Source: Watersipora subatra | Lineage: Eukaryota > Bryozoa > Gymnolaemata > Cheilostomatida > Watersiporidae | Assembly: GCF_963576615.1 (NCBI RefSeq) | Contig: NC_088711.1 | Span: forward strand, 63,583,248-63,647,247 | Direction: 5' to 3' | Length of the DNA: 64,000 nucleotides | In this document: in pieces, positions 1 through 64,000 of the stretch | Position numbering within the stretch: the stretch's first letter is position 1 | Layout: each line of letters starts with the position of its first letter | The notes under the pieces: generated by a model | Database searches by the model: none | What the model was told of the DNA's origin: nothing | Seen by the model: only the letters and a program-made list of their open reading frames with translations | Made by a program: the position numbers and the translations under genes

Positions 1-39
1 ATATATATATGTATATATATATATACTAGTACCTATATA
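1..39. repeat. AT-rich microsatellite
   Basis: Alternating (AT)n with scattered G and C. It borders the left end of the transposon that begins at 40. The same sequence type resumes at 1160, so the transposon sits inside an AT microsatellite. Confidence 0.8.
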
Positions 40-1159
40 CAGTCAAACATGGATAACTCGTCCACGGATAGCTCGAACACATGGTTAATTCGAACATTTC
101 CTTTGGTCCGTTCCCACGTAATGATAAATTGCTATAGATAACTCGAACTCAACACTGTTAATTCGAACTGTTTTTTTGCCCAACAGCTACCGAAACGGTT
201 GTTTTCGCTTTAGAAAATCACTTTATTCAAAGCCATAGAGGTAAACTTCATCTTTTCGTAATTCATAAGCGTCGTTATTACCACCATCGGCAAAATATTT
301 TTGGCAACGACTTTTCTAAAAGTTTGGTGAAATTTGATTTATACTGCGATACGATGAATAGCACGTGCTAGCCGGGTCACGCGCGCAAGAATTTTCGCCA
401 CGCACATACAAAACAAAAATCGCATGTTGTTTTGTATATGCGTGGCGAAAATCCTTGAGTGCGTGACTCGGCTAGCCCGTGATGAATAGTTTTTCGACGT
501 TGATTCCGTGTTGAATCAACGTCGGAATGTTGAATGTTTAAAGCGTCTTAAAAATGTTGTAATTAAACGTATACGTTGTCTGAGCTACAAAAAACTATTC
601 ATCGTTTGACGTAAACACAGAATACGTGTGTACATTCAATAAGTTTCTATTAAAAAAGCATGAGTGATATAGAATGTACCGTAAAACCTCGTAAAACTTC
701 TGATTGAACTGCCTCGGAGTGTTGCTCTTAACGAATCCCAGGTAAAGTAAGGTAATCTGCATAAACTTCAAGAAAAAACGGCAAGATTGATCGTGGGTAA
801 AACCCCAAAAGAAAAAAATGTCTTTTCTTTTGAGCATTTAAACAACGATCAAGTTTTGCCAATGTCAATCTGAAAAACGTCCTGGCAATAACATCACCTC
901 AAACAACAAACCAATCTCAAGTGATAGAAAAATCTCTATACTTTTTCATGAAAACGTTTTAAACTTTACATTAGAAGCATTTAATTTGAAACAAGCCATT
1001 TGTGCTTTTGATTTATATTATAGTTTGTATATGTACATGTATCTACTAATAAATAAGTAAATATATGGACTTGTGACAGTGCTCTGATAACTTGAATGCT
1101 CTAATAATTCGAACACTTTTGCTCGGTCCCTTGAAGTTCGAGTTATCCATGTTTGACTG
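40..1159. mobile_element. Family A non-autonomous TIR transposon, copy 1 (pogo/Tigger-like)
   Basis: The ends are inverted repeats beginning CAGTCAAACATGGATAACTC on the left, with the complement ending at 1159. TA dinucleotides flank both ends, as expected for Tc1/mariner/pogo elements. The interior shares long stretches with the second copy at 35920-39770, for example the runs around 'taactcgaac' and 'tcaagtgatagaaaaat'. I see no intact transposase; the reverse-strand open frame at 595-837 matches nothing I recognise. The element lies in what is probably an intron of HELLS. It carries its own small insertion at 362-481. Confidence 0.75.
362..481. mobile_element. 120-bp foldback MITE with 8-bp target duplication
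   Basis: A near-perfect inverted repeat runs from CACGTGCTAGCC on the left to GGCTAGCCCGTG on the right; the arms reach about 50 bp. It is flanked on both sides by ATGAATAG (354-361 and 482-489), an 8-bp target-site duplication typical of hAT elements. It is nested inside family A copy 1 and absent from copy 2. Confidence 0.75.
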
Positions 1160-1311
1160 TATATATATATATGTATATATATACATGTATATATATATAC
1201 TAGTACCTATATATATACATATATATATGTATATATAGGTACTAGTATATATATATACATATATATATGTATACATATATATGTACCTATATATATATAT
1301 AGGTACTAGTT
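1160..1311. repeat. AT microsatellite with internal palindromes
   Basis: Runs of (AT)n alternate with 'actagtacctatatat' and its complement, so the segment can fold on itself repeatedly. Confidence 0.7.
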
Positions 1312-1782
1312 GAATGCCCGGCGGTGCACGAGTAACAAAAAAGTTTTTGCATCGAAAATTATTTTTAATTGGCTATGTTTGTTTAGCCAATAAATTGGAG
1401 TAACTTAAGCTAGTAACTTCAGCTAGTCTAAATCTTTACTATTACTATAATAAGAGCTCTGTCCATCCCTCTGAATCCAGCATTAGCAAAAAAGATTGCA
1501 TCATGATTTCTCACGCAATCATGATCTTCAAGTGTGCAAGCTGAAGCATGCTATATTAATCAATCGGCATTAAAGATTAGCCGGTGTAATAAGTGTGACG
1601 TGCAGATTTATTCCATGGTATAGTCAACTGGACGCGTAGTGTAATAGATAGTGCGCCAGTCAGCAGAACTGGAGGTTTTGAGTTCCATTCCAGGGCGGAG
1701 TGAATTTTCCATTCCTATGAGTTTATCGCTATAACTGAACACATGATTGACCGACAGACAAACACTGAGATATATATATATA
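1312..1782. repeat. Interspersed repeat E, copy 1, with tRNA-like (SINE) segment
   Basis: It starts near 'gaatgcccggcggtgcac' and resembles 26740-28250, which has 'gagtgcccggtgttgcat'. Both copies share 'gcattaaagrttrgc' and 'ggtgtaataagt' further in. About 1622-1688 looks like the head of a tRNA-derived SINE: an A-box-like 'tagtgtaatagatagtg', then a B-box-like 'ggttttgagttccattcc'. The tail has 'gaccgacagacaaac'. This is not a functional tRNA, because no acceptor-stem pairing is evident. Confidence 0.5.
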
Positions 1783-2225
1783 GATGGTATGGTCCTCTCT
1801 GGCATATACATTTATATATATAGATGGTATGGTCCTCTTTGGCATATACATTTATATATATAGATGGTATGGTCCTCTCTGGCATATACATTTATATATA
1901 TAGATGGTATGGTCCTCTCTGGCATATACATTTATATATATAGATGGTATGGTCCTCTCTGGCATATACATTTATATATATAGATGGTATGGTCCTCTCT
2001 GGCATATACATTTATATATATAGATGGTATGGTCCTCTCTGGCATATACATTTATATATATAGATGGTATGGTCCTCTCTGGCATATACATTTATATATA
2101 TAGATGGTATGGTCCTCTCTGGCATATACATTTATATATAGATGGTGTGGTCCTCTCTGGCATATACATTTATACATATATATAGATGGTATGGTCCTCT
2201 TTGGCATATACATTTATATATATAT
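1783..2225. repeat. 40-bp minisatellite, about 11 copies
   Basis: The unit contains 'gatggtatggtcctctctgg' followed by 'catatacatttatatatata'. Copies start at 1783, 1823, 1863 and so on with few changes. The last copies vary in length. Confidence 0.9.
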
Positions 2226-2269
2226 ATATCGCTTTTTTTGCAAAACACTAGTTGTAGAAAAGCGCATTA

Positions 2270-3516
2270 CAGTAATACTTCAACTTACGAGTGCTCCAAC
2301 ATACGAGAAACTTGAGATACGAGCCAGCTTTTCAGCAAGTCTTAGCACTAACATACGAGCCATGTTTGAGATACGAGCACGTGAGTCAGTTGCCAAGTAT
2401 GCCGGAGGTGTTTTATGACAACAGCATCAAACTGTATTTTTCAACTGCACAGGTTATACTTTTGGACAGTGTTTTTGTGCGCGCTGTTCAATGCAGAATT
2501 ATGTGAATTAAAAGTACTGTGCGTAGACCGAAAGTTTGCAAGTAAAATGAAAAATAATACAAAGAAAAAGAAAATGATAACAATTGATATTAAACGAAAA
2601 CTTATTGAAAAATATGCGAAATGTGTATGCATGATTGAGCTAGCTCAGCAATTTGAAAGAAATACATCCACAATTATCAAACAGAAGGATTATATTCAGG
2701 GCATTTAGCTTGCAAAAGGACTAACCGTAGTTTCTAAACGGCGCAGCGATCTTCATCACCGCTGATGGAGAAACCGCTCAGGCATTGAATAAAAGATAAA
2801 CAATTGGCCGGTGACAGCGTAACTGAAACGACGCTATTTAAAAAGGCCGGTGCTATCTATCAAAACTATAAAAATAGACATTCGGACAAGTTGGCTAGTG
2901 GTCGTGCATTAAACCTTTGTGACGACACCTGTGTTCGTCCTAATCGCAACATGTTGAAAGGGCGACAAAGGCAAACGTCCTTAGGTCCATCTTAAAACGA
3001 CCGGCTAGTCGTGAAAGCGAAACAAAAGAAAAATTAGCTAACTAGCGAGAAACTTCAAACTATGAACGCCGAAGAAATTTTAATTACGTTAAGTTAAAAA
3101 TGAAGGTTTGCTTTTAGATTTGCTTCTAAGTTTGTCTTTTAAGACTGATAAAATTCAAATTTATCGAAGTCAACTGTTGTAATGAAGGATAACTTATATC
3201 TCTCTCTCTCTGGCAAATGCTAGCGTTAGCCGCTACTGTATGTATTTAATTTTACGTTTTAATTTAACACATTTCCTTGCATTATTTTTTATTTGTTGCT
3301 TTTTGAAAGCAAGTGGTAAGTTAGGACAATAACCAACATGTTCTTTCTGTTACAATATCTTGTTTTGAGTGTTTTATTTGCATTTTTCAGAGTATGGAAA
3401 CCAATAAATATATATTTAATTGTTCTATATATAAATAAATTGCACCAACATGCGAGTAAATTGACATACGAGCTCAGTCTCGGAACACATTAAGCTCGTA
3501 AGTTGAAGTATGACTG
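2270..3516 (+). mobile_element. Family B Tigger-like transposon, copy 1 (defective)
   Basis: The TIRs are CAGTAATACTTCAACTTACG on the left and the complement of CAGTCATACTTCAACTTACG on the right, flanked by TA. The interior encodes decayed pieces of a Tigger/pogo transposase. A CENP-B-type helix-turn-helix remnant lies at about 2570-2700 (IEKYAKCVCMIELAQQFERN) and is followed by a stop. A C-terminal PIP-box-like tail, MLKGRQRQTSL, lies near 2950. The DDE catalytic domain is missing, so the element is non-autonomous. A second copy at 36449-39559 shares the ends and the coding remnants. Confidence 0.8.
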
Positions 3517-4392
3517 TATTGGGAACAGCTAAGATCTTGAGGCAAGTGCTCAAACTCCCAGCTCTCTAGTAGGAGACCTGAGTTTGAGTAGACATTACCA
3601 CCCACTTGAGCGAACCAGAAAAAACAATTTTTATATAAAATATATACAAAAATATATAAATAAAAATATATATGCCAGAGAGGACATGCTACCATACCTA
3701 CAAGGACTCTATGCAATCCTCATGGGAATAAATTGGATGGTGTGTAAGTAAAGAGAACATTATGAATGACACAAAAGGCTAGCAGACGGATGCATCGATT
3801 ACTAAAATGCACCAGAGATTGAATGTATGACAGCACATTTATAGCAAATCGATTGTCACATGGCTTTTACGGTCAAATTTTCTGAGCAACCACCTGTATC
3901 ATCAGCAATTCATGATGGATTATTTTTTACTTTTGTCAACAGCCATAGAATTTTTTGAAGAAAACCAAAGGTAGCGATAAATATCTGTGATATCTGAATT
4001 CATTCAGTGTATACTTATCGTAGATATGGAAGATGTCAAGTTACAAGTTTTTAAAACTTGTATTCAGTTTTTGCCCTCTATCATCTCACTGAGAGTTTCT
4101 GAATGCTAGCCAAGTACATATCAATGTTGTATCCAAGTACATCTCGAGGTTGTATTCAAATAAATCTCGACGTTGTCTCCAATATTTGTCAATATTTCTG
4201 GAGAATGCACTCTTAATTTGATTCATTAACAGAAGAAATGAGGCCTTTTACAGTAGTTTTGATTTAGAAGCAATTTTGGAATTGTTTACGTAGTAGAAAG
4301 CAAAAACTTTGCATAAATTATTTACGTTATAAGGTCGTCTGTTGTAATAGATAAATGAGTACAAGATGTAGCTCTTAGAAACAAACCCTCAC
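3517..4392. other. Non-coding; SINE-like fragment at the left
   Basis: 3537-3610 contains 'caagtgctcaaactcccagc' followed by 'agacctgagtttgag', which looks like a decayed tRNA-derived SINE. The rest of the segment shows no exon, and I see no helicase C-lobe motif on the minus strand. If HELLS continues leftward, this is intron. Confidence 0.4.
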
Positions 4393-7300
4393 CGGTTCTT
4401 CCTTCTTTTTTAACAGCTGCATTATAGTCTTGTTGACAGTAGCCTCATAGAAAGTTCGCTGTTGTTGAGTGAGCGGGGCATAGACGAGGAGCTCCTGTTT
4501 AGGAGGTAGATTGAGCTCCACATCGGCCTTGAGACGACGCAGAATGAAAGGAGTCATGATCTTGTGAAGCATGGCCAAAACATTTCTTTTCTTCTCTTCG
4601 GCGATAAGTTGTTGCTGCTGGTCCTTTTTAAGGCAGTCGAGTTTGAACCAGTACTCAAAGCTACGGAAAGGAAATCGTGTCTAAATAGCGGAGAGACCTG
4701 CTATGAACATGCCATTAGGAGTTGCGCTGCTCACTACTATTATTCAGTTCCTAAAGAAGGACAACGATTATAGTGTGCCATACGGTATATGGGGACGGCC
4801 GTAAGAACTGATATTTTAAGAAAAGAGTCAGACAGTTGCATTTGTAGCTGCAAACAATACTTTGCTGCTGTTTCACAACATAAAGATTAAATAAAATTAT
4901 GAGAACTACCAATATATTTAATGGTAGATTGTTGCTTTTTTGTAAAGCAAAGAGGAAATATATAAACCTTGTATCTTCGAGCTCCCAATACAACAAAAAA
5001 TGCAATAATAACATAATAATAAAATATAATGTTAGCAACTCTGGTGTAAATATTTTGAATTAGCTTCCAACTAGTCAATTATCAACTTTGCCAAACTTTA
5101 ATAACAGATTTTGTTGTGAACCCAGACTTTGATCTCCTTAACCCTATTGATGCCTGAGAGAAAAAGTTGTCTGTCTCCCTTGTTTATGTTAAATTAGATA
5201 ACTGAGTAGTCGGATGAGTCAAACCAACCTGAAGAGAAAGATTTCCTGAGAGTCATCAGATCAACTGTTATTGTTATCATTTAGTGGATCATTTTTGTTA
5301 TTTATAGTCATGTTTCCATTAGAACAAAAACAGACAAGCATTCTCTAATCTTCATCTCAAAAACTGAAAACATGAGCGATACCTGTCCAAGTCATCAAAG
5401 ACTTCTGGAAGAAGAAAGTTCAGCAAAGACCAAAGTTCTGAAAGGTTGTTTTGGAGAGGGGTGCCTGTCAGCAGCACTCGATGTGTACTGTCATATAGCC
5501 TTAGCTCTCTGTAAGCAAAAAATATTTATGAGTTGCCGATTTATGTAATTATGTATATGGTGCAGCCTTTGCATACAGAGTTCATCTGTTTAAGAGTTGC
5601 TAATGCCGTCACAGTTGAGCAATTATTCCCTTAATAATATACAGTACATTGTTGAATAATTATAAAATAAATGATAAATACTTCCAATAAGTACATAAAT
5701 AATATTAGAAAGTAAATGCACTATATAAAACATATAAAAAATACATGTAAAGAAGTAAACTGAAAACAACTAAATTCCTTGAATGAAACTAAGCAGAATA
5801 TAAAAATATTTTTTTATTGTCGCTTCAGCCTTACCAGAGAGACAAGCAAATGGAGGTGCAGCCTTGGCAATACAGGAGAGCGACGAAGTAGTGTTAGAGC
5901 TAGTCTAACATGACCTCCAATTGTCCTCCAAATTAACATATAAATCAACTTGTTTACGTTCTCTTGTTTCATTTTGGATTTATGAATATTTTATCTTTAA
6001 TTATGACAGCTTTTCCAATTTGACTCTTTTTTTCTTGGCTTCTTTTTTATTCTCATCCCGACAATAACCTCTAGATGGCTTGAGAGATTTTTTTAAAGAT
6101 GTCTGATCAAGTTTTAATTTAAAGAAAAGCATCGCCCTTCTCCCTTTTGTCCACCACTACTTTAATTTGCACTAGCTATTCTGAAATCCAAAATTTTAAA
6201 ACTGAAAAAGGCAGTAAGAAACACTATCGAATATTATTTGAACACCATCAAACCAAAAAGTATGAAGGAGAATGCATAATATTTATTAATTTATAAAACT
6301 GCCATGTTTCAAAAAACTTCAGACACCATACTTAGTGAATTACTTCCAAAAATGACTTATAAATTACTTATAGAAATACCACTTGTAAATTATGCCGCAC
6401 GTCAGAAGAATTCATAAGTTAATATGATCAGAATTTGAGGTGCAACCCTATAGTAATGACTCTAAAATGCCTTTAGCATAGACATTAGGGTGCCTACTTG
6501 ATGAGCCTGCACTGGGCATTCTTGATTCTATGGCCTTCATCAACTATGAGATACTTCCAGTGCATGGACATGAGGTACTGTCTATCAACCATGGCTACTT
6601 CATATGACGTGCAAACTACTGGCTGACTTGACCATTGGCCATCAATGTCCGTGGATTTGCGTATGGATCTCCTCAGTACTTCCCTTTCGTCTTTTGAGCC
6701 ATGGTAGAGCACCACTGGCACCTGTCAGAGAGCATGCACTACATTGACACCAAACAACACGGTAGAGCACCACTTGCACCTGTCGGAGAGCATGCACTAC
6801 ATTGACACCAAACAACTCGGTAGAGCACCACTGCCACCTGTAAGATAGCATGCACTACATTGACACCAAACAACATAGTAGAGCACCACTGGCACCTGTC
6901 GGAGAGCATGCACTACATTGACACCAAACAACATGGTAGAGCACCACTGGCACCTGTCAGAGAGCATGCACTACATTGACACCAAACAACACGGTAGAGC
7001 ACCACTGGCACCTGTAAGATAGCATGCACTACATTGACACCAAACAACATGGTAGAGCACCACTGGCACCTGTCAGAGAGCATGCACTACATTGACACCA
7101 AACAACTCGGTAGAGCACCACTGGCACCTGTAAGATAGCATGCACTACATTGACACCAAACAACACAGTAGAGCACCACTGGCACCTGTAAGATAGCATG
7201 CACTACATTGACACCAAACAACACAGTAGAGCACCACTGGCACCTGTAAGATAGCATGCACTACATTGACACCAAACAACAAGCTTCAAATCTGTCTCAG

Positions 7301-10300
7301 GATGTAGACATACTGCTATGAGAATAGACGTGGACCAACTCAGAAGCTAGGAGTTCATGATGAGATAAAAACTACGAGAAAAGTTTCCATCGAATGGAAT
7401 TTATATTAAACTATGTAACAAGCATTCTAAAACCTACCTTGGGAGCAAATCTATGGAACTCATTCACCCAGTTGGGGAGGGTTGAGAGAGGCACAACAAT
7501 GAGGAATGGTCCCTTGATATCCATGGTTATGAGATGCGCTATAGCTGCTATGCACTGAATTGTCTTCCCCAGACCCATTTCGTCAGCTAGGATTCCATTC
7601 ACTCCATTCTCAAACATGGTCTGCAATACAAATCCATTTCACATTCAACATCAGATCCAACACATTCATCATTCTAACATGACCCGTTCAAGACAAACTA
7701 GTTTACCGCCAACTACTGAGCATATCGTGTAAACGCCTTGGGATTGAGTTGTCACGAGAGGAAAGAAGTGGCTCACATCACCGTTTCGAGGTTTATCGAC
7801 AGTTCTGTTGATGAATGAGTACTATTGTCAATCGTAATCTCGACCAAAATATCAAACCGCTGATAGCCAAAAAAATTGCAAAATTATTTGTACAAAAAAG
7901 GTTAGAATAGGAAATAAGCTAAGATATCAGTGGATGACGATATCCACGGACAACACATAGCATCTCTATCAATAAATCTCACTTTGACATCGTGTCTGTC
8001 TGTTTGTCTGCTGTGCATATCTAAATTTTTTGCTGAGTTTGTCCAAAATTCACAGACATACTCAGTGCCTTCCGCCAGGTCACCAAAATATTTGGTTTCA
8101 CAACTCCATCAGGTTCCTGACAACCAGCCTCTTAAACACCACCCGCTGGCTATCTGATTGTAAATCAAAGAATCGTTGGGCGTCACCTGGCTCACTGCTA
8201 GTCTATAATTGGAATAATTCTATGTCCTTCGCATAGCTCATTGGAATAACTCTATGTCCTTCGCATAGCTCATTGGAGATAAAAGCCGCTCACATTGTGT
8301 AAGAATGTTCTAGTTCATGGATGGGTCTAATTAGCTAGTTCGTGGGGTCTTACAAACTCAGTATGTTTACAAACAATGGGTCAATGTTGTTTGGATTATC
8401 AGGAGTCATTGCTATGGAATCTACTACAGGTTACACCACGTAAAATTGTAAATGCTAATTCTTTCAAAAATGAACTGAAGCGCTACCTCAGACAACCAGA
8501 CTAGACTAAACTAACTAGACAGACTTCTGCTGACTCTACTTTCAGGTTCAGCGCCTTGATTAGCCTTGCTATTGCGCACAGGGACCTCATCATCACCTTC
8601 CCTGGAGTGACATTTTTTTTCTATTTTTCTTGTTTTTGTATACTGTAAGAAGCACTCTTCATATTATTTTTTGTAGTTATATTATAGATGAAAATAAACA
8701 AACAAACAAATATAAATGTGTCGGGAACAGATATGCCAATTGTCAGGAGCAGACTTGCCAACCGCTTGAAAACTTAAACTAGAGTATTCTGTAGCCCCAA
8801 ATAGCTACGTAAAAACCTAAGTTATTCACAATTTTACTGCAGTTCCAAAATTTGTATATAGTCAATATCTTCATATCTATCATAGTTTCATTCTAGAGCA
8901 GTCTTGTGTTTACAGTATCTGAGTTTTTCCTATAAAAATTACTCTCAAGTTTTTCCTATAAAAAACTCAAAACACACATTGTGAACTAAGGTTGTACAAA
9001 TGGAAGTTGTGCGCTCCACAACAAGCAGATCTTAACAGGAAGCAAAGGAAATTCGTATATACTAATAACTGTTATGCCAGCCCATATCGATGAGGGCATT
9101 TGCGCAGCTTGCCAGTATCATAAAGTGTGCCGTAATTTGATATAGAGTAGACAAAAAGGGGAGCTTACATTGAGCCAGAGGAGGCCATCAACTTGGTACG
9201 GTCGGAGAGTTCCAGTGAACAAAAGAGGGCAACCCGAGGAGAGAGCCATATCAGAGTTGCTGACTTGAGACTGCTGACTAGAACTGATGGAATCGCTAAG
9301 GCTTGTCTCGTTTTCAGCCTGCAAATCCATCATTGACAGTAGCTCTATGACACATATCTATGAATCTAGGTCATTACACGCATCTATGCAAGTAGCTCTA
9401 CAAAATACAACTCTTAGATTAGATCTGTTGCATGCTTATGAGAGAGGCTCTACAGAAAATATCTATGAGAGTAATTTTATAGAATACATCTATGAGGAAA
9501 GGTCTGTAACATGTATGCATTATTAAAATGGGTAAGCAATAAATCGAAGCATAACTTACTTATGGTCAACAGCACAACAGTTATAGAGTTGAGTGTATTC
9601 TACAAGCGATATATGATATTGAAGGTATGAATTATTTGTGCCCATCCTATGTGTGACAGTTTGACAAAAAATATTAAGTAACACGGTTCTGTACAAAGAG
9701 TGTAGCTATAGTACAAAGAGTGTAGCTGTAGTACAAAAATTGTAGCTGTAGTACAAAAAGTGTAGCTATACCTAGTACAAATAGTGTAGCTATAGTAGAA
9801 ATAGTGTAGCTATAGTAGAAATAGTGTAGCTATAGTAGAAATAGTGTAGCTATATGTACTACAAATAGTGCAGCTATAGTACAAAGAGTGTAGCTATAGT
9901 ACAAATAATGTAGCTATAGTACAAATAGTGTAGCTATAGTACAAATAGTGTAGCTATAGTAGAAATAGTGTAGCTATAGTAGAAATAGTGTAGCTATATG
10001 TAGTACAAATAGTGCAGCTATAGTACAAAGAGTGTAGCTATAGTACAAATAATGTAGCTATAGTACAAATAGTGTAGCTATAGTACAAATAGTGTAGCTA
10101 TAGTACAAATAATGTAGCTACTGTACAAAGAGTGTAGCTAAGTTCCAAAGAGTGTAGCTATAGTACAAAGAGTGTAGCTATAGTACCAAGAGTGAAGCTA
10201 TAGTACAAAGAGTGTAGCTATAGTACAAATAGTGTAGCTATAGTACAAAGAGAGTAGCTATAGTACAAAAAGTGTAGCTATAGTACAAAGAGTGTAGCTA

Positions 10301-13300
10301 TAGTACAAAGATTGTAGCTATAGTACAAAGAGTGTAGCTGTAGTACAAAAATTGTAGCTATAGTACAAAGAGCAACTCGGCCAATCAGTCGGCTAACTAT
10401 AGTCAACTAGTACCCAGGCAGTCTTGAGTGCCGAGAGAGATCGTCAGGTGTGTCAATAAAGCACGGAGAGTAAGTACATGTACATGCATGATCATTCTAA
10501 AATCCTGGAAGGTGAACGAATGGTATGAGTGGTGGTGGGTTCGAATCCCCCACAATGCAATCTTTTTTTCCTCAGCCGTGGCTTTGGACAGACGGACACT
10601 ACTCTTGTTATTGTAAAGATTGACAGACTCACTTCTGCGTCGATAGACCAAGACTCTGCCTTAGCACCGTTATATGAAAACTTAACATATGAGAGTAGAT
10701 CCATAGCATGTATGTATGTATGTATGAAGTACTTCATAATATGTAATTATGAGAATAGCTCTATGACATACATCAATGATAAATGCTTGTTTTCTAGCCT
10801 CGGCCACTGACCCTGCAGGCTCACACAAGGGCAGCAGGCTCTAGAATATTATTTTAGGATAGGCTCAGATGCCCCTGTCAATGCTCTGTGACAAGGACTG
10901 ACAAATTCCAGCCTTTTCCAACCTAAGAACTACTACGGAATAACTGAAAGCATCTTCTTCTATGGATTTGGACAATATTTTACATACAAATACAGGTTAA
11001 AGAATTGCACTACCTTGTGAGATTTTCGAGACTTTTTTGCCAGCGGCTGGTTGCTTTGAGACTCTTGTGTTTGATTCATTTTACTCTTTTGATGGTCCAT
11101 TCTTTCCAGTAGATACCTACAAGGTAAGTGTGTCATGCTAGATCATTTAGAGTGCTGGCTGTGACGCCTCATAGCACTTCATTTGTACCGTTGTTACACG
11201 GAGTGCTCAGGGGTGCCCCAAATGTCAGATCTCAGGTCGATCATGAAATTCGTAAAATCTTACATGTGCATAGAACACCCCGCACAAATGACAAGAGTTG
11301 TCTATACAATTAACAATAAATGTTGTAAGTGGCAGGTAGCTACACTATTCTGTATACAAGCAAAAGGTTGGGCAGAGTTGTGGTTTCCACAACTAGTGAA
11401 ACGCTAAGCAACCTTGACCTTGACGCTCAGCAACCTTGAACCCTTAGCATTTTGAAGCTTAACCTTGTATATACATGCGAGTTCCCCGATCGTAGACTTT
11501 CAACTTTTCATTGACTGTGAACGCACTTAGGATAGCACAACTCCTTGTGAACTTGAAGCTCCTAGTTTCAAAAATCAAGTATAGCAGTTTCTTTTGTCAC
11601 ACTCTTGCAAGGAAGTCCTGCTTTAGAGGTAACTGAAGAAACAATGATTGCAGTACACCGATTTTGAGTGTATACTGGTTATGAATAGAAAAACATGGTT
11701 TCAGAGTAAATCTCTTGTAGCTACGCTACATGTAGATAAAACTTTCTAGCTTTGTCTATTTTTAACCTTTAGTACTAAGAATTTCAATCAGTTTGTCATA
11801 AGAAACTAATGTTTTGTCAGCAGACATGTTATAGTTCTCGGTAGGTTAGAAGTACCCTCCACATTTTGACGAAATCTCCAAAACTAGTAGTCCAATCAAC
11901 TTGAACCTTTGGAATTACATGCAGTACGTGTATTATAATTATATGCAGTATGTGTATTACAATTATATGCAGTACGTGTATTACAATTATATGCAGTACG
12001 TGTATTACAATTATATGCAGTATGTGTATTACAATTATATGCAGTACGTGTATTACAATTATATGCAGTACGTGTATTACAATTATATGCAGTATGTGTA
12101 TTACAATTATATGCAGTACGTGTATTACAATTATATGCAGTACGTGTATTACAATTATATGCAGTATGTGTATTACAATTATATGCAGTATGTGTATTAC
12201 AATTATATACAGTACGTGTATTACACACAAAGCGGCCAAAATTTCATAATCCTTCGTAAACAGGAAGTGCGGAAAAGCAAACCAAAACTATGCAGCCGAG
12301 TTTACTCGAGTGTACGATCAGGTGGCAAAACAACTCCCAAATCATCTCAGGTCCAGGCTTCAAAGTGATGAATTGATTAAAAATTTTGACGTTTTGTGTC
12401 AGTTCAGAGAGTGAAATTTATGTCCAAGTGTTCATTAAACAAGAAATATAATTTTTTTAGTATTATGAACAGTTATACGCTTCATTATTCAATATTTTAT
12501 TGCAACTTTCGGCACTCCTCTGTGCTAGATACTAATTCGTATCCTTGGCTTTCATATTGTAGTGAATAAACCAAACACCTGCAAGCACCTGCAAGCACCT
12601 GCAAGCACTACCCTCTGTAACTCACTTGGTATATAGCTCACTTTTAGTCAGCAACAACTGTAACTTCTGGTATCTTTCTTCTTTCTCCTTTTCTTCTTCC
12701 TTCTGCCATTCCTAACCAAACAATCAAGTATCGTATATCCCCGCGTATAAGCCCATGCGGGAATATATGGTACACAATCAACACCATATCTCTGCACCGC
12801 AAACTCAGGTCTCGGCGCAACAAACAGGATACATAACTACAGTATTACTTTGACTGACAACCTCAGCTACGTACATACTTTGTGATATAAATTTGAGCAA
12901 ATATTTGACGTGATCTCTCAATTAGTTTCAAACATAAAACATTCAGAATTGCTCGAAACGCTAAAGCAAATAAGCTAATACAAATTAAAACTGAAATGTA
13001 AAAATAAAAGCAAAATATAACTTACATTAATAACCATATACAGTGTAAGTTAGAGTAAGTTATGTCACATATTTTTATGACTTACTCTAATACCAAATCT
13101 GCTCATAGCCGAGCATACAGTTTCGTATACGTGTATCCATGGTAACGTAACAATTTTGTCGAGCATACAGTTGCGCATACGTGTATCCATGGTAATGTAA
13201 CAATTTTGCCGAGCATACAGTTGTGTACACGTGTATCCAATGTAACGTAAGAGTGAAGACCTAGCTTTACTGAATGTCATATTGATTTAGTTTTTACATA

Positions 13301-15355
13301 TAATTTGTCACATGGTTGTATATAATGCAATTGTTTTAATGTTTCATGTATCGATAGTTGTTTTTGTGCATCTAAAACAAATTCAAATACAATTTATACT
13401 TATAAGAGTATTTGCGCTGACATATGATAGTTGTGACATACTATAAATATCGGGAGACCAGCTTGTGACGTGCCAAGATTTCAAGGTACATGCCAACTGC
13501 AAATACGCATCTCTCAGCATTTTATTGGTATGCCTACGCATAGATCATCTCTCCATTCCTCTAGCTGGTTCAGCATGGGAAATATTTAAATCTAACGCGA
13601 TTAACAATGATGCTAAAGGTGTTTGCAAGTTGTCGCTATATTGCCATAGCAACCAGTAGCTAGTTACAGTATCATGTGGAAATGATTTAGCATTTTATAA
13701 GCCTTGACACCATCTCAAGATATTAAAACTATTTGCTATTACACGAATGAAAATGTATTTGACCGTAAGAATTGTTGTTAAAGCTAAATTCTGATATTTA
13801 CAAGTAAATATCGAAAAGAATTGAGGCGTGTTGTCATATATATTCCCTATTCCAGTCATTTGCATATTTACAATTGGTAGTTGTCTACCTCTAGAAATAT
13901 CCTCGTGTCTTCTTTCTCTTTCTCATCATTGAGTTTGTGCAGCTTCTCCTCTTCAGCCTCCATCTGCTTACTTACTACTTCTGAGATTATCGTTTCCAGA
14001 CAAGGTGCCTTTAATGGACTCGCTGACAGCGCTGTTGCATCATCTGTCCCAACAACTACTAATCATATTAGTGCCTAGTGATTAAAATCATCATCGAATG
14101 GATCAGTTGGAAATTGCAGAAACATTCAAGCATTTATGATGTAAACTTCTAACAGAAAACGGTACCTCGAGACAAAAACCAGTAGCAGGAAAAAGCAGCT
14201 AGAGACAATATAGTGCAACGGTTTATGATGATCCAATATTTGCAACATTATAATATTTACTAGTGCAATGAGAATGAACAAGGAGAACATGAATCCCCAG
14301 TAACCAACCTAGTTAGAAAATCTTCAAACAACAATGCTTATTCTTCCTGAGATGGCAACCACTCACTCTGTGAAGTACTGCAGGAACTTTTGTACTACTT
14401 ATAAGACATCATAGAAGTGAGAACTTGAGAAACAAAAGAGAAAGATAAAGCCATCCATCATTTCGGCTCTATTAGCAGATCTAGAAGGAACTACTGCAAT
14501 GTAGTCCATTTAGTTCTAACAATCTGGTGTCTTAAAATGGCATCTCATGACAGACATGCTGGTTGATTAATTGATATATAATTATAACTTGCATGTGAAG
14601 TTTATCTCAGCTCGTTAGTACAAATGCATGCATGTGCATTTATTATGCAAATGGCTCCCTAGCAAAGCTAGCTATACACTGAATACCTGCACTGCGGTCG
14701 GTTGATGAATGAGATTCTAATTCGGCTTGATTAGGTGCGGCTGAGCTAGATACGGCGTCACTTTCGTGCTGCTCACACGGAACATTTTCAATTATGTCAA
14801 CAGTCTTTGCTGACTTATGACCGTTCAGTTGAGTATGTGATGTGTAACTCTCCGGTTTAACTACTGCTAGAGAGTTTTCAGTATGATCTGTGGCCGAACT
14901 ACTGATTGTACACTGTTGAGAACCATCAGAAGGAAAATCTCTCTCATTATGTTCACCAAGCACCCTTTTACATCGATTCGCTAATGAATCTGAGAAAGTT
15001 TTATTGGTGTTTGTAGACTTTCTTTGGCTTTTACGTCGCCTGCAAGGATAAAATCACAGATGTTATGTCTTTACAATTGACGAGACTGCTTAACAAGTAG
15101 CAAACACTAAACATATCGGTAAACAAGAGGGTCTAGAAATAGAAATTTAGTATAAAACTGCAACTCTAATCAATATCAATTAAACTACATTCGTCTGTGT
15201 TATATCCAGATCAATTACTCATTTGTGGATAATAAACCAAAGCACAATACCGGCATGATATAACCAATGCGGCATGATATACCGCACTTGTGCCTAATAT
15301 TACAAAAAATCGTCTTAATAATACAACAGACATTATAACATAGTATTACCTACAT
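4393..15355 (-). CDS. HELLS: Lymphoid-specific helicase HELLS/LSH (SNF2 family), 5' part; 3' end outside the window
   Basis: SNF2-family nucleosome-remodelling ATPase of the nucleus. The HELLS family works with CDCA7 and supports DNA methylation and heterochromatin. Coding exons read leftward with every phase matching: 15355-15354 (AT), 15039-14687, 14058-13889, 12711-12626, 11116-11014, 9318-9169, 7620-7438, 6721-6498, 5508-5383 and 4660-4393, about 555 residues. The N-terminal third is low-complexity, then a charged coiled-coil stretch ([19 protein letters not shown]). The ATPase N-lobe follows: [13 protein letters not shown] (Q-region), [13 protein letters not shown] (motif I), [11 protein letters not shown] (motif II), [15 protein letters not shown] (motif III) and [19 protein letters not shown] and LRRLK spacing match human HELLS better than other SNF2 types. 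The last visible exon ends in phase 0 at a good donor (CCG|gtgagg). The C-lobe (KCCNHPYL, DRCHRIGQ) is absent here and should lie left of 1. An extra small exon between 11014 and 9318 is possible. The ATG appears split between the first two exons. P4HA lies divergently upstream. Confidence 0.9.
6703..7282. repeat. 58-bp minisatellite (10 copies) containing a HELLS splice acceptor
   Basis: Ten 58-bp units start at 6703, 6761, 6819 and so on to 7225. Read on the minus strand, each unit holds 'cttacag' or 'ctgacag' followed by GTGCCAGTGGTGCTCTAC, which is the acceptor and the first bases of the HELLS exon at 6721-6498. The leftmost unit overlaps the real exon boundary. The others sit upstream in the intron as copied acceptor sites. 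Confidence 0.9.
8206..8276. repeat. Short tandem duplication (about 36 bp, 2 copies)
   Basis: 'ctatgtccttcgcatagctc' plus 'attggaataa' is repeated in direct succession. Confidence 0.8.
8340..8715 (+). mobile_element. Probable 3' end of a non-LTR retrotransposon
   Basis: A short frame ending at the stop near 8503 reads [20 protein letters not shown] then [11 protein letters not shown]. This resembles the WNxLP...SFKxxLKxxL tail of LINE reverse transcriptases. A 3' UTR follows, ending in a simple tail of (aaac)n at about 8693-8710. It lies in a HELLS intron. The family cannot be assigned and the 5' part is not visible. Confidence 0.45.
9680..10372. repeat. 20-bp minisatellite, over 30 copies
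   Basis: The unit is close to 'agtgtagctatagtacaaat', with A/G and T/G variants, and lies within a HELLS intron. Higher-order repetition is visible: the block with 'tagtagaaatag' occurs twice, near 9786 and 9960. Confidence 0.9.
10505..10640. repeat. tRNA-derived SINE-like fragment
   Basis: 'gtggtgggttcgaatccccc' carries a good B-box (GGTTCGAATCC). It is followed by a 'gacagacggacac' tail like those of the SINE-like repeats at 25.8 and 26.6 kb. No complete tRNA cloverleaf is seen. Confidence 0.45.
11921..12226. repeat. 24-bp minisatellite, about 13 copies
   Basis: The unit is close to 'gcagtacgtgtattacaa' plus 'ttatat'. Its 24-bp period keeps several frames open on both strands (for example NYMQYVYY repeated), but these are artefacts of the repeat. 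It lies in an intron of HELLS. Confidence 0.9.
13108..13256. repeat. About 50-bp tandem repeat, 3 copies
   Basis: Units begin 'gagcatacagttgcg' near 13111, 13160 and 13211, each followed by 'tacgtgtatccatggtaa'-like sequence. Intronic. Confidence 0.75.
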
Positions 15356-16070
15356 GTTCGTACTTTTGATAAAGGCAACAAAATCGTTATATTCACTAAA
15401 GCGCTGAGACCTTCGTGGAGCGGCTTCGAAAAAACGTGGAACAGTTTTTACTTTATTATTTCCCGGGATTACTAGTAGTGTAGCGCGTGCACTTTGACAA
15501 AGGTTACGTTTGTCTAGTGTGCTATTGTGTTTTTGCTTTAAAACAACAGTTCACAAGCTATATGCACGATCGAGCATTTTATTGGCTGTTGTATTTCCTC
15601 TACGATATAAACACATGCCATAAAGGTAAGTAATGCTTAGAAAGTATGAGTAGCAAAACTTTCTCATAGACATAGTGTTGTATACTTCGCACTCGAAGGA
15701 CAACCTTTCTCTGGGTACGTGAGGATCTGGACAACTGGTGCATTATCGTCACGTTGGCAGGAGACGGCAGGCAGTGCTAGTTTTGGATTCTTCGAAAAGG
15801 CCAGATTTTTGCTGAACATTGAAAGTATGGTAGGTACTCAGGTATTACCAAACTTTTAGCTCTTGGTTGATCGACAAGTTTTGTATGTCAGTTGTATATT
15901 AACATTCGTAGTAATTTATTTTTAATAGGATGGACATTGGACATAGTTTTTTAGAATAAAACACCAAAACAAATAGATAAGAAGGCATTTTATGTTCATA
16001 GACTTATCACACGATAGTAGCAAATGTTTTTGGTCGTTTTGATCATTTAACTGAGTTCACCCTGTTGCAG
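15356..16070. promoter_or_regulatory. Divergent HELLS / P4HA promoter region and 5' UTRs
   Basis: HELLS is read leftward from about 15.4-15.6 kb and P4HA rightward from 16,074. An inverted CCAAT box (attggct) lies at about 15581-15587, and 'gatataaac' near 15604 is a weak TATA-like site for the plus strand. A strong plus-strand donor (AAAG|gtaagt) near 15623 could end a non-coding first exon of P4HA that splices to the acceptor ttgcag at 16070. A second donor-like site (ATG|gtaggt) occurs near 15830. Transcription starts cannot be fixed from sequence alone. Confidence 0.5.
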
Positions 16071-16073
16071 GTA

Positions 16074-19000
16074 ATGGCTGGATGTAGTACAATTTGTGCT
16101 ATTCTTCTTGCGTCTCTTGCCGCAGTTGTTCATTGTGAAGTATTTAGTGCTTTGGCTACCCTTACGGATTCTCTTCACCGAGAAAAAGTTCTGGCTCATG
16201 GCCTGAGACAGTATGTTGAGCTTGAACAAAACCGTCTACAAAAGGTCTTGGCGTAAGTAGTCAGTTCTTGGTAGTAAGATTGGTAACTCCTCAAACGTCA
16301 TCCTAAAAGAGTTTTATCCATAGTTACATTAAAACTCGTCTATGATCACGTGAGAACTGCGGCATTGGTTGTCGTTTTAGGTATTTTTCAAAGCATATTT
16401 CTAACTATTTATTTTAGATGTTTTATATATTTATTTTGATATGCTACATTTTTAATTTAATAGTCTTAGTGCTGAGATAACAGACTCTGGCTAATTAATT
16501 GTTATGAAATGTGAAAGTGAGCATCATATCAAAAGTTATCCTCATTAAACTAGCAAAATCACAAATTAATGCATGAAGATCCATAGGAAGTCAATGGAAT
16601 ACTCCAGATAAATATATCATCTCATGTCAACCAATTTTTCTAATATTTTAGTGATATAACTTTTTCTTGTTTGTAAGCCTGAAATAGTATCATAATAATG
16701 AACATTGATTCTGGCAGATTTCATAATCTTGTTTAAATGGCAATTCCTGACACTTTGCTGGCTTGTTAAGAGTATGTGGGAAGATGTCAGCTATGCTACG
16801 TTGATAGTTTGTCAGCCCCATCTAAATATGTTAAGGTATGCAGTTTACAATCATTTCTTTTTGACACCTTGGAATCTGCTAGATTACTAAGGATGGAGCT
16901 TATTATGTTACAAAACCGTTATCCATACTTCTCCAATCCTGGGCAAGCAGTATGACAAAATTGTATTGTGTTTAAAGCTCTATACCACTCTTCTTTCCTT
17001 CACACTTCATGAACTCCCATACATTTTATTTTCTGATGTTTCCGTGTACAGTATCATCTTCTAGCTATGTTCATTTATCTTCATATTTAATAAGTTTTTA
17101 TAATTCTTTTTCTTATATTTTATGTGTTTTTTGTAAATTCGTCTGTTGCCTTGCTGACAACATTTAGCAAGATGAACAGTAACCCGCATACAGCTTTGTA
17201 GTGGCACCATCACTTTGCTTTGCAAGATATTCTAAGCAATGCGACTTGCGGGCGATTCAAAGTACCGCAGGTATTACTTTGTTTCTCCTTCATAGAAATG
17301 TTTAGGATTTGTAACCGAGTATCACGTACACTTGTCAAATTAGATATCTGTGACCGGAGGTAGATAATCTGTTTCAAACGTGGTAGTTTCCCCATGACAT
17401 AGGTACTATCATATGACAGCTGTCCGTAAAGCCGCTATAATCTCTAGACATGACAATAGAAAGAAGTTGTTTGACATTTGAAGCTCTTTATTTAACTAAT
17501 CACACTTCAATGAGATCGCGATCAATCCCGTGAGTGTCAATTTCTCAGACTGTTAGACAGTAGACATCACCAGTTTGTCTTCCTTTTTCACCTCCTCGTG
17601 ATCTTTCGTCCCCTCTCCGTATACAAGCTGGTACCAGCACATGTGTTCAGTTGTTTTTCTGCTTACAGACTGGCGGATGATTACGATGAGCATGCGGATA
17701 GAGCTCTTGTGAATGCAGAGAGTTACATAGCAAATCCCATCAATGCTTACCTCTTTGTTAAAAAGTTCACATCAGAGCTGCCACAGACTCAGGAACTTGT
17801 CAGCTCCGATGAGAATTCTAGATGTATGTATAGTAATATAGATGTATGTGTAATAACCATAGATGTATGCATAATAGCCATAAATGTATGCGCAGTAACC
17901 ATTGATGTATGTGTAATAACCATAGATATATGTATAGTAACTATAGATTTATACATAGTAGTCATATATATCTGTATAGTCGCCATAGATATATGTATAG
18001 TAGCTATAGATATATGTATAGTAGCCATAGATGTAGGTATAGTAGCCATAGATGTATAGTAGCCATAGATGTATGTATAGTAGCCATAGATGTATGTATA
18101 ATAGCCATAGATGTATGTGTATTAGCCATATATGTATGTATAGTAGCCATAGATGTATGTATAGTAGCCATAGATGTATGTATAGTAGCCATAGATGTAT
18201 GTATAATAGCCATAGATGTATGTGTAGTAGCCATAGGTATATGTATAGTAGCCATAGATATATGTATAGTAGCCATATATGTATGTATGGTAGCCATAGA
18301 TAAATGTATAGTAGCCATAGATGTATGTGTAGTAGCCATAGATATATGTATAGTAGCCATACATGTATGTATGTATAGTAGTCATACATGTATGTATAGT
18401 AGCCATAGATGTATGTATAGTAGCCATAGATGTATGTATAGTAGCCATGTATATATGTATAGTAACCATAGGTGTATGTATAGTAGCCATAGATGTATGT
18501 ATAATTACGATAAATATATGTATAGTAACCGTAGATGTATGTGTAGTAACTAGGGCCCCCAACATACCTATTTTGTGACACGAAATGGCTAATTTGAACA
18601 AATATTTGCATCGACTTACAAAGTACTTACCTTCATGCGATGTCTGACATTTTTCTCATGTGCTTTAATTAAAGTATATGTTTAATTATAATGTTGATAT
18701 AAATTATATGTATGTTAAAACGGGGCTTCACTCCTGTCTGTAAGGACATTAACTTAAATTGTTATAATGATTGTAGTTTGACAAATAAGACATGTATGTA
18801 TATGTAGCATCAGTTTATAAGCTTAAGTGAGAGTACAAAGGCTAGTTTATCTTGATTCCATCTAGATAAGTCAGTTTGAGCCTTGAAAGAAGTTGTAATA
18901 ACTGTTCATAAGTTGCTGCCAATCTCAATGGCATCAGATCAATTTGTACAGTGGAAGTTTGGAAGGATCGAAAAAAGAGCGATCAATATTCCGTGGTGAA

Positions 19001-22000
19001 TTGTTACCAAGTGAGATTAAATTATTCACAAAGTGTTAGAGGCGTTGCTTACAGTAATTAACTCTGGTGCTAGCATAGAAAGGATAGTTTTAACTTTTTG
19101 TCTAAGAAACAACTTTTCGTTCCAAAATCTTTAAAAATAGCATTTTTTTATAGATTAGCAAATGCTGCCACAAACGAGGATGACGCATAGAAACATTTAG
19201 ATTATATGACGGAGTTTTTAACACTTGAAAGACATTTTGTTTTTGCTAATAATGTTGTGTTAGAGGTTATAAATTTTTAATAAAATCAGTATTAATTTTA
19301 TAAGTAAAATATGATACCTAAGAACAGCGTGTCAGAGCACAAGTACCATAATAATTTTACTAATAACACAGATTTCATGCTAATAAAAATACTGCTTAAT
19401 TATAAAAACCAGTTGATTTGTTTTCTCATAAACCAAAGCCTTTGGTTTATGAAACAGCAATAGTTCATGTATCAAAAACCAAATTGGTTTGTACTAACCC
19501 TGTTTATGCCTAGTGTTTCTGGACATGCTCGAGGAGCACAGGCCATACCTGCCAGACAATGAGGATCTGGAGGGGGTAGTTGCAGCAGTGCTGAGATTAC
19601 AGGACACATATGAGCTGACCTCACAGCGAATTGCTGACGGCACTTTTACTCCCATCAACAGGTCTCCTCCCCTTACAGGTACTCCTGCCTTGAGTAGCTT
19701 ACGTAAGGTCATGGATTGTGCGTGATATCGTGTGGCTCTCAGTTGGTTTGTGCATTTTTATGTTAACAGTGTAAGGTTTGTGACTAGTTTAATAGAGGTG
19801 CTCCATATCAGTGTGCGATTCTTTCAAATATGAGTTTGGATCTCTTGCTATTTATAACAGACCAGTTTGTATTTTCATACGTGAAACCAATATCTAGTTA
19901 AGCCTTGACTTATAATTAACTTAAAATACAAATATTTTAACATTCAATCTAGCATTTGGGTGTTTTATTCACTCACTGAAGCAATAGAGCTCTGTAAATC
20001 AATAGATATGTGTGCAATTCTCTCCAGGTAGTATGGCTGTTTGAATAATATTCAATTTGCTTAATACTTTTTTTATTGTTAAATTACTGAGTTCCAAGAG
20101 GAATAGCATGAGTTCCAAGAGGAATAGCATGAGTTCCAAGAGGAATAGCATGAGTTACAAGAGGAATAGCATGAGTTCCGAGAGGAATAGCATGAGTTCC
20201 GAGAGGAATAGCATGAGTTCCAAGAGGACTAGTATGGGTGGTGGTAGTGATCACAAAAAAGAAAAGCAATGCTTAGAATTAAAGCAAGAAATTATAGAAA
20301 GACTTCAGCAAACATGCAGATCCACGCTTGAAAAACTCTCTATTAGTAATCATATGGAAAAACTCTCTATTAGTAATTATATGGAAAAACTCTATTAGTA
20401 ATTATACGGAAAAACTCTCTATTAGTAATTATATGGAAAAACTTTCTATTAGTAATCATATGGAAAAACTCTCTCTTAGTAATCATATGGAAAAACTCTC
20501 TATTAGTAATCATATGGAAAAACTCTCTATTAGTAATCATATGGAAAAACTCTCTATTAGTAATCATATGGAAAAACTCTCTATTAGTAATCATATGGAA
20601 AAACTCTCTATTAGTAATCATATGGAAAAACTCTCTATTAGTAATTATATGGAAAAAGTGAAAGTTGTGGGAAGAAATGTAACTACAGCGTTAACATTTG
20701 GTTGTTAACTTCCTTTATCATGTAGCATTAGTGGGTATGAGTTGTCTTTCCTTGAAATTGAATCAAAAGCTACAAGCTATCGCGCTGCAACATCAATAAA
20801 AAAGACAACTATAATTTATGTTTATCATGTTATACCGCTTAGATGCCTATTTTATGTCTATTTTGGACTGTACGATCGAAATTGTAAACTGACCTTGACA
20901 TTCAGGTTACTCTTTTATAAAAGTTCATTTCTACTATGACCGTTATTCACAGCTTTGTTTTAAATGTTTTTCACTGCTTGTTATTAACTCAGATGTCTAT
21001 GATTAGATTGTGCAGTTAGTTATATATGGAAATCATCATGCCTGTTATTAACTCAGACGTCTATGATAAGATTGTGCAGTTAGTTATATATGGAAATCAT
21101 CAACAATTTTTACTTCAACGACTCTAAGTTCGGTTTCAAATCAATTTGAATTTACATTTCTGCAACTTAAAAAGGCTTTTAGTGCCATCATCATAACGAG
21201 TTTGGAATTAATAGTACCAGATGTGTTGACACGCTGTCTGCACTTCAGTGATTACTGGAATGCACCTGTAAGTCACCAGCTACTAGGCAGTTATACAACT
21301 ACCTTATGCAACTCATTACAAAACGTGACTAACACCTATTTCCGTCTCCTTGTTGTGCGCTCCAAAGACACAAAGGCCTTGTCGCTGAATAAAGTTATTA
21401 TGTGGCTGACATCTATGTTGCAGTTTTATTCGTCTGGTACATGACCATTTCCTAAATTCTTTGTAAATACGTGTCAGTAGTCACTGTATATCGCATGCTG
21501 ATTATCTTGTGTTGTATATATTGAGATATGGCATGTCACCCTCAATTCCTAATCACTTACTAACGGTAATACTGACCATATCCATTAACTGGTCGGTGTT
21601 ATTAGGTGGGGAGTCTGTCATGATTTATATACCCAGCGCCTTGCTGACGCAAGTGCAATCATTTTCGTTGTTTAAAAGTTAGTATGAATAGATAGGAACT
21701 GCTGCCATCACCATAAAGCATGTGATACACATCAATACTTATTTCAACCCGTAGCCTGCCTCCACTACAACCTTATTGACAGTAGACCTTTGTTCTATCA
21801 TGTCTGTCTGTCTGTCTGCTTAGTGTGAGCTCTGCTTATGCATGTTTTATATTTGTTGGCACGCAGTACTGCATGCCCTTTCTCTACCCCATCTTTAGAT
21901 GTATGCACCTGAGCCTACTAACAGAGGAGAACTACTAATCTTGCAGCTGCCGACTGCTACCAATTTGGAGTGCACGCTCACGACCGCCAGGACTACTACC

Positions 22001-25000
22001 ACACACTCCTCTGGATGGAGGAGGCCCACACTCGTAGACTGCGTGAGGCTAGCAACAGCACGGCATCCCTTCCCAGCATTCTTGATTATCTCTCATTCGC
22101 CTGCTACAATGTGAGGGTAACCTCTGTGCGGCTGTGTTCTGTCACGGCTAGACGAAGTCACGTTCAGCTTGAGTTCTTTAGTTTTAGCTTTGAGGTTTTG
22201 CTTTTTATGCTTTATCTTTTGCTTTCTTACTATCCGCATGTTCATTCTTCGCTCTCATTCTTTAGCCCAGCTACTAACTCTCTCTCTGATGCCTCTTACC
22301 ATCCTAGACTGTCTCTCTTTGCTTACAACAGCTTCTGACTGCTTCCATCTTGGGCGGTTTGCCTATGGCCAAGAGGACTGGTACCATATGCTCTCGTGGA
22401 TGTCGCAGGCACTGCATGTTCTCGAAAAAGAGGAGAACAAAACAGCGAAGGAGTCTGAGGTGCTAGACTACCTATCTTATGCTGCTACATTGGTGAGTGG
22501 CAGTCCCGCTCCCTCTTTCACTACCCGCGCCTTGCTCTCTCTCATTCTCCTTCCGCTCCTCTTTTTCAAGCGTCTTTTTTGTGTGGGCAGCATTCTCTCT
22601 CTATTGTCTTTATGTTACTTATGAAAAAAATTTATGTTGACTTTTACAGGAAAGAAGAATAATTTTTTACAACTTGATATAGTAGTTCAGGCTTCACCTA
22701 TTGTTTTAGCCACACAATTTTCTTTTCTGTATTGGGAGTTGTGCGCACGTTCACTGGCGCAAGTGTGATGGATTCCAAGTACATGTAGCATCTAGCGATT
22801 TTCTGTTAATGCATTGTTGCAAGTTTTCAGGTACCCTAGGACACTTAAGTATTCGCGGCATCTAACTTTCGCGTTTTCGCGGAGTCATCATCACGCGAAA
22901 AATTCATGCGCGAAACTAAACTATCATAACGAACTAGCGAAAATTCGAAATTAAATAGCTATGTTCTACGCAGGCCTGTATTCACTGGTTGCAAGTTGGG
23001 GGGCTAATGTTAGACGACTAGTTATGAACATCTGGGGTGTGGAGAAGGGGGGGGGGTGCTGTAAGCTCCCAACAGGTTTCTCTTATGCAGGGCCTCAGCC
23101 GGGCCTCTCACGTGAAGTTTTAAAAAATTTTATTGGCAAGTATCAACATTTTTCTATTTTTTGAGATTTGCTTTGTTTTAGCTGATGTGACTGACAAAAC
23201 GTTTTAAAATTAAAACAGGCAAAACTTGTATGCAGTTAAAAAGCTCAGAAAGAAGACATCTTTTTTTTAAGCGTTTTAACAAAGATCATTTTTGCCGATT
23301 TTATTTCAAGTTCATTAAGTAGGATATGGGCAAGCAGATGTTTGCTAAAACTTGATATTTTGCAAACCTTTATAAAAGTCGTTAACAAGAATATTTTGCC
23401 GCTGATGAAGATAATAATGACGCCTAAGAACTACTAAAAGTTGACGTTTGTATCTATGGCTTCGAATAAAGTGATATTCTACAGCGATAAAAACCTTTCT
23501 ATAGCCGTTGGACTATGAAATTCCTAAAAAGTTGGGGCGTCTTAGCCGGCCAGCTGTCCAAGGGAATACGGCCCTGTAGTTCATTGATATCCACAACAAA
23601 ATCGTGATATTAGAAATGCAGATAATTTTGTGTGTGATTGAGCTCATTGGGAAATTTCTAGTAAATTCGTTAATACACCGAATGAGCAGCATGGCAAAGC
23701 AAATTAAGATAACAAGTTTTTTTGGAAAAGCCAAGACAAACGAAGAAGATGATGATATCAGTTTAGTCACCGAATTTGTAACTGATGAGGATGAAAGTCT
23801 GGTAGGTGAAGTCATACAATTAAATAATACTTATTGTAGTGATGAATTTTACTGCCAACCAAAAACGATAACAACCCTCACCAGGTCCAACCATGTTATA
23901 CAGTTCTGGTTGTGATGTTGGTTGTTATCTATTTTCTTTTTTATGAGACATGTACTGTATTTGATTTTTTTTAAATTTGAAATATTGTGAACTCAATACG
24001 TGCCATGGCCATCGCTTGCTATAAATACTTGAGATCTAATATTGGTACCATATCGGTCACGACGGAAAGGACCGAGACGTCATTGATAGTCCAAGAAACA
24101 AATGGCAGCAAGCGATCACGTTGAATTATCGATTTCTGCCATACATTTATACCTGCGGGTTACAAATACAAACTAGTCGCAAATATAACAACTTTTTTTA
24201 CAAGAGGACCGGACCTGAGGAATCTAATTTGTTTGTTCCACTGTATTTATTTTCACATCACTATATTTTCGCACTCATCAGAGCTGCGAAATTAAGTTGC
24301 AGCGAAATTTTACTCTGTGTGCTACTCACGAAACTAAATACTAGCGAAATATAAGTGTCCTAGGGTACAAGCTATCTATATAAACATCGCACAACGACAT
24401 CACTATATAGTTCTCAATGACACTGTTGATGCAGTGATAATTTTGTCATAGATAGAGTACCCTTTCGTATAGCTCTAGTCGATTGAGTTTGGAATTGTCG
24501 CACCCTGGAAATGTTCTCACCAGACGTAATAGAATATATGCTAACATTTCCTGTATGTTGCAGACTGCTTGCTGGCTCACCATTTTGATGCGTACCTCTA
24601 TAGTGTCAGAAATTAGGCTTGTTTTATTCAGTTATCACAATCTTGACTAGAAGTTGTCTATAGGTCGTGAGTACACCGGCTATTGTTTTAGGATGTCTGC
24701 GGTTGACAAGGGACGTCATGAATATCAATACTTTCATCATGATGTTTTATAAACGCTCATTATTTTTGGCAATTTCTCAAAGTAAACGATAAAATGTATT
24801 TGCTATGACCCTTTGCAACTTTTGAACAAATACATGGGAAGTTTGCTGTTATTACATGAAAGCATTTGCCCCAAAGCACTGTCCAATGTAAATGATGTGA
24901 TGTGCACTGCGTGGTACTTGTAACTTTGCTTTACCTATTGCAGCAAGGCAACCTCAGGCACGCCAAGTACCTGACCGAACAGTGGATCAAGCTTGAGCCA

Positions 25001-28000
25001 AACCATGATCGGGCCCTCAGCAACCTCATCTATTTCAACAATGAGGTAGGGCTAATAATCTGTATTCCTCTCAGCCATAGCTTTACTCAACGGTTTATGA
25101 AAGTTGGAGCTTGACATCCGGGAACCAGTAGATCAAAATCTAATCGTTGTATGGAAATATTCATTTAATTAAGCAGTAACCAGTAATTTTAATTTGGGCC
25201 TGTAAAATTTGCGTCCGTCCGTTTGTGATAGCAACAAGCATGCAATTACAGATACCAACTGTATGAAGTTTTTAACTACTGCTAATCTACCATAGCTTTG
25301 CTCGCTTTCTAGGAATTTAAAAAATAAATTTTTCTAGGAAAATAAAAAACTAGGAATTTAACGGCTGTATTTATTAGCTAGGAATGTTGTACTTGGGACA
25401 GTTGTTCATATTGTCGCATAAAAAATGTAACATATTTAAAATTAAAACCGCATAAAACAGCACATGACACTCGTGACGCTGTGTAAACCTTGCTTTCATA
25501 CATCTTCTATGCCCTCACACCATGTGATATGAAATAGGAAGACAATATGATGCTAATACAACCATTCTTATTGGTTGTCCATATAGGATTGTTAACTCAA
25601 TAGACAACCCGTTTGGTGGATTCAATTTGTTTGCTTTTTAATATGCTCTCAAAGGTAATTGTCGAAATTGCCGAGTAAATGCGTATTTGAATAGCACCTT
25701 GTGGATCAAGGACAATATCTAGGTGTGCATGATTATGTGTACTTGTACAATGGCAGACCCATGCGCCGTGAGAGATTGTCGTGTGTAATAGCTATGAGAA
25801 CAATTATTCCACCATGCGATGAGATGGTTGGGTGGTGCAGATAGTAGCATGCTCAGCTGTGAGTCCGAATATTCGGGTTTGATTCACGTGCTGTGCAAAC
25901 TTTTTTCCTAAAGCTCTTAGTGTGGTATCAAGGCCTATACACACTATCACTCAAATCAACATCTAGCTTCGGACAGACAAATGGACAGACAGACATGGCT
26001 CCTATTATAGTAAAGAATCATTGTTACGAACACAAAGTAATCGATTGAGTTTAGAGCATGACATCACGCGAGAACTGTCTCTTTGTATTCTCTTATGTTC
26101 CTAGCTCATGTTTTTCACAGGGCATCACATGCCTGGCTCAGAGCACATATGGATATGATCCTCGTGCCCATGTATGCCTTATAGAGTACATGTATACCTT
26201 GTCACTAAATGTTGCTGTTCCACATCATGTCAACAGATAGAGAAGGAAGAGGCAAGTAAATTGGAGAGCAAAACAGGAGATGATGGAGTGCTGCCTCCAC
26301 TCAAGAACAAGAGAACAGCAGACAGCTACAGGAGTGGAGCAGAGTTTAAAACGTATGAGGCTCTCTGTAGAGGAGAGGATGTCAAGGTCGGAATCACTGA
26401 TAAACTAGTCCTGTCGTATTCTGTTCTAGTCTGAAAACTAACCTACACACGTGTTGTGTGGTTTGTTACTTATGATGCTTTGTAAACAATGACCAATGAG
26501 ATAGCCACTGTACAAAATATTTCTACTAGTACACTGCCAGTCCCGGACACCATGAGAGACCGTCGTGTGTAATAACCATGCGCACAATTATTCTAAGATG
26601 TGTAGAGGTGGTCGAGTGGTGCAGATGGTTATGAGCTTGGCTGGTAATCAGATTATCTAGGTTCAACTTCTATGCAGTGCAATATTATTCTCAATTCTCA
26701 CTCATCACACATCTTTTACTATAGTAAAAACTAGGTGAGTGCCCGGTGTTGCATGGGGAATATAGAAGTTTTTGAGTAGAAAATTTATTTTTAATTGGCT
26801 TTTTATGTTTGTTATAAAATTTTTCTAAAAAAATTTAAGTTTTTTTTATCCAACGAATTTGAGTAATTTAATCTCTTATTTAACCCTTCGGGTGCCATTT
26901 TTGCATTCCTGCGAATCTGTAATTGCTCAGAATCGATGAAACTTAATGACCGCTGAATGAGTATAATATGTTTACAAATTATCTACAAACTATATATTCA
27001 CAGTAAAAATATATTTCGATTGCCTATGAAGCAGTATTAGGCAGTTAGGACGAGTATTTAATTGATAAAAGAAATAGATAACGGCAAAATTTAATAAGAA
27101 AATAGATAACGGCACCCATTTAATCACGATGTTGCAAACGCTTTTTAAAAAATCATCGCCTTTTTTCAAAACTTCATGACAGCCTCCTTAATCCGAGTTC
27201 CAACACAATATCAACCTTTATACATCTATGAAATATTTAAAGGAAACGCTATATTTCTTGGTAATTGCGTTTCTCACCCATAGAAGAATGATGTTTTACG
27301 AAAATCAATTATTCGAAACTGTTCGTTTTTATAAAAAGACACGTTTTTGTATGATGTTTTATGTCTAACGTTTGTACAATGTATTTTAGTTCCAAGTTCG
27401 AAACCTTTTTTCTGTGGGAACACTCATTGTTTTTAATTTTATGAAGTTTCTGCTATCGATAATCATATTTTAAAGGATAAACATGTATTTGTTAGCTGAT
27501 CGTTTGTTGTTCAGAGCTCTATTTCTGGTCTGTAATATATTCATATTACGTTATATAACTCTGTATTAGCTTATTCTAGTCCAAACTTCTTTCATGTTAT
27601 TTTAACACTTCTAGCAGCAAAATAAAATGGTTAGCATCTATGAAATATGAACTAGAGCTCAGACACCTGTATTTTTATTTTAAAAAACAAGCTTTTTGTA
27701 TTCGGCATCATCTAGTTTACTATAAGGTCACCCAAGACAAGTACTATTGGTCATATTCTGTTGTTTAACGGGTTCTAATGATGCATAGTTAATTTGGGCT
27801 AGATAGACCAAGTAATAACAGGGCAAGAGATAAAAAAAATTGCGATGTTTTTTAAAGTGAAAAAAGGTGTCACCGAGCACATGGCGCAATGAATAATGCG
27901 GCAGTTAAAGGGTTAAGCTCTTAACTAAGAGGTTTCGTTATAACTTGAGCTAGCAGTGGAAAAAAAATTGAGTCATGCTCTTTAAGCGTGCTAGATGAAG

Positions 28001-31000
28001 GGTGGGTATTTTAACCAATTGGCATTAAAGGTTGGCAGGTGTAATAAGTACGATGTGTTATTCCGTTGTATAGCAATGTGACTGCATTGCTTACTGGTTT
28101 AGCACGCCTGTCTGCAGGCTTGTAGGTTCCAGTTTCAAATACTGTTCAAAGCGTATGTTACCTTCCTAAACATGTAGGACACATGTAGGACAAATGACAG
28201 ACAACTGATAAACGCTAAGAGTTCTATATAGATTGGTAGTTCATCATTGCATGTAGAATACTTTTGAGGAAAGTAATTCCTATAATTCCACTCAGAAACT
28301 TGCTTTCAAAGGCGTTGTTCTCAGCTTTTTCAAGGAACTGTAAGAGAATATATGTCTGTATTAATGACAATAGCAGCTTCAAGGACTATAATATATTATC
28401 TTATTTATTAATTTAATATGTACATTTTATTATCATCATAAGGAGTTATTTCTACAGTGATTTACAAGCATGATTGATTTTACAGGTCCAGAATGGGTGT
28501 GGTGAGAACATGACCTAAATTCTCTTGTTTTATAGCCCAACCCTTACGTTCACAAGCTACGGTGCTTTTACACGACCTCAGGGGACCACCCGTTGCTTAT
28601 GCTTGCCCCAGTCAAGGTGGAGGAGTTTTACCTTGACCCTTACATAGTTCTTTATCATGATGTAATTAGTGACAAGGAGATAAAGGTGATGAAGGAGATA
28701 TCCACACCAAAGGTTTGTCCACATGAAGCAAGAGCCCCAGTTACCGTCATAAGCTCATTGCAAGTAGTAGGGATAAGCACTCGAGTTGACGCGCTTGCTC
28801 AAGCAAGCCTTAATGCTCAACTCACAATTAAATTGATTCTATGATATATTTTACTTTCTGTAGAATTGAACCGACTTGAGACTTCCTATCAGTAAAATTC
28901 AATTGAGTCCGACCCTTTACTATCACCATAGACAAATAGACTTAATTCTCTATTTTCAAATGACTCGAGTTAAAATGCATCAACGCTTCCCATTATTATT
29001 AATAATTGATGCTTTATGATTACTATCTCTCTGATTATTATCGGCTGACAAAAATCCATCACTGACAATGATGTCTCAAGTAAACCACTCTGTTATTTGA
29101 TACGTGCCGAAGCATCAAATAACAGGGTACCAACCTCCAACTTACTTTCAGACAGATAGACATGCATAGACATACATAGACATAGATAGACGTAGCTCCT
29201 ATTGTAAAGATTATTATTATCTCCTGTCTGTCAGTCGATACCATAAGTTGAGTCCTTAAGTTGACATGTAATACACAATCTGTTGATTTTCTTAAATATA
29301 TTTGGAGAATTTATTAAGCCTTTGTTCCATAATGCATGTCCATGCCGAGTACATGCCCTGTGTGACTATAGCTAGCTGTGAATATTGTAGCTGGCTCGTG
29401 CGACAGTAAATGACCCAGCTACTGGGAAGTTAGTAACCGCCCACTACAGGGTCAGCAAAAGGTTAGTAATATGCATACATTGCTCTTCCCTAGCTCGGAT
29501 GTATCTGTCAGGTGCTCCTATATACATGTATATAATAATTTATATAATACACCCACATATATACTAGATATATATGTGTATATATTTAGATTGTGCTAAT
29601 ATATATTTTGTTCCGATATATATATATATATATTGTGCTGATGTATATATATAATATGAGATAAAATTTGAATGCGTATATCAAATCTTGATGTTTTTTA
29701 TTAAGGGGCTATTGCATAGTTACTATGGGTTTCTATCATACCCCTCTATATGACATTTTCGCTATACGATGCCAAGACCGGAACAAATTAAAATCATACG
29801 ACGAGGGTCCGCTGTACATACCCTCTATTGACATATATGTTATCTACTGACGTATATATTTTCTACTGGCGTAAATATTATATTTTCTACTGACATATAT
29901 ATTCTCTTCTGACATATATATTCTCTACATGCGTATATATTCTCTACTGGCGTCTATATTCTCTACTGACGTCTATATTCTCTACTGACGTCTATATTCT
30001 CTACTGACGTATATATTCTCTACTGACGTGTATATTCTGTACTGACGTATATATTCTCTACTGACGTGTATATTCTCTACTGACGTATATATCCTCTACT
30101 GACGTATATATTCTCTACTGACGTATATATTCTCTACTGGCGTCTATATTCTCTACTGACGTGTATATTCTCTACTGACGTATATATTCTCGACTGGCGT
30201 CTATATTCTCTACTGACGTCTATATTCTCTACTGACGTATACATCCTCTACTGACGTATATATCCTCTACTGACGTATATATTCTCTACTGACGTCTATA
30301 TTCTCTACTTGCGTCTATATTCTCTACTGACGTGTATATTCTCTACTGACGTATATATTTTTTACTGACGTATATATCCTCTACTGACGTGTATATTCTG
30401 TACTGACGTATATATTCTCTACTGGCGTCTATATTCTCTACTGACGTGTATATTCTCTACTGACGTATATATTCTCGACTGGCGTCTATATTTTCTACTG
30501 ACGTCTATATTCTCTACTGACGTATACATTCTTTACTGATGTATATTGTCTGTACTGACGTATATGTTTTGTACTGATGTATATGTTTTGTACTGTTGTA
30601 TATGTTCTGTACTGATTTATATGTTCTGTACGGATGTATATGTTCTGTACAAGTATAATTGATATGCAGTGCCTGGTTGAGAGATGAAATGCATCCGACT
30701 GTCCAGACTCTCTCCAATAGAATCAGTGCTATAACTCATTTGAGTATGGAGAAGGCTGAGGACTTGCAGGTTAGTCAACTAAATACATAACTCATTTGAG
30801 TATGGAGAAGGCTGAGGACTTGCAGGTTAGTCAACTAACTACATAACTCATTTGAGTATGGAGAAGGCTGAGGACTTACAGGTTAGTCAACTAAATACAT
30901 AACTCATTTGAGTATGGAGAAGGCTGAGGACTTGCAGGTTAGTCAACTAAATACATAACTCATTTGAGTATGGAGAAGGCTGAGGACTTGCAGGTTAGTC

Positions 31001-34000
31001 AACTAAATACATAACTCATTTGAGTATGGAGAAGGCTGAGGACTTGCAGGTTAGTCAACTAACTACATAACTCATTTGAGTATGGAGAAGGCTGAGGACT
31101 TGCAGGTTAGTCAACTAACTATTTCAAGTTAGAGTTGTCTTAGCAGTAAGTGACTAAGTTGCGTAAACAAGAAATAAGTTAATTACCTTAATGTAAAAGT
31201 GAGTAGATTATCCATATAGGAAGTAAATAGATCATTAATACAGAAAATGTATCCATTATTGAAAATGAGAGTAAATGGGTTACCTAGCTAAATTTACTAA
31301 AGCGCGGAGTGTTCAGACAGTTTTTCATCAGCATTTGTTAGTGTTTGTTACAACTGTGTGTGCGCATGTATGTATCTATTGTTGTTCACTATGGGCTTCA
31401 GAGAAGCGACAAAAAAGTGGTGAGAAGAAAAAAGTTGTTTTGTCTAAACAAGCAAAGCCTAGGATAACAGAAGGTACGAAAAAGGGATGCATTTAGTTGG
31501 TCTAACCAAAGAATATGGCTGAAAAAAACCAATAAACAAAAACTGTATTCTTTACATTATGTACTACTCTCATTTTTATGTTAGTTTGGCTGTAATTTAA
31601 TTCTTAAATGTATTTGTTACAGGCTTGGATGCATTTTTGTAATTTATACAAAAAAAGTTCAATTTTTAAGGGGCCCAGAACCGATGAGGGCTTTGATATT
31701 GTGAAAGCCTTTTTATTTTGAAAGTTTCTGCATCACGAATATGATTTCCAAAACAAATTTTTTTCTTATGTGGAGGTACTACTGTAATAGTAGAAATAGC
31801 TAAGCTATTGGTGAAAAAACTGATCAGACTATTCATAGAGTAAGGTGAAGATTAAAAATCTAATCCTTTATGGCAAGAAGAGATGTTTAATTGAATAACA
31901 TTTTGTAGATTCAAAACTATGGCATTGGTGGACAATATGAACCTCATTGTGATCATGCGAGGGTAAGTGTATTAAAATAGACATTATTGCTTGAACTATG
32001 TGTTTAATAAGGTGGACATAAACATGTCTGAAGCAATCATTTATGCCATTCTCTCAGATATCATCATGTCAGTAGGTATTCTTATATCTGCTCTCCTTCA
32101 AGGCCAGTCGGTTTAACAAAATTGATCAAGACTTTCTGTTTAACCCTTAAGATGTCTTATATTTTAAAGCGAATGTTTGCAATATTACAGATTGTTTTCG
32201 ATTCTACATTGGTCAAGTTATATGAGGTTTTATTTGGGTGTTTAAGAACTTTATTGCTGCAGCTTACTATCTTGATAAACGATAAGTTAACACTCACATG
32301 TACATTTCTATATATTAAGGTAACGATGTGTTCTCACAACATAAGGTTTGGGCACCAAGAGACTTGCACAACGTTATTAGTGTGAGGATTCTGTTCTTCA
32401 GCCGACACCAAACTTCATTCTTGAAATATTTTGTTGAGAGAGTCACCTGCGACTGGCTTTTTAAGTTTACTCACAGTCAAGTTTCTTCTAAACATCTCTT
32501 CTAGTTCAAAATAAAAAATGTGGTCTAAAGCGTCATGTCAACAATTGCGGATTGAATACAATGGGTGAGCAACTTCCAACTTAGTTGCTTTTTACCGCTA
32601 ATGTAGTGATTCACAATGAACATTCACACTAATTTTTTCACCCAATTGTTAATAGAGGTATCTGTGTTCGGGTATTATAAAAATTTTGCTAAAGATTTTT
32701 TGTTGAAACTGTTCTGCTGAAGCTAATTTATTCAAAGTGTGTCCGAGCTTACTCAAAGTAACTCTACTTATCCAACTTAACTCTACGCGCATGAAAATGT
32801 TTGTGTTTTTGCTTTCGGTGATAGACTAAAATTTATTCTAAACTGATTTTTAAGATTTGTTCATGACTTACTTTACATCAGTTCCTCTCATGTACCTATG
32901 AGAGATTAGCCTGACCGACCTTGATTGAATCCAGAGGGTTAGTATATGTCGACCAGATTTGCTAGTCGTGTAGCGTTTATACCTCTCGCCGGACCAAAAG
33001 ATAAATTAACAACATGTTGATCATACTGGGTGACCGTTTAGAATTGTTTGCTCTTGAAATACGCAACTGATTAGCTGAAAATATGCTTTTATGTTTTCAT
33101 TGGTTGTTATGAGTTTTCACCTCTGTACTGTAGCGTGCCTCACTTGACTCTAGAACTCTAGTTACATGCATGAAAATTTTAGTAAAACCAACAACTGTGC
33201 TTAGTAGTTTTCGGTTACACCGAAAGAGTTATCAGCACTTGTTGTTTTTGATGACACTCTCCAGTGTCAAACCAGTCATAGATGTAGTAACTATGGTTTT
33301 CAGAGAACCAGAGAGATGGACACATTTTCAGAAGATGAGGGTAATAGAATAGCCACGTGGATGTTTTATGTAAGTTGCTAATGTGGATGGGGCTATAATT
33401 CTCCCATCCTCCCTGGTGGTCTCGGGGCTATGTAATATTGTAAGCTTTTCTAATTCCATTTATAGCCTTCTGTAGATGTTAGACAGTTTGAGGAACATCG
33501 CGGCAATAGAGTTGCAACCTTTCTCATCTATGTAAGTGGAAGTCTATGTGTTTCTTTACGATGCATGGGCTGATCTCATTTCTATCTATCTAGACTGTCA
33601 GTGGTCCATTAGCTAACAACATGGATTTCTAGCATACATTGCAAAATTAAACTTGTTTCAAAAAATTATGACCTATAATAAAGCTTATTGGAGATCAACT
33701 TATTGGAGATACACAGTCAAATCTCCAGTTATTATCTCTCCAACATGTGAATTTCTCATCAATTCAAAAAAATATTTCACTCAAACCCCAAAGCAATCTC
33801 TAACACAAGACATTCGTAATTTTCAAAATATAGTTATGTTAGTGAAAGTGAAAAGACTGATATAAATTATAATTATTATATACAAATATAATAATTATAA
33901 TATATATTATACAATAATATAGTATAACAAAATAATATAGCAGTGATAAATATATAAGCTAAGTTAGTTTAAACTAGTCTAACTTGGGAGTTTGGCCTGC

Positions 34001-37000
34001 AGCGTTTCTTTATCACCACCTCTACCTGCGAATCTATGCATTGCTTAGCCCTCACTTTCATCTGCATGTCTTCAAAGGTAAAGTAGCAATAAAGATCTCT
34101 TTTTATTGATTATTCCTTTAGGGATTTAGGTTTTATACCAAAAATATTATGCATGAATCACAATAATATTTCAACTTATAAGGACATTATCCTTACGAAT
34201 CGAATCAAATAATTTAGTTGTTTATATAGTAATATGGAATCTTTGTAGCCTTTTTATTTTCCTGTCTATATTTGCTCCAACATATGAGTTTTAACATATA
34301 AGGCAGATCTCATGACAGATTAACGTCATATCTAGAGGTTTTGACTGCATGAAGTTAAATTTACTTCTCTTAAAATTGTTAACTATCACTGGCTTTTTGT
34401 GTCTAACATGGGAGATGACGGCCTGTGTAGGTAGTGTAACTTCATAGGTAGTTCATTTCATACGCACTGTAAGCCTAATACGTGTCTAAGAATATTATCT
34501 ACACAAAAGTAAATTGTTTTTATTGATGGTCCGTCTATAGATTTATATATAATAGCTGTTAAATTTTCCTTGATTTAATCAAGGAAACTTATACTAGTGT
34601 AGGAGCTACTAAAAGTTACTATTTGGTACCAGGATATTTGTGCCGCATGATGCAATTTTAACGTGTCAAAATAGAAAAGAATAGGCATGCCATCAAGTGA
34701 ATCGTGTCATGTGAATCATTGCCAATAATCAAAGATATCTATAAGCCTTGAGAAGCTACTAATTCTGTATGGGACAAGCTAACCGAATCTGTCATTCTAC
34801 TCACAGGATTGCATTCTGGGTATTGCTAACTTATGTTGCTTATCTTCCTGTAAATCGGTAGACAGATTAATTTGGTATCTAGTTGTAAGGTGTTACATGA
34901 TTCTTATGTAACTTCTGATTGTGTCATTGTCCACGCTTATTTGTTCTCTACTTAGGACTTTGGTCACGTCATCTGTTGTCAATCGTTAGCCAGGTTGTGT
35001 CCATGTATATCTGATATAGTACACCACACAGCTACTCACAGTTTCTGATGGTTTTCAGCAATTTTTGAAAATCTATTTTTAATCGATGATGAGTATAGCA
35101 TTTCTTAGCTTTACCTGTTTGATTACATCACACATTTGGATGGAGTTGCTTTTTCCAAAGTAATCATTGAAGGCTACCTTTGTTGTCTACATGCCTGCCA
35201 AAACTTGGTTGTTGGTTAGTAATGACCAGTCAACGAAGTTTACAACAATTGTGCTAATTTATCTTGTTAGAATTCATAAAGTTACTCATTTGCAATCATA
35301 TTTTTATAAAAATGAGAAGATAAACTTATAAAGAGTGTTTCATAAATATTGATTTTGGGATATCATAACCAATTAATAAAATGATTAAATGTATCCAATT
35401 TTGATTGTAAATATTTATTATTGGCCTTCGTGTTATTGAACAAACGTACAGTACAGCTTCGTTCATTGTTTGTGTGGGTCAATTGTAGTTCACCGATGTG
35501 GATGCAGGAGGTTTGACAGTCTTTACTCAAATTGGTGCTAAAATTCCTCCTGTGAAGGTGTGTACTAGTATCTAATCATTAAGCATTGACTTCTCAAGGA
35601 TATGTAAGATGTGGACATGTTGGATTCAATCGGAAAAGGGATGTATTCTTCATATTGCAGGGTGCTGCAGCGTTCTGGCACAACTTGAAGCCTGATGGTG
35701 AGGGAGATGATAACACTCGACACGCCGGCTGTCCTGTCCTATCTGGATCTAAATGGGGTTAGTTGCTGGGGTGTTTTTAACCGTATAAACACCGGTTTGT
35801 CACTGTATTGTAGCAGATGGAATTTGTAACCAGCAAATGCAGGATTAAGCTCACTCTGTCCAACCTTAGTTGACAAATATTGTTTGCTTTCCTTCTATAT
35901 GATGCGGTATTTACATGTACAGTCAAACTCGGATAACTCGCCCTCGGATAGCTCAAACACATGGTTAACTCGAACCGATTTGTTTGGTCCGTTCCCACTC
36001 GATGGTAACTTGCTTAGATAACTCGAACTTAACATCATTAACAGTTTTTTGCCCGACGGCTACCGAGACGGTTATTATCACTTTAGAATATCATTTTATT
36101 CCAAGCCATAGAGATAAACATCAATTTATAGTAGTTCATAGGCGTCGTTATCACCATCATCGGCAAAATATGTTATCGACTTTTCTAAAGGTTTGCAAAA
36201 AATCAAATTTTACCAAACATCCGCTTTGCGATGGCCCTTCAAAAGCAAGGAAAAGCGTAGCAACCTTCGGATAAACTTAAAGTAAAATCGGCAAAATTGA
36301 TCTTGGTTAAAACGCTCAGGAGAAAACGATGTTTTTTTCTGAGCGTTTTAACCGCGATCAAGTTTCGCCAATTTTAACCTGAGAACGTCCCGGCAGTCAC
36401 ATCACCTAAAATAACATACAAATCTCAAGTGATAGAAAAATATCTATACAGCCATACTTCAACCTACGCGTGCTCCAACATACGAGAAACTTGAGATACG
36501 AGCCAGCTTTTAAAGAATAGAGAAAGCATAATATTATTATGCTTTATTATTTATCTTGAGGTGTTGACTGATGTTCTAAAAAAAGAATCAAGGAGATTGA
36601 CCAACCAGAAGCTGAGATATAGCCAGCCAAACACAGGTCTACCAAAAAACATAAGTGTTTTGGTAATCATCAATATATGACGTATGAAATCAACTTGTGT
36701 GCCCATTGGTCAATTAAGCCAACTATTGCGCTCTCCTATAACAATCACGGCGTTTTAATTGGTTTAATTGGTTTAATCCCTGGAAGTATAGAACAATCAA
36801 ATTGGGCCTAACAATCATCGCTCCTAGAATTCCGAACCAGTCCCTCTGACGTGTAGATTAGTTTTAGCATAAAATAATTACAAGCATCTATTATTTCGCA
36901 ACATTTCGCTATCTTGCTAGTTCAGCTCAGTTTTGTTGTTCTCCTACTTAGCTTCCCTATTCAGACTCATCTTTAGCGTTGTTCAGATTTTTTAACTATA

Positions 37001-39918
37001 GCTAATAAATGGAATCAATTAAATCAATCATCAATCTCGGTTATCATTTGGAATTTTTTACAAATTATATTAGTTACGTCATTTATTCTATACGCAGTTA
37101 TATTATTATTTTGTATAATATGCATTATGAATATTATATAAATCATAAAAAATAATCATAGATAAGATAATAGATCAATAGAAAAATCAAAGCAAATGTT
37201 ATCGTTTTCTTATAGCAAGAGCAGCACGGTCAAGTTAGTCTTTTTAAGATTATGGCTGTAGTGAACTTCCAGTCTGTTAATAGTGAGGATAATCATGAAA
37301 ATCAACTGAATGCTGCAGTAGATACACAGTAGAAGAATGCTGCGGTAGATACACAGTAGAAAAATGATGAAGGAACAAAAAGTCCCATTCCTATTTCTTA
37401 TTCGAAACAAACTGCAACTCGCGGATATCGCATATAGACTATACACGCGCCATTCGTTGAACAGATGATCTTCGGAGCATATCCGTGGAGATCGAGTTAA
37501 AATTTGAAGCACAATAGTCAAAATCTGCTCTTCTGCTTTGAAAAATCATGACGGAGGGTTGTGGGCAAATGCCTTTACCACACAATGTTTGGATGATTTT
37601 CCTGAGAAACCAGAGCTAGTATGTAAATTATTTACTATCGCGAGAAGCGTTTCACATCTCGTAGCCAAAACAATCATTATACATAACGGCGGTAAGGGTG
37701 CGCAACTCCGGCACATGACCATTAAGTCGATTTTATACGTCACAGTTTTCGGGATTTTCGAAGGGTTTTCCTCTGATTCTTTATTAGGTAGGCCTGTGTT
37801 TGGCTGTCTATATCTCAGCTTCTAGTGGGTCAATCTCCTTGGTTCTTTTTTTAGAACATCAGTCAACACCTCAAGATAACTAATAAAGCATAATAATGTT
37901 ATGCTTTCTCTATTCTTTAAGCAAGTTTTAGCACTAACATATGAGCCATGTTTGAAATATGAGCATGCGAGTCAGTGGCCAAGTATGACGGAGGTGTTTT
38001 ATAAGAACAGCATCACTCTGTATTTTTCAGCTGCTCAGGTTATACTTTTGCATCGTGTTTTTGTGCGCATTTTTCAGTGCAGAATTATGTGAATTAAAAG
38101 CACTGTGCATAGGCCGAAAGTTAACCAGTACAATGATGGATAATGCAAAGAAAAAGCTAATGATAAGAATTGATATTAATGCCTGGTTTCCATATGACAG
38201 CGCAAGGTGCGCAACAAGGCGCACGACGTCGTATGTAAGCCGGCTGTGATGTGGAAACGTCATCGCACGCCAAATGCACGAGGAACGTACGATGATCGCA
38301 AGGATCCAACCGAATGGATCCTTGCGACAGTTGCGTGCGATGTTCTATCCCACTATACACCGCTCGACCTTTTCAACCTATCCACAATGCAAACGGGGGG
38401 AGGGGTTTCAGTCATTACAAGAAATCAGCACGTAGCGATAGAAAATTAAAATCGAGAAGAAATCGGTCTCCTGTACGAAAGAGTAAGCGGAAATTACCCA
38501 CCCTTCCTGATGCAAGCATGGCGCCTACGCGCGCTATGGAAACACTGCATCGCAGCCCAAGCAATTCCCTGTGCACGATCACTGCGCCGCGCACGATCAT
38601 TGGGTTGTCATATGGAAACCAGGCTTGAACGTGAAATTATTGAAAAATATGAGAAAGGTGTACGCGTGATTAAGCTGGCTCACCAATATGACAGAAATAC
38701 ATCCACAATTATCAAACAGAAAGATAATATTAATGGCATTCAGTCTGCAAAAAGACTAATCATAGTTTCCAAACGGCATAGCGATCTTTACGACGAGATG
38801 AAGAGACTGCTCATGCTTTGGATAAAGGACAAACAATTAGCCGGCGACAGCCCAACTGAAACGATACTATGTGAAAAGGCCGGTGCTATCTATCAAGACT
38901 ATAAACATAGACATTCGGACAATTTGGCTAGTGATCGTGCATTCGTCCTTTTTGACGACACCTGTGTTCGTCCTTTTTGACGACACCTGTGTTCGTCCTT
39001 TTTGCAACATGTTGAAAGGGCGACAAAGGCAAACGTCCTTAGATAGGTTTCTCTTAGAACGGCCGGCTGATCGTGATAGCGAAACAAAGAAAAAATTAGC
39101 TGAACCGCAAGAAGAAATTTAAAACTATGAACGCCAAAGAAATTTTAATTACGTTAAGTTTAAAATGAAAGTTTGCTTTCAAGTCTGTGCATCAGAATCC
39201 AAATTAATCGAAGTCACATGTTGTAATGAAGGATAACTTTTCTCTCTCTTTTTGGCAAATGCTAGCGTAAGCTGCTATTGTATGTATTTAAATTTACATT
39301 TTAATTAATCACATTTTCTTGCATTATTTTTTATTTGTTGCTTTTTGAAAGCATGTAGTAAGTTAGGACAATTACCAACAAGTTTTTTCTGTTACAATAT
39401 CTTGTTTTAAGTGTTTTTGTTTGCGTTTTTCAGAGTATGGACACCAATCAATGTATCTTTGATTGTTCTATATATAAATAAATTGCACCAACATGCGAGT
39501 AAATTGACATACGAGCTCAGTTCCAGAATGCATTAAACTCGTAAGTTGAAGTATGACTGTACTTTCTCATAAAAATTTTTAAAACTTCACATGAGAATCC
39601 CTTCAACTTGCAACAAGCAATCTGTTTTTTACTTATTTATAGTTTGTATATGTACATGGATCTACTGATAAATACATGCACTTGTGACAGTGCTCTAATA
39701 ACTTGAACGCTCTGATAACTCGAACACTTTCACTCGGTCCCGGGAAGTTTGAGTTATCCAAGTTTCACTGTGTATGCTGGCATTTTGACTAGTGAGTGAA
39801 ACTGCTAATTATAAAGAGTCCATCTTGACATTGTATTTAAATGTTTGCAGTGGCCAACAAGTGGATTCATGAGAGGGGTCAAGAGTTCATGAGACCTTGT
39901 GGATTGAGCCCAAACTAG
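16074..39918 (+). CDS. P4HA: Collagen prolyl 4-hydroxylase alpha subunit, complete, with two duplicated-exon pairs
   Basis: ER-lumen 2-oxoglutarate/Fe(II) dioxygenase that hydroxylates procollagen prolines; the family pairs with protein disulfide isomerase. Coding exons, all phase-matched: 16074-16252, 17669-17823, 19514-19678, 21947-22110 or 22332-22492, 24944-25045, 26237-26386, 28536-28712, 29391-29461, 30670-30769, 31909-31962, 33304-33369 or 33466-33531, 35489-35557, 35661-35757 and 39851-39918 (TAG). The total is 538 aa, against 534 in human P4HA1. A signal peptide spans about 1-21 (ATICAILLASLAAVV-like core). The peptide-substrate-binding region is YYHTLLWMEEA plus NLRHAKYLTEQW. The catalytic domain has EPHCDHAR (iron ligands His434 and Asp436), TRHAGCPVL (His505) and GSKW (Lys515, binds 2-oxoglutarate). 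The exon at 29391 is 71 nt, the size I recall for the alternative exons 9/10 of vertebrate P4HA1, but only one copy is seen here. A poly(A) signal AATAAA lies at about 40195. Which vertebrate paralogue it matches best is not settled. Confidence 0.95.
17820..18552. repeat. 21-bp minisatellite, about 34 copies, starting on a P4HA splice donor
   Basis: The unit is close to 'agccatagatgtatgtatag' plus 't'. The first unit overlaps the end of P4HA exon 2 (TCTAGAT|gtatgtatag), so most units carry a copy of the donor motif gtatgt. Long frames on both strands come from the 21-bp period and are not genes. Confidence 0.9.
20092..20231. repeat. 21-bp minisatellite, about 7 copies
   Basis: The unit is 'gagttccaagaggaatagca' plus 't', with minor changes. 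P4HA intron 3. Confidence 0.9.
20328..20660. repeat. 27-bp minisatellite, about 12 copies
   Basis: The unit is 'atggaaaaactctctattag' plus 'taatcat'. P4HA intron 3. The divisible-by-three period leaves open frames on both strands. Confidence 0.9.
20978..21105. repeat. About 64-bp direct duplication
   Basis: The block 'gttattaactcagatgtcta' with 'gattgtgcagttagttatat' occurs twice in a row with few differences. Confidence 0.8.
21947..22110 (+). CDS. P4HA: P4HA alternative exon 4a (peptide-substrate-binding domain)
   Basis: 164 nt, acceptor ttgcag|CTGCCGACTGC, donor TACAAT|gtgagg. It encodes the TPR-like segment ADCYQFGVHAHDRQDYYHTL to SILDYLSFACYN, residues about 167-221. It aligns along its whole length with exon 4b at 22332-22492: both start (A)xDC, share YYH/WYH and W-M, and end LDYLS-A. 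Entry phase is 1 and exit phase 0 in both. Skipping both, or joining both, breaks the frame; joining 4a to 4b gives a TAG near the end of 4b. Confidence 0.85.
22332..22492 (+). CDS. P4HA: P4HA alternative exon 4b (duplicate of 4a)
   Basis: 161 nt, acceptor acaacag|CTTCTGACTGC, donor ACATTG|gtgagt. It encodes ASDCFHLGRFAYGQEDWYHM to EVLDYLSYAATL. It is one codon shorter than 4a and in the same phases. The intron between 4a and 4b is 221 bp. FAYGQEDWYH is closer than 4a to vertebrate P4HA (VAYTEADYYH), so 4b may be the ancestral-like version. Confidence 0.85.
22834..24365 (+). mobile_element. Family D pogo-like TIR transposon with transposase tail
   Basis: Inverted ends CCCTAGGACACTTA face each other and TA flanks each side. 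Further inward both ends carry many 'cgcgaaa' or 'gcgaaat' motifs. 23604-23850 stays open and includes MAKQIKITSFFGKAK, a PCNA-binding-like QxxITxFF motif followed by an acidic tail (NEEDDDISLVTEFVTDEDES). That is how many Tigger/pogo transposases end. No catalytic core is visible, so this is an internally deleted copy in P4HA intron 4. Confidence 0.7.
25745..26010. repeat. tRNA-derived SINE-like repeat
   Basis: 'gttgggtggtgcagatagta' is A-box-like and 'attcgggtttgattcacg' is B-box-like. The tail is 'gacagacaaatggacagaca' followed by 'tggctcctattatagtaaag'. A relative with the same upstream text ('gtcgtgtgtaata') lies at 26535-26720. Confidence 0.55.
26535..26735. repeat. tRNA-derived SINE-like repeat, second copy
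   Basis: It shares 'gagagaccgtcgtgtgtaat', 'cacaattattcta' and 'gtggtcgagtggtgcagatg' with the copy at 25.8 kb. It is more decayed at the 3' side and abuts repeat E copy 2. Confidence 0.55.
26736..28250. repeat. Interspersed repeat E, copy 2, interrupted by a TTAA element
   Basis: The left part 'ggtgagtgcccggtgttgca' and the right part ('ggcattaaaggttggcaggt', 'taataagtacgatgtgttat') match repeat E at 1.3 kb. The 1-kb block 26884-27912 is inserted between them. Confidence 0.55.
26884..27912. mobile_element. Family F piggyBac-like non-autonomous element
   Basis: Flanked by TTAA at 26880-26883 and 27913-27916. The ends are CCCTTCGGGTGCC on the left and the complement of CCCTTTAACTGCCGC on the right, matching the CCCTT-type ends of piggyBac elements that insert at TTAA. 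About 1.03 kb, with no transposase frame. It sits in P4HA intron 6. Confidence 0.65.
29822..30655. repeat. 19-bp minisatellite, over 40 copies
   Basis: The unit is 'tctactgacgtatatattc' with gtg, gtc and ggc variants. It ends just before the P4HA exon 9 acceptor at 30669, so its pyrimidine-rich units form the upstream flank of that splice site. Part of the array repeats at a higher order. Confidence 0.9.
30731..31122 (+). repeat. 56-bp tandem repeat (7 copies) containing a P4HA splice donor
   Basis: Units start at 30731, 30787, 30843, 30899, 30955, 31011 and 31067. Each holds the last 39 nt of P4HA exon 9 (ending GAGGACTTGCAG) plus the donor gttagt and 11 more intron bases. The first unit is the real exon end; six near-identical copies follow. 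Reading past the first donor reaches an in-frame TAA within 20 nt, so only the first donor keeps the protein open. Confidence 0.95.
31390..31786 (+). mobile_element. Tigger-like transposon relic, truncated
   Basis: 31390-31494 reads EKRQKSGEKKKVVLSKQAK, which resembles the basic N-terminus of Tigger transposases before the helix-turn-helix. About 300 bp later 'ggaggtactactg|ta' looks like a right TIR of the CAGTAGTACCTC type next to TA. No matching left end was found. P4HA intron 9. Confidence 0.35.
33304..33369 (+). CDS. P4HA: P4HA alternative exon 11a (catalytic domain)
   Basis: 66 nt, phase 0 in and out, acceptor ttttcag, donor TTTTAT|gtaagt. Encodes 22 residues ending EGNRIATWMFY. This segment lies between the HxD iron ligands and the distal histidine; the human P4HA1 segment is also 22 aa and ends TGNRIATWLFY. 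Exon 11b follows after 96 bp. Confidence 0.85.
33466..33531 (+). CDS. P4HA: P4HA alternative exon 11b (duplicate of 11a)
   Basis: 66 nt, phase 0 in and out, acceptor tttatag, donor ATCTAT|gtaagt. Encodes 22 residues ending RGNRVATFLIY. It is the same length as 11a, with the same anchors (F-E---GNR-AT---Y) but a different first half (PSVDVRQFEE). The 96-bp intron between 11a and 11b is much shorter than most introns in this gene. Confidence 0.85.
36514..37916. mobile_element. Element C, TTAA-flanked, with about 130-bp inverted ends
   Basis: TTAA at 36510-36513 and 37917-37920. Inverted ends start AGAATAGAGAAAGCATAA and stay similar for about 130 bp ('cttgaggtgttgactgatgt', 'caaggagattgacc'). 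Removing it with one TTAA restores 'gccagctttTAAgcaag', the same length as 'gccagctttTCAgcaag' in family B copy 1. About 1.4 kb, with no recognised transposase. The TTAA target suggests a piggyBac-type mechanism, though the ends are not CCC. Confidence 0.75.
38181..38624. mobile_element. Element I, 444 bp, inverted ends GCCTGGTTTCCATATGACA
   Basis: The left end GCCTGGTTTCCATATGACA is mirrored at the right end. It splits the family B coding remnant exactly before 'cttgaacgtgaaattattg', which continues the transposase frame seen in copy 1. The interior is GC-richer than its surroundings and has a hairpin around 'gcaaggatcc'. No clear target duplication; family unassigned. Confidence 0.6.
38625..39122 (+). 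pseudogene. Tigger/pogo-type transposase fragment (HTH and C-terminal tail, no DDE core)
   Basis: The frame from 38625 reads LEREIIEKYEKGVRVIKLAH then QYDRNTSTIIKQKDNINGIQ, a CENP-B N-terminal helix-turn-helix. It continues with KRLLMLWIKDKQLAGDSPTE, a second CENP-B-like DNA-binding segment. The frame stops at 38980 after a short duplication ('tttgacgacacctgtgttcg' twice). A second frame then gives MLKGRQRQTSLDRFL, the PIP-box-like end. The catalytic core between them is deleted, so this is not functional. Confidence 0.7.
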
Positions 39919-40610
39919 TACCTCTTATCTCCAATGCTATGTTAACAAATTGGGGCGTTCTGTTTGTTTTATTATTTATCACATTTGTTACTTTTGTAAT
40001 CTCAGTCACTGGCTTGTACCATTTTCATAACATAAAACCTATAGACTAGCCCACTGGTACGTTATTGACATTCAATGTTCTCTTCATTTCCAGACAGCAT
40101 GTGTATGTATCTATCTGACCTTTTGCAAGATGGCTATTAGTTGTACTTTGTATAGAATGACTCGAAGTATATGTTGAAGTTGGTGCTACAAGTTAATAAA
40201 GCTACCTACAATTTTGCATCAATACATAACATAAATGAAAGTGTCTAATTATCTTCCTGGTAAAACTACTGTAGTGTTCTGCATTTCATATCACCATCAT
40301 CACCACCTGTGATCACACACCATGTCAATGACTGATGTTGCATTTGAAGCATCTCCTTCATGCCGACATAAGAGAACAAATCATACATGCGCTGATGTGT
40401 GGGCAAAGCTGTAGCAATGTTTATTAGGAATGTGAAAATTATAGATCAATATCTGCGAGTCTAAGAATGTAAACCAGATGCTTGTGCTGACTAGGTCACA
40501 CATAGGAAATTAAATGTCAGAGCAACCACCGCCACCACCACAAATCCCTTAGAGGGATGACAAGGGAGGCAATTCATAGAAGGCTAGAGCCTGCTGTGAC
40601 CTCCAGCTAG
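39919..40610. terminator. Convergent 3' ends of P4HA and IDH
   Basis: P4HA stops at 39918 and IDH (opposite strand) at 40611. Plus-strand AATAAA at 40195-40200 suits P4HA; minus-strand AATAAA (tttatt at 40420-40425) suits IDH. The 3' UTRs are therefore about 290 and 190 nt and do not need to overlap. Confidence 0.6.
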
Positions 40611-43600
40611 TCAACTGCTCATCCTAGCCGTCATGTTCTCAGCGAGTTTGTCCAAGAACTCGAATGTGTTCAAGTAATCCTTCCTTTGTACGCTACAAAC
40701 AGAGTGGATAAGTAGGAATACTGATTCTCTTGTAACTGCTAAGGCTATCAGAATGATTTTGACACGCATATGAATCCCTAGAGAGGATGGTCAAAATTAT
40801 TTACCGTAAAACCTCTAACTGAACGCCACCTCTATTTGAGCCTCCACTATGAGAGAAGGGTTGAAAAATAACGCGCCAATCTTTATTTGAACATGACCTC
40901 TATTTGATCGCCACTTTGACAATCTTGATCTTTATGAACACATAATATCAATGGATCAGTAGAAAAGTATCAATAATCGTTTACATTAATAACAATCCAT
41001 TTTCTCGTCCAACTCCAAAAACTTTTAGCGTTTCTTCGTTAAAACATTGAAAGCAACACCATAGAAATGGTTCATCATTGTATCAGGCTAATAGTAGTTT
41101 CTTGTTTAATGCTGTCTTGACGCTTCGAAGTATATAAAAACGTTTCCGTATCTGATAGTATATAATCGACTAGTTTTAGGCTAAAAAAGTTGTGCTTGAT
41201 AATTCGAAGTACATGTATATAAAAACTTTTATGCGTTGCAGTTGTGCTGAATGCAACATGTAAAAGTTTGAAGAGCAAACGTTTGCTAAAAGTTAACGTT
41301 TACGTAAACGTTTGCTTAAACGTTTGCTTTGCGTTTAAGCAAACGTTTAAACGCAAAGCAAAACGTAAAAGTTTTGCTCTTCAAAAAAAAAATTGTTTAG
41401 CCACTTATATCCACTAGTTATGCAGTGCAGAAAAAGAGTTAAAGCCAGAAGACATTGTGGAAGGTATTGGACAACTAGAAGTTGTTCGATTCATCGTAAG
41501 CAACGATCAATGCAGCTATCCGAGCAAACAATGCAAATATTTTTGTTTTAAAAACATTAATTTTGTTTTCACATGTAATATAAGTATGGTTCGTTTATTT
41601 ATGTCCCTTGTTCATGATTATAGATTTGTAACATTTGATAGATTGTCATTATATAACTTATAAACTTGCAGATTTATATATTATTTGATAGCATCCTTGT
41701 GGTAATCTGATCATACAATTGATCAACTCTCGTAACTCCTGCAAACTGTAGAAAACATCAATGAGTGCAATAAGTTTTTATGCAACATTGATAAATATAG
41801 ATATAAAATAAAAATGTCTTAAAATTTAGAATAAAATTGAAAGCTTGAACAAATTGCAAAGCAGGACGCAGGCTACGATATCATCGCAGGTTAGTTGCAA
41901 GCAATAGATATCGACTAGTAGAGATATTTCTCGGTTTCTCAATGCATATTTATTAAGAGATCACTGACAAGTTGGAGGCCAATTAGCACATTTATTGCAT
42001 CCAAAAGGATTAATATCACTCTGCCGAAAAAAAGAGGGCAGAATATAGACGACATTCGCTGCGCCTGCAAAAGGGTAAATTTATCTTCCCGAAATTCTGA
42101 CGAGCCTTTTGAAAAATACAACGCCAGCCTCTATTTGAATGCTCCCCCGATTGACCGCCACTATTATAGAGGAAGGGTAAAAAAATAGAGCGCCATGGCA
42201 TTCAATTAGAGGTTTCACGGTATATATAAAAACACTAGTAGCCTACTTGCTCATGCCTTTGACACAAATGGCCAGGTCCTTGGTCATGAATCCTCCCTCT
42301 ATTGTCTCTATACAGACAGACTCAAGAGTTTCAGCAAATCGTAGAAGTTCAGGAGACTCACTCAGTTTAGCTCTATGAGCCAAGCCTCTGCTCCACGCAA
42401 ATATAGAAGCTGTAAAGAATTAAGAACTAGAGTTCTTACTTGAAAAGAAATGAAAATCTTTAACAGTACGGAGTACAAATAACTCAATATGATACCCTAT
42501 ATATGTACTCTTATGTGCACATGTATATTAATTTTTATACATGTGCAAATAAGAGAACATAGGAATAGAGAACTATTTCCGGCAAGGTAGACATCTAACA
42601 ACATGCACTCATACACGATATGTATATGTGACAAAAAATGCAACAGCAGGGTACAAATAATTCCATATTTGGTAGTACAGTGTAAAAAATATTTATCTAA
42701 AAATATAATGAAAAAATAGCTTTGTAGCTGGCAATACAGTGTGCACATCATTCCTCACTGACTACCAAGTCTTGATGACATACGTCAGTCAGTGATCTGC
42801 TGGCAGCTATTACATAACACTACTAAAAATCATACCAATAGGGTTAGTTGAAGTCTCTTTGCCTTGCTGATGGAATCTATAATGCCTGGTAACAGTGCCA
42901 TGAGCAGCCTCTGCTTCCACAGTCTTTCCGTCAGGACAAATGAGCACACTAGTCATCATCCCTAATGAGCCGAAACCTAAAGGAATGCCCTTATTTGGTC
43001 AGACATTGCCCTTAATAGATAACAAGGGAAGATGACATGGGAAGGTGACACGGGAATGTGACACAAGAAAGAGAAGCAGATATGAATAAAGTCAAGCCTC
43101 TACTTCATTAATTAAAAATTTTTCAACATAGAAGGTAAAAGTTGACCAGATATTTGACTTTAAACCTGATGGTCTTATTCACACGATCACAGTTCTGTAA
43201 ATGAATGTGAAGAAACTAAAAGGTAAAACAATAAATTATATGAAAATAATAAAAAATTAAATAAGATAAAGCGCTCAAGTTATTTTAAATATCATTTAGT
43301 TGGAGTTGAAAGTAAGTTATACTACATATCTCTATCACTACCGCCACCTCTCCAGACTAACACTTATTTATCGTTCTTCAAGATATAGTAATAATAAATA
43401 CCTGTTTATTGGTTATTTATTAATTTTTACATCTTTTTTACTTCTCTATATCACATTTTTATTTTATTGTTGAGTATAATTATCAGCAGTATATATGGAG
43501 AAGTTTTAGTAAGTTTTTAGACTGTATAAGAAATTACAGTACAACCCTATAATATTCTATTTAACATATGAGTTTTACATAGAAAGAAGGTCATAGAACA

Positions 43601-46600
43601 AATCATTGTCGCATGTATGAATCAATATCTAAAAATATGTGATCAAATTATTCTGCGGGTCAAATGGTGTCTGTAGGGAGGCCATTTTGATCTTCCATGG
43701 CTTATACCTAGATTTAAAACAATTCTATAAAGCAAAAAGCATCACATTCACTATGGATTCTGTGAAACTAAGCTATTAACATCTGACTGAGTTTGACATG
43801 CTAAAGCAAGTCCTAATTTCTTTATGAGTTGCACATAGTCACTACCCAAACACAATGGTCACTACCTTGAGCCACCGAGTCTGATTGCACATCTCCATCA
43901 TAGTTTTTACAGGCCCAGACAAATCCTCCCTCGCTTTTAAGAGCATAGGCAACCATGTCATCTATTAGCCTGTGTTCATACCATATTCCAGCAGCCTCAT
44001 ACTTGCTCTTATACTCCCTAAAAGCGAGCCAGCTAGCAATTTATCAGTAGACCAATGAAGTAGTGAACGTTGCTCAATTGACCAATGAGCTAGTAAAAAC
44101 CGGTCAATTGACCAATGAGCTAGTAGCAACCGATCAATCGACCAATGAGCTAGCAACAAGCGATCAATTAACCAATGAGCTAGTAAGAATTTATCATATG
44201 ATCAACTAGCCAGCAATGCAGCGTTTAACTCCAATGAGTTGTGACTAAATGCTACAAGAATCATTTAAAAATAACATCCATGAATTTCGTTGGCAATCAG
44301 CTAATTGTCTTCAATGGGACAATTAGAGACACCATTAAACATGCTTTGAGCAAAATATCAAACATAACCTTAAAATACTTGATGGCGGTACCATGGTCAT
44401 ATTAACAACTAAAGCTCACATTCAAGGGAGATCAAGCTATAGGAAATTCAACAAATATATGCAGGAAAAGCGAGAAATATGATGCTTCTAACCGTTCATA
44501 GATGTCCTGGAAAATGTCCTTGAATCGTCCGTCATACTTCTTAAGAATAGTGTTCTTAGTGCTCAAATAGAGAGGCCATTTCTTCTCGAGTGCGAACAGC
44601 ATGGAACTGTGGGCGAAACTGGCAATCGACTAGAGCAGAAGAAAAACAGATCATGAGCAACAACAATAACACGTGAAGACAAAAAGAAACACATTAAATA
44701 CAAAAAAGTGTAAGATGTTATAATCAGGCCTTTTGGTTTGCAGTGGCTGCACAAATACGAATGATAGAGGCAGCTTTACCTAGGCCATATGGGCTGTTGT
44801 CTATCGATGAAAAGTACATGCACGTGTAAAAGTGATGATTCGTTATTGGATGTAACAAACCTCATCAGTGTTGAACATTCCCATGGTGACGCCGCCTCCA
44901 TTGTTGAACTCATGCACCACATACTTGATAGCCTCCCCTCCATCTGATGGAGTGAATGACAACTCCACTTTACCATTTCCAGGCACCACAAAATCCGTTG
45001 CCTTATACTAGAAATATCCATTGTAGAATTTTAACACAAAACTGAAGTCAAAGTGACAACTTGCCCAACTATATATGTATTATAAACACTCATTTGAACA
45101 AGTAGACCTACATGAACATAATAGATAAAAAATCTCGTATAAGCCAAACAGTTACCCTATTCAACGATTTCACTGCTAATCAACCATCATGATCAATCAC
45201 TAAGCATTACCTTTTTTGACTCTGCACTAACAGAACATGCCAGTAGCATCGATACAAACATTTATAGTACATTCAAGATAAAGCCAATGACAATTTATAC
45301 ATCGAGCACACATTGCCGGTGTTATGCTTTATGGTCTGGAGGGGGCATACATAAACTGGTGTTCTATATATCGACACAACCAATCGGTGGTTTAATGGTC
45401 TGGAGGGGGCAAACATAAACTGGTGTTCTATATATCGACACAACCAATCGGTGGTTTAATGGTTTGGAGGGGGCAAACATAAACTGGTGTTCTATATATC
45501 GACACAACCAATCGGTGGGCATCAATAAGAATGAGTTCTCTGATAATAACAAAAAGATATTAAAGTGTTACCATCTCCTGTTCAAAAGTACTTTAGCTCT
45601 ATATGTATCTTCAGTGAGGGCAAGATTACAAGAATAAACTGCGACAAAGGCTTGTGATACTTGTATACATACATACTTGTATTCTCTTGTGATACTGTAT
45701 ACATACATACTTGTATACTCTTGTGATACTGTATACATACATACTTGTATACTCTTGTGATACTGTATACATACTTGTATACTCTTGTGATACTTGTATA
45801 CATACATACTTGTATACTCTTGTGATACTGTATACATACATACTTGTATACTCTTGTGATACTGTATACATACATACTTGTATACTCTTGTGATACTGTA
45901 TACATACATACTTGTATACTCTTGTGATACTGTATACATACATACTTGTATTCTCTTGTGATATTTGTATACATACATACTTGTATACTCTTGTGATACT
46001 GTATACATACATACTTGTATACTCTTGTGATACTGTATACATTTTCACCATCATCTTTAAACATGATATCTGTGATGACGGTAGAAAAGGTAGAGAATTA
46101 CTACCAGTACTTGACCAGTATACCTTGGTAAAAAAATCATTACTCAAAACCTCCAAAGTAAAAACCTGCTAATGAATGTTATAACATGACGTTGGTTGAA
46201 TGTTTCTTTCAGAATTTGCAAAAAACAGTTAGTTTATCCAAAACACATCATTAAAAAAAGTTTTATCTAAACACAAATTGATTTTTAAGTTTAAGATACG
46301 CTTTGCAATAAATTGTTTCGTGAATCAAAAACTAGAAGAATAAAGATTACAACAATAGTACAAAATGTAGACTCACCATTACTTCAGACAAGCCCTAGAG
46401 ATATCTAACGTAATTCGACCAGAATTATCATTCAACATTGAATCAATTGTGATCAAGCTTTTCACCACTTTTGTCGAACTTTGAAATTACTGGTTCAAAT
46501 AAATGTACGAAAACTCCACGATTGTTACTTTTCTTACGCGGTTTTCGTTTGCCAATTTTACTGCTAAACCGGTCCAGTCACGCAAATGCACCATTTTTTT

Positions 46601-47951
46601 TAGTATAAATTGCCAAATGGATAGCATCACGAAATTATCTAAAAGACTTGCGATGAACTGGCAACGGATTCCTAATGCATAAACAATTACAATATAGAGA
46701 AAATGTCAGGCAGTCAATGAAGTGAATTATTCCTGAAGTATATTTAGGCTCAAGGACACTATAACCACGTATGACACTTTGACAACCCTGTCTAACTCTT
46801 CAGTGTCCCACTAGGCATAAAAAAAACCGTCATAAAATTTGAAAAACAATTAGCTTACAGAATAGCAGATTTTTAAACTATATGATAGTTTGAGAATACC
46901 CAATTGCATTATCATCAATAGCCTTAGCACCAACCTGGTCTCCGTAGGCATGACGACCAACTACAATACTCTTAGTCCAACCAGGGACCAGCCGTGGGAT
47001 ATTCTTGCAAATTATTGCCTCTCGGAAGACAGTACCACCAAGGATGTTACGGATTGTTCCATTAGGAGATTTCCACATCTTTTTGAGGTTAAACTCTGGT
47101 GAATAAATGCTGATAATAAAAAAGTTCATTGATAATGATAGAAAACAATCATTTCAATAGTATTTCAGCACTAGCATGACTTACCTTCCACCCGTTTCTC
47201 ATCAGGGGTAATAGTTGCACATTTGATCCCGACATGATATTTCGCAATAGCATTTGCGCAGTCAATAGTAACTGAAAACAATATGGTACGGTCTTAGAAT
47301 TAGGAGAAGACCTACAAAAGCAGCTAAACAATATTGATAATCATGTAGCATTTATGTAGGCTAGGTAAGAATAATTTATAGTACCTTGATCGTCAGTTTT
47401 ATCACGATTTTCAATGCTTAGATCGTACGTGTGCAAATTGGCACCAAAGTCAAGCCAAGGAAAAATAAGCTTTTCCTTAATCAACTCCCAGAGAATTCTA
47501 CAACACGGAGAAAATCAAAAAGTTCACCAAACGAACGAACTCGCAGATCACAAATAACCTATACAAGTAGATGAATACAAACCTTGTCATCTCATCTCCT
47601 TGCACCTCAACAACTGGTCCGCCTGAAGCAAAATGCAACAAAATGAAAATGTTAGATTCCGAAAACAAAATATATTACGAATAGCAGACTGTTCGGATTG
47701 CAATCAACCAATATGACTAAATGTTTTAATAATGACAGTTAATTTCGCAACCAGCGATCAGTAAATCCAATGTACTCCTTAATAGTAGTCACAAAAAGAC
47801 AAATGAAAACGAATTAAACCTGCATAAGCTACTTTGAGCTTAGCGAAAAAATGCGCTTGAGTGGTTTTATCTAGAATATAAAGTGAATAAAAACATTGGA
47901 AATATTGATTAATAAAAATACGGTCGATGACTTACATAAGATTTTAGACAT
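40611..47951 (-). CDS. IDH1: Isocitrate dehydrogenase [NADP+], cytosolic type, complete
   Basis: Converts isocitrate to 2-oxoglutarate with NADPH production. Coding exons, minus strand, all phases matching: 47951-47936 (MSKIL), optional 47870-47820, 47622-47583, 47497-47385, 47271-47185, 47095-46935, 45007-44861, 44629-44493, 44017-43866, 42976-42836, 42409-42247 and 40692-40611 (TGA). Without the optional exon it is 412 aa (human IDH1 414). Substrate and metal residues are present: [26 protein letters not shown] (Arg equivalent to human R132), [17 protein letters not shown] and [15 protein letters not shown] loop [10 protein letters not shown]. The short N-terminus ([19 protein letters not shown]) has no transit peptide, and the tail [17 protein letters not shown] is IDH1-like rather than IDH2-like. 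It ends RMSS, lacking the peroxisomal AKL signal of human IDH1. EF-1alpha lies just upstream on the same strand. Confidence 0.95.
40804..42220. mobile_element. Family G TIR element, copy 1
   Basis: Inverted ends CCGTAAAACCTCTAA / CCGTGAAACCTCTAA, flanked by TA. Repeated subterminal motifs such as 'gaacgccacctctatttga' occur at both ends. About 1.4 kb, in the last intron of IDH. It matches the copy at 60989-62509 over most of its length. A 110-bp fold-prone block of 'aaacgtttgc' motifs at 41278-41390 is found only in this copy. No transposase recognised. Confidence 0.75.
43021..43855. other. IDH intron, no other feature seen
   Basis: AT-rich sequence between the exons at 42836-42976 and 43866-44017. 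I see no gene, repeat array or transposon end. Confidence 0.5.
44040..44205. repeat. About 30-bp tandem repeat, 5-6 copies
   Basis: Units contain 'caattgaccaatgagctagt' with variable linkers. It lies just upstream (on the minus strand) of the IDH exon starting at 44017 but does not include its acceptor. Confidence 0.75.
45318..45520. repeat. 64-bp tandem repeat, about 3 copies
   Basis: Units contain 'ggtctggagggggcaaacat' and 'gttctatatatcgacacaac', with the latter at 45361, 45425 and 45489. IDH intron. Confidence 0.85.
45652..46045. repeat. 34-bp minisatellite, about 11 copies
   Basis: The unit is 'ttgtatactcttgtgatact' plus 'gtatacatacatac'; a few units are shorter. All long frames here are repeat artefacts. 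IDH intron. Confidence 0.9.
47820..47870 (-). CDS. IDH1: Possible 51-nt cassette exon of IDH
   Basis: Acceptor tattctag, donor GCAG|gtttaa, exactly 51 nt, open in the IDH frame and phase 1 on both sides. Inclusion would add 17 residues ([17 protein letters not shown]) and change the Cys codon to Tyr at the first junction. Skipping gives MSKILCGPVVEV, which matches the usual cytosolic length. It could be a chance open stretch. Confidence 0.4.
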
Positions 47952-48095
47952 TTTAGTACTGTTTTGTCGCCGATACCGACACCCACAATGAGAAAGAAAA
48001 TCTTAGTCACAACATATACGTGTATTTTTGCTAGACCGTGGTCTTTATATTCATTAATAAAGAACACCAACCAAATGCTAAGGCTAGACACTGAA

Positions 48096-48155
48096 ATAGC
48101 CAAGTGATGACAATCCCAAAAGAGAACTCTTTTGGGATTGTCATCACTTGGCTAT
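48096..48155. repeat. Perfect 29-bp-arm palindrome upstream of IDH
   Basis: Left arm 'atagccaagtgatgacaatc' continuing 'ccaaaagag', a 2-bp centre, then the exact complement. A partial second copy of the arm follows to about 48215. It lies about 150 bp upstream of the IDH start codon. Confidence 0.9.
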
Positions 48156-48882
48156 TCCCAAAAGAGAACTCTTTTGGGATTGTCATCACTGGGAGTGATG
48201 ACAATTCATCCCAGTGATTACAATGGCGAGATTTAATACATTAGGCTAGTTCATAATCATAACTAAATATTCACCAGTTGCATTACTTCAGGTAGAGTCC
48301 AGTCATATTTGCTACACAGCCATGGTTCAGCTGACCGCGTACTCATGATTTATGATGTACTCATCAATACGTGTATGGGTGCTCCACTTGTACCCATACA
48401 CGTATCTATACAAGTGGGGAGCAGTACTTATCAGTTCACGCAATAAAGGTTGGCTGGTATATCTATTTACAATTAGTGGTCCTCGTGTCAAATAGTTTGA
48501 GTCAAACGATAGTTGTGGGCAACTGACTAGTAGAAGTTGCTTCTAAAATTAACAAGATCTTGTCTGGTACATATATGTACCAGATGAAACAAGGGAGTAA
48601 GAGTACTGCACAATGAATTTTATTTGTATTGCGTATTAACCTAGAAGCAGAAAATAACGAATGTAAAGGTTTTGTATATCAAAACATTTATTTCATAACA
48701 GCAAGTAGAACCCCTATCCTGCGAAATTCTTTGCGGTGATACATAGACCTAAGCAACCACATTGTCAACTCGAGCACTATAACAGTGCATACAATTTGTG
48801 TCAATAATAAATAACTAATGAGACGCAATGTTGTTTCCTCTCCCACATAACACCGACGGATTAGGGCATCCTTATGCATGTA

Positions 48883-50859
<1,977 letters not shown>

Positions 50860-51141
50860 TCAACTGCAATATCAATTACACAAACGTTACCAGAATCGTT
50901 ATTTACATTTGAATGGCTTCGTACAACTCAAGTAAAAACAGCAACTTTATTCACGCAGCATATACACCTAGTTACACTTTTCATTCAAACAAGAATACAT
51001 TTTAAAACACTCCACAGATATACTGTTCATAAACAGTAACACGCTTACAGAATCTAACGATGTTCGAGTAATAATCCTAACAGAGTTGCGAACTACGATG
51101 TCCAACTGCAACAATGTAAATTGACGATATGAATTTCTTAC

Positions 51142-51210
51142 CTCGCTGCTAAGTGTGCCACGAATGAAGAAAAGGGAAGTGGCATGGCGACCAGAAGCTT
51201 TTATATACCT
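51142..51210 (-). promoter_or_regulatory. EEF1A: EF-1alpha core promoter and non-coding first exon
   Basis: On the minus strand a TATA box TATATAAAA (51207-51199) lies about 25 nt before a pyrimidine tract CTTCCCTTTTCTTC (51179-51166), the kind of TOP start known for EF-1alpha messages. The exon ends CAGCGAG|gtaaga at 51142. The matching acceptor is attgcag at 50864, giving a 278-bp intron in the 5' UTR. Confidence 0.75.
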
Positions 51211-51852
51211 TACGAGTGGGGTACCCAATCTGGAACGGATTTTTCAATACTGTCCATCCCTGTAATTATAGCCTTGGTTTTACAACAATCATTTCAGCTT
51301 TGAAATAATCTTACGTCCCGCAATTGTTGATCTATACAACCAAGTTTATACCGTAAAGAAAATCCTTCGAGATTTCTATAATTTCAGTGAAGAATACATG
51401 TAATATACTTTAGTGCGATGTCAATTTGTTGAATGGCGTATGGAAGCGTTATAGGTATAGAAATGCCTATAGAAGATAACTCCAGTTGTGTTAAGCAATA
51501 GTTATTTTCTATGTAAAAAGCTTTATATTAAACGCACATACGTGAAGGAATAACAGCCTATAACACACAAAAAGACGTGAACTTTTATCACGTATAATCA
51601 TCTAAGTAGGCTACTCTTATCTACATGATTAGACAGTATTATAAGACACATGTAATTGTCAGGAGTAATCTTTGCTTTACCTCTTATGCTTGAAATTACA
51701 AAAACAGTTTTAAATTCAACAGTTGTCTAGCTAGCCGTTTGCCAATTAGTTGTTATTGAACAACATGTAATGCCTTCATTTGCACTTTCCCCAACACACT
51801 ATTATGTTGAAGTTTATAAGTGGCCTTTGTGTAAAAAAAACAAGCACTTGGC

Positions 51853-51925
51853 CTAATGTCTTCTACCAGAGTTGCAAGGTTCTGGACTCCTTCTGGACCT
51901 TACGACACTGCAGTAAAAGCACAGA
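51853..51925 (-). pseudogene. Relic of an MPV17 exon
   Basis: 'taatgtcttctaccagag' to 'ctgcagtaaaagcacagata' resembles the MPV17 exon and acceptor at 55190-55255 ('taatgttttataccagag' to 'ctgcagtaaaagacagataa'). It has small insertions, and the Trp codon is now followed by a stop (TGG TAG). Only this exon end and flanking intron are present. It lies between EF-1alpha and MPV17. Confidence 0.55.
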
Positions 51926-52527
51926 TAAAATAGGTTAGTTAGATATGCAGTCTGCTTGCAGTCATGAAAAGTATTGAATGGGTTGTGTAGTTTACGCAAA
52001 AGGAAATCTAACAGGGTTTTAGACTCTGCAGTAGGTTTCAGTAGCAATATATTTCTTGTTTTTGTCAAATGCCGCTCATATATGCCTTCTGCGTTATTCT
52101 ATAAATTTGTGATTGCAAGTTTTAAATCAAAAGTTAAACAGTAAAACTAGGCATTTTGTAAAGGCTGCAACTTACTAGGCTTTGTAATTCTTTCTTAACT
52201 ATTCACAAATTAGCATATACAAATAAGCTTATGTCAAGTACATGTAGTTGAGACTTTTTAAAAACCCACCTTTGTTTCCCATCAAACTCTCTTGTGAGCA
52301 TGACATAAAATTAATACTTATAAAAACCCAAGCATATATATCATCCTGCAGATTGTTATTGCTATTCTATCGAGTGATGAATTTTTGTGGATTGACTCCT
52401 CAGGTATTATGTGTTATTACTAACATATAAAGGAAGGCGATTATCCAATGGTAGTGAGTTATGAGAAAGCAACTACCCTGAATATGTGCTCAATGTCTTG
52501 ATCATTTGTCTGAATGACGCATGTGTA

Positions 52528-53290
52528 GGTGGACGCTAATATGTGTAGGTGGACCTATCAGTGTTCACCTATATAATATGTCCACCTACACATATCAGTG
52601 TTCACCTATATAATATGTCCACCTACACATATCAGTATCTACCTACACATATCAGTGTCCACCTACACATATCATTGTTCACCTACACATATCAGTGTCC
52701 ACCTACACATCAGCATCCACCTACACATATCAGTATCTACCTACACATATCAGTGTTTACCAACACATCGGCGTCTACCTACACATATCAGCGTCTACCT
52801 ACACATATCAGTCTCTACCTACACATATAGACACTAATACATGTAAGTGGACGCTGATATGTGTAGGTAGACACTGGTGTGTGTAGGTGGACGCTGATAT
52901 GTGTAGGTAGACACTGATGTGTGTAGGTGGACGCTGATACGTGTAGGTGGACACTGATATGTGTAGGTGGACGCTGATATGTGTAGGTAGACACTGATAT
53001 GAGTAGGTGCTTAGGTGGACACTGATATGAGTAGGTGGACGCTATTATGCGTAGGTAAACACTAATATGCGTAAGTAAGCTGATATGTGTGGGTGGACGC
53101 TATTATGCGTAGGTAAACACTAATACGCATAGGTACGCTGATATGAGTAGGTGAACGCTATTATGCGTAGGTAAACACTAATACGCGTAGGTATGCTGAT
53201 GTGTCGATGGACGCTATTATGCATAGGCCAACACTAATATACGTAGGTACACTGATATGTGTGGGTGGACGACGATATGTAAAAGTGGAC
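52528..53290. repeat. 20-bp minisatellite in two opposite-facing arms
   Basis: 52550-52830 is an array of 'cacctacacatatcagtgtc'. 52840-53290 is an array of its complement 'gacactgatatgtgtaggtg', becoming more degenerate rightward ('tattatgcgtaggtaaac'). The two arms face each other across about 10-20 bp. Confidence 0.9.
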
Positions 53291-53576
53291 ACTGTCACTC
53301 TGGCTGCTGCAGCATTCTCAAATGAACATTACTGTGATTTAGCACTTTACTAGTTGAAGTACAAACTAATATACAATGCTGACAGTTTATTGCAAATTAA
53401 CAAGATAAACAATAATCTTTAGAAAAATGGACAGCACAAAAAATAATGAGAGGGAAGAGCAAAGTAACAACAAAGTCAAATATGTTGACGGCTACTGGAA
53501 CCAATTGGAGTATCAATTATATCGCAAGAGGAAGGACCTGGACAACTCGACACTCTAATCTTCAATGATGTCTCCG

Positions 53577-56500
53577 TCAAGTCTCCGTCTTCGCATATGT
53601 ATTATTAGAGGCATACTTCTTTGTTCCTCCGACCTTCCAAGACATGTAGGTATTCCATCCGAGAGATATCGTGTTGGCAAACAAAACTCTGACAAAAATA
53701 AACTAGGCTGCAAACAGTTTAAAAGAAATGCTATTTTAATTTGTTTGTAGCAACCTGAAGACTCGACGTAAAAAATGGAACAGACTGGAAAAGTAAAGTT
53801 ATGGAGAAGAATTACAAATGGCATCGATCAAGATGCAAGATAGCACAGTCCTAGTTGAGAAACAATCAGCTCTAAAAGCAAGATTAGTTTCATGAGATCT
53901 TCCAGCTTCTGATGTTTGAAGAATAGTTGAACTGATATCATGTTGCGACAGCGCTGACGTTACCAACAACCAATCAAATTATCTTTACAGAATTACTGGA
54001 AATACGGGAGCTTTTTATAGCATCAGGTAGCTGAACAAAGCCTTTAAATTAAAAGCAAAGTTGATTCTTACAAGTTAGCAAGTCTAACAGCTAGCTATGC
54101 GAGACTAGATTGAGATAAGCTTCTCTGATAATGCAGCAAGCTGATTGCTGGCATAAATTGGTAACACAAATTCTACTTTCTCAAGGCTCACCATCTTCAT
54201 ATAAGCTTCCCTACATGAATGTTGACTTTTATTTTAATGACAAGCACTATGTTTCCTGTCTCCGATGATGCAAGTTTGGAATAGTTTTTCGCTAAACTGT
54301 GTTCAATACGCCGAAAACTTACTATGTGCTAACACATACTTTCAAGAGTGAACCAACCTGTGCTGCAGTGGGACGAGGTAGAAGTTGAAGAGTTGTGCTG
54401 CTGGCCATAATTTATAGTTGCTGAGAATAATGCTGGGCAATGTCTACAACAGTGACAAGCAACAGTATGTCACACCAAGAGGATAGGAAACACCATGAGG
54501 GCAGGCAACACCATGTGGCCAGGAAACACCATGTGGCCAGGAAACACCATGTGGCCAGGAAACACCATGTTGGCAGGCAACACTATGGGTGCATAGAACA
54601 CCATGTGGGCAGGAAACACCATGTGGCCAGGAAACACCATGTATCCTGGAAACACCATGTGGTCAGGAAACACCATGTGGTCAAGAAACACCATGTGGCC
54701 AGGAAGCACTATGCGGGCAGGGAACACCATGAGGGCAAGAAACACTATGTGGGCAGGGAACACCATGAGGGCAGGGAACATAAATTATGGGCAGGAAACC
54801 CCATGGGTAGGAAACACTATGTGGGCAGGAAACGCCATGTGGCCAGGAAACACCATGAGTGCGGGTGGCATCATGAGAAGAGATGACACTATGAAGGCAG
54901 CGACTAAACAACACTGTCGCTGACCTCTACTAACCTCCTTTAGTCCTGACGTAAGCGCTGTCCAGTTTTCTCCTTTTAGAACCCCCATTGTCATACAAAA
55001 GATTGTTAAGAAGCATGGAGCGAAGACTAGCTGCAAAAGGTAGACGGACAGTTTAAAATGAAACCACATAAATTGGCTATATAGTTATACCCATATACAG
55101 CGTAACTGTAAATTTACTAGAATTACGTTACTTAACCAACCTGGTCTAAAGCCATCATTCTAACAGGCTTGAAAGCTAAGGTCGAAGGAACGATCTTGTC
55201 TAATGTTTTATACCAGAGCCGCAAGGTCGGGCCCTGCAGTAAAAGACAGATAAGATGACTGGCAAGAGTGACCAAAGTGTAACACGGAGCTAGCTTTAGT
55301 GACTGTAAAAGCTCAACAACTACAATTATGATATGAATTCGGTTGTGGATGCAGTCAAACCATTTTGTATTATTAAGTTTCCATAAGGTGACGGTGTGGC
55401 GACACTTGGGCCGACCAGCAGATCATGTTTCCATAGGGCACTATAGTATAGCAATGGTTGTGCGATGCCCTATGTCAAGGCCATATCTATGTCAAGGCCG
55501 TATCTCATATTACAAATATAAATTAAAGTTGTGATCACTGCTACACAAACGTTACTCATCATGTTTTAATGTACAATAATGGTGAGGGTTAAAAATAACC
55601 AGTTAATTTATTAACAATTAAATATTAATCCTAACATTTGTTTAATATTAATTATAATATTGAATATAATTATATAATATTTCTTGTGATACATTAAGTG
55701 CGATGGCATTAGTCACGTAGGCCATTTCCGTGGCACAAAAGACGTGCATTGCACCTGGGTTCTACTTCTAAACAGCGACACTGAATCATGACAGAATGAG
55801 AGCCACACAGCCGTTTCCAAGATGGCTTCGCAGCCCCCAATGTGGGTGTGTCACTACCCTATCACCGTATAAAACTTTAGTAATTGTTGGACCAGCACTG
55901 TGTATAACCATGATAACCAACCAACTTACTGCAAATATTATCCCAAATCCTAGAAACCGAAGAGTTCTCAATGGCTCATACGTGCCAGATATGTGACTTT
56001 TTTCAATCGCTGTTTGAGATATGATGTCTCCAACCGACATAAGGGTACCTAAGATAGATGATACACCATATCACACAAATGCATTACAAAAAGTAGTCGT
56101 GAAGTACTGAAAGAGAAGACAATTTATTTTCAAAAAATTAGGTGGAAGCTGCCAGAGAACTGTTATACATAGACCTGTTCCCCTCCAGGCAATCAGAAGT
56201 TCTGCCAAGCTCCAAAAGCGTCATTAGGATAGGGTGGGTTGGGGAGAGAAACCTGATAAAACACCGTTACGAGGGGGCGTGTTGGGGAGAGAAACCTGAT
56301 AAAACACCATTAGGAGGGGACGGGTTGGGGAGAGAAACCTGATAAAACACCATTAGGAGGGGCTGGGTTGGGAAACCTGATAAAACACTATTAGAGGAGG
56401 TGGGTTGGGGAAAGAAACCTGATAAAACACTATTAGGAGGGGCGGGTTGGGGAGAGAAACCTGATAAAACACCATTAGGAGGGGCTGGGTTGGGAAACCT

Positions 56501-59266
56501 GATAAAACACTATTAGAGGAGGTGGGTTGGGGAAAGAAACCTGATAAAACACTATTAGGAGGGGCGGGTTGGGGAGAGAAACCTGATAAAACACCATTAG
56601 GAGGGGGCGTGTTGGGGAGAGAAACCTGATAAAACACCATTAGGAGGGGACGGGTTGGGGAGAGAAACCTGATAAAACACCATTAGGAGGGGCTGGGTTG
56701 GGAAACCTGATAAAACACTATTAGAGGAGGTGGGTTGGGGAAAGAAACCTGATAAAACACTATTAGGAGGGGCGGGTTGGGGAGAGAAACCTGATAAAAC
56801 ACCATTAGGAGGGGGCGGATTCGGGAGAGAAACCTGATAAAACACCATTAGGAGGGAGGCGGGTCGGGGAGAAACCTGATAAAACACCATTAGGAGGGAC
56901 TGGGTTGGGGAGAGAAACCCGATAAAACTCACAAAAGAACGCATATGCTGAAATCAGTTTGTACTTGAGCCAATAACCTACTGGTAAAGTTCAAGCAAGT
57001 TCTGATGCAAGAATTTAACAATCAATGAGCATTATTTATCCCTTCATCCTTATTGGCTATAACAAGACATGACTTGAAGCAATCATTTTTGTGCGAGTCA
57101 GCGGTCAAGAAGTGCCTCTTATTTGACTATCGTTATCGCAATAGAGTGATGAACCATAGTGATAGCTGTTGTTACAAACTTATCATTCGCCGGAATCTTT
57201 CAGCTTAGCCAATTATGAGTTATTCATCAATGTTCGGAGTTGTCTATACAAAAATGTTCTAATGCCACAATATAAATTCAATTTTAGAAGACTTGGATTA
57301 CACTAAACGCAAAAAATGTATAATAACAAGCCAATAACGAACAATAGCAATAGAACTTTTTTAACATTAGCCATGAGTTCCTGTAGCTCTAAAGGTCTGG
57401 CTAAACACAGCAAGGAAATTCATCACCATAGTGTAGATAACTGTTGTGGCTACACACACAGCGCTACTTAATGATGTTACTAAATGATGCGTGGTGTTGA
57501 CAAATAGATAATGGTTGACAATGAGAATTGGCCTCATTCATGTGAAGCCCATGACATCCTTGCTGTACCCTTATTTATCATCAGGATATTTAAATTTTAT
57601 TATCTAATATGGAGTATGAAAGATTGGTGATCACAATAACATTTGTGTACTATTTGCATTGCTGTTTTGCTCCAAAAAAACTACACATCAACGATGAAAA
57701 CAGTTAGATAAAAAAATACTCAAAGTTCATGACACACGTACTTTAAACTATAGAAAGGATTTTAATATATTCAAATATCCGGACTGTTTTATGAAACATT
57801 CTAATCTATAAAAGTAACTATCGTATAACTGTTACAAAAAGTAATATATTTTTCGTAAATAAACATTTGCTTGTGGGATTGTCGTTCAAAGGCCAATCTT
57901 GAGATGAACTTGTTATGTTGGAAACAAATAAAACTGAGTTGAGATTTATATGATCAACTAATTCAGGCAATCACTTTTGTACTGGTTTTATCGCTTCTGA
58001 CATGTACTAACTTGTTGTTATAGAAATAACGCATCAACCATGCATGGCTAAGCAAAAGACCCATTTCGTTGACGCGCGTATATACACTTCTGTGATTATT
58101 TGTAACTAAGGTGTTCGCCATCGTCCAGATAGTTGGAAGAACTGTAGCAGTCGTGTATAATAACAGACATCAGCGAACTTTGTGAAACTTGAAATTTCAT
58201 AAAATTTCATATAAAATTTCGTGTAAAATTTCAGCAATAAAAAATACTACTGATAAAGGTTGAAGTGAAGTCGATCATTGAGGTCAAACTACTGAATGTG
58301 AAGCCTTTATTTATTATAAATATTATTATTATATTAGTTATAATAAAATAATCATCTGGGAAAAAACCGCCTGAACAAGATGGCTTCTGTTTACACTTTC
58401 ATGCAAACTCATTCGTCAAAATATTTTCACAAATATACATCTCGCATTCAATAAAACCATGTCTATTGTTGTTATGCGTCTGTTTCATCATCATTGTAAT
58501 GCTGTCACTTTGAGCACTGATATCTCAAAACCTATCGTAAAAATTCGTCTAATTTTTTAACCTTAGCTGGAAGGAGTGCATATCATCCTCTGATAAACAT
58601 GATGAGCCTGTTGGTCACCTCTGATAGTCGAAAAATGCTACAGAAATTATTCACGCGATTTGGCAAGAAGTATGGGTCACATGATCAGATTACGATTAGA
58701 CGATTAGACCAAGTCGAAACAAAACTGTAAAACCTCTTCGGCAAAACCCAAAGTGTTTTTCATAAACTAGTGCTACAAGAAGTTTTATACTGAGCCTTTT
58801 ATTGGCCTTTCAATTCACATGAGAACATCACGTGCCAAAACAATAACCAAATCGTTTGACTACATCAGAGAAATAAATTCATCCCAATCTACGGCAGTTC
58901 CGTAATGGCGGCGATTAACTGTTCATTTTTGAGCTTTTAGGAGCTTGTAATCAGATGTCCACATATTTTGCCCTTACAACACGGCAGAGTAAGACATGGT
59001 GAATCTTTTGATACCAAATAACTGTAATGTGAATTTTGTTGCAAGTCAACCTTTAAGAAAGGTTAACATAAAAAGCAACTTTCAACTGTACAAGTATGAG
59101 GCGAGTAGGAAAATAGATGTAATACCTAAGTAGTCAAGACTAGTGAGATAAGTTGGTTGGGATAAGTAGTCTTCCCCTACTCATTAAGATGTGAAGTCTC
59201 ACCAGTGGCAAGGGCCTGTGTTATCACTGGTCTCCGCTCAAGCATGCGTAGGTAGAAGCGCAACAT
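53577..59266 (-). CDS. MPV17: MPV17 inner-membrane family protein, complete
   Basis: Four-pass inner mitochondrial membrane protein of the Mpv17/PMP22 family, needed for mtDNA maintenance in mammals; exact transport role debated. Exons, phases matching: 59266-59203 ([20 protein letters not shown]), 56048-55930, 55233-55141, 55030-54935, 54443-54358 and 53688-53577 (TGA), 189 aa (human 176). Family signatures: [61 protein letters not shown] (the WP.Q..NF..VP signature) and [18 protein letters not shown] and WP.AQ..NFYLVPL favour MPV17 over PXMP2 or MPV17L. The tail extends about 17 residues past the usual end. An acceptor-like ctgtag immediately before ATG suggests a further 5' UTR exon. AATAAA on the minus strand near 53386. 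Confidence 0.92.
54470..54870. repeat. 18-bp minisatellite, about 22 copies
   Basis: The unit is 'aaacaccatgtggccagg' with GGGCAGG and other variants. It fills the MPV17 intron between exons 54443 and 54935. The 18-bp period leaves frames open on both strands (NTMWPG repeats) that are not genes. Confidence 0.9.
56222..56932. repeat. 42-bp minisatellite, about 17 copies
   Basis: The unit contains 'gagaaacctgataaaacacc' and 'attaggagggg-cgggttgggg'. A larger block is duplicated (compare 56300-56470 with 56640-56800). MPV17 intron 1. Confidence 0.9.
56945..59160. other. MPV17 intron 1, no gene seen
   Basis: Mostly unique AT-rich sequence. 58360-58960 is less AT-rich and looks like an old interspersed repeat, but no second copy is in this window. 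Confidence 0.4.
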
Positions 59267-59329
59267 TCTACAGAAATGGCCACGCGCAGACTGCTGCACA
59301 CATGAGCCACCAATGTCTGAAACTAAGAG

Positions 59330-60985
59330 AAGCATAACTATGGGTTTGTATTTTTAGGCCGACAAGAGATACTTATTAGCACACCTACTTACTTTACTAA
59401 TGTATAGTGGAAAAATACCAAATGTAAAAAATTTGGTCACATATGGCGGCGGCTCAAATTTCCGTGTACTGCACAAATGTGGCACGGTGGCCACTAGAAT
59501 CGCTATGAATGAATGAATGAATAACATAGCTATGGATAATAGTTCGCAAGTTTGGCAAGACTGTTATATTATGTTATATGGAAGAAAATCTATGCCAACT
59601 TTCCGTTATCAACAGGTTTGGTTTACACTATCAGGAATACCAAAATACTGTTGTATGAAAAGCAAGGTAGTTTGCTGCAGTTGATTACTTTAAAACTTCC
59701 GCACTTGTGACCAAAGCCAACAATTATCTCAGCATTGCAAACCCAAAAAAAGCTTGTGAAAAGTCAAGGTGAGGCTGCACGCAGACTACCGCGCTTACTG
59801 ATCACTGGTCTCAAAGTCAAACAACCCTAGACTAGCTTTGCTGATAATTTATAATGGAGATAATAGCCTGCTTGTTATAAAAAGTTCTTTCTAGCAAAAC
59901 CAACCCATCATCTTATAGCTACTTTGATGTTTTACTCATTTCGTTGCAACAACTTTGGGCGGTTGATTTTTATTACTTGGCAGCATATTAAATTGTCTTC
60001 GACAAACCAAAATTAATTCTAGAGTGAACAATGATAGAAAAACATTGTTAGCTATAGTGGAGACCCACTGGACCTCAAATGAATACTAATAAATGTGATG
60101 AAAATTAGGAGATTGCAGCCATTGAGCATTTCAAGATTACTATAAGTCAGACAGCTGGCATTGACTGAAGGATAAACTCGATTAAACCAGTAACAGCTGT
60201 ACTAAATCTCAAGAATTCACTTTTCTATAATTACATCAACAGAAAGTTTCAGGCTTTGCTAATTATCTAAGTGCACTAAAAGGCTTCGGAATTACGCATA
60301 ATTAAACCTCTCTGTTTGGTGATAAGACTGGTGGTTATGTAATAAAACTAACCATGGGAAGATTGAATAACTCAGATAATTCAGGTTATAAATTTGAACC
60401 TCTGAATCTTGCCTTTAGAGACTTATCATTGAAACTGCCAACTCAGTCAGGCCTTTGTGGGACATTAGACAAAGGGTGCCACATGAAAATTACCACACAA
60501 AGAAGAAGTACTAGAGCTCTTTCTAGTCTTCAAATCTTTTCATGGGATGTCATAAAGGGTTACTAATCTTCAGGACGGTGTTGCACTCATATAGTACTAC
60601 TTTGTTAACAACCCTATAGCTTTTACTCCCTGTTGAAGCATAAAAGAAAAGCAATAAAGTAAAATAGAATGCTCTAATTTAATAATAAATAAGTACGATA
60701 AATAAAGATATTCAATGTAAAAGAGCAAAGCATGACAATTTTCAGCGATCAACACCACTGGTATGAACCGGGTAAAAACCCAAATTCTGAAACATTTATG
60801 AAATAACTACATATAGCAGCAGTAATGCACTCACTAATTTACAGAAAAAATTAAGCTAATGCGATAATTTTGCATCAGGATAATCTATACAAGCTTTATA
60901 AAAATACCTAAAAGGCTAAACACCAAGAGGCTTTGCAGACTTAAATATTTCCGCAATATTTATTCATGTCTACCACAGTTTTCAT
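59330..60985. other. Upstream of MPV17, no gene supported
   Basis: The only sizeable frame (60354-60566) has no known motif and no splice context that would support it. Promoter elements of MPV17 are presumably near 59.3 kb but are not recognisable. Confidence 0.4.
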
Positions 60986-60988
60986 ATA

Positions 60989-62509
60989 CCATAAAACCTC
61001 TAATCGAACACCACCTTCATTTGAACGCCACCTCTATTTGACCGCCACCTCTATTTGACGGCCACTTTGACATTCTTTGATCTTTACAAACCCATAATCG
61101 CAAGTGATCAGTAGAAAAGTGTCCACAAAAGCATCCTAATAATGACTCGGTTACATCAATAACAATTAATTCTTTCGTTGTTTCTGTTCGTATTGAAGTC
61201 TGTTTTCCAACTCCAAAAGTTTTCATCTTTTCATTAAAACTTTAAAAGCAACACCACAAAAATAATTAATAACTGCATCAGGCTGTAGTGACCTCCTTGT
61301 TTAAGGCGGTCTTGATACTTTGACGTGTGTGAAAAAATGGTTTACAATTACGATGGTAAAGAATGACTAGTTTTAGGCTAAAAGTTGTGCTTAGAGCCCA
61401 TGTGGTTAATGGTTTATCATTTGTGCGAAAGGCAACGCATAACAGTTTTGATCTGCTCAAAAAAGTTGTGTGATGCTGATGTGAAGAAGAGTTGAGATCA
61501 GAAGACATTGTGGAAGGTATTGAACAGCCAGAAGATGTTCATTCCATGGAAAGCAACAATCAAAACGCAACTGGTCAAGCAAATGATGCAAATATTTTGT
61601 TTTAAAAATGTTAATTTTGTTTTTGCATGTATCATAAGTATGGTTGATGTATGTACTTTGTTCTTGAATACATATTTGTAGCATTTGATATATTATTATA
61701 TAACTTATAAATTTGCAGATTTATAGCATATTATTTGATAGCATCCTTGCGATTATTTTAACATGGCTCACAATAGTTCGACGCTCATAACTCTTCTTCT
61801 ATCACACGTAGAAAGCCAATTTTAGATGCAAACTGTAGCAAACATATCAATGAATGCAATGAGTTTTTATGCAACATTGGTAAATATAGTTATAAAATAA
61901 AAATATGTTTTTAAATTTAAAAGAAAATAAAAAACTGAAAGTTCCAACAAATTGCAAAGCACGGCACAAGCTATGATATTGTGCTAGTATCTGAGTAGGA
62001 TTTATGGATGGTGACAAACAGATAGATGTTTTCGTCAGTTGATTTTCATTCATTTGATTGTGTCGATAGTTAGGAGATATCCTCCAAACACTAGTAAGAC
62101 TGGAATGTGCCTCAGGAAAAGTAGGTGAGACATAAAGATTAGCTGTGGATCAATTGGCCAGTAATGATGGCATCCATAAGATCAGATGTTCTTTATGATG
62201 TGTGTAGATAAGAGGTTGAAAAACCTGCACACTTTCAAATAGTCCTTTAAGGTGGTCTTGTAAACTAACTAGTGACCAATTTTAAAAGCTAAACGTCGTT
62301 ATATAAGCTAGTCATTATATTGATAGATCGTAGCAATGCTTGTGACTCCTTCACCCGTAAAAAAGTTAAAGTTATCTACCAAAAATTCTGACGAACTATT
62401 TGAAATATATAATGCCAGCATCTACTTGAATGCCACCTGTAGTTGATCGTCACTATAGGAGAAGGGTTGAAAAATGGAATGCCATGGCATTCAAATAAAG
62501 GTTTTATGG
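60989..62509. mobile_element. Family G TIR element, copy 2
   Basis: Ends CCATAAAACCTCTAATCG and the complement of CCATAAAACCTTTATTTG, flanked by TA. It shares many blocks with copy 1, e.g. 'gaagacattgtggaaggtat', 'cttataaatttgcagatttata'-like text and 'gaatgccatggcattca'. About 1.5 kb; no transposase. Confidence 0.75.
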
Positions 62510-64000
62510 TATATATATTATATATATAATACTGTAGTTTAGATATATGTGTAGTATATAATACTATGGTGCGCATATATACCTAGAAAATAATACCGTG
62601 GCATACATATATATCTAGGATATAATACTATGGTACGCATATATATATATTTAGGATTCAATACTATAGTTTACATATATGTGTAGTATAATATAGACTT
62701 GAATTAATACTGGTAACAAAGCCCTGATAAGTACATATATATATCTGCAATAACCTATTCTTTATACTAATATATAGTGGTCTACAAAATGTTGCAACGA
62801 AATGTTAGGATAATGAAAATTTATATGCAACAATACAATATCAATCACATAAAAATTACAAGTACATGTAGGTACACCGAAATGACATGGGCTTGTTGCA
62901 TATGCAGACCTATATCATTCCAAATTGCTTTTAACTACAACTAACAATTATTTCTGCAAAAAATTAACATTACCTGCTGTTAAACTTGTTTAAATTATGG
63001 CATCTTCCATCACATTTGCACTCACGTCTGCCTCTATATCTTTAAAAATTGATTTTTGGCAAATTTGCTTTTTTTTTATCAAAATATTCATTTTATTCTT
63101 TGTGTAGTTGCTTTATTACATCAAATGTTAACGAATTACAGCATTGTTGCTTTGTCACAATTGTAATTCTTTGTTTACATATCTTTAATAATTTTTTTAT
63201 GTTTAGTTAAGTATAAATGTACTAATAAGTCTTTAGTATAGACAGTATATTAGTAAATGGAAATTCTTTTCAACAAATATTTATCTGAATTCACATTCTT
63301 TCTTACTAGCTAAAGCTTATGAGCCACTATGAAATTGTAAAATTTATAAAACTACTATAAATTTAGACAAAGTTTCTAAACAAGAAACATTAAATAATGA
63401 ATAAAACTTGTTAACGTAGCAAAGACTACGAGATAGGATTTATACATCTACATTTGTGCAAAGATGGTGCTTTTTAGACAGATACATTCATTTAAATTGG
63501 AGGTTAAGCGACTTTGTCGACACTTGCATTTTGATATTATGCAGTTACTAATAACGTACAACAAATAGCTTCAACTAGTTTATTGGTTTAGTTAGGGTAT
63601 GCATTACTAGACTTCGAAGAATCCCCAAGCCAAGTCATTGTTGGACCGAGAATTATTGTAAACATTGGACAACCAACATTACGTAAAAATGTAACTACAT
63701 GTATGATGAAACATGCTCAGCATGTCACAATCCGTAAAATATGTCAATAGAGAATATGTGTTTATATAGTTCATAGTGTTTTTAGACAGTGCATTTGCAA
63801 TGTCGTATTGGGTTTACGTAGTTCTCTACTCTAAAGAATTGTAGCGGACTAAATTCCACGCCTACGGACGCACTACCCATAGTGAGATAATTGTTTAGTA
63901 CGTTAACGGTTGTTCACTAGGAGACCTTTTCTCATAAGTCTGAGTTACTAGGAATAATAGCTATGTCAAGGACGTATTATCAAACGTATTATCAAAGCTT
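62510..64000. other. AT-rich intergenic sequence
   Basis: 62510-62720 is an imperfect repeat of 'ataatactatggtacgcata'-like units. The rest shows no gene, RNA or transposon end. Confidence 0.4.

Follow-up and report, generated by a model that had tools for sequence, protein, structure and literature searches.

A tandem pair of predicted either-or exons in the peptide-substrate-binding domain of a collagen prolyl 4-hydroxylase alpha subunit gene

Results

The stretch of DNA analysed here, referred to as the window, is 64 kb long and part of a 67-Mb contig in a 784-Mb assembly. It harbours a complete gene at 16074..39918, on the forward strand like all features described below, which by its domain and structure matches is a collagen prolyl 4-hydroxylase alpha subunit gene (P4HA) with a predicted enzyme as its product. 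Enzymes of this family act on collagen as alpha2beta2 complexes that include PDI. Exons were assigned by visual reading and verified with a script, and splicing in silico yielded an open reading frame from the ATG at 16074 to a stop ending at 39918, in frame through 14 exon positions. The product carries the N-terminal dimerisation domain P4Ha_N together with TPR_P4H and 2OG-Fe(II) oxygenase domains, each above its curated cut-off. In three spliced forms P4Ha_N (PF08336) scored 97.3, 96.3 and 96.3 bits (cut-off 25.3), and TPR_P4H (PF23558) scored 92.7 bits in the form with exon 4a and 97.0 and 96.8 bits in the forms with exon 4b (cut-off 27). The product was also aligned to the human C-P4H structures 4bta (N-terminal and peptide-substrate-binding, PSB) and 7zsc (catalytic). 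The alignment to 7zsc displayed the motifs yePHcDha and tRHagcpvlsgsKw, which we take to contain the HxD iron ligands, the second His and the 2-oxoglutarate Lys. The HxD ligands are located in constant exon 10 (31909..31962), and constant exon 13 (35661..35757) carries the other iron-binding His together with the 2-oxoglutarate Lys. An Rfam scan of the 64-kb window gave no match.

Between constant exon 3 (19514..19678, donor at 19679) and constant exon 5 (24944..25045), two adjacent exons encode a PSB segment: exon 4a of 164 nt (21947..22110) and exon 4b of 161 nt (22332..22492), separated by an intron of 221 nt (22111..22331). The first-pass annotation had placed the donor after 19678, both exons and the acceptor at 24944 at these same positions. 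It had also described the two exons as interchangeable in phase and flanked by good splice sites, which was borne out in that both are entered in phase 1 and left in phase 0, both fit from exon 3 to exon 5, and all four of their splice sites are GT/AG. Its claim that the reading frame permits only the one or the other proved exact. Single inclusion gives a product of 538 aa with 4a and 537 aa with 4b in in-silico splicing. When both are skipped, the frame ends after 183 aa at a stop within exon 5, and when both are joined it runs into a TAG in 4b (22464..22466) after 265 aa, 26 nt upstream of the 4b/5 junction. The stop of the double form is situated 846-978 nt upstream of the last junction, and the stops of both wrong choices taken together span 767-978 nt upstream of it, so that decay of such transcripts is predicted.

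By eye, the intron that separates 4a from 4b is pyrimidine-rich, and the branch site in it, a consensus-like TACTAAC with its A at 22277, stands far from the 4b acceptor. Splice sites were scored with matrices built from 11 other sites each of the same gene, which are weak; held-out acceptor scores ranked 4a as 29 and 4b as 84 among the 1407 AG sites of the gene, and the corresponding donor ranks were a middling 124 and 185 among 1505 GT sites. Each of the two donors agrees with MAG/GTRAGT at seven of nine positions, a level reached or exceeded at 58 of the 1505 GT sites. Directly upstream of the 4a acceptor 8 of 17 nucleotides are pyrimidines, and a TACTAAC-like site and a TACTAAT are found 26 nt and 9 nt from the exon, respectively, measured from the branch A. 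The TACTAAC-like site upstream of 4b is 55 nt away by the same measure. The pyrimidine-rich intron with its distant branch site and the low pyrimidine count before 4a would be compatible with regulated exons.

The proposal that both exons are versions of the same PSB segment is supported by searches with each peptide alone. Against TPR_P4H, 4a scored 57.8 bits and 4b 65.3 bits (cut-off 27), and the best E-values to human PSB domains in the PDB were 3.7e-11 and 1.3e-12, respectively. The two peptides are identical at 21 of 53 residues (40%), and no residue shuffle out of 100,000 reached their BLOSUM score. Identity amounts to 61 of 106 sites at codon positions 1 and 2 and to 16 of 53 at position 3 (Fisher p 0.0014), the latter against 24.7% expected by chance (p 0.34). 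A neutral stretch of 53 codons, given how often stops occur in three neighbouring introns, would lack a stop 3.5% of the time. The saturation of third positions, together with the peptide identity, therefore suggests that both copies are old and have been kept; judged by these codon comparisons, synonymous sites no longer record the duplication, and both peptides are retained. In a tree of seven exon-4 peptides all four tested topologies were kept (AU p 0.18-0.54), so that the tree gives no date for the duplication relative to other animals. No third copy of exon 4 was detected in the window by tblastn (E below 1), and one scan each of prokaryote and of viral contigs with 4b revealed no relative. 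An AlphaFold2 model of the 4a segment from a two-row alignment consisted of helices with a mean pLDDT of 62.8 and a pTM of 0.35, too weak for use.

According to PMC12433258, Tyr158, Asp192, Tyr193, Tyr196 and Arg223 shape the P8 pocket in the peptide groove of human P4HA1, Tyr196, Tyr199, Asn227, Tyr230 and Phe231 shape its P5 pocket, and alanine at 193, 196 or 230 gives a higher KM. In the present gene, groove residues 158-199 (human P4HA1 numbering) are encoded by exon 4 and the remainder, Arg223, Asn227, Tyr230 and Phe231, by constant exon 5. Three of the five exon-4 groove residues (158, 196 and 199) differ between 4a and 4b, and Asp192 and Tyr193 are common to both. Exon 4b supplies the canonical P8 set (Tyr158, Asp192, Tyr193 and Tyr196, with the constant Arg223) and has Thr in place of Tyr199 in P5. 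Exon 4a retains Tyr199 of P5 and carries His158 and Phe196 instead of Tyr158 and Tyr196. Tyr158 is consequently present only with 4b and Tyr199 only with 4a. Exon 5 encodes Asn233, and Tyr233 of the PSB-I P1 pocket is missing in both forms. These differences may alter the specificity for collagen peptides. It must be noted that differences are no more frequent at groove positions (3 of 5) than across the exon (32 of 53), and a specificity switch could therefore be drift.

A second tandem pair, absent from the list of the first-pass annotation, is present in the same gene. Exon 11a (33304..33369) and its alternative version, exon 11b (33466..33531), are both 66 nt long with phase 0-0, are separated by an intron of 96 nt, and both fit the gene in in-silico splicing. 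They encode a part of the catalytic domain just after HxD, by alignment the beta II-beta III loop, and alignment to 7zsc places them at the loop that is altered in vertebrate P4HA2. Their peptides share 8 of 22 residues, and 0 of 100,000 shuffles were as good. The donors match seven of nine consensus positions, and the acceptors rank 147 (11a) and 18 (11b) of 1407. The frame forces no choice for this pair, since inclusion of both or neither stays in frame and changes the product by plus or minus 22 aa. The view in the first-pass annotation, that exon choice would affect recognition rather than catalysis, is supported in so far as PSB groove residues differ between 4a and 4b, but it is too simple for the whole gene because 11a/11b lies in the catalytic domain. 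Exon 8 (29391..29461, 71 nt) is single; it aligns with the part of human P4HA1 encoded by alternative exons and is presumably its counterpart. No duplicate of exon 8 was found in the gene, and tblastn of the window (E below 1) gave two weak matches far outside it.

The assembly was searched with the PSB family profile, and all counts are lower bounds. At least seven matches were found, namely 4a, 4b, their own exon 5, three exon-4 matches at other loci that exceed the cut-off and a weak one below it. The 784-Mb genome thus holds at least five exon-4 matches over the cut-off, the 4a/4b pair and one in each of three paralogs. The four PSB matches elsewhere have further P4HA-like exons around them, and the gene that contains the weak match is divergent. 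Catalytic exon 13 has at least five matches in the genome, one per gene. Each of the three better paralogs has one exon 4, its phases (entry 1, exit 0) equal to those of 4a and 4b, and one exon 11, and no second copy of exon 4 was found in the fetched stretches around them. Among the genes compared, only the one bearing 4a and 4b therefore shows the tandem state. Of the four residues 223, 227, 230 and 231, by ungapped position, 0, 1 and 1 are present in the three paralogs, and among the four genes compared all four are kept only in exon 5 of the 4a/4b gene. Since the paralogs retain so few of these residues, a functional collagen groove seems more probable in the 4a/4b gene than in the other three.

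Discussion

The most plausible explanation for these observations, and one that we hold with good confidence, is that 4a and 4b are mutually exclusive exons which arose by an old tandem duplication inside the P4HA gene. Each mRNA that makes the enzyme would carry either 4a or 4b, and transcripts with both or neither, in which the frame runs into a premature stop, would probably be lost to nonsense-mediated decay. With either choice the two-TPR groove would stay the same and only its walls would differ, and splicing may in this way retune which proline-rich stretches of collagen the enzyme holds. The 11a/11b pair could independently vary the loop near the active site, giving up to four enzymes.

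Two readings without a functional switch can be weighed against the same data. The pair could serve unproductive splicing that lowers the output of P4HA, the two peptides being functionally equal. The position of the stops in both wrong choices, 767-978 nt before the last junction, and the lack of special enrichment for differences at groove positions are what such a dosage control would predict. A purely unproductive copy, however, has no need of a peptide that still matches TPR_P4H after third positions have become saturated, and we regard this explanation as unlikely. Less probable still is that one of the two exons is a relic, rarely or never spliced in, with the other alone sufficing. The few pyrimidines before the 4a acceptor and the middling donor ranks of both exons point in that direction, but in both the frame is intact, the phases match, the sites are GT/AG with good acceptor ranks, and a peptide matching the family has been retained.

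That the pair is a product of chance or artefact, either a misassembled allele or merely exon-like sequence, is scarcely credible, and nothing was found in its favour. With only 40% identity the two copies are not an assembly duplicate; they match human PSB structures independently of each other, and the assembly carries both at the same place on its 67-Mb contig. The preferred reading remains that an mRNA uses either 4a or 4b, and it allows a wider proposal that we put forward tentatively, as possible rather than probable. One P4HA gene might give rise to as many as four collagen hydroxylases, in which the choice of 4a or 4b would set which pocket is canonical, P5 or P8, and hence which collagen stretches are held, and the choice of 11a or 11b would change the loop near the active site. 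The substrate choice that vertebrates base on paralogs would then be made here by splicing.

Exons 9 and 10 are the alternative exons of vertebrate P4HA1. They are named 10a and 10b in PMC5224494, and according to PMC9676403 splice variants of P4HA1 alter a hairpin loop of the catalytic domain and those of P4HA2 another loop. By alignment, 11a/11b falls at the latter. The first-pass annotation was accordingly right to place the vertebrate P4HA1 exons elsewhere, in the catalytic part, and their homologue in the present gene, exon 8, is not duplicated. The vertebrate P4HA1 pair resembles 4a/4b in being duplicated exons within the same gene family and differs in affecting the catalytic domain, at its hairpin loop (PMC9676403). 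Human P4HA2 variants change the length of their loop too, whereas 11a and 11b are equal in length. The vertebrate P4HA2 splice variants involve exons 12a and 12b, and we know of no counterpart of 4a/4b. The name 12b is used in PMC9676403.

The closest likeness in frame logic is found in human U2AF1, where, according to PMC5224494, transcripts with both or neither of exons 3 and Ab contain stops and are lowered by nonsense-mediated decay. As with 4a/4b, these are adjacent duplicated exons of which both or neither leads to stop codons (PMC5224494). The two cases differ in that the U2AF1 copies are distinguished by seven amino acids and their isoforms have been measured, whereas 4a and 4b are 40% identical and their use is predicted from sequence. 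A likeness of another kind is that between human PSB-I (P4HA1) and PSB-II (P4HA2), which carry Tyr233 and Gln, respectively, and differ in peptide binding as stated in PMC12433258. Like 4a and 4b, PSB-I and PSB-II have different groove residues, and they differ from them in being encoded by separate genes and in varying at the P1 pocket. The predicted choice between 4a and 4b is, unlike PSB-I/PSB-II, one between exons of a single gene, at P5 and P8. Tyr233 is missing in both the 4a and the 4b form, as it is in human PSB-II by the same source.

Tandem exons are already known, also in the P4HA catalytic domain, and what appears new here is a pair in the PSB domain with a U2AF1-like frame logic. 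No alternative exons in the PSB domain appeared among the matches listed from the open-licence literature, as judged by titles and the starts of abstracts. Exons 4a and 4b would constitute naturally interchangeable versions of the PSB segment while the rest of the enzyme stays constant, and would thereby lend themselves to a swap experiment that addresses the unsolved function of this domain. If they are used tissue by tissue, collagen hydroxylation would be tuned by splicing at the recruitment of substrate, beyond the catalytic loops of vertebrates. The pair is also a clean example of a reading frame that enforces an either-or choice.

Two known means of exclusive splicing were considered for 4a and 4b. 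Incompatibility between U2 and U12 sites was rejected by eye, as all sites are GT-AG and the donors are U2-like. Steric exclusion is unlikely, given the intron of 221 nt and the distance of 166 nt between the 4a donor and the branch-like A.

Repeated exon ends in P4HA genes

In the P4HA gene of the window, the gene for the collagen prolyl 4-hydroxylase alpha subunit, a minisatellite whose 21-bp unit recurs about 35 times extends over 17819-18548, and its first unit contains the donor site of exon 2 (GAT/GTATGT). The reading frame of exon 2 continues into the minisatellite and reaches no stop before the one ending at 18059, and use of later exon 2 donors could therefore lengthen the protein in steps of 7 amino acids. 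The 3′ end of exon 9 in the same gene, together with its donor site, forms a 56-bp unit present in about 6.9 copies with 98% matches (30731-31118). Since the exon end and the donor are repeated as one unit, several similar donors stand in a row, and six exact copies of the exon 9 donor were counted in the array. When the frame continues past the first of these donors, a TAA inside the 56-bp unit is reached.

In the paralog on contig C10, a 46-bp unit in about 17 copies (L012:3055-3840, L012 being a stretch around this paralog) includes the end of the catalytic exon 13 (CPVLSGSKW) and its junction. This is the third P4HA exon end made into a tandem array in the Watersipora subatra genome.

P4HA-like genes elsewhere in the genome

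Beyond the P4HA gene of the window, four P4HA-like genes were found in the genome (stretches L009-L016, L017 and L025-L030), located on contig C10 near 40.04 Mb and on contig C1 near 35.2, 40.6 and 66.3 Mb. In the genes near C10:40.04 Mb and C1:35.2 Mb, Tyr158, Asp192, Tyr193 and Tyr196 (human P4HA1 numbering) are all present, and groove positions 227, 230 and 231 are substituted.

Additional features of the window

The P4HA gene that carries exons 4a/4b has a further tandem exon pair, 11a/11b, in the catalytic domain (33304-33531, 66 nt per exon), which was absent from the list in the first-pass annotation. On the minus strand, resemblance judged by eye points to putative elongation factor 1-alpha exons (48883-50859), a putative SNF2-type helicase stretch (about 4375-7638) and a putative NADP isocitrate dehydrogenase stretch (about 42810-45030).
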